From Tribonema minus (lineage: Eukaryota > Sar > Xanthophyceae > Tribonematales > Tribonemataceae), in the NCBI GenBank assembly GCA_017506865.1, contig JAFCMP010000301.1, positions 868,001-932,000 of the forward strand: 64,000 bases of DNA, read 5' to 3'. Position 1 is the stretch's first letter. Each line of letters starts with the position of its first letter. Below, one piece after another: positions 1 to 64,000 of the stretch. The position numbers and the translations under genes were made by a program. Below the pieces are notes generated by a model. That model did no database searches, was not told the DNA's origin, and saw only the letters and a program-made list of their open reading frames with translations.

Positions 1-1
1 C

Positions 2-556
2 AAACACCTGCACATTTGCGGCGCAGGCGGGCACCTCGGTGTGCTGCAGTGGGCGCGCGCCAACAACTGCCCGTGGGATGCGAGTACGTGCGCAAAAGCG
101 GCGGGGGGCGGGCACCTCGATGTGCTGCAGTGGGCGCGCGCCAACAACTGCCTGTGGGACGAACGCACTTGCGTCAAGGCGGCGGGGGGCGGGCACCTAG
201 CAATGCTGCAGTGGGCACGCGCCAACAATTGCCCGTGGGACGCACTCACGTGCTCATGGGCGGCAAGGTGCGGGCACCTCGACATTCTGCAGTGGGCACG
301 CGCCAACGACTGCGCGTGGGACGTGAGCACATGCTTACGGGCGGCGGAGGGAGGGCACCTCGACCCGCTGCAGTGGGCACACGCCGAAGATTGCCCGTGG
401 AGCGCATTTACTTGCGAAATGGCAGCATGGGGCGGGCACCTCGACGTGCTGCGGTGGCTACGTGCCAACAGCTGCCCGTGGGACGCATACACGTGCTGGC
501 GGGCGGTGGATGGAGGTCACATCCATGTGCTGCAGTGGGCACGTGCCAACGGCTAA
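2..556 (+). CDS. Ankyrin-type 27-residue repeat protein, 3' end (5' end outside window)
   Basis: The frame ending in TAA at 554-556 consists of about seven units of 27 residues of the pattern HLDVLQWARANxCPWDxxTCxxAAxGG. This repeat is common in ankyrin-like F-box proteins of algae and large DNA viruses and is thought to be a protein-binding solenoid. The gene starts before the window. In the first partial unit the NTCTFAA part and the GHLGVLQW part lie in different frames around bases 25-32, which fits a 1-base deletion. The copy may therefore be a pseudogene or carry a sequencing error. It resembles the gene at 10.3-11.2 kb. Direct: the repeats, the stop and the frame break. Inferred: the binding role. 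Confidence 0.72.
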   Translation, partial: KHLHICGAGGHLGVLQWARANNCPWDASTCAKAAGGGHLDVLQWARANNCLWDERTCVKAAGGGHLAMLQWARANNCPWDALTCSWAARCGHLDILQWARANDCAWDVSTCLRAAEGGHLDPLQWAHAEDCPWSAFTCEMAAWGGHLDVLRWLRANSCPWDAYTCWRAVDGGHIHVLQWARANG

Positions 557-893
557 GGATGTGCTCCTGCGCGACTTATTGTACCTGCCACTCCGTAGTG
601 TACAAAGCAATAAATGGACAGTACGGTATGAGTTCGCAGATATGCTGATGCTGCACTAGTCTTCAACAGGCATGCTGGAGCCTGCAGAACGGGCATCGCT
701 TGCGCTTTGGTAATGCTTGCGCGTACGTGCACAGCCAGGGTATATTGAGCGCTGCCACTGGAGTGTACTGGTGATATGTTCGAAATGATGCCACTATGCA
801 CCGACAGGTGTCTTGATGCACTGCGATCAACAGTATTGCAACAGCAGCAGTAGTTCACTATAGGTGCGCATGCGCAGTTACGGTGCACCAAAG

Positions 894-955
894 GGTATCG
901 TTCATTGCCTGTCACCATCAAACTGGTATCGTTCATTGCCTGTCACCATCAAACT
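894..955. repeat. Perfect 31-bp tandem duplication
   Basis: The 31-bp unit beginning GGTATCGTTCATTGCCTG occupies 894-924 and again 925-955 with no mismatch. It lies in the gene-poor stretch 557-3207, in which I recognise no gene. That stretch has overlapping GC-rich open frames on both strands at 1.0-1.55 kb that show no family motif. Confidence 0.9.
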
Positions 956-3207
956 TTACACCCCTTCACTGACGCCTTTCGTATTGATGCTGACGCCAAT
1001 CCCTGTTGCATGTGCCGTCATGGTCCGCATCGGCGACATGGACCCCCCCCCGTCTTGAGTGCGCCCGCTATCGCAGCAGCCACAACCAGAAAACCCAACT
1101 GCAATGTGTGCGGAGGTACGCTCATGGCGCGCGATGTGTCCGCCGCAACTGCAGCTTGAGCCAGCATTGTGGCATCCTCTGCGGTGTGATTGCGGGTGGT
1201 GCGGCATGTGGGGCCGGAGAGCTGGGCATCACTGGCGGCGGGCGTGTCCACTATCACCGCCGCCGCAGCCACAATCTGCACGACGTGCAGCGGGCGTTGC
1301 CGTCCCGTGCTGTGCGGTGCATAGAATGTTGTTGCAGTCGTGTCCTGAGTCTGCGCCCGTGCAGCGTTACCTGTTTGGCAGAGCGCGCATCGTCCACAGC
1401 CGCACTGCATGCATTTGCCGCTGGCACGGCCGCAGCCGCCATGCCCCGAGTCTGCCACGTGCGCGGCGGGTGCGCACGTTCGGCTGCGTGGGGTGCATCC
1501 GCTGCAACCGGAGTCTGCAATAGATTATCTGCTCCTCAGATGTAGCCGTACCATCGCGCCCTCCGACAGCGTCTTGTAGCACACGGCGCATCGCTCACAT
1601 CATCTTGACTCCTGGTGTCTCTCCTCTGTTCCCAATGAACGAGAGAATGTGCGAGGGGGTTGCGTTCGGTCAGCACGTTACGTACCTGCATGTGCCCATC
1701 AATGACGGACGCAATGCGCTTTCGTCAATGGGCCAACGGATCAATCACGCCAGTCATATGACCTGCGCAATGACCAGGCTGCTTCGCTCCACAAGAAGAT
1801 TGGCGTCTCCTAGCGTCCGTATGCGACGCGGCATGTTCACCTGAAGTGGTAGCTGGGCTGAAGCTAACCCTAGTTGCGACAGCAGTCCTGGTAGATCTAG
1901 GGCCTGGAATCAGGGTGAGCTCAGAGTTAGGACTGGGTTTGCTCGTACATCGTGTAAGCATCAGTGCGACCCTCAGAGCGCAAGACAGCACGCGCCGTCC
2001 TGGCTGATGTGGTGCACTAACTCAGCTCCAGAAGGTCGTAAACTCCACACATGAAACATAGGTGATAACGTGGGCCAGGCAGATGGGCAGCACATAATCA
2101 AGCCCATAACAGGGCTAATAATAATAAAACCAAATATATCGCAGGCCTGAACTGACCTCCGTAACTTCAAAGCTCACTTCAAGATATGCCTGCCGAAATT
2201 TCCAGAGGGGTTTTACTGGAGACCTGCATACCGAACAGCACGGAGCGGAAGCAGCAGTAAGCTTCAGGTACGTGCTTGCCTCGAGCATTTTCTGCGAGGA
2301 TCGCATAATTTCAGTGTAATCTCACGTCAATCCTGCCGCTTTCCTCACCGTTGTTGCAGCAACAATTACTGTACACATCGGGGACAGCGAAGGAGACGCA
2401 GTCACAACACTGCAGCTCGCAGGGTGCGAGGTGCGTGAAGCGAGCCCGATACTCAACACATTCAGTAGGTCCATCCTATGCTATTTAGGCGGCATGACAC
2501 GGGGTATCATGTTCGAAATCAGCTGCACGTGACTGCACGTCGCTCGCAGATGGAATAGCACATCGATCGAGCTTTGTCCTCGACGGAACCACCATTTCAC
2601 AAGTGATTCGACATGCTTTCACGTCGTCACAGGTACCAGCGGGAAAGTCGCTGCACACGTGGCTAGGCCAGATTGACGCTGGAGGCGGGGGCTGCATCAG
2701 CGAAGCTGACCGGACGTGTCAGGTGCGTGATAAATCCGACTGCCAGATGCAAATAATTCGTTTCACGCTTGATGCGTGACAACACACACACTGATATAGC
2801 CCATACTCATGACGCCTGTCCGTTGTGAAGGTGGCAAACTCAGCACACTCAATGCGATGGCCTTTGCGCAACGGACCCGACATTATTAATGCTGGTCATG
2901 ACGCATTACACGCAAGGGACAAAGAACAGGCAACTGAGTCCTTGCGGTCGATCGGTGGTGGGGTATGACACCATTGTCAGCAGTCCGTTCGGTGGCCAGC
3001 CTGCTGAAAGAAAACCCCTTGTCGTGCTGCGCGCGCGGATGCTGACCTCTCAGAACAAATCATACACTTTATTCTTTGCTTTGTAGCAGCTCAGACTGGG
3101 TTGGCCACGCGCAGACGTTAGTCACATTTTAAACACTCAGCATAAACATCTATAGCATCGTACTATGGCGCCAGGCGTACAGTCGGCGGCACTGCACCAC
3201 GCGGTAG

Positions 3208-3429
3208 TCAGCCTTCCGCTTGCTTTCCTGCATGGCCACGTGGATTTTCTGCGATCGCTGCGTGTGCGATACATCTCGTGCCGTCTGCGCATGTTGACAA
3301 GCCTCGAACGCACTGCTCAAGTTTCAGCAAATCGTTGTAGAGGTAAATTTCTTGGTCTACTGCATTGCACTTTCCCTCAGAAATGACACAGGCAACGGCC
3401 AGCACCAACGCACCATTGAGTGCTGACAT
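3208..3429 (-). CDS. Candidate small secreted Cys-containing protein (weak)
   Basis: A 73-residue frame on the minus strand starts MSALNGALVLAVACVIS, a short hydrophobic stretch that could be a signal peptide. It is followed by an acidic region with four further cysteines. I recognise no family. The same frame stays open upstream to 3744, overlapping the start of the next gene on the other strand, so this start is only a guess from the hydrophobic N-terminus. It could equally be a chance frame. Confidence 0.22.
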   Translation of the reverse strand: MSALNGALVLAVACVISEGKCNAVDQEIYLYNDLLKLEQCVRGLSTCADGTRCIAHAAIAENPRGHAGKQAEG

Positions 3430-3667
3430 AATCGTACAAATGGCAGCGCGGAGCTCAGCTATGCACTTGAAGTGGTGTTGATAGCGCATGCTGCATGGGC
3501 AGCAATGTGTCAGAGTTGCGCTCACCAAAAAGTTACTCACAGCTTCGCAGGGCTCAATGTTACATCTATTATTCAGACCTTGTAGCATGATCGAATGGTG
3601 CGACTGTGCGGACCGCTCCGTGTGCAGATTGCTGGTGTAATGCACGCCGCAACGCTTTATTCTGCCA

Positions 3668-4828
3668 GTGCTTCTTGCGGGTGAATGTGCTGCTGTAGCG
3701 CATCCACATTGCGTGCTGCAGACGATGACATCGAGTATCACCACTTACACTGACGCATACAATTCTTGGTCATATGCAGGCCTGATGATTCGCATTGTTT
3801 ACCTGAGCTGGCTGTATCTACGGTTTGGAGGCAATTGCAAAACCTGGAAGCAGGATGATAAGGACTTCCAAAAGCAGTTTGGCACATCAGGCTCTGATGG
3901 CAGCAACCAGCAGCTTGTCGACGAAGAGCACAGTGACGGCGCTTCTACGGAGGTGGCTGAAGCGCTCGAAGAGGGCAGCAACCGCGCGCCGCTCAATGAC
4001 GTTGGCGCACCGAGAGTCATGGCTGCTTCGCATGTTCCACCTACGACAAATGGCAGTGTGCTGCCGGAGAAGCTAAATGCACTCCTGAAACGGAAGGTGA
4101 TTCAGAACAAGCTCGACACCCTGTGCCTGCTCTCATCAATCGCAGTCGATGTGGACCTCATCTTCGACTGGCTTTTCTTCGTGACCAAGGTGCAGGAAGA
4201 GTTCAAGACGGCGTCACTCGTTTTTGCGATCGTCGGCTCGGTCTGCTGGTGGTTCGTGACATTCGAGTGTCATTTCATGTCAGCAATTGCCAAGAGGTGC
4301 TGCAAACGGCCCCTGACCCCCAATCAGCACGTGCCGCAAGGCGTCTTGCACTTCATCAACCTCCTTTTTGAGGATGTGCCGCAGATGATCATTACAACAT
4401 GGTCCACGTCGAGCGGCAAAATCAGCGCCATTGCGGCGTTGAACATCGCCACGTCTGTGGGAAGCCTGCTGCCCAAGCTAGGCTCGGCAATGAAAGATCG
4501 GTACACGACGCCTACCCCTTCGGAGCTTGACATCATCGACATGAGCGCATCTGGCGTCATCGATGGTCGACAGTTAATCATCGACTTAATAAGCTTGAAG
4601 GCCCGGGCGAGTGCTGAGGGGAAACGCCTTACTGCGCTAGCCGATATGGCACCTTTACTGAAGGGGCGGTTTGATGCTGAAGTCGGCATTGACCGTGTTG
4701 ACGAGCTCTTCACTTTCGTCCTGGTGGCCAGCAAAAGCGATTGCGCCCGCATGGGCGTTGACAAGGTTACTGCAGTGGCTTGCCGAGGTGAGACAGAAGC
4801 CATTGCTGTGCTAATTGCATACTTGTGA
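3668..4828 (+). CDS. Polytopic membrane protein, probably 5' exon of a membrane-LRR gene
   Basis: A 386-codon frame; the second ATG at 3725 (MTSSITTYTDAYNSW) is an equally good start. Hydrophobic segments lie near residues 37-53, 150-175 (LLSSIAVDVDLIFDWLFFV), 183-205 and 240-275. The last follows an LFEDVPQ motif like that seen in XK-related and some algal membrane proteins. Residues 65-125 are polar and acidic. A good donor (CGAG/GTGAGA) lies at 4787/4788 in phase 1. It joins in frame to the acceptor TTTTTTTTTGCAG at 5041-5045 and the LRR coding region downstream, giving 680 codons from 3668. If unspliced, the protein ends at 4828. The function is unknown; a membrane-anchored LRR receptor-like protein is the inference. 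Confidence 0.6.
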   Translation: MLLAGECAAVAHPHCVLQTMTSSITTYTDAYNSWSYAGLMIRIVYLSWLYLRFGGNCKTWKQDDKDFQKQFGTSGSDGSNQQLVDEEHSDGASTEVAEALEEGSNRAPLNDVGAPRVMAASHVPPTTNGSVLPEKLNALLKRKVIQNKLDTLCLLSSIAVDVDLIFDWLFFVTKVQEEFKTASLVFAIVGSVCWWFVTFECHFMSAIAKRCCKRPLTPNQHVPQGVLHFINLLFEDVPQMIITTWSTSSGKISAIAALNIATSVGSLLPKLGSAMKDRYTTPTPSELDIIDMSASGVIDGRQLIIDLISLKARASAEGKRLTALADMAPLLKGRFDAEVGIDRVDELFTFVLVASKSDCARMGVDKVTAVACRGETEAIAVLIAYL

Positions 4829-5045
4829 GCCGTGGAGTGAGCGTATTATTTCTTTATGTGTGATGTGGCTACAGTGCTCTGTTTCTGGTCTCCCAGAAGG
4901 GCGAAGTGGTCGATTTGTGCTTCGCGTCGGTCGCAAATGTGCGGGCGCTGCTGCAGGATGGACATATGGTCCCCACAGTTGCGCTGTAACGGACTGTATA
5001 TCCCTCGTAATCTTAATTTGTCGATTGTGTGTTTTTTTTTTGCAG

Positions 5046-5968
5046 ATTTGCTCTCAACGCTCTCAAGAAGGGCTTGGTTCTCAACAGGGACAGGAGCTAC
5101 TTGGTCCGGCCTGATACGGAGACTGCTTGGTCTCAAGGAGTTCAGCACCTTCACCGAGTCACTCGGCAAACTGACAACGTTGAAATCACTCAACTTGTAC
5201 CGGTGCAAGTCACTCTTGCAGGTGCCTGAGTCGATCGGCAAGCTGACAGCTTTGACTTCCCTCGACTTGCAGTTCTGCGAGGAACTCGCGAGCCTGCCCG
5301 AGTCGTTCGGCAACCTGACAGCGTTGACTTCACTCGACTTGACTTCCTGCAAGTCACTCGTGAGCCTGCCGAAGTCCTTCGGCAAACTGACAGCGTTGAC
5401 TTCGCTTCAGTTGTCCTGGTGAGAGTCACTCGAATGCCTGCCCGAGTCCTTCGGCAACCTGACAGCGTTGACTTCACTCACCTTGTGGGATTGCAAGTCA
5501 CTCACAGAACTCCCCGAGTCGTTCAGCAACATGACAGCGTTGACTTCACTCAACTTCTACGGGTGCAAGTCACTCGTCAGCTTGCCCGAGTCCTTCGGCA
5601 ACCTCACAGCGTTGACCTCACTCGACTTGGAGGGCTGCGAGTCACTCACGCATCTACCCGAGTCCTTCGGCAACCTGACAGCGATGACTTCACTCAGATT
5701 GGCCTTCTGCAAATCACTCGCAAGTCTCCCTGAGTCATTCGGCAATCTGACGGCGTTGACTACGCTCAGCCTGGAGTACTGCAGAGCGCTCAGCGGTCCG
5801 CCAGAGTCATTCGGCAACCTGACAGCGTTGAAAGGACTCAACTTGAAGTATTGCGCGTCGCTCACGCAGCTGCCCAAGTCCTTCGGCAACCTCACAGCGT
5901 TGATTTATCTTTTTATGTACCTTTGCCCAGCGACAGTACCACAACTGGCCTCCCTTGGGCCTGTATAA
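5046..5968 (+). pseudogene. Leucine-rich repeat region with one in-frame TGA
   Basis: From the splice acceptor at 5045 the frame encodes about 10.5 LRR units of 24 residues with consensus FGNLTALTSLDLxxCxSLxxLPES. The frame is uninterrupted except for TGA at 5420-5422. That codon sits exactly where every other unit has its conserved Cys (TGC or TGT), so a single base change would explain it. The frame then continues unchanged to a TAA at 5966-5968. The final unit degenerates, and the stop lies inside a 38-bp remnant of a retrotransposon tail. LRR arrays of this type bind proteins or ligands. Inferred status: recently inactivated gene, an allele with a nonsense mutation, or a base-call error. 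An open product would need readthrough. Confidence 0.7.
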
Positions 5969-5985
5969 ATACAATTCCATAAGTA
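5947..5985 (+). mobile_element. Diverged copy of retrotransposon 3' tail
   Basis: The segment starting GGCCTCCCTTGGGCC and ending in a TATAAATACAA-type stretch matches the 3' end of the retroelement at 23.82-23.86 kb with about three mismatches in 38 bases. It supplies the last codons and stop of the LRR frame. Sequence upstream of 5947 does not match the element, so only the very end is present. Confidence 0.7.
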
Positions 5986-6198
5986 CCACAAGCGCTACTC
6001 GACATTGGACTAGTGAAAGTGAGGAGGTGTATGTCAGTCACTGTGCAAACGTACAATGACGCAAAGTTGTATTGCTCAACATGTGTTTTCTGTTGTCTCT
6101 GTTGCGGTTGCTTGACTTTGACACTTGACAACGCATTGTTTCAGCGAACTGGACTGGTGTTCGCAGCAGAGCAGGGAGAGCAACATTCATGTGGCGTG

Positions 6199-7179
6199 CT
6201 ACTTCCTCGGCATGCACTCAGCGCTCTTCGCCATGAACTGTTCGCGAGGCCACCCACGTGCAAGGTGGAACTCCCGCATCTCCGAAAATTTGGCAAGGCT
6301 CCAGCCCCTCGCGCCCGTGCCATCCGCTGCGCTGGTGACAATGGAATTAAGCTCCTTGCACACCAGGCACACGTTTGTGGCAACGTACCCGACTGTCACA
6401 TTCATCCGTTCCAACGACATTTTCCAGTCTCCGTCCAGGGTCAACTGAATAGCGCTATAATATAAGCGCACATGCCGTTCTGCGCAATGTATATTGAGAG
6501 TAGCTCACTGAAAGTCAGGGTGCACTCATTGCCACGCTTGCGCTTTTTCGAATGGCCTCTTGAGCTCTCCACCAGACGTCGCAGCGCGCCGCGCAGCGTC
6601 GAGCGGTCTGTCGTGCTGTAGACGCTGAGGCACTGTCTGCATCCGTTTCTGATCTGTTCGTGAAAGCTCTGTCGGGCCTTGAAGTCCCCACAGATGTGAC
6701 ACATATGCTGCACTTCCCCATAATGTTGTCTGCTCGATGCGGCTTTGTACTGCATGCCTTTCGGGCTCAGCACATCTTCCAAAGGCAACAGGATGCCATA
6801 ACTGGCTGGCTGGCGCCGCTGCCCGTGAAATGCGAACAGAAACTTTTCAGGAGTCCATTTAGGTGTCGTGTTGAACTCGAGGCAGACGTACGTAGCGTGT
6901 AGGTGACGGAGTCGTCTCGTCGATCCAGAGATGTCTGCCAATCCGCACGTCTACCGAGTTGCAAAGGCATCAGAGAAACGCCGTTTTGTTCTTTGTCGCA
7001 CTGCGGAACAGTACGTACATGACACCGGCGTGCGTATCAGCGTACACATGCGTCCGAGCTCGTGCGCACTCTCTGCATATGCTCTGCCTCCCTGAATCTG
7101 CCCTCGCCATCTTATTGAACTGGTCCAACGCCTTGAAAGCTCTGCAAACAGAGCACTGTTGCTGCAGCAGCTGCTGCAT
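6199..7179 (-). pseudogene. HNH endonuclease gene, algal large-DNA-virus type, frameshifted
   Basis: Three minus-strand frames together resemble the zinc-ribbon plus HNH nucleases common in algal large DNA viruses and selfish elements. 7179-6970 starts at ATG after an upstream TAA and carries CSVCRAFKALDQFNKMARA...ICREC. 6941-6441 carries a second finger, CHICGDFKARQSFHEQ...CRQC, a basic stretch, then ELLSIYIAQNGMCAY. The core resumes in another frame at 6471-6199 with DWKMSLERMNVTVGYVATNV and LVCKELN. An extra five bases in the repetitive ATTAT stretch near 6455-6465 break the frame between CAY and the next block. A second frame change lies near 6950-6970. The enzyme would cut double-stranded DNA. 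A decayed viral or homing-type gene is the simplest reading. Confidence 0.62.
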
Positions 7180-8416
7180 CGTGCGCTCTGATTACGCGAC
7201 TGTTGCCGAAGGTATCGTTCTATCGTACCACCGCATTTGTGATATGCTGTAATTGCATGCACCTTCAAGGGGACGAACGCTGGAAGCCAGGCCAACTGAT
7301 TGTTGGCGGTGGTTGCGCTGCTGATAGCGATGAAATTACGTCTGTTCAAGTACGTACGTCGCTCGCCAGTGCAGGTGATAAGATCGTTGCACATGTGCTT
7401 ATTCTGCCACTGCTGCTGAAACACCATGATGCAATGTACGTTATTGTCATGCGTTTGTGTGCAACGGCATTGTACCATGTGGCGATGCGCATATGAAATG
7501 CCAATGTGCACATGCAGTCGCCGTGCCACACTTGAAGGATGCAGTGGGTGCCTGCAACTATACTGTAAGCATACCCATATGATGCGCAGCCCTGCCAACA
7601 TCACCTCAGCAACGTTTGCTGTTTCTGTCAGCAGCACAGCGCTTGCAAAAGGCGGTCGTGATTGCTTCCCCAACAGTTACGCTCACAGCGAATTCTGCAT
7701 GTGCGCACTTATCAGGAACCAATACGCACACAAATCAGAGTGTGGTCCGAGCGGTACACATACCAGGGGTACACACTTGGAACACCGCATTTTGTGTTGG
7801 ATATCCAAATAAACTCTTTAGCATGTTGCCCCACTGCAATCGGGGTGGCCATGCAATCAAGCACTATGGTGATGTCACCTGCAGTGACACGTACACATCC
7901 CCAAATGTATGACTGCCACTTGCTCTGCAATGTTATGGCGACCAGTCTTCTCCACATTGTGTGGCACACCGTGCCCCACGCCAGCATGCGCAGCATCAGT
8001 GACATGCAGCAATGGCATCCGCATCATGCACTCACCTTCTGCTGAGCAAATGAGTCATATTGTCACAGACCAGATACACAATTAAGCAAGGGATGTCATA
8101 TGTATGTGTAGGCACGCGCCAGGCATACTCAGTAGCGCACACTACCTGTAATACCCTCTGAACGGCATGCGCGCCCACTCAAGCGACGCCTCCGTGCGAA
8201 GGTGGTGTGCGACGGCGCAGTTGCAACGCCTCAGTGCAAGCAAATGGAATGCACAGTGAGTGACTTGAGCCGTGCCTGCCATACTAGCTGTGGAGAATAA
8301 TAGCCGCAAGCAATAGCATGCAGGGCACAATGCAATTTATGACATCAGACACAGCAGTAACACTCAAAATCAGAAGTGCTCGCGTCATAAATATATATAC
8401 AATGTGCCTATGATAT
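7180..8416. other. Stretch without recognised gene; holds one duplicated 92-bp block
   Basis: No conserved domain was recognised on either strand. Bases 7615-7706 are repeated at 11336-11427 (listed separately). The remainder contains short open frames without family motifs. Confidence 0.6.
7615..7706 (+). repeat. Duplicated 92-bp block, copy 1
   Basis: This segment, containing CAGCACAGCGCTTGCAAAAG and a CTTCCCCAACA block, recurs at 11336-11427 with about ten differences. One shared reading (ALAKGGRxCFPNxYA...FCMC) keeps its cysteines in both copies. Both copies start after a pyrimidine tract followed by CAG, like a splice acceptor. Confidence 0.75.
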
Positions 8417-9160
8417 TTACAGCGTGACCGCATCTTCCAAGCTACGATGTGCAGCGACAGCACGGTCACTAGAAGGGCAGCCATTGGCAAGTGCCCACTC
8501 TACTGCTTCCAGTGCTAGCTTCTTCTTCGATGCAAATTGGCACCTGCTGGCATCCAGTATCACAGAAGAATCCCATGGGCATCCGGCACTGTGAAGCCAT
8601 TTGAGCATGGCCAGGTCACCCCGTTCGGCAGCCCCCGTACACGTGCATGACCGCCATGGAGTGCCGACCTCATGCAGCCACCACCGAATGTCCATATGCC
8701 CCATCTCAGCCGCATCCCTACAATGAATCGGTCCAAAACGCACATCATGAAAGTCACAGACACTGCTATCGTGTAGGTACTGTAGAACATTGATGCGATT
8801 GGCACACACTGCCCCCTTGCCAGCACGATGCGTATAGTAGTAGAGGTAGGGCCGATTGAGTCTGGGGTGCAGCAGGTGCTTGACCAGCGCAACATCGCCG
8901 CGGCGGGCGGCGAACTCTAGACAATACTCTCTGCACGCTTGACATCCGTTGGCGCGTGCCCATTCGTAGACAGAAATAGAGGACAACACCGCCTGTACCG
9001 ACATCCCCCTGAAATCGCCCCGGTGTTTACCATGCGGTACGTCTGGTTTGATGTACGCTGCACGCCAGCCACTGCTCACGGTGGCCAGTATGAGGTAGTG
9101 TCGGGGCAGAAAGCTGAAAACTCGAGTCCAGATATCTGCAGAGTCATCGTCAGAATTCCA
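8417..9160 (-). CDS. F-box/ankyrin-repeat-like protein
   Basis: The open frame runs from about 9160, just after a possible acceptor TGACAG, to the stop at 8417. The N-terminus reads DIWTRVFSFLPRHYLILATV then SSGWRAAY, an F-box-like helix pair (LP...L..VS..W). It is followed by degenerate ankyrin-type units: VYEWARANGCQACREYCLEFAARRGD, INVLQYLHD, MDIRWWLHEVGTPW, LAMLKWLHSAGCPWD, AVEWALANGCP. No ATG was found in frame upstream before a stop, so a short 5' exon is probably missing. Such proteins usually act as substrate adaptors of SCF ubiquitin ligases. Units here are far more diverged than in the neighbour at 10.3-11.2 kb, so this is an older or less homogenised family member. Confidence 0.68.
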   Translation of the reverse strand, partial: WNSDDDSADIWTRVFSFLPRHYLILATVSSGWRAAYIKPDVPHGKHRGDFRGMSVQAVLSSISVYEWARANGCQACREYCLEFAARRGDVALVKHLLHPRLNRPYLYYYTHRAGKGAVCANRINVLQYLHDSSVCDFHDVRFGPIHCRDAAEMGHMDIRWWLHEVGTPWRSCTCTGAAERGDLAMLKWLHSAGCPWDSSVILDASRCQFASKKKLALEAVEWALANGCPSSDRAVAAHRSLEDAVTL

Positions 9161-9513
9161 CTGTCAGTTGTCAGTATTAAGTCAACAGATTCATCTCTCT
9201 CTTCAGCCGAGCTGCTCCAAAGAGACACACTAAGTTGGCGTTGACATGGACACAGGATTCAAGGTAACTCACCTCGGCTCTCCTGAGTTTCCCCCTTGAT
9301 GTCACAGGCAGCAGCAATCGCCAGCACCTTCGCCTGCTTGCGTGGTTGCATTGCACAAAACACCCTGCACCGTTATCAGAGGCTGCTTTGCTGCTAGTAC
9401 TGCCGCCGCTGCTGCCGAGTATCTGCTGCTGTTTCGTGTCGCCTCTCTCCTGCTTCCACTGCTGCTTTCTGCTGCTTGCTGCTACCTGTACTGTTACAAC
9501 TGCTGCTGGTATT

Positions 9514-9690
9514 GTGCTGTACTGTTTATGGCAGCCTCACTATTCTCACCGTCGTCCTTTGTGGTGTGCAGCACGTGGGGGCATTGTGCTGTACTGTTTA
9601 TGGCAGCTTCACTATTATTGCTGTACTGTTTATGGCAGCCTCACTATTATCACCGTCGTCCTTTGTGGTGTGCAGCGTGGGGGCACTTTT
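9514..9690 (+). repeat. Imperfect tandem repeat of about 70-100 bp
   Basis: The segment CTGTACTGTTTATGGCAGC followed by CTCACTATT and CACCGTCGTCCTTTGTGG occurs twice, with a truncated third copy of its first half between them. It lies in 9161-10253, where I see no gene. That stretch is rich in TGCTGC repeats at 9380-9500. Confidence 0.75.
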
Positions 9691-10253
9691 TTTGTGAAGT
9701 TCAACTACTTCATTTTGAAGTTGGTCAGGTGTGTGTGTTCTTAGGAGCGATAGCAGCGGCAGCTGTACTAGCATCAGGGCGTGATCTTGAGAAGCAGCCA
9801 CATCAGCAGCTCTCTGCGCCGGGAGCGGAAGTGCTCTTGTCTGGTAAGTTGCTCTCAAAACATAAAGCTGGTCTTGCTGTTGTTTGTTGCTGCTAGCGAG
9901 CTGCCTTTGTACAGGACAGAGCAGATGCACGCACGCGTAGTCACGTGGCCTTGGATAGAGTTAATACTGGCACGTTTTAGGACTACGTGAGGGAATTTTT
10001 GGGATGAGGGGAGCTAGATCGGGGTGGGGTAGCCATACTTGCATGCGGCGATGTTTTGTTGCATGCTGCTTTCATTCATTCTATTGTAGGCTAGTCAGAC
10101 CCTCATGTGATTAAAGTACATTCTGTCATGAACTGAAGTTTACCCTGGTGTACACAGATAAGCAAGAGATCTAGTACACTTCGCGCTAATACATGCACCA
10201 CTCGCAATGTGATTTGCCTGTTTGCCTGTTCATTTATGTTACAGGTCCTGAAC

Positions 10254-11150
10254 ATGCCAATGACGACACGTGCACAGCGCGCTCGTGCACAACCCTGCTG
10301 GGACAAGGGTCCTCTGATCAGAAATGTGCTGGAATATCTAGTGCCTCGCCACGGCATCCAAGTTATGCTCGTCTGCAAGTCGTGGATGAGGATATTCAAA
10401 GGCATGGCCGGTGGCGCACCCCCATGCACATTCATGGGGGGCATGGTGCGGTCCGTAGCGCTGCTGCGCTGGGCACGTGCCCAGGGCTGCCCGTGGGACG
10501 CACGAACGTGCGCATGGGCGGCGGCGGGTGGGCGCCTTGACGTGCTGCAGTGGGCACGCGCCGAGGGCTGCCCATGGGACGCACAAACGTGCTCATGGGC
10601 GGCGGCGTGCGGGCGCCTTGACGTGCTGCAGTGGGCACGCGCCGAGGGCTGCCCGTGGCATGCAGAAACGTGCGCAGATGCGGCGTCGGACGGGCGCATT
10701 GATGTGCTGCAGTGGGTACGCGCCAACGGCTGCCCATGGGGCAAATACACATGTTCATTTGCGGCAATAGGTGGGTACCTCGGCGTGCTGCGATGGGCCC
10801 GCGCCAACGGCTGCCCGTGGGACGACACAATAACTTGTGCAATGGCGGCGGGCGGAGGGCACCTTGACGTGCTGCAGTGGGTACGCGCGAACGGCTGCCC
10901 ATGGGACGCATGCACATGCTACACGGCGGCGCAAAGCGGGCACCTCGAAGTGCTGCAATGGGCCCGCGCCAACGGCTGCCCGTGGGATGCAAATACGTGC
11001 GCACGGGCGGTGGAAGGCGGGCACCTCGAAGTGCTGCAATGGGCCCGCGCCAACGGTTGCCCGTGGGACGCAGATACTTGCGCACGGGCGGCGCGAAGCG
11101 GGCACCTGGACGTGCTGCAGTGGGCTCGCACCAACGGCTGCCAGGAGTAA
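10254..11150 (+). CDS. F-box plus ankyrin-type 27-residue repeat protein
   Basis: The ATG at 10254 (second ATG 10260) follows a pyrimidine-rich TTATGTTACAG that looks like an intron end, so a 5' exon or UTR intron is likely. Residues 1-50 contain an F-box-like region (GPLIRNVLEYLVPRHGIQVM then LVCKSWMRIFKG). About nine units of 27 residues follow, with consensus HLDVLQWARANGCPWDAxTC. The frame ends with TAA at 11148-11150. Units are nearly identical at the DNA level (81-bp periodicity), which suggests recent unequal exchange or gene conversion. By family it should recruit substrates to an SCF-type ubiquitin ligase; substrate unknown. The same repeats occur at 2-556 and, more diverged, at 8417-9160 on the other strand. 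Confidence 0.82.
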   Translation: MPMTTRAQRARAQPCWDKGPLIRNVLEYLVPRHGIQVMLVCKSWMRIFKGMAGGAPPCTFMGGMVRSVALLRWARAQGCPWDARTCAWAAAGGRLDVLQWARAEGCPWDAQTCSWAAACGRLDVLQWARAEGCPWHAETCADAASDGRIDVLQWVRANGCPWGKYTCSFAAIGGYLGVLRWARANGCPWDDTITCAMAAGGGHLDVLQWVRANGCPWDACTCYTAAQSGHLEVLQWARANGCPWDANTCARAVEGGHLEVLQWARANGCPWDADTCARAARSGHLDVLQWARTNGCQE

Positions 11151-11335
11151 TTAGTATTGAACAGCTAGCGCAACAAGGATACACTTTTGGGCTATGGCCC
11201 CAAGTACAGACTGAATGAATGCTTTTCAATGCAAAATCTTGGCGTGTGATCACCTATATCTTATGTGCTTGCTGCTTGCCTGCTTTGACAGTGCTTCCTA
11301 ATTGCTGGTGACGCACAGTGTCATGATATCTTGCG

Positions 11336-11427
11336 TTTGCTGTTTCTTTCAGCAGCACAGCGCTTGCAAAAGGCGGTCGTGCTTGCTTCCCCAACAATTA
11401 TGCGCGCGGTGGATTCTGCATGTGCTG
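11336..11427 (+). repeat. Duplicated 92-bp block, copy 2
   Basis: Matches 7615-7706. It lies about 190 bp downstream of the ankyrin-type gene. A frame that includes it stays open to 11709; its second half (RLTFAENLERAAPSFVRLIT, then hydrophobic stretches) could be a membrane-protein exon. I cannot assign it to a family. Confidence 0.7.
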
Positions 11428-11842
11428 CGGGTGACGGCGCAGGCTGCCGCGGGAGACAGGTTGACGTTCGCGGAGAATCTGGAGAGGGCGGCGCCTTCAT
11501 TCGTGCGGCTCATCACCGTAGGCGAGTCTTTCATCATGATGGCGTGGTCTACGAATCCAGGACTGGACCTGTTGAACGTGGGGGTGGCCGTGACAGTCGC
11601 CAACCTCGTAAGGGAAATTGTGGCCCTCTTCGAACTTGTCCATTTCTTCACACGCAGTATTTTTGAGCAGAGTGTACATGAAACCTTACTGCTGTACGAC
11701 AAAGTATAACAAGCACAATTTATGTTTTTTTGTCATCACAATGCATTTCGCCACCTGGTGCGCATGAACACATTGCATGCATATGAAAAGAGTGAATGAA
11801 CGGTTAATTGAGTTTCATTTACCACTTCGCTCGCATCTGAAG

Positions 11843-12250
11843 CTACAGAGTAGCTGGAGCGCACTTTACCATTCTTGCCAACTTGTGTATGTGATCATAC
11901 AACTCTTGCGCCACCCATAGCGGAGTGTCCGCGTCGGACTCGCGGAGCCACTTGTGAAACTCCGCTTTGAATGGAAACCCGGTATTAGAAAGAGTAGCAG
12001 CTTCAGGATCGGCTTCAATGATACTGTAGATCGCCATTTGAAGTCGCTCCGATTCGCTATCGAAGTTGCCCTTGAACTGCCACTCCCCTGGAGCGTGAGG
12101 GGTGCCGATCTTCATCTTCTTGCGCGGACCCATCGCTTCCCACTCGCGCTTTTCCTTCTCGTACTTGACTTGAGATTCCTCAAATTCCTTGTTTTGCTTC
12201 TCAATCAACTCTTTAGCGCGCTGCAAAACTTGCTCAGATGTGAGATGCAT
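11843..12250 (-). CDS. Small coiled-coil protein of unknown function
   Basis: This 135-residue frame starts at ATG 12250 (MHLTSEQVLQRAKELIEKQN). Residues 4-45 are rich in Glu, Lys and Gln with heptad-like spacing, predicting a coiled coil. A basic PRKKMKIG stretch follows, which could be a nuclear localisation signal. The C-terminal half is mixed alpha (ERLQMAIYSIIEADPEAATL, FKAEFHKWLRESDADTPLW). The frame stays open 37 codons further upstream, but that part is made of TTTCGTTCTCTCG-like repeats. No family recognised. Codon use and composition look coding. It lies about 130 bp from the satellite array. Confidence 0.55.
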   Translation of the reverse strand: MHLTSEQVLQRAKELIEKQNKEFEESQVKYEKEKREWEAMGPRKKMKIGTPHAPGEWQFKGNFDSESERLQMAIYSIIEADPEAATLSNTGFPFKAEFHKWLRESDADTPLWVAQELYDHIHKLARMVKCAPATL

Positions 12251-12383
12251 TTTGTCTCGGGTTGAGAGGGGAGTGGTTGTTTGTAAATGCAGTGTACAAC
12301 GAACGAGAACATTTCGTTCATCATGTCGTTTCGTTCTCTCGTTGTTTCGTCCTCTCGTCATTTCGTTCTCGTTCTACTGGACG

Positions 12384-15300
12384 TCACAATGAACCATTTA
12401 AAGTTACATTATACCTGAAGTAGTCAAGGAGTGACGAATGCAGGCCTTTGCGTGGACGAGAGCATGCACGTTGGCTAGTTTTTTAGGTATTTTTACAGCT
12501 GTTGACTGCTTTCAGAGCCCTGGGTGGCCCTAAGACGGGTCTGTCTGTGGGGGGAGAGTCTTGTAGCTTTCTTTAGTATTCCTGCTAGTATGTGGGGGAC
12601 AGACGCTTGCAGGTGCTTTGTTGGGGGTGATGTGGGGGGCGGGTGTGGCGTGCAAGCTTTGCATGCTACATCCAAGAGTGAAAACAAGGCGACACACCTA
12701 CAACGTGGCATTTCCACAGCCACAAGTGGAATGTAATAAAAGTACGAACGTTGACGGCCTACGGAGATGTGCAGAAGTCTACTGGCCGTCAGTGTGAGCC
12801 AGTTAGGTCATATTATACCTGATTTAACCTAGAAGTAAAGAACACAGGCCTTGAGTGAAAGAAACCAGGCGCGTTTGGCTGTTTTTTTAGTATTTCTTAC
12901 CACAATGGACGGCTTTCAGAGCGCTTCGGACGTACTGTGGTGGACCTTCAGCCACAGAAATCTGCTCACGCACACCACGAACGGAGGAGATATGACCAGT
13001 TACAGACCTGGGTGAGGTACCGTACCACTCGCGAATGGTACGGTACCCAGGTTTCTGGTGTAAGAATTTGCGCTGGTACCGTACCATTCGCGAGTGGTAC
13101 GGTACCTCAATATTGAAGTTATGGAGGTGCCTCCAAACAAGACGAGCGCAAGCCACGCATGCCTGAGACTTGGCTAGTTTTCATCAGAAAGAACGATCGT
13201 TGACGGCCTACGGAGTTGTTCAGACGTCTACCGGACGTCACAATGAACCATTTAGGTCATATCATACCTGAATCAGCCTATAAGCAACGAACGCAGACCT
13301 TGCGTGGAAGAGAAAAGGCATGGCTATTTTTTAGGATATTTAACCACCGTCGACGGCTTTCAGAGCGCTTCGGACGTACTGTGGACCTCTAGCCGTAGAA
13401 TTCTGCTCGTGTAGTTCCTGATTGAACGTAACAACGAGCGCACACCACGAACGGAGGAGATATGACCAGTTACATACCTGGGTGGCGCAACTTCAAGTTG
13501 AGGTACCGTACCACTCGCGAATGGTACGGTACCCAGCTTTATGGTGTGAGAATTTCACGCTGGTACCGTACCATTCGCGAGTGGTACGGTACCTCAACAT
13601 TGAAGTTATGGAGCTCCCTCCAAACAAGACGAGCGCAAGCCACGCATGCCTGAGACTTGGCTAGTTTTCATCAGAAAGAACAATCGTTGACGGCCTACGG
13701 AGCTGTTCTGGCGCCTACTGTACGTCACAATGAACCATTCAGGTCATATTAGACCTGAATTAGCCTAGAAGTAGCGAACACAGGCCTTGCGTGGAAGAGA
13801 ACAGGCACGTTTGGCTGTTTTTTTAGGTGTTTTTTCCACGGTTGACAGCTTTCAGAGCACTTCGGACATGTTGTGGACCTCTAGCCGTAGAATTCTGCTC
13901 GTGTAGTTCCTAAATGAACGTAAAAACAACGAGCGCACACCACGAACGGAGGAGATATGACCAGTTACAGACCTGGGTGGCGCAACTTCAAGTTGAGGTA
14001 CCGTACCACTCGCGAATGGTACGGTACCCAGGTTTCTGGTGTGAGAATTTTGCGCTGGTACCGTACCATTCGCGAGTGGTACGGTACCTCAATATTGAAG
14101 TTATGGAGATCCCTCCAAACAAGACGAGCGCAAGCCACGCATGGCTTGACATTGGCTAGTTTTCATCAGAAAGAACGAACGTTGACGGCCTGCGGAGCTG
14201 TTCTGGCGCCTACTGTACGTCACAATGAACCATTCAGGTCATATTTTATCTGAATTAGCCTAGAAGTAGCGAACACAGGCCTTGCGTGGAAGAGAACCGG
14301 CACGTTTGGCTGTTTTTTTAGGTGTTTTAACCACGGTTGACGGCTTTCAGAGCACTTCGGACGTATTGTGAACCTCTAGCCGTAGAATTATGCTCGTGCA
14401 GTTCCTAAATGAACGTAAAAACAACGAGCGCACACCATGAACGGAGGAGATATAACCAGTTACAGGCCTGGGCGCCGCAACTTCAAGTTGAGGTACCGTA
14501 CCACTCGCGAATGATACGGTACCCAGGTTTCTGGTGTGAGAATTTTGCGCTGGTACCGTACCATTCGCGAGTGGTACGGTACCTCAATATTGAAGTTATG
14601 GAGGTCCCTCAAAACAAGACGAGCGCAAGCCACGCATGGCTTAGATTTGGCTTGTTTTCATCAGAAAGAACGAACGTTGACGGCCTGCGGAGCTGGTCAG
14701 GCGTCTCCCGGACGTCACAATGAACCATTTAGGTCATAATATACCTAAATTAGCCGAGACGTAACGACCGCAGGCCTTGCGTGGACGACAGTAGGCACCT
14801 TTGGCTATTTATTAGGATTTTTAACCACCGTCGACGGCTTTCAGAGCGCTTCAGACGTACTGTGGACCTGTAGCCATAGAACTCTGCTCGTGTAGTTCCT
14901 AAATGAACGTAAAAACAACGAGCGCACACCACGAACGGAGGAGATATGGCCAGTTACAGGCCTGGGTGCCGCAACTTCAAGTTGAGGTACCGTACCACTC
15001 GCGAATGGTACGGTACCCAGGTTTCTGGTGTGAGAATTTTGCGCTGGTACCGTACCATTCGCGAGTGGTACGGTACGTCAATATTGAAGCTATGGAGCTC
15101 CCTCCAAACAAGACGAGCGCAAGCCACGCAGGCCTAAGATTTGGCTAGTTTTCATCAGAAAGAACGAACGTTGACGGCCTACGGAGCTGGTCAGGCGTCT
15201 ACTGTACGTCACAATGAGCCATTTAGGTCATAATATACCTGAATTAGCCGAGAAGTAACGAACGCAGACCTTGCGTGGAAGAGAAAAGGCACGTTTGGCT

Positions 15301-17160
15301 ATTTTTTAGGATTTTTAACCACCGTCGACGGCTTTCAGAGCGCTTCAGACGTACAGTGGACCTGTAGCCGTATAATTCTACTCATGTTGTACCTAAGTGA
15401 GCGTTGAAACATCGAACGCACACCACGAACGGAGGAGACATGACCAGTTACAGAACTGGGTGGCGCAACTTCAAGTTGAGGTACCGTACCACTCGCGAAT
15501 GGTACGGTACCCAGGTTTCTGGTGTGAGAATTTCATGCTGATACCGTACCATTCGCCAGTGGTACGGTACCTCAATATTCAAGTTACGGAGCTCCCCCTA
15601 ATCAAGACGAGTGCAAGCCACGCATGGCACAGATTTGGCTAGTTTTCATCAAAAAGAACGAACGTTGATGGCCTGCGGAGCTGGTCAGGCGTCTACTGTA
15701 CGTCACAATGAGCCATTTAGGTCATAATATACCTGAATTTGCCTATAAGTAACGAACGCAGGCCTTGCGTGGAAGAGAACATGCACGTTTGTCTGTTTTT
15801 GTAGGTATTTTTACCACGGTTGACGGCTTTCAGAGCGCTTCAGACGTACTGTGGACCTGTAGCCATAGAACTCTGCTCGTGTAGTTCCTAAATGAACGTA
15901 AAAACAACGAGCGCACACCACGAACGGAGGAGATATGACCAGTTACAGGCCTGGGTGCCGCAACTTTAAGTTGAGGTACCGTACCACTCGCGAATGGTAC
16001 GGTACCCAGGTTTCTGGTGTGAGAATTTTGCGCTGGTACCGTACCATTCGCGAGTGGTACGGTACCTCAATATTGAAGTTATGGAGGTCCCTCAAAACAA
16101 GACGAGCGCAAGCCACGCATGGCTTAGATTTGGCTTGTTTTCATCAGAAAGAACGAACGTTGACGGCCTGCGGAGCTGGTCAGGCGTCTCCCGGACGTCA
16201 CAATGAACCATTTAGGTCATATTATACCTAAATTAGCCGAGACGTAACGACCGCAGGCCTTGCGTGGACGACACTAGGCACGTTTGGCTATTTTGTAGGA
16301 ATTTTAACCACCGTCGACGGCTTTCAGAGCGCTTCAGACGTACTGTGGACCTGTAGCCATAGAACTCTGCTCGTGTAGTTCCTAAATGAACGTAAAAACA
16401 ACGAGCGCACACCACGAACGGAGGAGATATGACCAGTTACAGGCCTGGGTGCCGCAACTTCAAGTTGAGGTACCGTACCACTCGCGAATGGTACGGTACC
16501 CAGGTTTCTGGTGTGAGAATTTTGCGCTGGTACCGTACCACTCGCGAATGGTACGGTACCTCAATATTGAAGTTATGGAGCTCCCTCCAAACAAGACCAG
16601 CGCCAGCCACGCATGGCTTGAAATTGACTGGTTTTCATCATAAAAAACGCACGTTGACGGCCTACGGAGTTGTTCAGGCGTCTACCGGACGTCACAATGA
16701 GCCATTTAGGTCATATTATACCTTAATTAGCCTATAAGTAACGAACGCAGACCTTGCGTGGAAGAGAAAAGGCACGTTTGGCTATTTTGTAAGATTTTCA
16801 ACCACCGCCGATGGCTTTCAGAGCGCTTCAGACGTACAGTGGACCTGTAGCCATAGAACTCTGCTCATGTTGTACCTAAATGAACATCAAAACATCGAAC
16901 GCCCACCACGAATTGAGGAGATATGACCAGTTACAGACCTGGGTGCCGCAACTTCAAGTTGAGGTACCGTACCACTCGCGAATGGTACGGTACCCAGGTT
17001 TCTGGTGTGAGAATTTTGCGCTGGTACCGTACCATTCGCGAGTGGTACGGTACCTCAATATTGAAGTTATGGAGCTCCCTCCAAACAAGACAAGCGCAAG
17101 TCTCGCACAGCTGAGATTTGGCTAGATTTCATCAAGAAGGACGAACGTTGACAGCTAAGC
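12384..17160 (+). repeat. Satellite: ten tandem units of about 494 bp with paired 32-bp near-palindromes
   Basis: Nine units carry two 32-bp elements whose starts are 60 bp apart. First elements start at 13016, 13502, 13997, 14492, 14986, 15480, 15975, 16469 and 16963, so the period is 494-495 (486 once). Second elements start at 13075, 13562, 14057, 14552, 15046, 15540, 16035, 16529 and 17023. Each 32-mer has arm GGTACCGTACCA, core CTCGCGAA or TTCGCGAG, and the complementary arm, so it is a palindrome except for one base pair. The second element is the exact reverse complement of the first. Exceptions: unit 8 has both in the same orientation; units 4 (first), 5 (second) and 6 (second) have one or a few changes. 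An earlier unit (about 12384-12780) keeps the flanks but lacks the palindromes. Function unknown. Confidence 0.95.
13016..13106. other. Representative inverted pair of near-palindromes
   Basis: This is the first of the nine pairs. The two 32-mers at 13016-13047 and 13075-13106 are separated by 27 bases (28 in the other units). Each can fold alone, and the pair can also fold as one longer hairpin of 32-bp arms. Cores contain TCGCGA and ends contain GGTACC. Such a symmetric arrangement would suit a dimeric DNA-binding protein or cruciform formation, but no protein partner is visible in the window. Confidence 0.85.
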
Positions 17161-17225
17161 AGCTGTGCGGACAGGGGGTCTTTCATTTCCCCTGTTTTTC
17201 CCCTCTGTATTTCCCCTCCTGGCAG

Positions 17226-18497
17226 CAGGGGAAATAAAATTTTGACTTCCCTCTACTCAGGGGGACATGAATTTTTTGTTTCCTACAGTTCAATGAAGGG
17301 TCAAGCGCAACATCGAATTCCGGGGGCAGATCTGGCCCGCTAACGCCTACTGGAAGCGCGATGCCGACCTCATGGGAACCGCCGTGCGCAGCGTGCTCTG
17401 AACTGCAAGCGTAGGTGCAATGCATGTGCAAGATCGCTGCAATGTGGTAACCGCTGCAATTTGCTGATGCCCAACAGCTTCAGTACACCACACGAGGCAA
17501 GAATCAAGAGACGTGTCCTGTCGTTTGTAAATGTGTGTTTCATATTGACTTGTATGCCAACACTCATTGGTCACACACAGTATAGAGCCTTGTGCCCCAG
17601 AAACACTTTCACTCTAGTTAGTTTCATGGGCACCCACGGCATGCACGCCTGCGCGTCCTCGCAGACTTGATTGACGGAAGTCCATGTTGGCAGCGAACTG
17701 CCACTGGGCGGCCTGCGTGCTGGCAGCAAACTGCAACCCTACCGATGGTGGGCTAGAAGGACGTCTGCATTCATCACCCCCTTGAGCGAGGCAATCGTAA
17801 TGAGGTCAGGGCGAACGCTCGCCACTCTTGTGAGCACGAGTTGTCCCGCATGCTGTATAGCGGGGCAGTCTCTGTTCTGCAGCATCCCATCAACAACTTG
17901 CTCCACATGCATGTCCCATATGTGTTGAAGGTCTGCGTCGTACATTCCCTCCATGACATTGAGCACTGCCCCCCACATCATACCCTTGAACGCAGAGGGT
18001 GGCCTTACAGGAACGTGGGAGCCCATCGCCGTTTTAAAGTCGAGTCGAACACCCTCCTCGCCCTGCATCCTGTGGCTCCCGGGGGCTCCCTGTGGCTCCC
18101 TGTTGCCTACTGAGGGTTGTTGTGGGGTAGTGAAAGAGTGGCTCACAGCTGTGCTCTTCGCTGAGAACATAAGCAGGCGACAAACAGATTGACATTATAT
18201 GCGCCGCGAGAACATTGGCCCTGTATGCGCCGAGGTCTACCCCTCCCAGCAGGGGAAATAAAAGACCCCCTACCCCTCCAGCAGGGGAAACAAAAGGAAG
18301 GGAAAACTTCCTCGAGCAGGGGAAATAAAAGACCAGTATCCCCTCGAGCAGGGGAAATGAGAGACCCCTTCCCCCCTCCAGCATGGGAAACAAAAGCAGG
18401 CGGGGAAATAAAAGAAGAACAGGGGAAACAAAAGTTTGACTTCCCTCTGCTCAGGGGACATGAAATTTTTGTTTCCCACAGTTCAATGAAGCGTCAC
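17226..18497. mobile_element. 1.2-kb segment bounded by 80-bp direct repeats
   Basis: About 80 bp at 17226-17305 (AGGGGAAATAAAATTTTGAC through CAGTTCAATGAAGGGTCA) recurs at about 18420-18497 in the same orientation with few changes. Outside the left copy are inverted TTTCCCC units. Inside the right end, 18240-18435 holds about seven units of a roughly 30-bp minisatellite containing CAGGGGAAATAAAAGA. The arrangement resembles a small element with terminal direct repeats or a duplication-flanked insertion. No transposase is seen; the internal minus-strand exon at 17743-18170 may be captured. Confidence 0.5.
17743..18170 (-). CDS. Possible armadillo-like repeat exon
   Basis: A 143-codon frame starts at ATG 18170. 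Its second half (MWGAVLNVMEGMYDADLQH, QNRDCPAIQHAGQLVLTRVA, PDLITIASLKGVMNADVLLA) follows the spacing of armadillo-like units of algal proteins, in which an 'ALWNLA...AI...GG' pattern recurs. A donor-like ATCG/GTAGGG lies at its 3' end (17743/17742), which would continue to an exon I cannot find. The assignment is weak. It sits wholly within a repeat-bounded segment, so it may be a captured or dead fragment. Confidence 0.33.
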
Positions 18498-18863
18498 ATG
18501 TGAAAGGTTGGTCTGACCCTTTCATAGCTGAGGTCATCAGTTCCTCAAACCCCTTCGGTTCGACATATCGCCCCTCTGGTTCACCCCTCTGGTTAGCAGC
18601 TCACCGCTGCTGGCACAACTGATGGGGCTGCCAGCGGTATTCGCACCGGCGACTCCAGCTCAGCCTGACTGCCATCTGGATGTGCTGTGGACGCCGCCTG
18701 GGCTATTACACAAATGTGGGACACTTTGAACTGCTTGTCGCCCCTGCGGCAGCTCCGCCCTTGCCAACCACTGTGACAGCGCCGGCGACCACTCAAGCTG
18801 ACAGCACCCACATCACGGCCGTGCACGGCTCCGAGTCGGACACAGCCCCGTACTGCGCTGCAG

Positions 18864-19814
18864 TTGCCACAGCAGCCTGAGCCACTGAGGTGTCCACTAT
18901 GCAGACTGGCATTTTGGCAGCTTGGTCAGAAAGAGGACAGCAAACAGCGAGGCAAACTGTCAGCTGCGAGCCGCATGGCACCGGTAGTGGCCCAATCCAA
19001 CGGTGGTAGCTGCACGAGGTCGATGCTGAACTTCCCTGAGGCGAGCACATCACACTGTCAGCGAAATCCGGCGGCAACATACGCCAAGGGCATCCGGCAG
19101 CAGGTTGATCACGACCCATCCGGTGACCGTGCCCCTTCAGGCAGCAGTACCTGCAGCACTGGGGCACACCATGCCAAGCGTGTGCAGGAGATGAGCACCA
19201 TGTATCATAGTTGCACGGCAGAAGACTTCCTACGGGTGGTAAGGAAGCTGAGTGCATGCACAGGTGCCTGCGGTCTGGTCCATATGTCAGCCAGCGCGGG
19301 GCAGAGGCAATGCGCGTTGACCTTGCCATGCCACACGTGTCGACGGAATGGAAGCGCCCCCACGCGCGCACGCCCGGCAGTACCCCCGAGCCACTTCGAG
19401 GGCGGGGGTGCGGGTAGCGACGGCGCGGCCGCGGCGGCGGGGGCTGCCGCAGCGGCACCTCCAAAGCCACCGGCGGTGCCGGCTAGTAGCGCTGCCAACT
19501 CAAAGTCCAGCAAGAAACGCCCGGCGGCCACGGCAACCGGCGCGCAACGCCGGCGCCGAATGGCAGCTGCTGCGGCACCGCCTGGCAGTGCCGGCAGCCG
19601 CACTCAGTCTGACAGCCTGAGGCTGCAGGACAGCAGCCCCCCCCATGGGACGGCCGTGGGATGGGCGGACATGGACGTGGACCCGCCGGACAATCATTAT
19701 GCCGCGTCACCGCCCCCCCCCGACCACTACCACCAGTGGCAGGCCCTCAAAGCCCCAGGCACGAGCATCCCTGGCTTGGGACCTCTCGACGCCCTCGGTC
19801 GTCCACGCACTTGA
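18864..19814 (+). pseudogene. Retrotransposon N-terminal region (gag-like, low complexity)
   Basis: A frame of 316 codons starts MPQQPEPLRCPLCRLAF with a possible CxxC knuckle and another CHTCRR near residue 155. It continues as Ala/Pro/Gly-rich low complexity with a basic KSSKKRPAATATGAQRRRRM stretch that could bind nucleic acid. The likely true protein leaves this frame near 19780 and continues in the +1 frame (WDLSTPSVVHALDQTNEADL). No catalytic motif is present. Its role is inferred from position upstream of the reverse transcriptase. Confidence 0.5.
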
Positions 19815-22800
19815 CCAGACCAATGAGGCGGATCTACTGCAGCAGCTGCTGCGGTTCACCACGACCTCCAACCCCTTCCGCACTCAGCTGCAGTGCACCC
19901 AGTGGGCACGGCTAGTGGAGCACGCCACACGACTACTGGCGGACGCCACAGACAGTGCACGTGAGGCGGCACGGGTGCGCCTCCACCATGGTGCCGGGGC
20001 GTTTGCTCATCAGGTTTCTCAGACTCTAGTGCAGCGCGGCTACAGGCTGCTGCACCTGCTAGCAGCAATGGCCTTTGGTAGGCGACCGGAGGGAACCGGT
20101 ATGCCGCCTGCGGCCCGGCTGGCAGCGTTGCTGTCTGGCGACTTCGCGGAGCTACTGAGAAAGACGATGTCAGCAGCAGCGGCGCTGCGGGCCCCCAAAC
20201 CAAACAACGCAGCTACGGCGTCGGCACAAACGAACTTCGATGCCGACTGGACGGAGGCTGACTCCAGGCAGCAAACAGCATGCGCTGCCCTCTCAGGCAA
20301 GCGACGGGGGGTAGGCCTGGCTGCCGCACTACTAGAGGCGCGTGAAGCATGCGCCCAGCAGACGAGGTCACGGCATAGGTGCTGGCAGCAAAGCACCCTG
20401 AAACTGGCACCCGGCCGGGGGTAGTCGATACGCCAATGGAGCAAGTGCGCGGCCTGGTACGCGACGCCCGGCGGCACTGCTTGCACAGCGCAGGGGTGGC
20501 AACGTCCGCCGGGCTCGCTGGCAGCGGCAGTCCTGTCTTCGAAGCGGGTCAGGCGCATGATCACAGCGATAGGCCTGAGGATGCTGCCAGCGCAGCCGGA
20601 CGGCGCCTCAAGGTGGAGGCGACAGACATACTGTCGACCTTGTCCGCAGCAGGGGCGGGGAAGGCAGGAGGGCTGGACGGCCTACGCTATGAACACCTCT
20701 TGATGGCCGCTGGGCCTGGTGCACCAGTGAAAGCAGCCACCCGCCCCGTGGGCAGTGCCTCACCAGGACTAGCTGGTGATTCAGAATCAGATGTGATGGA
20801 ACCGGCATTCGCCCATCAACTGGCCAAGGTGTTCACGACGCTGCTTATTGAGCCTGAACTGCTGCCGGAGCAATCGCAACGGCTTCTCCGCGCCGCGGCC
20901 CTCTCAGGCATAGGACAGAAGCGGCGTCCGATCGCCTGCTCCAGTGTCTGGCGCAGACTCCTCGGGTCCACAGCGGCACGGAGCGTCAAGGGCAAGACAT
21001 CGGGGCTGCTGGCCTCCATGTCGCAGTTTGGCGTAGGATACCGGTCTGGCGTCGAGCATGTGGCAGCGCGCGCGGGCGTGTGGCACGAGTTGTATGGCAC
21101 CACAATCCAGCTGGACTGTGAGAACGCATTTAACAGTGTGGATCGCGCCGCCATTGTGCGGGGGCTTGTGCTCTTCTGTCCGGAGCTGCTCCCGCACTTT
21201 GAGTCCGTATACTGTGGTGACACTGCCCCAGAGATGCGAGTGGAGGTGAACGGCGAAGCTCGCATTATCTGCTCCCACCTAGGGTGCCAGCAAGGGGACC
21301 CTCTAGGGCCGCTGTACTTTGCAGTGGCAGCGGCCTTCCTACTCTTCTACCCTGATGGAGTGAATGCGACGCCCGGCAGTATGCCGGCCTACAGCCACAG
21401 CACAGCGGAACCGCCAGCCCCGCACTGCGCTTTCCTGGATGACCTCAATGTGCTGCAAGCTGCCTATTTCGACGATGCAGCAGCCGCTGGGGTGGCAGAG
21501 GTGATCCGCCGGCTGGCGGCAGGGGGCCTACGCGTTCGACCAGACAAGGTCGCTGGCCATCGCCATGCGCGGCACAGTGTTTGATGAAGCGGCCAGAGCA
21601 CGCCTGCGCGCCCTTGACATACCGTTTGTGGACGCCACCATGCCAGAGTCCAGTCAGGGCTTTACATCGGTCGGGGTACCGGTAGGGCACCCAGCCTATG
21701 TGCATGCTGCCATGAGCAAGCATCTTGCTGACGCAGGGACATGGCGATTGTCGTGGCAGCTGGCTGGAATGGCGCGGCATCACCTACAGGCAGCACAGTT
21801 CATTCTGCGCAGGTCACTGACGAAGCGCATGGGCTTCTTAGCTCGGGTCGTTGACACGGCTTTGAGTGAGACATTGTTGCACGCGTTTGACGGGTCTGTG
21901 CATGGACGCTCAAACGCATGCTGCACCTGCACGGCTGCGCTACCGCGGCAGCCATGAAGTCACACCTGCTGGCCGCCTGCACTGCTGGTGACAATGAGGA
22001 AGCCAGCAGTGGCAGCGTGCTGGTATTGCCGCGCTTGGGCCCGCCAGAACTCACGGACATCGCAGTGCCACTGCGGGCGTCACGGTTGCCGGAGCGACGA
22101 GGCGGTCTGGGCATGCCGCTTTTGGGGCTACTGGCACCAGCCGCATACACGGCCCAGGCATGCACAACACTGCGGCCGGCAATAATTCATGCCACTGTGG
22201 CAGCAGGGGCCCTGAGGCTTTGTACTGACGAACACGGCGCAGTCACCTGGTTCGTGCAGCACTCATGCGCAACACGCGAGGACCAGGGACTGCCACCAAT
22301 CATCGAGGCCGTGCGACGCTCTACGCGAGCGCTGACAGCTGATGGCGGCGAAAAACCACGCACAGCTGTGGCCGAGCAGCTCCCAGCATCGTTGCTACGG
22401 TGGGCAGCAGATACGACGGCCGCAGCGTTGACGCTCCCCACTGCGGTGCAAGCGATCTACGCCGCAACTGTCGTCACGGAGACGGTGACCACTGAGCCAG
22501 CCCCACACACCCACGGCATTGTGCCTGGCGCCGAGGCGGCCGCTGCGGCGGTGACCGTACCTGGCCCTCAAGCCGCTGCCGCGGCTGCCTCTTCCACGCC
22601 CGCTAAAACACAAACTAGCGCGGAAGAAAGCAGCTGCAGCGGCGGGCAGGAGGACGACAACGACGACTGGGAGGCCTATGCTGACGAGATCTGCAGGAAG
22701 GTAGTGCCCCGCCGCCGGCGCGGTCACTTCACGCACGGACTACAAGCCGGCCTTTCAAATGTTATCCGACGTCAATACGAGGATTGCCTGGTGAAGGACC

Positions 22801-22826
22801 TAGAGGCTGCCTCGGCTGGTGCCACG
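19780..22826 (+). pseudogene. Reverse transcriptase of the non-LTR element
   Basis: Motifs in order: GKAGGLDGLRYEHL (20650s, fingers), QKRRPIACSSVWRRLLG, VGYRSGVEHVAARAG, motif A LDCENAFNSVDR (about 21113), motif B GCQQGDPLGPLYF (about 21284), motif C FLDD in place of the usual YADD (about 21433), then GLRVRPDK and, after a frame change near 21550, the thumb (GFTSVGVPVG...) and RLPERRGGLGMPLLGLLAPA. The four segments are 19645-20424, 20379-21584, 21565-21957 and 21918-22832, in alternating frames, each overlapping the next by tens of bases. Both catalytic acidic motifs are present, so only the frame breaks disable it. Known role of the family: target-primed reverse transcription. Confidence 0.82.
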
Positions 22827-23779
22827 ACCTAGAGGCTGCCTCGGCTGGTGCCGTGGGCAAGCCGACGCAGGCTGCACTTATTGGTGACTCGCGCGACACC
22901 ACTGGCAGCCGCCGCCGCCAACAGGCTACCGCGCAGGTCATGGCGCAGCTGCGCAGCCAGCGTGCGTCCGGGGCAATGGCGTGGATGAGCGTGCCACCCA
23001 CTGCCAATGACCGCCCGGGTGCGGCGCCCATGTCCAGTATGACAGCAGCCACGATGATTTTGGTTGCGATCTTCATAGACGGGTGGGGCATACAGGGCGA
23101 GGTGTGCCCATGGCGGTGCAGTGACGTGAGCCCCACCTCCACGCATGCGATCAGCTGCCCCAGCCAGCACATACGGCGGCACAACGCGACACACACTGCC
23201 CAAAAGCGGTGCCTGCAGCGCATCTTGAGACAGCACCATGTCTCTATTGTCCACAATGAGGACGCTAGCGTTCTCAAGGTACCGGGGTATCGGGCGGACA
23301 CAGTCATTGACCCAGGGTGTCTGCACTTTAGCAGTGCATACCGTAACAAGGGAATAGTGCTAGACACAAGTGTGCGCGCGCCCACAGCGAGCTCGTATTT
23401 GACAGGCAAAACAAATGCCTCGAACACGGACGGCTATGCTGCTGGGGTGGGGGAGGACGCGAAGGTCAAGCACCACACCGGCACCTTGACGTCATCTTGG
23501 GCTTTTGTGCCATTCGTGCAGGAGTCGTACGGACGGCTGGGCAAGCGGACAAGCCTTTTTGTCAAGGAGTTGGCAATGCACTCAGCACTGTGCTCAGGGG
23601 GGGGGAAGGCAGATGTGTTACGCAAGGCCGGGTTAGCTAAGCGTCAGATCCTCATTGAGCTGAGCATATCGCTGGCGCGGGAGTTGGCGGAGCGCGTCAT
23701 GGCGTACACACGCGGAGCGCGAATGCTGGGCTGTGTTGCAGCGCCGGTATCCAAGCTCTTAGGGCACAGCGCAGACTAG
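22784..23779 (+). pseudogene. Restriction-like endonuclease domain of the element
   Basis: This frame follows the RT after a 29-bp tandem duplication. It carries a zinc-knuckle of the form CPWRC...HAISCPSQHIRRHN (about 23105-23190), then the PD-(D/E)XK-like core: YRADTVIDPG, GIVLDTSVRAP, a Lys in GEDAKVKHHT, and FVPFVQESYGRLG. This matches the layout (CxxC, SCPxxxxRHN, DVxVxxP, FVPFVxExxG) of RLE domains at the end of algal and protist non-LTR retrotransposons. The domain would nick the target strand to prime reverse transcription. The stop TAG at 23777-23779 is followed by the 3' tail. Confidence 0.72.
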
Positions 23780-23862
23780 GCTGCTGCGTTGACGCAAGCT
23801 TTTCGATTGCATAGGCAAACCGGCCTCCCTTGGGCCTTTATAAATACAAGTCAATACGTCCA
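23758..23862 (+). repeat. Retrotransposon 3' tail (master copy)
   Basis: The end of the coding region and about 83 bases of 3' UTR, finishing GGCCTCCCTTGGGCC then a TTTATAAATACAAG-type end near 23862, recur at 28747-28807, 50955-51053 (minus), 56046-56157 (minus) and, diverged, 5947-5985. The shared end point in all copies marks the true 3' end of the element. GGCC...GGCC can pair as a short stem, which could be the recognition structure for the reverse transcriptase. Confidence 0.85.
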
Positions 23863-26800
23863 CGCTATGATGGACCCGACGTCACGATGATACTGTAGGC
23901 TGTAACTGAGTTGAAGCCTTTGCTTGACCTGTCAGGCATGCGCCCGAGAGGGCCATCCATTGTGTCATCACGAAATAATGCGGCGCCTTTCTGTGAGCCA
24001 ACTAATAGCATGCTGGTCCACACGACCAGGCACAGGCGTGTTACAAGCTAGTCCCACTCTGGGTAGTTTCTGTTGAAAGTGGGGTGGCTCGGGGTCTTCA
24101 GTGGTCCACTGGTGAAGCCCCCCCCCTCCCGGGGCCGGGGCCTGGGTAAGCTGCGCTCAAAGCATGTTGCCGCAAATATAATACTGATACGTGTCTGAAG
24201 AGTGCCTAATCCAGCATGATATAGTATGGTGCATCCCAGGCGTTCTGTTCTGAACGACCTCAGCACGAATGCAACGTGTACCGGCCGAGACACCTGTGCC
24301 AGCCTGAGGTGGAGGTGCCGTAGACAAATCAACGCTTTGCAACGATGCTCTGAAGAAAACAAAACTGCCCAATATGTGGTGGCATGAGACATAACGCCGC
24401 GTGTCATGTGCCAAGTAATTCGTGATAACATGCGACAACACAAGCGGTATGTTATCAGAGCAGCAGATGCAGCTTCAAGTTGAGGCACTTTGGGTCATTG
24501 ACAAAGAATGTGAAACAACCACAATCGTAGGCAGTACTGCCACAACAATTCGTATTCAAGCTTGTCATGGAAATGTGCCCTTCTGAATTTCTGCATGTGA
24601 TCGTGGACGTTTGCTGGAGAGCGCCGCTGAGCATCAACTTGACCCATCGTGTGCCACTCTTCCTGGCACATGTACTAACTGCAATCCACGATCGCCGATC
24701 ATTGCAGAGATCATCACAGTTCGTGAATATATACAGCAGCTCCGGCACTAGACTAGCGCACTGTGCTCCAGATGACCATGCAGCATAAACGGGCACACAT
24801 TATGATACTGTCATCGCCACCAAGCCAAAGCCCAGATTGTGCAGAAGACATCGACCAGCTGCTGTGCCACCAGCGTAACCAGCACCACCACCACTGCTGC
24901 ACCGCCACCACCTGCGCTGTGATCATCACTCGGCTCGGCCCGCCAAGACTGCATCTTGCACTGCATCTGTCAAGTCGCCGCTTCGACCTGGACTGCGTGC
25001 ACTGCATCCGTCAGAACGCCAATCCGACTGTCAAAACCAAGGCCATGATGTAGAGTATACACGTGCCTCGTACCATATTCTAGATGCCAACCGGCGGTTG
25101 GCCCGTCTGTCACCCCTTGAGTTGACCAAAATAACGTGCAGATATCACCTGCACTTTCTTGCACTGTAGGTGTATGACGCAAGCCACTGACACAAGCCAG
25201 ATTGGTCTGCTTCATGTGTAAATTTGAGCAGTGCAAAAGCTCACAACACACACATGACCAAAAACCCCTTTCGCTCGAGAGCTGACGCACACGTGTCAGC
25301 ACCAACTTCTGGTGTGCCTCGCTATCACATGTGTCATCACCGCTGTCATGTGCCATACCTGCGAATTGCTGTTGTGACGGATATCATCGTTGCACAATAA
25401 CACCAGTGTCTGCTATGCCCCGACCTAGTCTGCTCCTAACAGCTGCTGAGGTACATTAAGCCCCCTCCTCTTGGTAAACGCCCCCTGCGCTGTAAACGAC
25501 CCCTGGGTCTATGGCACCATGATACAGCAAAGCAGCCTGGAGTCCAAGTCTTTGAGCAATAGAGCTGCTGAGCTGCTAGTGACATCAAAGTGCAGCCAAC
25601 TTGCAGGGCAAACATCAGTGGAGCAAGCAAAGACACACCTGTGTAGACATGGCTGAAGAAGGAGAGTGAGCCCAATGTATATGGCTCAGCTCCAGAAGAC
25701 TTGCTGTCTCCCAGCCAGGATGGTCTCTTAATTTTTGCCTTGTAGGTGCCTTGAGCACTTGTTGTGGAAGCAAAAAAAGAGCCTTCCTCCTAGTTGCTGG
25801 CACAGGACTTGAAGTACCGGTCCAGAGAACGGTCTCCTTCTTCCAGAGCTCCTGGCATTTCATGCTACTTGTAGCATAAAACAGAGAACTTGTATCAACC
25901 AGAGCCCTCTGCCAGCCAAGACCCGGGGGTCGTTTATCCGGTACTTTACAGTATGTGGTTTGTTCATGTTCTTGCAGTCAAGTTCAACTTTAGTGTGAAC
26001 ACCGTTGAGGTTGCGCATGAGAACGCAGAGTTGCACTGAGATGGTTATCTCGAGCTGCATGAGGCGGAAGCAGACCTCACTGCACTGCAAGTGCGCAGGA
26101 GCGATGAGAATAATCGGTGCAGGGGCAGGCCTGGCGAGCTGTTGACGCAAATATAAGCTTGTCTTCTACTTGCCTAGCTGATCGCGAATCATCATAGTAA
26201 CGTGACAACAACTGAAATTGGCTCATCTTGCAGACCAGGGTGCATGTGCCTACGATTTGAACCACTACTGCATGACTGGTCAGCGTGACATCAACCCCTT
26301 GGCGAATTCACTCACTTCCACTGTCTGCTAGCACTACCGTGAGGCTCAGTAGCCGAACGAAGTTGGAAAGCTGACAAGCGATGCAATTTTGGCAGTTGGA
26401 AAGCTACTAGTAGTACGCTCGCAGGGCACACCGTTACCAATGCATAGCAGCAGAGGAACCAGGAGCGCTGGAGGCGTGATGCACAAACCGAGAAACTTCC
26501 CCGGGGCGGGGCATAACCCTCCTCAGGCTGGAACTTGCCAGGACGTGGCAGAAACTTCCAGGAGTAACTAGCAAAGGATGTATGGTATTCCAATACTAAC
26601 GCAGATGCTCATGCATGCATTATATTCCAACAGGCAGGAGCAAACAACTTACTCTCTGATACAAAACAGCTTCCTCAGAGACACAACAACTCGACCAACC
26701 CCTTGCGCCTCCACGATACTGGGCCTGAGCAAGACGCCAGTTGCTCTTCGTGTTGAAGCTTGTCAGACCTCAACAGTCTCAGAGTTGTGCTTCTGCTCCT

Positions 26801-26877
26801 GATGGGCAGAAGCTGCGGCGTTGAATGGCAGCAAATTGTGCCTTGTGCAATCAGTCGCGCCTAGCGTTTCGTAGAGT
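23863..26877. other. Gene-poor stretch; one weak inverted-repeat candidate
   Basis: No domain recognised. Short frames (for example 24567-24788 plus) show no family motif. A roughly 20-bp inverted repeat (AAACGACCCC[T/C]GGGTC) at 25492-25514 and 25915-25938 could delimit a small non-autonomous element of about 450 bp, but no target duplication is evident. Confidence 0.5.
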
Positions 26878-27778
26878 GTGGTAACTAACACAGATGCAAA
26901 CAACAAGTATTTGCGCAGGGTCGGCGAGAAGCACTTGCACGTTGCTGCAATGAAAGTCGATCAAGAGGACGCAGACGCGGCGCAGGCCAGGGAGCACCGG
27001 CAGGTCCGGTCCACGTTTGACCTGTGCGAGAGAGTGGTGCAGGCGGAGCGGCTTCAGCTGGAGCTAGATCACGAATTTCCTCGCGAGCCCCCCCCGCCCC
27101 CGCCCCCGCCCCCGCCCCCGCCCCCGCCCCCGCCCCCGCCCCCGCCCCCGCCCCCGCCCCCGCCCCCGCCCCCGCCCCCGCCCCCGCCCCCGCCCCCGCC
27201 CCCGCCCCCGCCCCCGCCCCCGCCCCCGCCCCCGCCCCCGCCCCCGCCCCCGCCCCCGCCCCCGCCCCCGCCCCCGCCCCCGCCCCCGCCCCCGCCCCCG
27301 CCCCCGCCCCCGCCCCCGCCCCCGCCGCCGCCCCCGCCCCCGCCCCCGCCCCCGCCCCCGCCCCCGCCCCCGCCCCCGCCCCGCCCCCGTCCCCGCCCCC
27401 GCCCCCGCCCCCGCCCCCGCCCCCGCCCCCGCCCCCGCCCCCGTCCCCGCCCCCGCCCCCGCCCCCGCCCCCGCCCCCGCCCCCGCCCCCGCCCCCGCCC
27501 CCGTCCCCGCCCCCGCCCCCGCCCCCGCCCCCGCCCCCGCCCCCGCCCCCGCGCTTCGCGTCAAGGGTTTTTGCATCGCCCCCGTCGTCCGGGACTACGT
27601 CGCCAGGCACCAGATATCTACTCACATCTCGGCGGACACGTACATATCAGCAATAAGGAATGCCTTCAAGAAGCAGGTCAGCGTGCCAGTGGGCGACCAG
27701 CACAGGAAGATTGAGAACAAGTATAAGCATGACCTCACAAGGGCCTGCGAGGAGTATTTCGACAATGTAGGAGCCTGA
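26878..27778 (+). pseudogene. Unknown protein interrupted by CCCCCG microsatellite; frame lost across repeat
   Basis: The left part (MVTNTDANNKYLRRVGEKHL..., then a Glu/Arg/Leu-rich helix ending LELDHEFPRE) is in one frame. The right part (GFCIAPVVRDYVARHQIYSH, ISAIRNAFKKQVSVPVGDQH, ENKYKHDLTRACEEYFDNV, stop TGA 27776-27778) looks equally coding but is in another frame. Between them is a 464-bp CCCCCG tract with a C4 interruption near 27380. In the left frame the tract encodes poly-Pro then Pro-Arg repeats. Either repeat slippage has destroyed the gene, or the assembled repeat length is wrong and the real allele is open. No family recognised. Confidence 0.45.
27088..27551. repeat. CCCCCG hexanucleotide microsatellite, 464 bp
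   Basis: About 77 copies of CCCCCG with a few interruptions: CCGCCGCC near 27324, a C4 run near 27380, and CCCCCGTCCCCG at about 27386, 27440 and 27500 (spaced about 54-60 bp). The complementary strand is a G-rich tract able to form quadruplexes. It lies inside an otherwise coding region. Confidence 0.95.
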
Positions 27779-27959
27779 TCAGGGGCGCGCGTCTGCTGTA
27801 CTGTATGAGACTACTGTAGATGTTGATGCCATTGACGTGCACCTCAATACAAGGCGTGTCCACTGCGTAAAGTGATTTTCATTTCATGTTTCGTGTGCTG
27901 CTCGGCGACGCAAGTCTGCCTGCAGCACCCTTGCTTGTACCCTGGTTGCACCCCGATGT

Positions 27960-28530
27960 GTGGGCTGCAAGACTGCATAGCATGGCTGCATTACACGGCA
28001 TGGCTGTATGACAGCATTGCATGTCATTGACTGCATTGCATGACATGGCTGCATTGCATGGCTGTATGACCGCATTGCACGGCGGCATGGCACCGCGTTG
28101 CACGGCATGGCTGTATGACCGCATTGCACGGCTGCATTGCACCGCGGTACCGCGTTGCATGGCATGCTTGTATGACCACGCAATACAGCTGTGCAAATTG
28201 AATGCAGTGCGCAGCCATGAATACTGCCGTGCAGTGCCAACGCGATGCAGCCAATGCAGTGCGAACGAAACGCAATATCCTGCTCACCTTTGGCTGAATG
28301 ACTGATCAGCAGTGGCTGCTACTGTGTGGCAAGAGGGACACCACGCTTTGCCAACCACAGCAGACGATATCAGCACCTGCGGTGTGTGTGACCTTGCCAA
28401 TAGGCGACCCACTCGTGTTTTACCGCGTTGCATGGCATGGCAGCATGACTGCATGGCTGCATGACTGCATTGCATGGCATGGCAGCATAACTGCATTGCA
28501 TGGCAGGACAGTATGACTGCATGGCTGTAG
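27960..28530. repeat. Degenerate CATGGCTGCATTGCA-type repeats
   Basis: Bases 27975-28190 and 28425-28530 consist of irregular repeats of GCATTGCA, GGCATGGC and TGTATGACC-like blocks, with a non-repetitive interval between. No coding assignment. Confidence 0.75.
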
Positions 28531-28746
28531 TGCACAAAGTGTGAGGTAGCGGTGCATGTGAGGCAACTGGCTATCTGGTTAAGAAAGTCTGACCAGATAG
28601 TGCGCAACCTTTCGTGGTACAGTTGGAAGTGCCCCTGTCTGAACAGTTGGAGGAGTTCTGCTGCCGCTGCCGCCGCCGCGCAGAGCACTGAAATACGGAG
28701 ATGCCGACTGTGAAGAGGCTCAAACCACTACAGCACAAACCATGTA

Positions 28747-28807
28747 CTTTTCGATTGCATAGGCAACCCGGCCTCCCTTGGGCCTTTATAAATACAAGTC
28801 CATACGT
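28747..28807 (+). mobile_element. 5'-truncated retrotransposon tail
   Basis: Bases from CTTTTCGATTGCATAGGC to the TACAAGTCCATACGT end match the last 60 bases of the element at 23.8 kb nearly perfectly. Only the tail is present, as expected of abortive target-primed insertion. The stretch 28808-29857 beyond it has no gene I recognise; its last 100 bases are the leader of the next gene. Confidence 0.85.
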
Positions 28808-29857
28808 ACAGCGGCGGGCTCGGCTTTGCAACAAGAAACTCTGCGTTCTGCTGGTCAGATTGTGCATGTCTCGTGAGCCCGTGTGCACTGCGGACACGGC
28901 GCCAATTGTGTGGCGACAACAGGTGTGATGCGCGGCTCGAGACGAACGTTCCGCGTGCTAGCGAGCGCCACATCGCGTGCGGACCACATCACATCACATG
29001 TGCACCATTTCCACATATCATGCACAGCGATCATGCCATCAGCAGCTTCCCGTTAGCCAACCAATAGGTCATAACAGTGCTCGCGCTCAGGGGCCGGACG
29101 TCTCACCGTCCAAACACCTGTTCGATTCTGATCACATCGAAGCGCACCTGCGCCTGACCAACAAAATCACACGGCGGCCGCTGGTCGAGCATCAGCAATA
29201 CACAAAGGCAGCTATCTGGACAACCGCCTCTCGCCTTTTTGCTGCAGCATGACGTGTTCGTCTCGATGCATTCGACTTAAACTTCCGAAAGAGCAACATC
29301 AAATGGATGCGCTCGATCCTGCTGTCATTGCCATCGTGAACGCCCACCTGGAACTTTCCTGAGAATTTTCCCAGCTCTGCGCCAGATGCAGGCAATCAGC
29401 GCATTCAGAGGCAGCAGCGCAAAGAGCAGGAGCAGTTGCATTTGCAGTGGCATTCATTCCTACACAGTGAAGCTCTCTGAAACGTAGAGGCATCGCTGCA
29501 GCAGGGGCACAGGAGTTTGCAGGGATCGGTCCGCAAGAAGCCAGCGCGCATCAAAGTATGATCTGAGAGCATGATAATTCCGCAGTCATCAGCAGCCGCA
29601 GTTGCTCCCATTAGTTGATGTTACAAATTGTCAGGGGTCCCGAGATGAATGCGCACAGGAAGTCACACACCCTGCAGTTACTGTAGCTCAGCTCAGTGTT
29701 CGGAGATGCCAACCTCTGCACCACTGTGACAGTCCGTGAGCTGAATTTGCAGGTTTTTCATGATTGAGCGTGTTTGCAATTGTGTTTGTCTGATCAGGTT
29801 GCGCAAAGGAGTGAGAGGTACAGGCATCTCCCAAGCTGCACAGAGGCAGAAATTGCC

Positions 29858-32800
29858 ATGTCATGGAATCGGACACTGTCAGTGACAAAACTCGTACTGT
29901 GGGCATTGGCTGCGTTGCTCATGAGAGCGATCGCAGCCCCTGTGACCCCGGTTTGCAAGGCACCCCCTCGCACCATTAATGACCATGCGTCCGCGATGAA
30001 GCTTACAGCGGCGGCGGCGTGCCGTCATCAGACCATCAAGGTGAAGTGGCGAGGGTTTGTGAACCTCACCGAACCGATCATCGTCGCTGCCGGGACGACT
30101 CTTGAGATCACCGGTGTGGGCACAGACTCGGAGCCCGCTGCAATATCGGGGCAAAACAAGACTCAGTTGCTGCGCGTCCGCAAGGCCGCTGCAGTGACCC
30201 TCAGAAACCTTCGGCTCAGGGACGGATTTGTACAGACTGATGGTTCCGATGGAGGTGGAGCCATAAGAATATCCGGAGGTGGGCGACTTGTACTGGAGGC
30301 TTGCCGGTTCTGGTTCAACCAAGGTGAGCAATTACGATACCGAGCTTGCACAATGTATTCGTGGCAACTGATGTGTCACGCCTATTCGGCAATTATTTGT
30401 TGTTTCCGCGTCACTGTGTGAGAGTCCATGCAAGCTGCATACAGCAAACTCTTGTGACGGTCGTGTGACAATAGGGGTAAGATGTTGCACCGTCTCATTC
30501 ACAACATCTCGCCATCTTTATGCACTGTACACTTCGTTTGCAGCCGTTGTCCATTCAAGTTCGTCCGGTTCCATGTCATCGGGCTACCCTTTGTCCTACT
30601 CTGCCTCGTCCGATTCCACTTTGTCCGATCCCACTTCGTCCGGCTCTATCTCGTCTGGTGGAGCTATCTACAACAGAGGATTCGTCAAATGCGTTTCTTC
30701 CGCTTTTGCTAACAACAATGCAGGTGAGCTATTCGCTTTGCACAAATTGAAGTAGAGCACTAGGTCTTTCACTGGCATTGCACAATCAGTTTGATCGACT
30801 TTCCCCTCAATCACGCAGAGCAATGATGTTATCCTGCCCTTACATACCACCATATGAGGATGTTGTGCCCGATGATGCGTGTCCGGTACGTGAGTGTGCT
30901 GCGACCGGTGGCCTTGTGTTCTATAGAACCCGTGGAGATGTCTGTGCATTCTGAGATCATTCGTGGCACTTATTGACCAGCGATCTCACTGCTCGTTTCG
31001 TTCCATTGCAGCATATGGTGGAGCCATCGACAACTACGGCACCTTCACCTGCAGCACATCGACCTTTGACTTCAATACAGCAACAGGTAAGGTCATGAAT
31101 GGTTTTTGCATGTCAAATTATGACGTGAAGGCGTCCTTGATGACATGCATGCGGTGACATGAGCGTCCTGTGACCGGCGCACATGTGTTCGGTGAGGTCC
31201 GTGGTGATGTCGGTGCATTCTGAGATCGTTCATGACATCCGATGACCTGCGATCTCACCGCTCTTTTGGCTCCGTTGCAGACTCTGGTGGAGCCATCTTT
31301 AACGACCCTGGTGCCGATTTCAACTGCAGCACATCTACCTTCCGCTCCAACACAGCGACAAGTGAGTTTGTGAGTTCATAATTTGGTGTGCATGTGGTAT
31401 GAGGTGATACTGTGCCTGATGATACGCGTCTAGTGATGAGCGTCCGGCACACTGGTGTTCTATGAGACCCGTGGCGATGTCTATGCATTATGAGGTTGTT
31501 CGTGACACCCAACGACCTGCGATGTCGCTGCTCTTTTCTTTGGTTCCATTGCAGACTTTGGTGGAGCCATCTACAACTACGGCGCCATTAAGTGCAGCAC
31601 ATCAAATTTCGTCTCCAACACAGTAACAAGTGAGTTAGTTCATCATTTTGTTTTGCACGTCAAAATATGAGGTGCTGCCATCCCCAAGGATGCGCATGCG
31701 GTGACATGAGCGTCCTGTGACCGGCGCACTTGCGTTCTTTGAAACTTGTGGTGGCTGTGCAGTATGAGGTCGTTCATGACACCCAAAGATTTGCAATCTC
31801 GCTGCTCTTTTTTTGGTTCCGTTGCAGACTCTGGTGGAGCCATCTACAACGACCGTGGTGGCAATGTTGACTGTAGCCATTTGACCTTCCGCTCAAACAC
31901 AGCACCAAGTGAGTTCTTGATGTCTTGCCCGTCAAGATGTGAAGCACTTGCGGGACCGAGGATGCACATGCGGTGACATTAGTGTCCTGTGACCTGCGCA
32001 CTTGTGTTCTTTGAAACTTGTCGTGTCTGCGCATTCTGAGGTCGTTTGTGAAACCCAGAGACCTGCCGCAGCGATCTCACTGCTCTTTTCTTTGGCATCG
32101 TTGCAGACTATGGTGGAGCCATTTACAATCACCGTGGTGGCAATTTCGACTGTAGCCACTCAACCTTCCGCTCTAACGCAGCAGCAAGTGAGTTTGTGAT
32201 GTCTTGCAAGCATGCCCGTCGAGATATGAGGCATCGCTGTGCCCGAGGATACGCATGCGGTGACATGTGCGTCCTATGATCGGCGCGGTTCTGTTATTCA
32301 GAACCCGTGGTGATGTCTATGCATTCTGAGGTCGTTCGTGGCTTCCATCGACCAGCGATGTCGCCTCTTGTTTCGGTTGTCTTGCAGAATATGGTGTTCT
32401 GAGGTCGTTCGGGGCTTTCATCGACCAGCGACGTCGCCTCTTGTTTTGGTTTTGTTGCAGAATATGGTGGAGCCATCATCAACCATCACGGCAGTTTCAA
32501 CTGCAGCACATCGACCTTTGACTTCAACACAGCAACAGGCGAGGCCTTTGATGTTTCTGCACGTCAAGATATGACGTGAAGCCGTCCTTGATGACGTGCA
32601 TGCGGTGACATGAGCATCTGACCGGCGCCTTGCGTTGTACGAAACCAATGGTGATGTCTGTGCAGTATGAGATCGTCCGTGACATCTGATGACCTGCAGT
32701 CTCACCGCTCTTTTCGGTTCCGTTGCAGACTCTGGTGGAGCCATCTACAGCAATGGCGATTTAACCTGCAGCGCATTGATGTTCCGCTCCAACATAGCAA

Positions 32801-35800
32801 CATGTGAGTTCATGATGCTGTGTCGCAAGTCACGGTATGAGGCGCTGGCGTCCCTGATGACGCGCATGCGATAATGCGGTCGTGCGTGTGACCGGCTCAC
32901 CTGAATTGTCTGAAATGCTTGGCGAGATCTGTGCACTACTTATGTTCATCATCGTGGCATCGATCAATCAAGCGAAAACCAGCGTTCAGACTGCTCGTTT
33001 GATTGCGTTGCAGATGGTGACGGTGGAGCGATCTACAATCAAATTGGCCATGTCAACTGCAGCAACTCAACCTTTGCCTCCAACATAGCAGAAAGTAAGT
33101 CAAAATTTGGTCTGGACTTCATGACGTGAGGCGATGCCGTGCTGATTCGCGCACATGCTGCGACGTGAACATGCTCTGACCGGCGCACCTGACTTGGTTA
33201 TTGTGCGTGGCCGTTTCATTAGTGGCAAATTGACCTTCGCCTTCGACACAGCAAAAGGCAAGACATGATTTTTGTCTGCGCTTTGTGATATCAGGCATAT
33301 GTCGTGCACAACGGCGCCTGCATGTTATGACGCGAGCGTGCTGTGACCGCCGCACCTGAGCGCTTTCAGAATCATGGCAATGGCTGTGGACTCTGGGATT
33401 AATGGTGGCACTGTTGCAACTGCTTGTTTCGGTTCTGTCGCAGATGATGGTGGAGCCATCTACAACAGCGGCGATGTCAACTGCATCGCATTAACATTTA
33501 CCAACAACACAGCAAAACGTAAGTCAATCATGCTATGCAAACCGCACGTCTGACGTTAGCTTGCTCTAATTCTCGCACCTGCGTTTGATTGACCTTCATA
33601 CTGTTACAGCGTGCTGTAACATGCGTGTGCTGTGACCGATGCACTTGGCGCATGAATTGGTTGAGCAAGAAGCAAAGCTGTGGCCGCTTGTGAACAATTG
33701 CAGCGTCAATCACGTACTATTCTGACTGTTCCTGTCGGTTCCAACCCATTGTCTCATGAAGTTCTGCAACTTCAACAGTTGGGTCACTGTAACTGTTTTC
33801 TTACACTGATAAACGGCGTCCTGCGTATCATTTGTCATGCTTCGCTCATAACGCTCATGTGAGGGCGATGCAGGTTCAGGAGGAGCTGTCTTTTCATCCA
33901 CCAGCTTCTCGTCAAGGAGCTCCCTATCAACAAGCTCCTCCTCTTCAACTCTTTCGTCAACCAGCGGCAAGTCTGGCGATTCATCTGCGGTTGGCTTCAA
34001 TATCACCCACGCATCCTTCACTCGCAACAGTGCGACAGGTGCGCGACACTGCACCACAGCAGAAACGAAGTGTTGACGCTGGCACTGTGTGTATGCAAGT
34101 GCCCACAGCTGCTGTTCTTTACAATGAGCTTGCACACCGTTTCTTTGAACTGCAGATGGCGGAGCGGTCTACATTTTTGACGGCAATGCACACTTCACGT
34201 ACTTGGACTTCATTGGCAACAATTCAACACACTACGGAGGAAGCATCATGATGGAGGAAGGCGCACAGCTGACATGCAGCGAGTGCAGCTTCACGCAAAG
34301 CAGAGGTAATGATTGTCACCCGTGGCATTATCAACCATGTCAGGTTGCTCTATCCATGTGAATTGCAGTGCCTGAGCTTTGCTTTGTGGACACCCAATGA
34401 CATATGGTACCACGGCTTTGTCAGCATTATCACCTCATGTAACAGTTGTCTGCATCACTAGCAGCTGATTGACCATACACTGGACGTGCTTCATTGAGCA
34501 ACAGATGTCGCACATCTCACCTTCTTGTGTGATCGCCATCTCCACCGCTGCAGCCATCAAAGGCGGCGCTGTGTATGCGGTGGCGCGGTCGGAGTTGTGG
34601 ATGTCGTCAGTCAACATACGGTACTCTCAAACCCTTGAGGATGGCGCGATTTTCTCAGCAGGGAGAGTGACCATCGACTTGTCATTGTTTGAGCACAATT
34701 CAGGTAGGTACGATCACACATTACGTACCAGGTTTGCAGCCTATACTATGTATGCTGCAAATGTCTAGACCAGTCCTGCTGATTGGCTTCTGTCTTGCCA
34801 TTATCTTTGCAGGCGGAAAAGGCGCTGGCATGTATCTGGAACGGGGTGCAACTGGCGTTATTCATAGTACATCTTTTTCAAATAACACTGCTGCGGAGGC
34901 GGGAGGTGCACTACACTTGGCGCCATTGGTGACTGGGGTCGTTGAAAGCTGCGAGTTCTTCAACAACACCAGTCCCGTCGGTGGAGCAGCGTCTCTAGAT
35001 CCAGTCGACAACACCCGTGATTTCAACATTTCCGGTTGTGTTTTTGTCAGTAACGCTGCATCAGTCACTGCTGGAGGCGCCATCGTACAGCAGGGTACAT
35101 CAAGGCTGTTGGGCGTGAACTTGGACGATTGCGAGTTTGTCAACAACGTGGCGCAATGCTGCTATGCGGGCATGAGCAATTCTGGAATAGATCTTCCTTG
35201 CATGGACGCTTCGACTGGGTATGGCACAGGGTGGTAAGTGGCCAGCTGATTTACAACCGAGTTTGTTCCCCTGTGGATTGCACCATCTCACTCACCACCG
35301 CTGCTGTCTCTGATGCGCAGGTCGTGCTGCAACAAACGTCAATATCTAGTGGTGGACTCCAATGATGACCACACCTGTGTAACTTGCGACCAGAGTAAGC
35401 TCGACTGTACCGCATTCGGAATCACTGTCCAGAAGCTGTCACTAGCTGCCGGCTTTTGGAGGGAGACCTTTGACCAAGAAGAGATACGAAAATGCTGGAA
35501 TGCTGGGGCGTGCACGGATGACAACTACAGCTTGCTGCTCCCAACTGACGTCTACTGCAGTGAAGGCTATACAGGACCATGTGAGTCAGTGACACAGTGA
35601 CACCACCGAGAGGTCAATTCCTAAGGCAGTTCATGCATTGCGAAAAAGTGCTACGACATAACAGTTCTCACTCTTGGAGAGCACTTGTCTTCATGATGAG
35701 GTTCATGCTTCTGGTGCAAGGCTCGATGCTCGGCAGCTGCTGAGTGATTCAAACTGCGGAGCACACATTTCTGAGCCCAGCTCCGCTGCTTTAGCTATCT

Positions 35801-37221
35801 ACGACCCAACAGTCGCCCGTCTGCTCATGCGATGCACACTGTTGATGCTGACATCGTCTGATTGTTGCTTTTATCGCCCAGACTGTGCAGTCTGTGCACC
35901 CGGGTATGCAAGCCTGCCGGGCTACCGCTGCGTCGAGTGCACCAGCGGCGCCACCGCAGTAACAATCACAGTACTGGCGGTCGTGGCACTGGCGATACTT
36001 CTGCTGGTGTGGCTGCTGTTCTCGCAGTCGACTGGAGTGGGCGACGGGGTGGACGGCGCGCAGACAAGCGGCACCGCTGGTGCCGGCTTGAAACTTGCGC
36101 GCATTGCAGTGCTGCTCATGCAGCGGTTTCGAATCCCGATCGTCGTCCTGCAAGTGCTCACTCAGTACATCAGCATCACCGGCCTCACGTTGCCGCTGCA
36201 GTACCTCGAGTTTCTGCGTGCGGTAGACTTTTTCTCTCTGGACATGCGATGGCTGACCTCGCCCGGGTGCGCAGCCGACATCAACTTCTACGGCCGGCTG
36301 CTCGTCACCACGTTAGCGCCCCTGGCGATCACCGCCCTCCTCTTCACCCCACGCTTCTACCTGCGGATTATCTCTCGCCGAAGGCATGTGGTCGCCCCCA
36401 AGCTCCGACAAGTCGTTGCGAGAGATGTCAACGCCTTCCTGGTGTTCACCTTCCTGATCTTTTCCGGTGTGTCGCTCACGATATTCGAGACCTTCGGGTG
36501 CGACAAGTTGGAGTACACAGGCAAGAGTTATCTGCGCGCAGACTATTCGCTCGAGTGCGGCGATGCCAAGGGTCTGCACACAAAGTATTCAATTTATGCC
36601 GCTTTCATGATAGCGGTGTACCCGGTGGGGATCCCGGTGTTGTACGCCTCGATCCTCTGGCGATCTGCAGTGAAGCAGCGCGATCGCATGCAGCTGCCGT
36701 CCCGTCTGGCATCGGCATCATCGTTCTTATGGCGCCCTTACAAGGGTCGCGCGTTCTACTGGGAGCCCCTAGAGTGCTTGCGGCGACTGATGCTCGCGGG
36801 CCTCCTCGTCTTCATCATGCCCGGCAAACCAGGCCAGAGCGCCGTCGCGTGCTTGTTCGCATTTTTGACGGGTATGGCGTACGAGCAGATTCACCCTCAC
36901 CAGCAGGGGATGGACAAGTGGTTGTACACGTTGGGTTACGGAATCCTCTTCACCAGCATGTTCACGTCGCTGCTGATGCAGGTGCATTGGGTAGAAGGGG
37001 ACAGCGAGAAAGCGATCGGCAGCCTCTTGATAGCACTAAATGTGCTGCTGCTCGTGATGGCTCTCGCACAAGTAGCTCTGGTGTACAGAGGTGTGCGAAC
37101 AGCAGCAGGCCCTCTCCGTCAAAACTCTTTGTTCGATCAGTACAGCGGATCGTCTCAAAACGCCGTGGGAAGCTCCACGACTCAGATCGACGACACTTCT
37201 GCACCTTCGCCGATGTCTTAA
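29858..37221 (+). CDS. Beta-helix repeat membrane protein with Cys-rich module and TRP-like C-terminal domain
   Basis: Seventeen exons: 29858-30323, 30544-30723, 31012-31086, 31281-31361, 31555-31629, 31828-31908, 32107-32187, 32461-32538, 32729-32803, 33014-33094, 33444-33518, 33874-34038, 34156-34305, 34554-34703, 34813-35233, 35321-35580 and 35882-37221. All junctions agree in phase (mostly 1-1) and total 3834 nt, 1277 residues. All introns are GT-AG except a GC donor at 32539. The start is chosen because MSWNRTLSVTKLVLWALAAL is a signal peptide. Residues about 156-744 hold repeats of the type GGAIYNxxGxFxCSxSTFxxNTA, as in polymorphic outer-membrane-protein-like right-handed beta-helices. 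Residues 745-855 are Cys-rich (GFWRE, CSEGYTGP, CAVCAPGYASLPGYRC). Then come about eight membrane segments including FLWRPYKGRAFYWEPLECLR, a TRP-like signature of stramenopile and choanoflagellate proteins. Probably a cell-surface receptor or channel; ligand unknown. Confidence 0.85.
31012..33094 (+). repeat. Tandem exon-plus-intron modules of about 272 bp
   Basis: Eight successive exons (31012, 31281, 31555, 31828, 32107, 32461, 32729, 33014) and the introns after them are homologous along their whole length. Introns share blocks such as GCATGCGGTGACATGAGCG, GTGACCGGCGCAC, GATGTCTGTGCATTCTGAG and CGATCTCACCGCTCTTTT. Start-to-start spacing is 268-285 bp, except 354 where a 73-bp piece (32324-32396 and 32397-32469) is itself duplicated. 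Each exon is 75-81 nt, phase 1-1, and encodes one beta-helix turn. Confidence 0.92.
33208..33255 (+). pseudogene. Dead beta-helix exon remnant
   Basis: Within the intron 33095-33443, the reading GRFISGKLTFAFDTAK matches the second half of the repeat exons, followed by a GCAAGA donor-like site. The first half (GGAIYN) and an acceptor are missing. It fits a module that lost its 5' half. Confidence 0.6.
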
Positions 37222-37540
37222 TTCCACCGATCGCTTCATTTGCAATTTGTGACGTGTGCTGTCTCCACCCTGCATTCTTGTTGTATCTCGCTGTGTCTGA
37301 GGTGTATAGATAGTGATTTGCTTCGATGACGACAAGACATGATGGCATGTGCAAGCTCAGTGCGGACATGGCGTGCCATCGATTGCTTTGTGCGCAAAGT
37401 CCACGAGTTTGCGCCTTCCTGCTGTCGCCGTGCACTACTTTTTGTGGCGTGCCTCAACACCAGCATGCTGAATGCAATGTCTAGAACGATGAGACTAGTT
37501 CTCGATCGCAACGTGCACCGCGTGCGATTCGTGCGGCTGT

Positions 37541-38185
37541 GTGCACTGCTGGCACTGTGCAAGTTGGTTCAACAACAGGTCGACATCGCCATCTCATGAT
37601 GTGCTGATGTCCACCGACCACTTCATCGACTATCGAGGTCATCCAGCGCGCAGTATGTGCATTGCACAAGAAGTCGCAGGTGAAACGGAGGAAAGCATCT
37701 TCGCAAAGGGAGACATTGTGTGCGTTCGGCGCTGCTCATCACACCGTATACTGTGTCAACTCTGTCTGATTCGAATGGCCTGTGGCCACTGGAGGTTGGT
37801 CGACGTCACATACTGCGGCTTTCAGTTTGTCGATGTCGCGAGCGATGTGCGAACTCCCGAAGCGATGACTGTTGCAAAACGGGCAGTGTGCTCTCAGGCA
37901 CTTTTGAAAACATCTGCACGTGAATTCAACTGTGCGCGCCTGTCATACTTGACGCCGTGGCACCACCAGGATTCCTCCTTCGACACGCAAGCAGTCGAAC
38001 CTACAATCGTCGAGGCAGGAATGCCGGAGGCCTCACTGGCGCACGTGCTCGTCCTGTCAGCCATGGGCATCGATACGCTGGTGAAGCTTGAGCTGATGTT
38101 GTCGGAATTACCTGAGAGAAAGGACAGCGCTGCGCATGTTCGTCTTACCCTGATGGCTGTTCGACGCTCATCCTTCAGCATGTGA
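37541..38185 (+). CDS. Hypothetical protein (weak)
   Basis: A 214-codon frame with no recognised domain; Cys-rich in its middle (CVRRCSSHRILCQLCLIRMA). A plausible sub-start is the ATG at 37607 (MSTDHFIDYRGHPARSM). It lies 320 bp downstream of the beta-helix gene. It could be a chance frame in GC-balanced sequence. Confidence 0.25.
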   Translation: MHCWHCASWFNNRSTSPSHDVLMSTDHFIDYRGHPARSMCIAQEVAGETEESIFAKGDIVCVRRCSSHRILCQLCLIRMACGHWRLVDVTYCGFQFVDVASDVRTPEAMTVAKRAVCSQALLKTSAREFNCARLSYLTPWHHQDSSFDTQAVEPTIVEAGMPEASLAHVLVLSAMGIDTLVKLELMLSELPERKDSAAHVRLTLMAVRRSSFSM

Positions 38186-38212
38186 GTCAATGTGAGCTCG
38201 CTCATGGTGCGC

Positions 38213-38455
38213 ACAGCCATTCGGACCAGCTGTCGCCATTGCTATGTTGAGCCTGAGTGAGCAGCCGACGAGAACACCTGTCGTTTGCACTTGGCCCGGT
38301 GCGTTGTTGTTGCAAACACCAGCCCGTGCCGAGCTCGGTGAAGTGCTGTCATGCCGGCAAGCAGTCAGTGTTGCTGAGCTTCGTGCGCTGCTACCAAGTT
38401 GAACATCAAATTCCAGCCGCGCTGGAACAACGATGCCCAGGGTGCTATTGTGGCC
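38213..38455 (+). repeat. Dispersed repeat A, copy 1
   Basis: Begins GCGCACAGCCATTCGGACCA and runs to about ACGATGCCCAGGGTGC. It matches 43839-44070 in the same orientation with roughly 10-15 percent difference and small indels. The two copies lie 5.6 kb apart, a spacing compatible with LTRs, but I found no TG...CA ends or target duplication. Confidence 0.75.
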
Positions 38456-38459
38456 TTTG

Positions 38460-38805
38460 GCCCAAGAAGTGTGCTGTCAAGTCATGACAGCGATCCAAGC
38501 AAGCTCCGTGGCTGAACAAGAAGAAGTCTTCATTCCATGATTTTGGGTGTTCAGTGATTATTAACCAGATAGACATGCATGCAGCATTGCTCAGCGCGGC
38601 CCGCTGAGCATCGGCCCGCTGAGCATCCACTCCAGACCAGTCTCGACCTCAACTGGGAGTGTGTTGAACATTGCACAACCTCAACTTCAACACTTTCAAA
38701 CTTCAACTTCAACCTGAAATTCAACTTCAACTTCAACTGTTGCCACAGTGCTCAACATGCCTTTTTTTTGCACACTTCCGCCTACCGCTGCCACATACCC
38801 CCCCT
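38460..38805 (+). repeat. Dispersed repeat B, copy 1
   Basis: Starts GGCCCAAGAAGTGTGCTGTC, contains GATTATTAACCAGATAGA and a run of CAACTT/GAAGTT blocks, and ends CTACCGCTGCCACA. It matches 47090-47402 in the same orientation along its whole length. A short internal duplication (GCCCGCTGAGCATC) distinguishes this copy. Confidence 0.85.
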
Positions 38806-39199
38806 GCATGGTGCTCTCTGCATCCATGCACAACCTGCAGCGGTACAAGCAATATGCATGTGCTGTGCCATTACTGGATGTCCTCACATCACGTGCAAAC
38901 AATCCGTTACACCTAGCACCTTTGCTGCAAAACAGAAGCAGAAAACGCATACAGCACAATGGCCGGTGCCAACGCACTGCGCTCGCGCAAACGCGCACAA
39001 ACAACACTCCCCCCCCCCGCCCCCATGTCCTAGGCTGCAGCTCATAAGGTGGCAGCCCAGTTGTAAAGTCCGTCGCATCACGCTAAAGGGTCGCGACCAA
39101 CCTCTTGGTACCCCAAACCCCGGCCTCGTTCCAGGCGCTGAATAGTCAGCAGCCAGAACTCTCGGGCGTTAGCTGCGTGATGACGACCTCCTCCTGCAC

Positions 39200-39633
39200 T
39201 CGGCCGCGTGGAATGTGTGTGTGGCCAGACATTGCTAAGCTACACCATGTGCCCTCTTGCACATTTGAAAACCCGCTTGATGCCCATAGCAACTACGGGT
39301 CAGCAGTCAGAGAATTTATATCTATGGCACTTCGTATCGTGTATCGACAACCTCCTCCGCCAGACGCCGTGCCGCCTGCACTAACGCGAGCTCTGACATC
39401 CGATTGCCCACATCACCGAGCCAGATAGCCGGTGAAAACAACAAAAATATTATGCTCCTGCTACCCGCGAATAGAGTTGGAAACGGCCCAACAATATCTA
39501 CCCCCCCATAACAGAGACGGGCTTCTCGTTTCCTCCCCGCCAGGACCACGCTCCGGCATGTTGCTTGCTGCCGAAGCTTGCAGGCAGGCATGCGACACCG
39601 TATCTCAAGTGTCATCCCTCGCTCTAGCGTCAA
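39200..39633 (-). pseudogene. Decayed Ty3/gypsy-type integrase fragment
   Basis: The minus-strand frame 39633-39322 contains GGVDIVGPFPTLFAGSRSII, the first catalytic region of LTR-retrotransposon integrases (xDIVGPFP), and ends AARRLAEEVVDTRYEVP. After a stop, another frame reads VAMGIKRVFKCARGHMV, matching the later 'LGIKRxFxxAYHPQxNGxVE' region in part. The catalytic residues are not intact and there are several stops. Upstream minus-strand frames to 40.0 kb may be the remains of the zinc-binding region, but I cannot confirm it. Confidence 0.45.
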
Positions 39634-39639
39634 GCAACC

Positions 39640-41380
39640 CTGCTGGGCTTGCGGTCAAACAACAACAATTGCAAGTCAACGGGGCATTGTCCCGCTCCTG
39701 CAGGTGTCTGAGGCACAACCACCCCTCGACACCTCGGGCTGTCCTCCTCCGGCACCGCCTTCTCTCCTTGCGGCCTGTCGGCGGTACTGTGCTCCGCTAT
39801 CCCGTATGACCGTCTGGTCAGCACATGATAGCCACGACACTTGGCTGCATGCAGGTCCCTGACCAGCATTGTGAGGGCGGCAGCATCACGCCGCCCTTCA
39901 GGTGTGCTACCATCGTCCCCAGCAGCAGGTCTGCTTGCCGAGCCTCTATTGTAGCGTCAGCTGAGAGCAATTCCCTCCTCGGGCACTCCGCCAAGTCCTG
40001 CCTGCTCACTCAGTGACAGGCTGCACGCTGCCCCGCTGCAGTGTGAGCAACCCCCCACCAAGTTCGCAGTGAGCCGCCACCTGCACACGTGAGCCCGATT
40101 GCTGGACACCACAACCTCCTCAGTGGCGACTGTCGCCTGAGCTCTAGCCCTCGATGCGTACACCTGTGAGCGCATCATTGCTCTCCGTGGCACTGCTTGT
40201 ACTCCGCTACTGCCGCCGACGACTTCCCCTGTCGCGTTAGGCTCCTTGTCCTTGAAGCCACGCGCCACCATATCAACATGCGCCTTCTGCCGCATAACTG
40301 CGGTGTGCGCCATCGGCCGTGCATCATTCTCCCCGCCGCGTGGCACAACCACATTGTGCGTCCTGACCTCGTCGCCACGCAGCACAGCACAGCTGTATGC
40401 CTTGCCTCCGCTGTTGCATATTGCGACGCAGCCAACAGTGGGCGCCTCACCCTCGCCGCTTGTATGCCCCGTATATCTGCCGTTGTTGCGTGCGGCTTCC
40501 TCTCCGGGGTCAATGCTGCGTGTCGTCATTGCTGTACGCCCTGCCGTCGGACTATGCTGCGCAGGCACTAGTGCTGTGCATCGCGTAGAAGCCGTGATCC
40601 CAGCTCTTGCAGTGCCTTGCAGTACGAGCACCATTGCCTTGCGTCGCACGGCCTCCGCCAACCGATGCGCCAGCTGTAGTCATCACTGCAACGAGCTGAA
40701 GTGCCTCAATGTTGCAGTCAACTGCCAAAGGGCTCCCAGCGATTGAGCGTTGCCCGTTGCTGGTGCTGATGAACACTGCTGTGCCACCTTCGCTGCTGTA
40801 CACAAGCCCAGGAGAAGCCGTGGCAATCACCATGTTACTGACCGCCGTGATAGGATCATGGCTGTTAGGCGCTGCCGTCAAGGGTGCTAAGACGCCACAG
40901 CTGCCTCCAACCTCTCCGAACGATGCAGAGCCTTCACTGCTGTGGCATAATGCAACTCCTGTCCCTGTGTTGCTGGTGCCGCTGAGCAACCCAACAGTTC
41001 TGCATTCCGTGCAGCGTTGAACTGTCAGAGGCAATAGCGGCCGCTGCACCTCGTCGTTGCGCCTTGCATCTATCGAGAGGCTGTCGTTGATGCGCGTTGT
41101 AGCAGGCGCGATTGCGTGGAGATGACGCCCATGCCAGGGACTGTTGCATATGCCTTGCTACAGATCCCTGGATCGAACGGCGCAGAGGCGTCATCAATGC
41201 CACTAGTGGGCACAAGAGCGGCTTCCTCTGTTGTGGGCCCTGTAGCCATGTGCGTTGGTGTTGGTGAGCCTGTCCATTGCACTTCAGGACACAGTGCCTG
41301 ATAAAAACAAGTGCCGCCAGTCAGAAACAGAGCACTGCTGCGGCTGTGGTGCTGCGAGGAGGAGCTGCCGCTGATGCTTG
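39640..41380. other. Long overlapping frames on both strands, no domain recognised
   Basis: Minus-strand frames 40661-39957 (234 codons) and 41049-40552 (165 codons), and a plus frame 40246-40746, overlap. None shows a recognisable motif. The sequence is GC-rich with few stops in several frames, so open-frame length is weak evidence here. Confidence 0.5.
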
Positions 41381-41472
41381 TGCTGCGCTAGTAATGAACG
41401 CTGGACCGGTGCTGACCGCAGCTGCTGCATTGCGAACGCTTGCTGTTGGTGTGGCAGGGCTGAGCGTTGCTG

Positions 41473-43745
41473 TTACAGAGCCTTGTGTGCCTGATGCGGT
41501 AAGAATTTGCCAGTCCGCAGACCGAGTTGTGCTGGCTGGCTGATTTCGAGGGCCGCCCTTGAGGTACCACCACTGTCTGACACACATGCCGTCGTATCAC
41601 CACCAGAATGACCAGCTGCCACCAACCATTGTTGCTGGCGCAGCAAGTGGCCACTATGATAGCCGATCGCATATGTTGTACCTGTAGCCTCGTTTGACAG
41701 TTGCGGTCGCTGATACTGTAAGGCTGTACGCACCCGCTGCTGCAGCAAGAGGTCGCCGTTGCCAGTGCCAGCCGATGCTTCTGTGTCATCATTGCCGATA
41801 TCTCCCCCCCCCACGCTCGAGAGCGAAGAAGAGAGCGTGCCAACACAGCAGCCAGGGCGAGAGGGCGGGTGGGAGCCAATGGCCTGCTGCTCAAGCAGTG
41901 CACCTGTGTGTATATCCTGCACTGCGTTGCTCGCCGCCTCCAGCAGGAGAGTAGAGCACCCCCCCAATCGGGATTGCTCAACCCCCTTAGTCGTGCCTGA
42001 GCCCATGCTCATTGGCTGTAAGGTAGCATCATGGCCCGCTATCGCCTGTGCAGCATGAGAGCCCTGTAGATTGCCGGCATGGCCACCGACCAGGCTGAGC
42101 GTTATTGCATTGGCTGTGCCGTTGCTAGCGGGTCCAGCCTGCGATACCAAGCTCTGTGCGCTGTGGAAGCTGCTGCATTGCCCAGCACCTGTCACACCTG
42201 AAGTCAGCGCAAAACCGTGCGCAGTGCTGATGACACCACTGTCATGTGTACCGCCATTGAAAGAAACAGATACCGGCACTGAGCTGTGGGACCCAACACC
42301 ACCGTCACCTCCATCGACAGCTGACTGTGCGAAGCCTTGTGTAGACAGAGGCCCTGAGCTACATGTCCCGCCGCCATGACTGTCGCAGGCGCCAGCAGAC
42401 TTTACCAGGCCCTGAGCATTGCTGCCAGCACTCTCCATCGGCGGCTCCAAGGTCAGAGTCTGTGTGTGGCGGTCGCACTGTTCTGCGATACCATCAACGG
42501 CTGCACCTGTGCACACCTGAATGACACGGCCATGTCCATCACAAAGCGGCGCTGAGCCGTGCGCCGTATCGTGACGACCACCACTCTTGACGGCGGACTG
42601 CGCGGTTGTGCTGATAGCGTCATGACCACCACCATTGCGTGCAAACTGCTTTGAGTTTTCTGTACCCGTGTCGCCAGCTGGCGGCAATGGTAAATAAGCT
42701 ACCCCGTCCCCATTGCCACCACCGGCGTCAGCATGCTGTGCAAAGGCGTGAGCACTGCTGCTGATTCCCTCTGTCCGCGGCACTGAGCTTTGTATGTTGG
42801 CGCCTATGGTTGCGGTTGAGCTTCTCGCATTGCATATGTGCAGGTATCTGCTTTGAACTGCAAGCCATTCTGTCACCGTCAGCAATGCTGGCAGTCTGTG
42901 CCAAGCCCTGAGTTGGGCACTGTGCTACTCTCATCGGCCCCGGCGATCGGCACCACTTTCCGCCTATGAACGCCAAGCTCTCCGACAGCCCCTACGGCCA
43001 CCGCCAAAACCTGTGCATATTGCCCTAGACCGCCAAAAGGAGTCGTGGTACTGTGTGTTGCGTCGCGGCGACCATCAATCACGTTGGCAGGCTGCAAACA
43101 GCTCTGAGAGTTGTCGTCGACGCCGTTGACCAGGCTGAACGACGCTGGCCGTAGTGCCCTGCTGCAAGGACCCGTCGGCATCTCTGAGCTCTGTGCATGG
43201 TCCCCGTGCTCGCCGATAGTCAGCGGTGTTGTGTCGGGGGCGCTGCCCCCTTGACCATCAGGAACGTCCGAGCACTGTGTTACGCCCGGAGCACCACCGC
43301 CATCAAGTGCGTAGGACAGCGTCGATGACTGCCCAGAACATGGAGGTCCACCTGCAGAACCTGACAAATGCACCAGGCCCTGAGTATTGCTGCCATGTGT
43401 GTCCAGCAGCACTGAGCACTGTTCACAGCTGTTCCCGCCTCCAACAGGACTCATAGATGGGGCAGACTGAGTGTCTTGTCCACTGCTGTGATGACCGGCA
43501 GACAGCTGAGTTGAGACGACAGCGCTGCCATCATCGTTCCTGTCTGTCGACGTCAAGTCCGATAAGTTGCCGCCAGAACTAGCCTCCGGTGCTGAGCTCC
43601 AAGGGCAGTGTTCATGCTGATTAGCGACCTGTGGTGCCATGCTGAGTGAGGGCATTGCTGCCATGGCCACCAACAGTGTCCAAGAACTGCATGGAGAGCT
43701 TTGAGCACTGCTGCAATGAACAGGTGTTTTTGAGATCAGCTGCAT
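41473..43745 (-). CDS. Ser/Gly/Ala-rich repetitive frames, unresolved
   Basis: Two minus-strand frames, 43745-42879 (288 codons) and 42885-41473 (470 codons), abut with a frame change. Both are Ser/Gly/Ala-rich with an irregular repeat of 40-45 residues: a block such as GSNTQGLV or GSNAQGLVKSAG, then GG-rich, then QCSxxPD-like. The DNA shows the corresponding degenerate repeat, for example CACCAGGCCCTGAG near 42403 and 43374. It could be an extracellular or cell-wall repeat protein, or repetitive non-coding DNA that happens to stay open. No signal peptide or domain was seen. Confidence 0.3.
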
Positions 43746-43838
43746 TGTCCTCTGTCCATGACCGCCAGGTGGATCCGTAGAGCCTGTGTATTGCTCAGAG
43801 CACTGCTGCCTCGATTTTTAGGGAGCACCGCTGCATCC

Positions 43839-44070
43839 GGCGCACAGCCATTCGGACCAGCTTTCACCATTGCTATGTTCAGCCTGAGTGAGCAGCCGAC
43901 GAGAACACCTGTCGTTTGGACTTGGCTCGGAGCGCCGCTGTTGCAAACCAGCCCGTGCTGAGCTTGTGAACTGCTGCCATGCCGGCAAGCAGTCAGTGTG
44001 TTGCTGAGCCTCGTGCGCTGCTACCAACATCGAACTCCAGCCGCTCTGGCACAACGATGCCCAGGGCGCT
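43839..44070 (+). repeat. Dispersed repeat A, copy 2
   Basis: Matches 38213-38455 in the same orientation. It is followed within 100 bp by repeat C in inverted orientation, whereas copy 1 is followed directly by repeat B. Confidence 0.75.
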
Positions 44071-44164
44071 GTCGCCTTCCACAGCGGCATGGCTGCGAGG
44101 CTGCAATCCAGTGCCAGCGTCACTATTGCGTTTTGCTGAAAGCAGTGCTAGCGCGCCGGCAGAC

Positions 44165-44455
44165 AAGATGCCATGATGTGGCAGCGGTGCATGCAGAGTT
44201 GCAAGTGCGACAGCACATGTGCAGCGGTTGATGAGACGCACAACTCTGCATGCATTTGTTGAAGTTGTAAGTTCAACTTCAAGTTGAGGTTGATGTTCAA
44301 CTTGAAGTTGAAGTAGGGTTGCTCGCATGTTGTTTTAGGGTTAGCGTCATGCGCTGAGCAATGCTGCGCTGCTTGCAACTGCTAAGAAAATCACTGGACA
44401 CCTTGAATCAAGCTGGAAGCTTACCCCTCATGGATCTGGTCATTGTACATATGGC
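44165..44455 (-). repeat. Dispersed repeat C, inverted copy
   Basis: The reverse complement matches 50638-50925 from CATATGTACAA through GACCAGATCCATGAG, GGTGTCCAGTGATT, GCAAGCAGCGCAG and the CAACTTCAAGTTGAA blocks to CATGCACCGCTGCCACA. Its core is related to repeat B (GATTATTAACC, GCATTGCTCAGCGC, CTGCCACA end). It contains one CCCTAAA-type telomere-like motif. Confidence 0.85.
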
Positions 44456-44496
44456 AAATGCTGTGGAATGAGTAGTATTTAGACACACCACGGCCG

Positions 44497-45688
44497 CTAG
44501 GCCACATCTGGTGACCGGATCGTAACGCAGTAGCGAGCCACATGGACAGGGTGCAGGCCACAATGAGCCGGCAGCCCAGCAAGGATGATGCCCTCTCCAA
44601 TGGCCACATGGCTGAGATACTGCAGCTCAGCAGCGTCACTACCTGACACTGATGTTGATGCTGATACAGCAATGAGCAAGCCGTCACCAATCGCTGCAGA
44701 TCTCGCAGTGGCAGGCAGACGTTCTGCAGCCAACTGAATACCTGACGAGAACTCTCCTTCAGCAGATTTCGTCCGTTCGACCCCGTGCTCCGCAACAGCC
44801 TCCATTGCATCTGCTTGTGCTGCAGCTGCACCCGCCTGCACTGTGGCTGGAACGCATGCCGCCGCCTGCGCTCTGGTCAAAACACGTGTCTCTGCTGCCG
44901 CTGGAGCAGTTGTCGTTGGAGCACTCGTCTGGTTCGCGTCGCCAGGTAACCTTCGAGAACGGATGTGACACTGGCTCTGCACGACGTATGACCTGGGCGA
45001 TAGAGGGCATGGCCTTCTCGTCTGCGCAACTGCTGCTGTAGTACAGGACCACCTCAACAACCTGAGGCGCCCATGGACTGACCTCGCCGGTTCTCCATGC
45101 CTCCTTCCAATCCGCCGCCTCGAAGTCCTTGTTGGGACGGACCTCACCACTAGGACCTGCGCCACCGCCACAGACCAGCGTGACTCGACCGGAGTCAGGA
45201 TAAACCCCAGCCACCGTCCACACGACCCGCTCGTATGCCGTGCATAGGACATCGTCATCGTCGGTGAAGCACGCGCAGCGGTCTAGCTCGTCTCGAAGCT
45301 CCCACGTTGACACCATACAACCGCTGGTGCCTGAGGCCGGCGGCACCAATTGATGATCCGGCACGCCAGTTGTGTACGGATGCTCCGAGACGAACGGACC
45401 ATACACCTGATCGACCCTGAGCTCCTTCGCAAGAGCGTCAGGCTGGTGTGCTGCTGCTGTGGCTGCCGTCCAGCGTGGTTGCTCACGTGCACCTGACCCA
45501 TCCAGCTCGACTGCACCGTGCGTAGAACTGAGGCACAACAAAGCAGCTTTGACGGCATCTGTACGTGATGTTGTCATCGGTGGCCTGAAGTCTTTCGACA
45601 CGTTACTGAGCATGCCGAAGTTCCGCCATGACTGTACATCATCTCCCCTCGGTCTCGCAGAAGCTGGCATGTCATGCGCACTCAACAT
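44497..45688 (-). CDS. Unknown protein, C-terminus supplied by a repeat, probable frameshift
   Basis: The frame from ATG 45688 reads MLSAHDMPASARPRGDDVQS and continues convincingly to HPFSKVTWRR near 44940 (about 250 residues; acidic DDDD, Gly-rich VCGGGAGPSG). The better continuation lies in another frame (ETRVLTRAQAAACVPATVQA, IQLAAERLPATARSAAIGDG, LQYLSHVAIGEGIIL) to the stop at 44497. That implies one frame change near 44940. The last 20 residues (CGLHPVHVARYCVTIRSPDV) are encoded by sequence that belongs to the 44510-44562 / 50421-50600 repeat family. No domain recognised. Confidence 0.42.
44510..44562. repeat. Copy of the hairpin-arm repeat
   Basis: GTGACCGGATCGTAACGCAG followed by TAGCGAGCCACATGGA and GGTGCAGGCCACA matches part of the arms of the hairpin at 50421-50600. 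It encodes the end of the minus-strand frame above. Confidence 0.75.
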
Positions 45689-46467
45689 TGTTGCCGCCTG
45701 AGCTCACCATGATTGTCTCGAACATTGTTGCCGCCTAAGCTCACCATGATTGTCTCGATCATCCGATGATCACTGAGCTCAATAGTCGAGCGTCAAGCAA
45801 GCTGATACGCTGTTGCCGTGCCACCAAGTCTGTGCACAAGACGTCTGCAGCACCCCCCCCCCCCCAGCGCCGAAGGCGGTGTAGAGCTGCAGTACGTGTG
45901 ACTAAAAAGCCAGTGACACCAATGAGCACGCGCAATGTAACTCACCCGACGGCGTTCAGTGCTCGAGGCAGCCAGGGTGTGGCGAGGCAGCCAGGGTGTG
46001 GCAGCGCTGCCTCGAAAGAAAAAGTGGCTGTAGAAAATCGATGCCGCACGCCACGAATTCCGCTAGGCCGTTAGACACCGTGCCCCGAAGTAGACAATAT
46101 TCAGTGCCTTCGAATTAGCAATTTGCCAGAGCAGCAATCGTGCGACCTTGGCAAACACGCAGATTACGCCTCGAAAACTAGCAACGAAGGGAATAATGCA
46201 ACATGAGGCCAGAGAAGCACGCCGCGATCGTGCGAGGAAGCCAGCCACGACAATTGAGAAGCAGGCTAGATGACGTACCGATGTACTGAGCCGCTGTCTC
46301 AGCGCCACGCCAGCGCTGCCTGAAATCGCTGCTCAGCGCCCTCCAATTAACCCGGTTCTCCTGTTTTTCCACCAAGCGCCAGCCCCACTGCTCACCCAAG
46401 CGCCAAAGCCGCCCAGATGACCCGCAAGGCTCCCATCAGCTCCAAAGCACCGCACACCAATCCCCCA

Positions 46468-46765
46468 GTCCTGTGCGTCACACACCGCCTGCAAAACTAC
46501 GCGTTCGATGTGTAACTGCCCACCGGACAAGTTGAACCGTGTACGAGCGAGAAATGGCGACGTAGGCGTGATTCGAGCCCACGAATGCCTGTAGATGAAT
46601 GTTGCCACGCTAATCCTGCAAATCCTGTGCGTCCGCCACACACCGCCCTGCAAAACTCTGCGCGTTCGATGTGTAACTGCCCACCGGAAACGTTGAACTG
46701 CGTGCGATGGCGATACATAGGCCTGCGGCAAGCCCACGATGCCTGTAGAAAGTTTGCCGTTGCCC
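46468..46765. repeat. Two-unit tandem repeat of about 148 bp
   Basis: 46468-46612 and 46617-46765 share GTTCGATGTGTAACTGCCCA, CACCGCC and GATGCCTGTAGA blocks in the same order. On the minus strand both read F(N)xSGGQLHIERxxL, reminiscent of beta-helix repeats; a relation to the gene at 30-37 kb is only a guess. The flanking stretch 45760-47080 has no recognised gene. Confidence 0.7.
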
Positions 46766-47089
46766 AATGAACCAAACTACCACGTAGGCTGTCAGCAGCC
46801 CTTAAACTGGCGGTCTGGCGGGCTGGGGTCCTCCCCAGTACCGTCCGGCTGACGATACGATCGCAAACACCTCAAAAGAAGTGCGTGGGCCAGAAAGCAG
46901 ACCTCGGTGCGCCGAGGCTGACAGGAAGAAGGTCCGAACGGTCCTGGTTGCCGCTCTGTCCCTGCCACTTGTGAAGTCCGGGCCCCTGTCAGCAGGGAAC
47001 ACCCAAGGAACCTTTGTCCGCGGGCGGGGCGTGCCCCAGGACGTAGCGTCCAGATCCGCAAACTCCGGTCACCAAATGTGGCCTTGGGC

Positions 47090-47402
47090 CCAAGAAGTGT
47101 GCTGTCAAGTCATGACAGCGATCCAAGCAAGCTCCGTGGCTGAACAAGAAGAAGTATTCAATCCATGATGTTGAGTGTTCAGTGATTATTAACCAGATAG
47201 ATATGCACGCAGCATTGCTCAGCGCGGCCCGCCGAGCATCCACTCCAGACCAGTCTTAACCTCTGGGTCTGTGAACATTGCACAACCTCAACTTCAACAC
47301 TTGTCAAACTTCATCTTCGCCCTGAAGTTCAACGTCAACTTCAACTTTTGCCACAGTGCTCAACATGCCTTTTTTTTACACTTCAGCCTACCGCTGCCAC
47401 AG
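47090..47402 (+). repeat. Dispersed repeat B, copy 2
   Basis: Matches 38460-38805 in the same orientation; ends in TTTTTTTTACACTTCAGCC and CCGCTGCCACAG, after which a coding-looking frame begins. Confidence 0.85.
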
Positions 47403-47404
47403 AT

Positions 47405-47945
47405 TTACACACCTTCTCACTGCACCCTCAGCTGGCGCTGCCGGCGGCACGGCTCACACGCCTCATTGAAGGGCTGATAGCAGCCTTGAAATCTAGTCAG
47501 CAAGCTGGGGGCTCTTGGGCGTTCTCTGCGCTTGTGGGACAGTTCCTGGCGGTGCTGCATTCTCAACTCAGCAGCCCCCAACGCTCTGGCTCCTCCTCTG
47601 GTGACACTGACACAGTGGGTCAGCACCTTGACGAGGAGGAGGAGAAATTTCTGTTGCACCATTATCAGGGGGATTGCGAGGCTCTTACAGCAGCGGAGCA
47701 CGAAAAAAAGGGCGCCGCGCCGCGTCGGGGTTGGTAACGCGGCTGATCTTCTCTCGCCTCGCTTCGGCTCCAATGCAGGCGCCGCGGACTCAAATGCTGC
47801 AGTAGGTGGTGCAACTCCACGGGTGCCTCTTGGGTGCGTCCAGGTGTTGTCGGCACATGTGCCATGCACGTGTCTCGGTACCTGTACGACATATCCTGCC
47901 GAGATCGCCATATTTAGCACGAGTTGCCTCACTGCTGTGCTATGA
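47405..47945 (+). pseudogene. Unknown coding fragment with likely A-run frameshift
   Basis: One frame reads LALPAARLTRLIEGLIAALK, SALVGQFLAVLHSQLSS and DEEEEKFLLHHYQGDCEALT. After the A7 run near 47703-47709 the coding character moves to another frame (VGVGNAADLLSPRFGSNAGA, GGATPRVPLGCVQVLSAHVP), ending in TAG or TGA near 47945. The family is not recognised. A slip in the homopolymer explains the change. The 5' side is repeat B. Confidence 0.35.
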
Positions 47946-48239
47946 ACTACGCTAGAAACTACGCACCTTACGACTCCTGAGACCTCAGTTCCACATGCCC
48001 ATGTGCTGTGTGCAAACCCATATCAAATGAGAGCATAACCAGCGGCCAAAGGCAGTGGAGAGAAGTCCTGTCAGAAAGTCATGGTGTTGAGTATCTTATA
48101 AATAGCACAAAAGCATGTCGTGTACCAAGCGGTTACACAACCCTACTTCAACAACGGCTGCACCTAGGGTCGCCTCACCACACTTGGAGCGGGAGGCGAG
48201 GACCAAGCGCGCTCGGGCCATCAAGCCCCTCATCAAGTG

Positions 48240-49930
48240 TCAGACATGCACGCTCGTTTGGACAACATGCAACAGAACGTGCAGGTAAACATGCAGACGC
48301 TGACGCAGTTGCAGATGCTGATGCAGTAGCTGGTGACTGCTCCCCAAAGTCGTCAGTATCAGAGCCGCGTAAAGGTCTGGAACGCGCAACGGTGTAAGTT
48401 CCCAGCGGCGGTAGCATGGGGTTCCGGGGAGACACTGGCATCAGAGGACGCAACGGTACTGGTAAACCACCTCAGGCTTGGCCAATATGCTCTGGGCAGC
48501 CCCGTGATGCCAGGCGGACAACAGCGGCTTGATGGGGGGCAGCGTCGCAACCCTTGGGGGGGTCGTGGTGACCCCGGATGATTCAACGACCGGCGGGCGC
48601 ACTGCACCTGGCAATGCTGTCGATCTTGGCAACGCTGTTAAGGACGTCACAGGCTACGGCAGCCCGGATCATGAGGAGGCGCCCCTGCACGACCCGATAC
48701 CTGCACGCCCTGTCACAGCGGCCATATTCGACTCACTTCGGACGCCGGTTGCTGCGCTGGACAGTTTCCAGTTTCCTACGGGCGCGGAAGATTGCCTGAC
48801 ATGCAACAACAGCGTGAATACCTCGGGTTGTGCTACGAGTTGTCACACGCTGTAACGCAGCCAAGGTCACGGTCCCAATGTGCTGTGATGCACGCGAAAC
48901 ATGCAGACACTGCGATGGCGGACCACACTCGGGCCCATCGATGAATGCGTTCTCCTGACCACGTACAGCCTATGTGAATCAGATTGACCATATATGACGC
49001 ATGCCCTAGGGTTAGGGTTTGACTGTGGATCATGTTCATGAATGAACTGTGGTCTGAGTCAGATGGATACTCAACTGGCATCAGCTCATGGTCTCTCACT
49101 CCACACAAGTCTCAAGGTCTGTAAGCAAGACCGCCACCCCTGAGGAGGTTCCACCTCCGCATCATCCAGCATCGAGTGCCAAGGAGTATCGGCCTCCATC
49201 TCTGAGCCACCACCAACACCACTCTCCAACAGGAGCTGTAGCTGTTCAGGTGTGTGTCTCCAACTCATTGATACCTCAAGTCTGTGTGCTCACAGGGCAG
49301 AGCACTCATATGCGCACCATTGCTTCGCTTGAGGAATCGCCAGTACCCGGCCTCATTGACCCTGGTTCACTAGCACGCTCCGCGCAACTCGTGAGTTCAT
49401 GCTGGTGCTGAAATAGGTGTGTGAGAGGGGCAATGAAACTCGTGCCTCTCAACTGCTAGGCAACCAATGATAGTCGGGTACGCCGCAACCCGTGGGGTCA
49501 ATGGCACAGTCTCTCCAATCGATGCTGCGGTGCAAATGGTGTTTTTGCACGGTCCAGCCCATACATCAACCCAGGTGGTGGCAAGTTTCCGCTCATGAAT
49601 CTGGTGCGCGTGCTGGTGCAGCTACTGGTGCTCTGCCGCCTTGACCTGTTGAACGCGAAGGATTTCAAGTACGAAAGCGGCTAAGGCTTCTCGGTGAATT
49701 ATGATGGCAAGTGAGAGTCATACTCCTTCAAGTCAAATGCAGACATCGACGCTTTCTACAATGATGTGCGTGGCAGGCGAGATGATGGCGGTGGCAACAA
49801 CAACTCCGGCGGTGGCGCTAAACGCAGGAGGTACAATGGGGCGCAATGCAGGCCCAGCGCAACGAGCGGAGTTCGCTTTTCATCTTCTTGGCAGGCGAGG
49901 ATGTACATCTGGAAGGCATCCCTCTAGGTC
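48240..49930 (+). pseudogene. Decayed coding remnants, possibly gag-like
   Basis: 48249-48332 encodes a short coiled coil (MHARLDNMQQNVQVNMQTLT...) ended by TAG. 48333-48581 and 48529-48855 are further frames without domains. From about 49485 one frame reads NPWGQWHSLSNRCCGANGVF, GGGKFPLMNLVRVLVQLLVL, DLLNAKDFKYESG, then two in-frame stops, then SNADIDAFYNDVRGRRDDGG and GGGAKRRRYN. Its continuity across stops suggests a dead gene ending in a basic tail. The Gln-rich coiled coil and basic tail would suit a retroelement structural protein, but this is an inference. Confidence 0.3.
49008..49020. repeat. Short interstitial telomere-like motif
   Basis: AGGGTTAGGGTTT matches a TTTAGGG/TTAGGG-type telomeric repeat for less than two units. 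Single CCCTAAA-type motifs also occur in the repeat C copies (near 44335 and 50765). Confidence 0.4.
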
Positions 49931-50420
49931 TGCTACCCGAGTTTGGCTCTAACGAGTGGGGGGGGGGGGGGGCAATGATGGCGCGCGAGCATGCACTATC
50001 TGCATCCGCTGCGGAGCAAATGGGGCAAGCCACAACGGCATCAGCGTGAGCTCCAGCTGCTTGCGCTCTGGCGCATTCTACAGCAACGACTGCCCGCCCA
50101 CCCTGACTCGTCACTGCGTTCACACGCGTGCTCCTATTGTAGCAAGCGTGGGGGGGGGACAGCTTAGCGCAGTGACTGATGCAGGGTCTTCTGAACTCTG
50201 CACTTCTGAACTCTGAACTGCAGCAGTGGTTGTCACCCTCGAGCAGGTCATTTGACTTGCCTATGCACATTATGCCGCAATCAGTTCCGTACTGTATGCG
50301 GCAAGGGTACTTCAGTCTATGCACTTAAGACCGAGGAAGCGGATGATAGCAGCATTAGGTGTGGCCTCAAGAGGACGAGACGCACAGCGCGATAGTTCTT
50401 TTATCGGCTCAGGGGTATGT

Positions 50421-50600
50421 GGCATGTACCCCTTATTGGGTGCGGCTCATAACGCAGTAGCGAGCCTCATGGATGGGTGCAGGTCACAAAATCCGTCCAC
50501 CTGTGGCCTGCACCCCGTCCATGTGGCTCACCTGTGGCCTGCACCCATCCATGAGGCTCGCTACTGCGTTACGAGCCGCACGCATTGAGGGGTACATGCC
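50421..50600. repeat. Inverted repeat with 68-bp arms and 44-bp loop
   Basis: Left arm 50421-50488 (GGCATGTACCCCTTATTGGG...) is the reverse complement of 50533-50600 with about six mismatches. The loop contains a third partial copy (CCTGTGGCCTGCACCCCGTC). Related single arms lie at 44510-44562 and 51104-51148. The DNA could extrude a long hairpin. Confidence 0.88.
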
Positions 50601-50637
50601 GTGATGTGTCTAAAAACTACGCATTCCCAGGGGGGGG

Positions 50638-50925
50638 GGGGGGCATATGTACAACTTGAATGACCAGATCCATGAGAGGTAAGCTTCCAGCTTGAATCAA
50701 GGTGTCCAGTGATTATAAGGAGTTGCAAGCAGCGCAGAATTGCTCAGCGCATGACGATTACCCTAAACCAACATGCGGAGAAGCCCAACTTCAACTTCAA
50801 GTTGAACTTCAACCTCAACTTGAAGTTGAACGTGACAACTGCATGCAGAGTTGTGCGCTTCTCATCAACCGCTACACATGTGCTGTCGCACTTGCACCTC
50901 TGCATGCACCGCTGCCACACACCCA
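50638..50925 (+). repeat. Dispersed repeat C, direct copy
   Basis: Opposite orientation to 44165-44455. It is preceded by a G13 run at 50631-50643 and followed within 30 bp by a retrotransposon tail, so three repeat families meet here. Confidence 0.85.
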
Positions 50926-50954
50926 CCCTTTTAGCGCGCTGGCTGTGTGCATGT

Positions 50955-51053
50955 ACGTATGGACTTGTATTTATAAAGGCCCAAGGGAGGCCGGGTTGCC
51001 TATGCAATAGAAAAGCTTGCGTCAACGCAGCAGCCTAGTCTGTGCTGTGTCCT
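50955..51053 (-). mobile_element. 5'-truncated retrotransposon tail
   Basis: The reverse complement matches the end of the retroelement from about GGACACAGCACAGACTAGGC to the TACAAGTCCATACGT terminus, including the last few coding codons and stop region. A G24 run follows at 51060-51083. Confidence 0.88.
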
Positions 51054-51149
51054 GTACAGGGGGGGGGGGGGGGGGGGGGGGGGCAGCTTGGCCACATCTG
51101 ATTATTACTGCGTTACGAGCCGCACGCATTGAGGGGTACATGCCACAGC

Positions 51150-52194
51150 ACTAATGCGTTGTGCGTGCCTGCATAGCCCAGCTTTCCAACTTGAGCTAGT
51201 GGTGCTTCAGCATACACTCAGCAGTATTGCTCAGCTGCATGCTTTGTTGCATCTCGAAAGAGAAGCGCATTGTAGATGGTAATGATGGCAGGCCACAAAA
51301 AGACTCGAAATAAGTAGGTTTGCACGAAAACGTTTTTGCCGCACAATACGGCGTATTTGGGGGCGCAAAGTACTATTTCGTTGTGCCGAAAGCCTTGTAG
51401 AGTTGCATGAAAACGTAAATGGCCACACGCATTTGGTGGGGCTGCTCGATTCCGAGCATACAGTCCACCACAAATGGGGCACTTGGACTCAGAGATAAAC
51501 TTCTAAAACACGCTGTTGTGCAACTCTAAATTATCGAATAGGCGGGCGCGACGAAGAGTGGTGCATCGATCGTTTCTGGAAACAAGCAGCCATTGCCTAC
51601 TTGACTTGCGCACATGTCAGCACGAGGATTTGATCTGCGCGACACCTTGAGGGTCTGCCCGAGTTTATCGTGCATGCATGACATGACCTGTACGGAGGCT
51701 AGATTGGAGCTGCATATGGCTGCTGCTGCCGCACGCACGGCAATCTAGGCAAATATCTGCAGACAGCATGAGGCATACGCTGATGTGTTGGATTGCCTGT
51801 GTGGGAAGGTCAAACACGGAGCTACAGCCTGATATCTTAGATAGCCAGATCAGGGTTTCTGGTATTGATCAACGCAGCAGAGTCTGAAACGCATACCACA
51901 CAAGACCCAGCCTGGGGGGCGCTTGTTTGCATAGATAGATGCACATAGACCCCCCCGCCTAACAAAGGCCCTCAAACAACAGGCCCTGCTTGATGCTGCA
52001 AGGGATGGCCTCGGTGATCCACTGATACCAGGTGATGACTGATTGCGCTTGGCACAAGGCTGCAGCGCGTGCAGAGTTGCTTTGCCCAACGTGCGAATGC
52101 AAAGCACAACAACTTGACAGCAAGCGTATGTGTTCACGAGGACCACCAGAATATCAACATATCAGTCGAGTCCTAATAACGGGTGAAGTGGTAT
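51150..52194. other. Gene-poor stretch
   Basis: No domain recognised on either strand; short frames only. It follows the poly-G run and precedes the last exon of the prolyl hydroxylase gene. Confidence 0.5.
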
Positions 52195-55100
52195 CTATTC
52201 GAAGTTGTAGTGATCAGGCAGGCCATAGGGGGGAGTGACTCTGTCCTGATGCCTCCAAATGCGCGCGACCCATTTCTCTGTCTTGGCAGGTGCGCCCTCG
52301 TGCTCTACTCTTTCATCAAAAGCCCCCTCTTTAGTTGCCGGAAAGAATAATAATGCCTGGCCTTGCTTGGGCCTCACGGAAAACCCCAACCTGTTGAAGA
52401 CTGTGGCACCCCCATCACTGTGCAGCAGACGCAAAGATGAAGGACAGGACAAGTCGGTACACCGTCAGTGAGATGGCGCAAAGCTGCATGTATATGTGGA
52501 CGTGCAGGGTCAGCTTCACTCACTATGCATGAATTAGGTTCGTTTTGGGTTAAGCCATGCTCTGCCACTTTGTCTACCACTAACTGAACTTGAAGCGACC
52601 AATCTGCTTTCCATATTGGGCTAGGCACATAGCCCAGTTCTGCACTAAAAACATTACCACAAACTTTAAAGAATGGCAGACATATACATGGGCTTCTTCT
52701 CTCGAAGTCTGTCTTTAAGTTAGTGCTTTGGCCTCAACATCTGTTGTGAAACCTTCACATCTGCTCTGACGCTGCTAGCATGCTTCATTTCTGCGTATCA
52801 GCGTCAATCATCGAAACAGTTGAATCACCTCGATGCTGCCCTGCAGGTACTTATCAGCAGCAGTCGGCTCGCACAACAGCTCGTCAAAAGTGTCAGTTTT
52901 ACCTGAGGTCAATGTAGTGGATGGAGCACACATCAACAACAGCCTAACCAATGGGGCACATGCCACATGGGGCACATGCCACAGGTCAGGATATGGCCTT
53001 GCTCTATATTGTACCCTAGAACGTTCTGCTACTACTGGCCCACAATGAATACGTCCTAACTTCACATGTATGACAAATCCATTAGAAGCAGGACTGCTTC
53101 GCACTGCAGAAAAGATAGGATCACACACCAGCTTCAGTTTGAGGGCTGCCTCGCATGAGTGCCCCAATGGCTTGAGTGCAAGGCGACATGTATTGCAAGG
53201 CACGTGCAGTTCAATTGGTGATATGATAGCAAGCATGCCTCATCATATGATTAGAAGTCGTTGCATAAGTTCAAGGTCTACCGCAGCTCCTGCTTTCAGC
53301 ATTCATCAAGCACCAGAACATTTGGGTTTCCACCATAATCCTCATTATAACAAATGCGCGCCACAGGGCCGATCATGCTCCTTGACATTGGCAAGCCAAG
53401 TACAATCAGAAAAGGGATAGATAATGCTGGTGGCTTTGGCTCAGAAGCATGCAGGTGCTATTGGTGATGGCCTGCCCGCATGCGCGCGTGCTTGACGTAC
53501 GCTTTCTTTTCTGCACATAATGTAACGGCAGACCTGAAATATCTATGCCAACCAAGTACTTCCATTGTACGCGCTCTGAGAGCCACTTGGTATGGCCAAA
53601 ATTGGCGTGAAACATCATGGCAATCAGTGGCGTCAATCATGAAGGGGCCGCTAACGTTCACGATGACCTTTGCAGGTTCGATGAAGGGAACATGGGTCAT
53701 TAAAAAGTATGAGAGAACTTTCTGCCAATCTAATGGCGCAGCCGAATTGTGCGTCAGGCACACAGTGGGGAGGCATGGAGGCTTGCGAAGCTGTCGTGGC
53801 GCGTGCAGTGGCCTGTGGGAATGTTGCTACTAGTGCCAGCAACATGGCTTTGGCGCTGTGGCATGCGCTGCGTTGTCAGCGACCTCAGACGCGGTTCACG
53901 TCCAATGAACCACATCGCTTGGTTTGCATGAAATGGTCGCTCATGAAATCACGCTAATGATTCACGGCCGCAAAAGCTGTACAGAGTGGCTCAGAGAGGA
54001 ATAGACAGGATGACATGAGCACGAGTTCTGAACTGTTCGACCAACTGCTCAACTGCTCGGTGCAAGTACTGGTTTGCACGCTCACCTTTCCTGCACGTCA
54101 TTGCAGTAGACCAGCAGCGTACATAGAGTCTGTCCACCGCGCGTTGCATCCTGACAACAAGTCCAACGGAAACCGTATGTGTCAGCAGCATGCTACATGA
54201 TTGTTGGACAACTGCGTATACCCCACGCAGGTGCTGTACAGCAGCAGGAAGTCACTTGCAAACGCACTGATGACATAATACTTCTATACAGGTAGATTTG
54301 GAGAGTGTGCCTGCAGTAAGCCATCACTAATTAAAGCAGCAGATCCATGCCAGCTTTTGTCGTCCCAATATCCTTCTCTGAAGTATATACTTTCAAGGGT
54401 TTAGGCTCATGCGCCTGGTTTGTTGAACATCTACGCACACTGTGATCAGAGAGGTCCCACAGGAGTTGAAATGGACACTCCCTCTAGACTAGTAGCAGTG
54501 CTGATAAGATACACTACCTACACAACGAAATGAGCCATTGTGTTCAATACGCAAGTATAACTGACACGCTACACTGTAGTAGTACCTCAAACCACACCCA
54601 AGAGCACTTAAGCCAGGTACTGATGAAGCAGGACCAGTTCGGCTTCGTGGCATGTGTTTCATCCCGAACTATTGCAGGTTGGAAGCACTTCGAAGACCAC
54701 CTATTGAGGCCCAAAGGCTTGTGGAAGGCTCTGTTCATCATTTCGACAAAGATTCACTTGCACTGAGCAAGCATGATGTCCTCGGACTATGCAATGATAT
54801 TTGTGATGCTTACAAGTATAAGTGCCTAGCAAAGGCCAATCAGCTTACCTCAACAGTAGCTGCGCGATTCGCATCAAAATGAGGCGCGAGCTTCTGGCCG
54901 GGGTCATAGTGAATCACCGTCGGCGCCTCGAACGTCCGCCAATCGGATTTCAGCAGCTGCATCGCTCGCCGCACAAGCGCAGCATCACCAAGGCCAGTGC
55001 CATCCAGCGTAGTGGAAGTTGATGTTCGCATGCTCTGCAGCTGCTTGATCCGCTGCTGTGTGTACAGCGCCACCATCCCTCCTATCGCTGCCATCGCGAG

Positions 55101-58100
55101 TGCCCATGTGCTGATGCATGTGGGGAGCACAGAAAACCCGTTAGCTCACATAAAATGCATGTACGTTATGCAAAGGCGCCTTAAAGTCACCATGATCACA
55201 TGCTCGCTTTCATACCAGAATTGCGCAAATATGGGTTCATCTTGCAGCCCACCCGACATGTATGATATGCGCTAGACGCTAGCCGCCTTGGAGCCGACGT
55301 GCAACATTTCAAAGAGAACAAAGGCGCTGTCATGGCGTGCTTCTGCGGTGCGTGAAGCAGCGCAAAGTTGCTGCCCCTGCACCGCTTCAAATGTGAGGAA
55401 GGCCAGTGACCGTTACCAAGGTAGGTATAAGCTCCAATCAGGCCGCATTACTTGGAGGCATGGAGGAATGCGAGGATGTGGTGATGTGGACGGGGGCTCC
55501 TGCACCAACAGCGCCAACGCCAAAGTACATGAGGCAGACCTACACTGCTGACGCCCTGTACACCTGCTCTCATCAATCAAGCAGAAGACCTCGGCTGCAA
55601 GCTGGTGGGCACATTTGACATTGTCCAAGGCGATTTATGTGACTACCAAGTTGGAGTGTGTTCTCTGCGGCAAGAGGTTCACAGCATCCAACCCTGCACA
55701 GCAAGCTGAAGTCACACTTCAACCCCTCAATATGCAAAGGGCTCAAGAAGCCAGATCCAGTCGCCACAGAGACTGATGGTGAGGATCCAGAGCTCATAAA
55801 GGAGAGCGCCACGGCCGCCAGTCGAGCGCAGCAGCAAACCGGAAGTCAGCCATTGCTCAAGGGTTGGCGCGCTCCGCCATCACAGCGAGCCGATGCCGTG
55901 GCCTCTTTGGCGCGTTTTTCTTTATAAAGCAGCCTAGCACTTCACCTGATCGAGCAAGCGGATCTGGTGCAGGCGTCTGCCGCTCTTGGCTATTAGATGT
56001 TGTAATGTTGATGCTTTACAAAACGCCTTTGATAATGGCGCATGCACGTATGGACTTGTAATTATAAAGGCCCAAGGGAGGCCGGGTTGCCTGTGCAATC
56101 GAAAAGCTTGCGTCATCGCAGCAGCCTAGTCTGCGCTGTGCCCTAGGAGCTTGGACTCCATCAGTGTCATCGCGTGTACATACATAAACGTTCAACAAGT
56201 TGCAGTAGATGGCATTGCGGTTGAACCACTGGCGACGGTGCAAAATCACCATGTATGCTTGCTAGATAGAAGGTGACGGGTGTATGCACAGCTGTGAACA
56301 GACACCAAGAGGCGTACAGAAATAGAATATGATCGGAGTTCGTCTGCAGAAATGTGGCTCATTGATATACTTTGGCATATATACGCTATACATGTACGTT
56401 ATACGCATGATGTGAACATTCATATACAACCCCTAGTGCTGGCAACACTACAAACAACTTGTTTGTTGACGTTTTTTGTTGAAGTTGTTTGTTGGTCGCT
56501 TTACTTCTTGCAGTGGACTGGCAGTCACTGGAGTCACATCTGTGATGCCTGCAGCATATGCACAACATGCACACTCAAAGTTCTGCTTGCGGTGGCGTAA
56601 GGCCACACAGATGCGTGGCAGGCGACACTGCTGTCACTCCACCATCCGCATGAGTGCTTGCAGGCCAGCAATGGCCTCCCATCAAGAGCGAAGCTCTATA
56701 AAGTTGCGTGGCAATACCACTGAATGACAGAGACACCATACCAGATTTGGAATAATGTACCATTTGTCAACTCTTGTTTAGGGCGCAGAAAGCCCAGATG
56801 GTTGATGTCAAGCTTGTTGTTTGAGTTGAGTCTACATACTCTATACCTTGTGATCAGTGTGCATGATGATCACTCCTAGATGACATTGACGAATGGCTTC
56901 TCCCCCCCCACTACATTCTCGTCCATCTGTCCGCCCCCTTTGGGCTCCACCATGTGTGTCATCACACGCAAGGAATACGCCATGTAAAGCACTGCTGAGA
57001 GAGCTGAGCATATGCGTGTCAGCTCTATGCTGTCCAAAGCTAGAGGACTGACTGCTCCAGGCACCGACATCCTGCTTGCGTCCTTCGTACCTATGTAGCG
57101 ATCCAGCGACGGCCTCCAGCAGCTTTCCGCCACTGCGCCCTGATGCTGCCGAATTATGCGATTGCCAAAGTGACAACTTTCCAGCAATTCTGGTCGCAGC
57201 GGCCAGAATATTGGGTATGATGGCCTCTGATCGCGGAGAAGATTTGCGCCTTTCGCACACGAGCTGTGGCCACTATGCAAGTGCGCACTAGCTCGACTCG
57301 ACCAAATGGTTATGCCAACTTGCTGACAATAAATGATGCTTTAGAGTTGATTGAGGACTGTGGCACAAGCTCAGGTACATGTCATTGAGGTCAGGAACTG
57401 AGGCACGCATCACACATGCCGCTCTGCAAGTTAGCCATGACTGCACGACATCTTTGACGGAGCACACCTGTTACAGCATTGCCAAAGCCCCATAGTCACA
57501 TGATAAGCAAACGCCTCGACTAATGAGCTGCCGCTCTGTTGCATACTATGGCAGACTTTCAGCTGTGGGCAGGAAGGAGCCTAGCGTGCACTTTATTATG
57601 ACGATGGGGTAGCAGGAGTCCGCGCTCCCCTTAAAATGAGATGAATTGACAGCTCACGTTTTGGGAAGACCTTCTGAGGATTGCTGAAGTCAACCTTCTG
57701 GGCTGTGGCTGTGCGTGCTAATTCTTTGTGCTTACCTGCCCGCTTGCACAATCATCTCCGTCCTGCTAAGTCCCCCTACGTCACCATTGACCATCCACAC
57801 ACGCGCCAACGCCAGCCACACTGCAGGCCCCCCTGCCGCGAGCTTGAGCAGTTCCTGGGCGTCCTGCGTCCATCCAGCGTATGCCACGGGGCTAAGGCTG
57901 CATTGCAAGACAAAAGTGTGCAAGTAGACACTGATGGTGAGAAATGAATTCATTTACTGATCATCAAAACACTCTGAGTTCCTTCAGCATACGCCAACGG
58001 GATAGGGGGGCCTCATTGCAAGACAAAAGCGTGGAAGCAGACAAAGATGATGAGCAATGAAGTCGTTCGTCTACTCATGACGTCCAGGGCCTGCGGCACA

Positions 58101-58571
58101 GGCGCCTATGTGAGCAGTTCTGGGGCCTTGTGAGTGTTGGCTGCTCACGGCCAGTAACAATTTCGATATAGGCATCTCAAAGCCAGCATGGTCATATATA
58201 GGTTGCTAGCTTCCTCACCTCAAGCCCTTGTTCCTGGCTCTTGACACGATTGACTCGCACTCCTGCCTGCTCAAAAATTGGTCGACCAGGATCACGTCCG
58301 GCGACCTATGCAGATACGTTAAATTGAAAAACTCCTCGTCGATGTCGATGTGGGCATCCAGCTCAGCCACAGGAGCAAGCGTTTGTGCATGCAGGCATCC
58401 TGTTTGATATGTGCGACGCTGCCTCAAGTGCACAGGAGACAGGTAGCTTGTGCTGGAAGCCGCAGGGCGGAATGCTGAACACCACCACGGTGCAGCGACG
58501 GCAATTGCTGCAGCCAGGTGCCTCATGATAAGGCAGAGATGTTTTTTAGGTTTCACAACTGTAAACTTCAA
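52195..58571 (-). CDS. Prolyl 4-hydroxylase (2OG-Fe(II) oxygenase), exons incomplete
   Basis: Three minus-strand exons are recognised. Exon 58571-58219 (start ATG 58526, MRHLAAAIAVAAPWWCSAF, a signal peptide) contains DVILVDQFLSRQECESIV, the family N-terminus, and ends at donor TTGAG/GTGAGG, phase 2. Exon 55034-54849 contains SMRTSTSTTLDG and VIHYDPGQKLAPHFD with the iron-binding HxD; it is flanked by CTGCAG and GAG/GTAAGC, phase 0-0. Exon 52417-52195 contains DGGATVFNRLG, the distal His in EHEG and the 2-oxoglutarate Lys in EKW, then the stop. Phases show that at least one exon is missing in each gap. The enzyme hydroxylates peptidyl proline, probably in the secretory pathway. Introns of about 3.2 and 2.4 kb hold element fragments. 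Confidence 0.75.
52808..53236 (-). CDS. Unrecognised open frame inside prolyl hydroxylase intron
   Basis: 142 codons from ATG 53236 (MLAIISPIELHVPCNTCRLA...) to the stop at 52808; coding-like composition, no domain recognised. Other coding-looking minus-strand pieces nearby (PSPIWKADWSLQVQLVVDKV near 52.6 kb; FLIVLGLPMSRSMIGPVARI near 53.4 kb; KVIVNVSGPFMIDATDCHDV near 53.65 kb) are in different frames and may be parts of one decayed gene or element. A resemblance of WSLQV...EHGLTQNEPNSCI to a Ty1/copia RT segment is weak. Confidence 0.28.
   Translation of the reverse strand: MLAIISPIELHVPCNTCRLALKPLGHSCEAALKLKLVCDPIFSAVRSSPASNGFVIHVKLGRIHCGPVVAERSRVQYRARPYPDLWHVPHVACAPLVRLLLMCAPSTTLTSGKTDTFDELLCEPTAADKYLQGSIEVIQLFR
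55635..55925 (+). pseudogene. BED-type zinc-finger fragment (hAT-like), frameshifted
   Basis: One frame reads TTKLECVLCGKRFTASNP and the next, one base shifted, reads LHSKLKSHFNPSICKGLKKP, together giving CxxC...HxxxxxC as in BED fingers of hAT transposases. A polar Gln/Ser/Ala region follows and ends near ADAVASLARF. No catalytic domain follows; 120 bp later comes a retrotransposon tail. A transposase remnant lying in a host intron on the opposite strand is the likely reading. Confidence 0.42.
56046..56157 (-). mobile_element. 5'-truncated retrotransposon tail
   Basis: The longest tail copy: the reverse complement starts GAGTCCAAGCTCCTAGGGCA, matching the last codons of the element (GTATCCAAGCTCTTAGGGCA), and runs to the shared terminus with few mismatches. 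It lies inside the prolyl hydroxylase intron. Confidence 0.88.
57874..58078 (+). repeat. Imperfect tandem duplication of about 108 bp
   Basis: 57874-57963 and about 57982-58078 share CATTGCAAGACAAAAG, GTGGAAGCAGACA-like and GATGAGCAATGAA-like blocks. Both read LQDKSVxxDxDxE followed by a stop on the plus strand. Not assigned to a gene. Confidence 0.65.
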
Positions 58572-58747
58572 ACATGAACCTCACTTCAAACATGACCTTT
58601 TGAGTGACCTGAGCGTGCGTGGGTTCCGATTTGGAACAGTGCACCACAGAAGCACGCTGCTCCATTGCGCTGCTGCAGCCTTCGCAGCACTTCTGGTGGT
58701 CACATCATAGCAGTGCCCTGTATCTGTACCGTGCAAACGGTGCTGGG
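58572..58747. promoter_or_regulatory. Candidate divergent promoter region
   Basis: The prolyl hydroxylase start (58526, minus) and the DHHC start (58748, plus; 58619 possible) lie within about 220 bp, head to head. The interval must therefore hold both promoters unless a 5' exon lies elsewhere. No TATA box stands out. Confidence 0.4.
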
Positions 58748-59798
58748 ATGCGGCCGGTCCGCAGGCGGGGATTCGATCGACCATTCAGCTCAGACCAGAT
58801 AACGTCGTCTGCCCTGCACCCTATCGTCACCGCCTACTTCTGTGTGATCAGTGGCATCAGTCTGCCGACACCCCAAATTGTGGCGGTCCTCGTGCCGTAC
58901 GCAGTGCTGCAGGTATGTGCTCTGGCATAAGCCTGTCGTGTTGTTGTTTACCAGGGCCGCACTATGCAGTTCAGCACCTGTGCACAGTCGTATTTGCTTG
59001 GTTTCAGTGGAAAGGCAAAAGCATGCAGTTGGAGGCTGTTCAGTATCATGGCAATCGCTGTGCCATTGTAATTCAGTGTGACAACCGTGCACCCGAATGC
59101 CACTGATACTCAGCATCTCATGTTGTGTGCACTGGTGTGCTTGGTTCATGTCGCAGGTCGCACTCATATCCTTGTGGGTGTACCTTGGGCGAGTGGACCC
59201 AGCGGAGGAGGGGGGTTTCACATGCAAACGCAAAGCGGGGCAGAACATACAGCGCTACTGCCCAAGTTGCCGCAAGACAATCAGCGGCTTTGACCATCAC
59301 TGCAGCTGGCTCAACACCTGTATTGGGAGGCGCAACTACGCTCATTTCTATGCGTTAACAGTCGTTGGCCTGCTGGTCTTCACGTTGCAGACAGTTCTCG
59401 GCATTTTGGCAATCACACTCTGGAATGATGCTGCGGATCTCTCAGAGCAGTTTGGCAGTGCGGCTGCGGGGAGAGCGGCATGGTGCATACATAACGTGGC
59501 TGCATTCGCCATAGCAGCGTGCTTTGCGAGCCTTTCAGGCTTCCATACGTACCTGCTCGTCATAGGCAAGGGCACCTATGATTGGATTGTAGACGGGCAG
59601 AAGAGACGTGATGCGCGCAGGGTGCGGCGGCAAGCGAAACGTGCGCCTCTAGTTTCCAATGGGCACAGCAAGAGCAGCGATGGAACGGCAACACCGGTAG
59701 CACCGGGTATGCAACAAAGGCAGCAGAGCTTGCCACTTTCTCCAGATCTCAGTGTTGATAGATCCATCGTGCAAGAGGATGACACACCAATGGTGTGA
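58748..59798 (+). CDS. DHHC palmitoyltransferase
   Basis: Two exons, 58748-58912 and 59157-59798, with donor CAG/GTATGT and acceptor GTCGCAG, phase 0, 268 residues (an upstream ATG at 58619 would add 43). The first exon has the RRRGFDRPFSSDQ start and one to two membrane segments typical of ZDHHC1/11-like enzymes. The second has GRVDPAEEG, the truncated Cys-rich domain RYCPSCRKTISGF, the catalytic DHHC (residues about 101-104), CSWLNTCIGRRNYAHFY, and two further membrane segments. The CRD lacks several canonical Cys/His (RYC in place of HC). The C-terminus is basic, then Ser/Gln-rich. The enzyme attaches palmitate to cysteines at Golgi or plasma membrane. It reads divergently from the hydroxylase gene. 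Confidence 0.85.
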
Positions 59799-62139
59799 CG
59801 CAGGCTGCAGCACCGGCTTGCTCCAGTGCCATTTTACCCTGTTTGCAGATCTGTGGCGGCTGCGGCAGTGGCGCTACCATCAGCGATGAGCACAGCAACA
59901 GCAGCAAAAGGATTGGACGGCGCTGGAGCGTATCGCCAACATTCAACAGCGCCTATTGCCACGTGGCTCACACACACTAGGCTCAGCACGGCATTGAGCA
60001 AGGTTTGTGCACAGTTGCCGTGCATGCCGCTGCAAATGAGTGGCGTCTTCCTCGCAGCTACAGCACCACCGCAGGAGGAGTGCGGTCTGTGTTGCGCCAC
60101 CTCAAATTCGGCAACAGGATCAGCAGCTATGGCGGCGGCGGAGCAGGAACTTCAACAACTCATCAGAAGCAAGCGTCAAGGCGTTGGCGCATCAGCAACC
60201 AAGAGCGCGCGATGTCAGCATACTAACTATGCTCCCTGCAACACGTCAGCAATCTGCGGATGACACAGCGGCGTGACAGCCCTACACATTGCCAGCAACC
60301 TGGCTGAGTAGCTGTTGCATTGCACCTATGACAGACGCATCAGTAGCACAAGGCAGAGGGGGGGTGGAAGCCCACTTCAAAGTTGCGGGGAGGCGCAGAC
60401 ATCAGAGGGCTGTCATGTCAAGTAATTGCAAGCATGACAGCTCCACAGCGACCTATCCAAAATCTGATGATTTAGGTTATGTGGTGACAGTAATACAACT
60501 GCATGTGTGCTCAGGCAAATTACCTGTTGAGTGCTGTGCTATGGCTTGAAAGCCTACGCAATCGCTGGCAATTGATGACCACCTGCAGTTGAGGCGTCGC
60601 CTTGTGAGCTATGTGTCCCGTGCCTTTTCAGCCTGATGCACTACACAACTCAACACAGATTTGCATTGCACATCGTGCGGCTTCTTGTATGCATTCTAAG
60701 TTTTCTGCATTAGCATGCTGTGCTGTGCTGCTCTGCTTACATGTTTGTGTCAACATGCAGTAATAATTGATGCACACACTCATACAATGCATTTTGATGC
60801 ACACCACGCTTGCGGGCAACCCCCTGACATTTCGGGTGGCTGAGCATGCATGACGCGTCTTCTAATGCCAACACATTGTACATGCAGGTACATCAGCACA
60901 CAACCAGGTACACTTCCAATTTTTTGCAAAGAGAGCAGGCACAGCAGTACACCGAGTGGCGGAACAGATTACGATGTCCACACCAGCAGGCACACCAGGG
61001 ACAAATGCTGAAAAGTAATTCATACATACACAGCGCGTCTGCAATACTGCAGGATAGAAGCAGCTTGTGGGATTGTGTTGCACACACTAGTGCGGCTGTC
61101 TGTGGGAATGCTGAGCCTTCAAGGCTCAAGGCATGTAAGTAAGGGTATACTCGAACACGACTCGTGACTCGTACAGGTGCACGATGTGTCAATTGGTGGG
61201 ATGCGAGCACGCTGTGTCGCGCTGCAGCTGGCGCGCGCCTCACTCCCATTCAGCTTGGGGCTCCAGCCCCATGAATGGGTCGTTGAAGATGTTGTTGGCC
61301 GAGCACATGTGAGCAGCAAAGGAACGGAAGACAAGACAGCAGCATGCCTCAGAACTTGCACAAACAGATGCTTTGAAAATTGTAGGGATAACACATTGCT
61401 GCGCCACAATATGCATGCAGTACAGCATGACCCGTGATAAGATTGGAACTGCCGCCCTACTGTCCCGCCCCTGACCCAGGCCTAACTCTCGCTTGGACGC
61501 CAACCGGTTGCTGCAAAGGACAAAGTGCGAGCTGCGGTACCTGCGAACCGGTGACACGAGGTATATCGCCATGGCGACACTCCGAACTGCACAACAATAC
61601 AGCTCCGCGCTCGCAGCCGGGGCCAGCGGACGCGATCGGTGTAGCTGTGCAGTGATGCATGAGTGATACTGTTGATGCATAAATGCACAACGAGGCGCGA
61701 GCGCTCCCACGGCCACACACGACGCTGGCAGGATCCCTTTGTTCCGGGTAGCTCACTTAAACAAGCATCTGCTAATCCCATCTACTGCAAAGGCGAGGAG
61801 CCCCCACGACTGGACACCAGCTCATGCGCACTCGTCCTTAACAGCACCAGTTTTGACGCCTGTGGATGAGGTCGCCCTGGGAGAGATCGCGAGGACGACT
61901 AAGGGGGTCGGCGGCAGCAATCTCAAGGGCTCTACTGGCTGGTCCGACAGCCAGCATGCCCAAGTAAACGACCTGCGTGCTGCTGCTCACCTTGAAGGAG
62001 GCCTGCGAAAAACGTGTCGTGACCGGGACTGACAGCCCTCTTGTTGCAAAGTTGCCAAGTGTGCCACTTTGGGATGCGCACGGGGGGGCGGGTACCACAC
62101 AGGTGTCGCCGCCTTTGTGGACAATTTTGAACTGGAGAA
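59799..62139. other. Stretch without recognised gene
   Basis: A plus-strand frame at 59826-60263 (Ala-rich; AAAEQELQQLIRSKRQGVGA near its end) begins close to a CAG acceptor-like site at about 59848 and might be an exon, but no family is recognised. Elsewhere, overlapping short frames only. Confidence 0.45.
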
Positions 62140-63802
62140 ATGGACGCTGAGGCTGAGAGCACAGAGGCCCTGGCTGATCGGGGGGGGGCAGCGCCGGACG
62201 CTAGTGCGCAAGAGCAGAACAGGTGCGTCATAGATTGAGCATGCTAATGTGTGTATTACAGCCATGCAGCTCCACATTTTTGCGGCCAAGGCAAGATCTT
62301 ACCGCAAAGAACCGCGAGCGAGCCTTGAGTGTATTCACCTGCTAGTGTGCAAATGTGCACCACTATGTACTTTTTATTAATTCTCGCTCAGGGCACTATG
62401 TACTACCGTCTTGTCGATAATTAAGGTCACTGGACGGCTTTTTTGTTAGTTTCAACGCCAGCATAAAAACATAGGACACCCTTTTTATTGCTTCACCAAA
62501 AATATGTCCACCCCTTATTTTATTGCTTCAGCAATAAGATGTTCACCCCTCTTTGTGTGCCACACAGTACCGATTACTATGTTCACGACGAAGATTCACT
62601 CTGTCACAGCAAAGCTGAACTTGGTCGTGCTGGAGCTGGGCCATGCGGTGCTGCTGTACGTTGCTGCGGGACTGGCTTGAAACACATTAGGCGCTGTTTA
62701 ACAGCTTTGACCTCTGCTGGAGGCCTAGGCTTTTTGGCAGGATGCACGCGGACCCTGACAAAACTGGCGAGGGACGAAACGTTTTTTCTGCGGCTTTGGT
62801 TGTGCGGCGACGCGAGCGCGAATCAATTATGAAGAAGAACGAAGTGCATACATAGCAGTCGATCTGTGTAGCCTTCTTAAAATGCGTCCACCCCTTCTAA
62901 TTAGCTCCGCCAAAAGCACATCCACCCCCCCTTTTTACGCGGAAACAAAAAGCCGTCCAGTGACCTTAATTATCGACAAGACGGTACTAGCACTTACTCT
63001 GGCCCAGCAACCGTCGGGGCCTTGCCCAAGGCTTATATAATAGAAGTACGTCATGACTGGACTACTCTTGTATCACCTGGCAGCACGCGGCAGTATCATG
63101 CAGTGCACAAATCTCCCCATTTGTCATGACTTCAAAGCTTTGAGCTGGCTGATCTTGAGGTCACCGGGGCCGTCAGCGTAGTTGCCTCCATGACAAATGC
63201 GCATAGCATGACACCCTGGCTGTGATTCAATCCAGAGCAGACGGTATGCAACATTTTACGCAACCCGGGCCCCCGAGGCGTTGAAGTTGCATCTGCAGCT
63301 CAACACACCTAGTCCGCCATCTTCTACGTCATTAACGCTCAACGCGCCCATTCCGCACTCCCACTGACACCTGCATGGTTGCGGGCTGACAAGCGGACAT
63401 GCTGCATTGATCAGCTCACGATTACAACGTTGTTGTGTTCCACTGTGCAGCGCGAAGGCGCCAGTCTCCACGTGTCGAGATGGCTCTGGAACTGCCCCTA
63501 AGATAATCCTGGTCAGCAAGGGTGAGGATGGCAAGGAGCAGCTGCGCGTAGCAGTGGACTTGGAGGTGGCCAAGAGCGCTGCCAAAACAATAAGAAAAAT
63601 GGAATGTATAAAACCAAACACGGAAATAGAGTTACAGTGCTCACCTGTGGTGCTGCGCCTAGTGGCTGAGCGTATGTACCAGAAGGTGGAGCACCTTGGA
63701 AGGTTTCAAATGATAGTGGCGCCCGCACTGCCTGGCCTCTTCACAGTGTCGCGTGAGGCCCGTGCAGAGTTCATGGCGATCGCCATCGATCTCAAGTTCT
63801 AG
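62140..63802 (+). CDS. Elongin C-like protein (Skp1/BTB-POZ fold)
   Basis: Exon 1, 62140-62222 (MDAEAESTEALADRGGAA...), has an acidic start and donor ACAG/GTGCGT in phase 2. Exon 2, 63451-63802, follows acceptor CACTGTGCAG and keeps the frame, giving 144 residues. Residues 43-144 follow elongin C: PKIILVSKGEDGKEQLRVAV, AKSAAKTIRKM (family: ALTSGTIKAML), SPVVLRLVAERMYQKV (family: SHVLSKVCMYFTYK), FTVSREARAEFMAIAIDLKF (family end: ALELLMAANFLDC). Identity is low, so a paralogue is possible. Elongin C links substrate receptors to Cul2/Cul5 ligases and is part of elongin. The 1.2-kb intron contains an inverted-repeat element. Confidence 0.7.
62406..62984. mobile_element. Non-autonomous inverted-repeat element (579 bp) in intron
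   Basis: A perfect 38-bp terminal inverted repeat starts CCGTCTTGTCGATAATTAAG at 62406 and is mirrored at 62947-62984. It is bounded by TACTA at 62401-62405 and 62985-62989, a 5-bp target duplication. Subterminal direct repeats of the type TCCACCCCTT...TTGCTTCA/GCTCCGCC lie inside both ends. A 114-codon internal frame is not recognisably a transposase. Identical TIRs suggest recent movement. Confidence 0.85.
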
Positions 63803-64000
63803 CCTACTTCATAGGCTCCAGCAATTGGCTGTGGCACTGTGTAAATGTTACCTGCACAAGCATGGGTTTGTCTTCCACTCGCTTTGACTTGCCATTGTCC
63901 GGACGGCCCTGCTCTTTTTGATGTTTCTGCTGATAAGCGTTGGCATGGGCACTGGTTGCTTTGAACTTCTTGAATACGCAATTGCTAATGCTATCCCCGT
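63803..64000. other. Sequence downstream of elongin C-like gene
   Basis: No feature seen. Probably the 3' flank of the gene. Confidence 0.4.

Follow-up and report, generated by a model that had tools for sequence, protein, structure and literature searches.

A 119-bp double-hairpin module recurs through the units of a 494-bp tandem array in the xanthophyte Tribonema minus, and its paired palindromes have stayed nearly constant while the surrounding DNA has drifted. The same module occurs without the 494-bp unit in relics of a 4-5-kb virus-like element encoding Rep, capsid and lipase, located on other contigs. Our best explanation, held tentatively and at somewhat under even confidence, is that the double palindrome is a putative binding or folding site from a small Rep virus, trapped in a host repeat. 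The module would probably offer a protein of a CRESS-type virus-like element a sequence-specific site for binding and folding and would most likely belong to the non-coding origin or control region of that element; transfer may have run from virus to host. The array was analysed in a window of 64,000 bp taken from contig JAFCMP010000301.1 (C301).

TRF placed the array at 13013-17166 of the window, with a period of 494 bp, 8.4 copies and 90% matches. A palindrome scan found nine palindrome pairs (P1 and P2) in head-to-tail units on the forward strand, spanning 13016-17054. The preliminary description had set the array at 12384-17160. Its nine units of about 494 bp are confirmed, but the left edge (12374-12521, forward strand) is a partial unit devoid of palindromes, as seen by blastn of two units against the window, and the palindrome-bearing part starts only at 13016. 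The 32-mer, composed of GGTACCGTACCA, an 8-bp core and TGGTACGGTACC, was found 18 times in the window with up to three mismatches allowed (the worst copy has two), against none in 100 shuffles. Its consensus is one base pair short of a perfect palindrome, as had been described. In unit 1 (13016-13106), P1 (13016-13047) and P2 (13075-13106) start 59 bp apart and most of the outer left arm is absent. The spacing is 60 bp in the other eight units, which bears out the claim of an invariant distance in units 2-9.

The palindromes P1 and P2 are parts of one inverted repeat and not independent features. Together with 13-14 bp on each side, they form the arms of a single inverted repeat of 119 bp, whose loop is 28 bp long. 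The module thus consists of outer arms (AACTTCAA..TTGA), two inverted 12-8-12 near-palindromes and the loop. Full modules, all on the forward strand, lie at 13489-13607 (unit 2; P1 13502-13533, P2 13562-13593), 13984-14102 (unit 3; P1 13997-14028, loop 14029-14056, P2 14057-14088), 14479-14597 (unit 4; one mismatch in P1), 14973-15091 (unit 5; one mismatch in P2), 15467-15585 (unit 6; two mismatches in P2), 15962-16080 (unit 7), 16456-16574 (unit 8) and 16950-17068 (unit 9). One copy of the 376-bp remainder of the unit occupies 13608-13983 on the same strand. Unit 3 served as the query copy for searches and as the reference for comparisons. It had been claimed that every unit holds the 32-mer and its exact reverse complement. 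All nine pairs exist, but the complementarity is exact in only five (units 1, 2, 3, 7 and 9), or in 7 of 14 copies when dispersed copies are counted in. In unit 8, P2 is identical to P1 in direct orientation and has the P1-type core, that is, the palindrome is flipped in place.

The 119-mer folds at -53.2 kcal/mol (DNA parameters; z -14.9) into a hairpin with a 45-bp stem. Small RNAs diced from transcripts of such a stem could silence a related virus or repeat, a role to which the folding energy and ten Rfam microRNA-precursor matches (E<=0.1, at 11500-18000, all under gathering scores) would be suited. A source of hairpin RNA is nevertheless very improbable. For that purpose it would suffice that the two arms of a hairpin pair, with no need for a common sequence at different loci, and the palindromes on contigs C24 and C126 are short and single.

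Something holds the palindromes constant against drifting flanks. Among the nine units, 6 of 64 palindrome columns are variable (pi 0.021) versus 149 of 375 flank columns (pi 0.135; Fisher p 8e-7), and units 2-9 give 6/64 versus 137/375 (p 5e-6). When two 32-column blocks 60 apart were moved round the unit in units 2-9, 11 of 494 placements had no more than the observed six variable columns (mean 20.9). The loop (6/28 columns) and the outer arms (4/27) are intermediate, and P1 (1/32) is better kept than P2 (5/32). Five dispersed copies compared with unit 3 repeat the pattern, with differences at 8 of 320 palindrome sites and 212 of 926 aligned flank sites. The preliminary description was therefore right, within the array and between copies, that the palindromes hardly change while the flanks do. 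Conservation so far above that of the surrounding DNA suggests that some protein reads the module or once read it.

The constancy could also come from a fold-back element that corrects itself within an ordinary local tandem repeat, which we consider possible but somewhat unlikely. Strand switching or gene conversion among the four near-identical 12-mers of a module would keep them alike, and units next to one another would homogenise around the hairpin, so neither selection nor a protein would be needed. Variability does rise with distance from the hairpin centre (in nine units, 9/60 variable columns within 30 bp, 7/60 at 30-60 bp and 26/50 at 200-250 bp), as expected of tracts centred on a break-prone hairpin. 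Exchange between arms is evident in the flipped P2 of unit 8 and in the loop, which is inverted with unchanged arms in 3 of 14 C301 copies. A similar inversion of a 25-27-bp loop between inverted repeats of at least 18 bp is described for plastid trnH-psbA in the accessible part of one report (PMC2903610). However, the distance trend outside the 119 bp is weak (rho 0.13, p 0.01 in nine units; rho 0.08, p 0.12 in units 2-9). Self-correction would equalise the arms at each locus; it would not keep nearly the same 12-mer across loci with unrelated surroundings. Yet the arm 12-mer, minus its outermost base, recurs amid otherwise different contexts on C301, C335/C522, C24 and C126, and the one-base asymmetry of P1 persists on C301, C335 and C522.

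Diverged loci largely retain the 12-bp arms and the length of the loop but not its sequence. The 28-bp length is common to C301, C335/C522 and C46, while 13 of 28 loop bases are shared between C335 and C301 and 20 of 28 between C46 and C335. For a trapped viral binding site, the arms would be kept because a binding protein depends, or until recently depended, on their sequence. The loop would do no more than set the distance, so that it could drift in sequence and flip by exchange between the inverted arms.

The genomic distribution of the palindromes argues against a chromosomal satellite. A centromere, segregation or host-origin satellite, as had been proposed, would account for the tandem layout and the conserved dyads, but it is hardly credible here. 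The genome-wide search found 36 palindrome sites in the 158-Mb genome, 27 of them within 65 kb of C301. The 376-bp remainder has at least 20 matches, which among the matches listed fall only on C301 at 825-885 kb, with a further copy at 821 kb (blastn). The flank being matched at this one 65-kb cluster only, a genome-wide satellite is rejected and a centromeric role is not supported; of the proposed protein-bound satellite, the protein-bound element survives as the best reading. The nine units stand at one place, and the array and its 494-bp relatives sit among duplicated repeat-protein-like frames. Lone 119-bp copies without the 376-bp flank lie at C335:446290 and C522:15498. C24 holds a second small array, with a palindrome in each of its three 132-bp units, so a cruciform-driven amplifier, also suggested earlier, may still be at work. 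The palindromes on C24 and C126 are single, not paired, and a viral link was not seen there. Outside this genome, the palindrome pattern had no exact match in IMG/VR or in GTDB genome contigs, the 119-mer had none in phage or plasmid collections, and a literature search, which is not proof of absence, found no description of the element.

All 20 listed flank matches on C301 share one orientation, and C301:851-855 kb shares blocks with 6506-11425 of the window, which points to segmental duplication. Neither array end falls at a palindrome; the dispersed copy at 821 kb ends at a palindrome edge. Given the array ends and the signs of segmental duplication, the 494-bp unit was considered as a rolling-circle satellite replicon but not adopted as such. 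Under the trapped-site explanation, one module copy would have entered a host repeat of 494 bp within a gene cluster on one contig, the repeat would have spread by segmental duplication across about 65 kb, and tandem duplication in place would then have brought it to nine units. No target duplication was visible by eye around the module, the flanks of which differ between contexts, and no module-free unit spanning the junction appeared among blastn matches of unit and flank. A LINE-like repeat (repeat X; C301:855760-856030, C301:840 kb, C24, C126 and C46) was rejected as the palindrome carrier. It is 5'-truncated, ends 3' in GAATTAATAAAAA and merely inserts into GTAC-rich targets, as its GTAC-rich target duplications show.

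The viral connection comes from the relics. On C335 the module is 30 bp upstream of a 141-aa frame; the block also has Rep-like, capsid-like and Lipase_3 frames. The same frames occur on C490, where the module has decayed. On C46 a module copy is split by a LINE-like insertion; its left P1 arm carries three changes, its arms are otherwise mostly constant, and its core is different and not palindromic. On C522 there is no frame of at least 80 aa where the 141-aa frame would begin. Three unnamed database proteins are related to the Rep-like C490 frame (359 aa), at 34-42% identity and E 1e-54 to 3e-78, and one of them is encoded on a 4,042-bp contig; the 298-aa C335 Rep-like frame had no protein-search match at 1e-3. 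In the alignment of the C490 frame with its relatives, the HUH, Y..K, Walker A and TSN motifs are present in 4/4 and the Walker B Asp-Asp in 3/4. The relics thus display the HUH endonuclease and SF3 helicase motifs expected of a CRESS-type Rep. The Pfam RNA_helicase match of the Rep-like frame is below cut-off (19.9 versus 21.5 bits).

A model of one Rep-like relative gave 51 viral structure matches at E<=0.001, although the model is weak (mean pLDDT 48.6) and these matches reach TM-scores of only about 0.15-0.25 by query length. Among the best 50 of the 51, 20 are named; all 20 are replication proteins, and 19 belong to CRESS-type or uncultured circular viruses. In the PDB structure search no match reached 0.001; the best were unrelated PII-like proteins, and a geminivirus Rep domain came tenth. 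The capsid-like frame has one relative (P0005, on a 4,349-bp contig), whose predicted structure was of no use (mean pLDDT 32.8). The Lipase_3 matches of the relics score 25.1 and 25.4 bits (cut-off 22) and contain GHSLG. No relative was confirmed when viral contigs were scanned with the capsid relative and the Rep-like proteins. Sequence searches of PDB with the capsid-like and Rep-like frames yielded nothing useful, and PHROGs gave only a weak esterase/lipase match. In the end regions searched, nothing of a CRESS-type nonanucleotide was seen except the 6-mer GTAATA at L022:592. At the nucleotide level (blastn, word 7, E<=1), the 376-bp flank matched none of nine virus-like or palindrome loci, including the Rep-bearing relics, and the array itself is therefore not assigned to the virus.

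The genome is also rich in telomere-resolvase-like genes. The 32-mer may be a candidate cleavage site of an enzyme of the tyrosine-recombinase superfamily: its palindrome centred on the 6 bp TCGCGA would fit a telomere resolvase, its 12-bp arms and 8-bp core a recombinase. Loop inversion, precise in the 3 of 14 copies, would then have been left by cuts made and resealed at both palindromes. We judge this unlikely. ResT-TelK_cat (PF16684) has 51 matches in the genome, 28 over cut-off (two only with neighbouring matches) and 12 of these at 70-102 bits, and is present in only 1 of 14 control genomes. A 363-aa frame matches a solved protelomerase at 4e-12. The near-perfect palindrome with its 6-bp palindromic centre resembles a telomere-resolvase site, except on C46, where mostly constant arms around a different core would suit a cleavage site but the core is not palindromic. 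However, none of the 51 matches lies on C301, C335, C24 or C126, with no cognate gene nearby, and no perfect palindrome of at least 22 bp was found in the two resolvase neighbourhoods, of 51, that were read (3.2 and 2.8 kb). The sole match to the classical tyrosine recombinases (PF00589, on C182) is below cut-off. Cre-type recombinases need more than 28 bp between inverted sites, which also counts against a cleavage site. A bolder version, in which telomere-resolvase-type cutting, hairpin closure and reversed rejoining would operate in an algal nucleus with dozens of such genes, leaving pairs and flipped loops as footprints at sites common to small Rep-encoding elements, is quite improbable.

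The 14 copies on one contig and the virus-like relics on others provide a comparative system. Is a trapped viral cis-element still read in a host repeat, or is it self-repairing? A second outcome is the record, in a xanthophyte, of virus-like relics that encode Rep, capsid and lipase; relatives of their proteins sit on contigs of about 4 kb. The T. minus genome is, moreover, rich in telomere-resolvase-like genes. Do small Rep elements and large integrating algal viruses have sites in common? Relics and resolvase-like genes together allow this to be tested.

Several known systems resemble the module in part. Parvovirus terminal hairpins are nested palindromes within a larger inverted repeat and exist in flip and flop orientations. 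The T. minus module likewise has nested palindromes, a larger inverted repeat and both orientations; unlike them, it is internal, and no parvovirus gene was seen. As in the plastid minute inversions, judging from the accessible text (PMC2903610), a loop of 25-28 bp flips between inverted repeats, but the T. minus case is nuclear and repeated, with arm sequence largely kept across loci. Phaeovirus-like tyrosine recombinases have been reported in Tribonema, and the available portion of that source describes a phaeovirus palindrome with a 6-bp centre similar to telRL of phage N15 (PMC13236599). The 32-mers share such a centre, in a genome where the enzyme family is abundant; unlike telRL (56 bp), they are shorter, paired at 60 bp and slightly asymmetric, with no resolvase gene found alongside.

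The closest parallels concern Rep-encoding viruses. Bacilladnaviridae are small stramenopile-associated ssDNA viruses that have, besides Rep and capsid, a phospholipase-like protein with GxSxG, and a diatom endogenous Rep fragment is a related case, according to the accessible parts of two reports (PMC11903649, PMC8613185). The relics have Rep-, capsid- and Lipase_3-like frames with GxSxG (GHSLG). The C490 frame, however, has HVFIT and FDD where the available text of PMC11903649 gives a diagnostic FP (Rep motif I) and two glutamates (Walker B). In the geminivirus-related DNA (GRD) elements of Nicotiana, as far as the accessible text of PMC5014472 describes them, nuclear direct repeats contain the origin-like hairpin region of a small Rep-encoding ssDNA virus and a truncated rep gene. 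Unlike these, the 494-bp unit matches the virus-like relics in the 119-bp module alone (blastn), and no nonanucleotide is recognisable in its hairpin, a double palindrome. As in GRD, there are multiple direct repeats in a nuclear genome, and each T. minus unit has a hairpin that may be origin-like and is common to the virus-like relics.

As the preliminary description had it, a tandem array of nine palindrome pairs (P1 and P2, each a 32-bp near-palindrome) is present in the window, in units of about 494 bp. The units are about 90% identical. This observation is correct and strong. The 32-mer was found as 18 palindromes with at most two changes each, and shuffled sequences gave none. The palindromes were also said to be conserved, and this was borne out: 6 of 64 palindrome columns vary across the nine units versus 149 of 375 flank columns. 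Among those listed, the least variable 32-column windows start at 13981-13994. Moving paired 32-column blocks around the unit gave 11 of 494 placements that varied no more than the palindromes. Five dispersed copies on contig 301 (C301), whose positions 868001-932000 are the window, differ from unit 3 at 212 of 926 aligned flank sites and at 8 of 320 palindrome sites, six of the eight in one decayed copy; this count is made without the left flank of the 856-kb copy, where a LINE-like repeat is inserted, and without C335 and C522. As unit 3 is common to all five comparisons, the p value (8e-21) is descriptive only.

Rather than being separate dyads, P1 and P2, together with a further 13-14 bp per side, form a single 119-bp inverted repeat, the module. 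In order, this consists of an outer arm (AACTTCAA..), a 12-8-12 palindrome, the loop of 28 bp, the palindrome's mirror copy and the second outer arm. As a single DNA strand, the 119-mer is predicted to fold into a long hairpin (-53.2 kcal/mol, z -14.9) and a lone palindrome into a 12-bp stem. The spacing of P1 and P2 is 60 in the copies compared, with the exception of unit 1 (59).

In the genome (158 Mb, 554 contigs), the 32-mer with up to three mismatches has 36 sites (reversed control, 0), of which 27 are on C301 (821-885 kb), four on C24, two each on C335 and C522 and one on C126. Leaving the 8-bp core free added two sites, on C301 and C46, for a total of 38 (control, 1). The 376-bp remainder of the unit has 20 matches, only at C301:825-885 kb and in a single orientation throughout; a local search added a more diverged copy at 821 kb. 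These genome-wide counts are lower bounds, and with the remainder matched only in one C301 cluster a genome-wide satellite was ruled out. The framing of the array as a satellite or centromere was wrong, as 27 of 36 sites and all remainder matches fall in one C301 region. Since blocks containing ankyrin-like frames (ankyrin by eye) are common to C301:851-855 kb and window 6506-11425, segmental duplication best explains the dispersed units, and local tandem duplication the nine-unit array. Ankyrin-like and leucine-rich-repeat-like frames with 72-81-bp repeats were noted by eye at window 26-550, 10462-11142 and 5154-5903, and the ankyrin-like frames recur at C301:853-855 kb as a local duplication.

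Relics of a small virus-like element encoding Rep, capsid and lipase proteins were observed in this xanthophyte on C490, C335, C522, C46 and C517. C335 and C522 carry the module without the 494-bp unit; the C490 copy is decayed, and a LINE-like insertion divides the one on C46. Between the C335 and C522 blocks, identity is about 92% in the parts closest to the module and drops to 77% at a greater distance. A 141-aa frame starts 30 bp downstream of the module on C335; its counterpart on C490 is contained in a 185-aa frame, and no frame of at least 80 aa was listed at its place on C522. A Rep-like frame was matched on three contigs (298 aa on C335, 202 aa on C522, 359 aa on C490), a capsid-like frame on C335, C490, C522, C46 and C517, and a Lipase_3 frame over its cut-off on C335 and C490. 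The Rep-like frame has three related database proteins and the capsid-like frame one; two of these four (P0001 and P0005) are on contigs of 4,042 and 4,349 bp. Compared with P0001, the Rep-like frame is interrupted by one stop on C335 and truncated on C522. An alignment of the four Rep-like sequences shows HUH, Y..K, Walker A and TSN motifs in every one and a Walker B Asp-Asp in three. P0001 yielded a weak structure model (mean pLDDT 48.6). The model gave 51 matches at E<=0.001 in a viral structure library, with low TM-scores; 20 of the best 50 are named, and all 20 are replication proteins, one of them from a microvirus. Against the PDB none reached 0.001; the top matches were unrelated PII-like proteins, and wheat dwarf virus Rep ranked tenth.

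A near-identical 12-bp arm occurs in four contexts that are otherwise little or not similar: in the C301 unit and the virus-like block, in the 132-bp array of C24 and at the single C126 site. The latter two have about 10 further bases in common. The arm's outermost base varies on C24, C126 and in one C335 arm; on C46, the left P1 arm has three changes and the 8-bp core differs. The loop of C301, C335 and C46 is always 28 in length, with sequence identities down to 13-20 of 28. Strand switching among the four arms could keep them alike within one copy, but leaves one arm sequence across loci unaccounted for. This combination of near-constant arms, free core and fixed distance is what one would expect under the constraint of a dimeric DNA-binding protein.

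Palindromes unrelated in sequence to the 32-mer lie less than 1 kb from those of its type on C24 (56 bp, one mismatched pair; local stretch L024:7049-7104) and C126 (34 bp, perfect; L025:5509-5542). No other perfect palindromes of at least 22 bp outside the family were found in 13 stretches (156 kb). C24 also carries a 2.6-kb element (L024:1914-4527) with inverted repeats of about 345 bp at its two ends, which are 95% alike and rich in TGTAACACTT; the element's several frames matched no Pfam family over cut-off. The LINE-like repeat (3' end GAATTAATAAAAA, target duplications containing GTAC) interrupts palindromes by insertion both on C46 and at C301:856 kb, and was placed at window 62370-62394, in local stretches L019:4261-4530 and L018:2507-2634, and in L024 and L025; scoring 40 of 327 first-look candidates gave at least 42 matches. 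Long frames at window 18864-23800 resemble by eye a reverse-transcriptase-bearing retroelement, and a 460-bp CCCCCG-type repeat at 27088-27552 has several frames open.

Relative to the other 11 C301 copies, the loop is reverse-complemented in those at 832, 837 and 839 kb, where outer arms and palindromes are unflipped; in unit 8 the second palindrome is flipped. In the flank tree 832 pairs with 839 (ultrafast bootstrap 86) and 837 has no settled place, which allows for a single inversion event or several. The flips are like the inversions between hairpin arms known in plastids (PMC2903610). Recombination or telomere resolution at both palindromes would also leave loop inversions. PF16684 (telomere resolvase catalytic domain, ResT-TelK) has 51 matches in the T. 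minus genome, 28 over cut-off (12 strong, 70-102 bits; 16 near cut-off; two of the 28 only when neighbouring matches are counted), and was matched in 1 of 14 control genomes. A 363-aa frame matched a solved protelomerase (4e-12), and resolvase-match loci include L048:1177-2268 and L049:1206-2393. A 2026 paper (PMC13236599) reports that Tribonema has tyrosine recombinases resembling those of phaeoviruses, and that a palindrome similar to telRL is present in a phaeovirus. With these enzymes at hand, that report keeps alive, at low probability, the reading of the palindromes as resolvase or recombinase sites. C522 alone among the contigs whose palindromes are near-intact carries a PF16684 match, about 1.6 Mb off; the C46 relic has one at a distance of about 120 kb. 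No comparable palindrome was found in two of the 51 resolvase neighbourhoods (3.2 and 2.8 kb), and PF00589 gave a single match genome-wide, under cut-off.

The element is a double hairpin common to the array and to small Rep-virus-like relics. Most likely it is an origin or control dyad that became caught in a tandem repeat of the host, a function that we infer. The relics are like bacilladnaviruses in gene set but differ in Rep signature, which rules them out as members of that group. In kind, the array resembles the GRD repeats of Nicotiana (PMC5014472), but its 494-bp unit, by nucleotide comparison with the relics, has no rep fragment such as those repeats carry.
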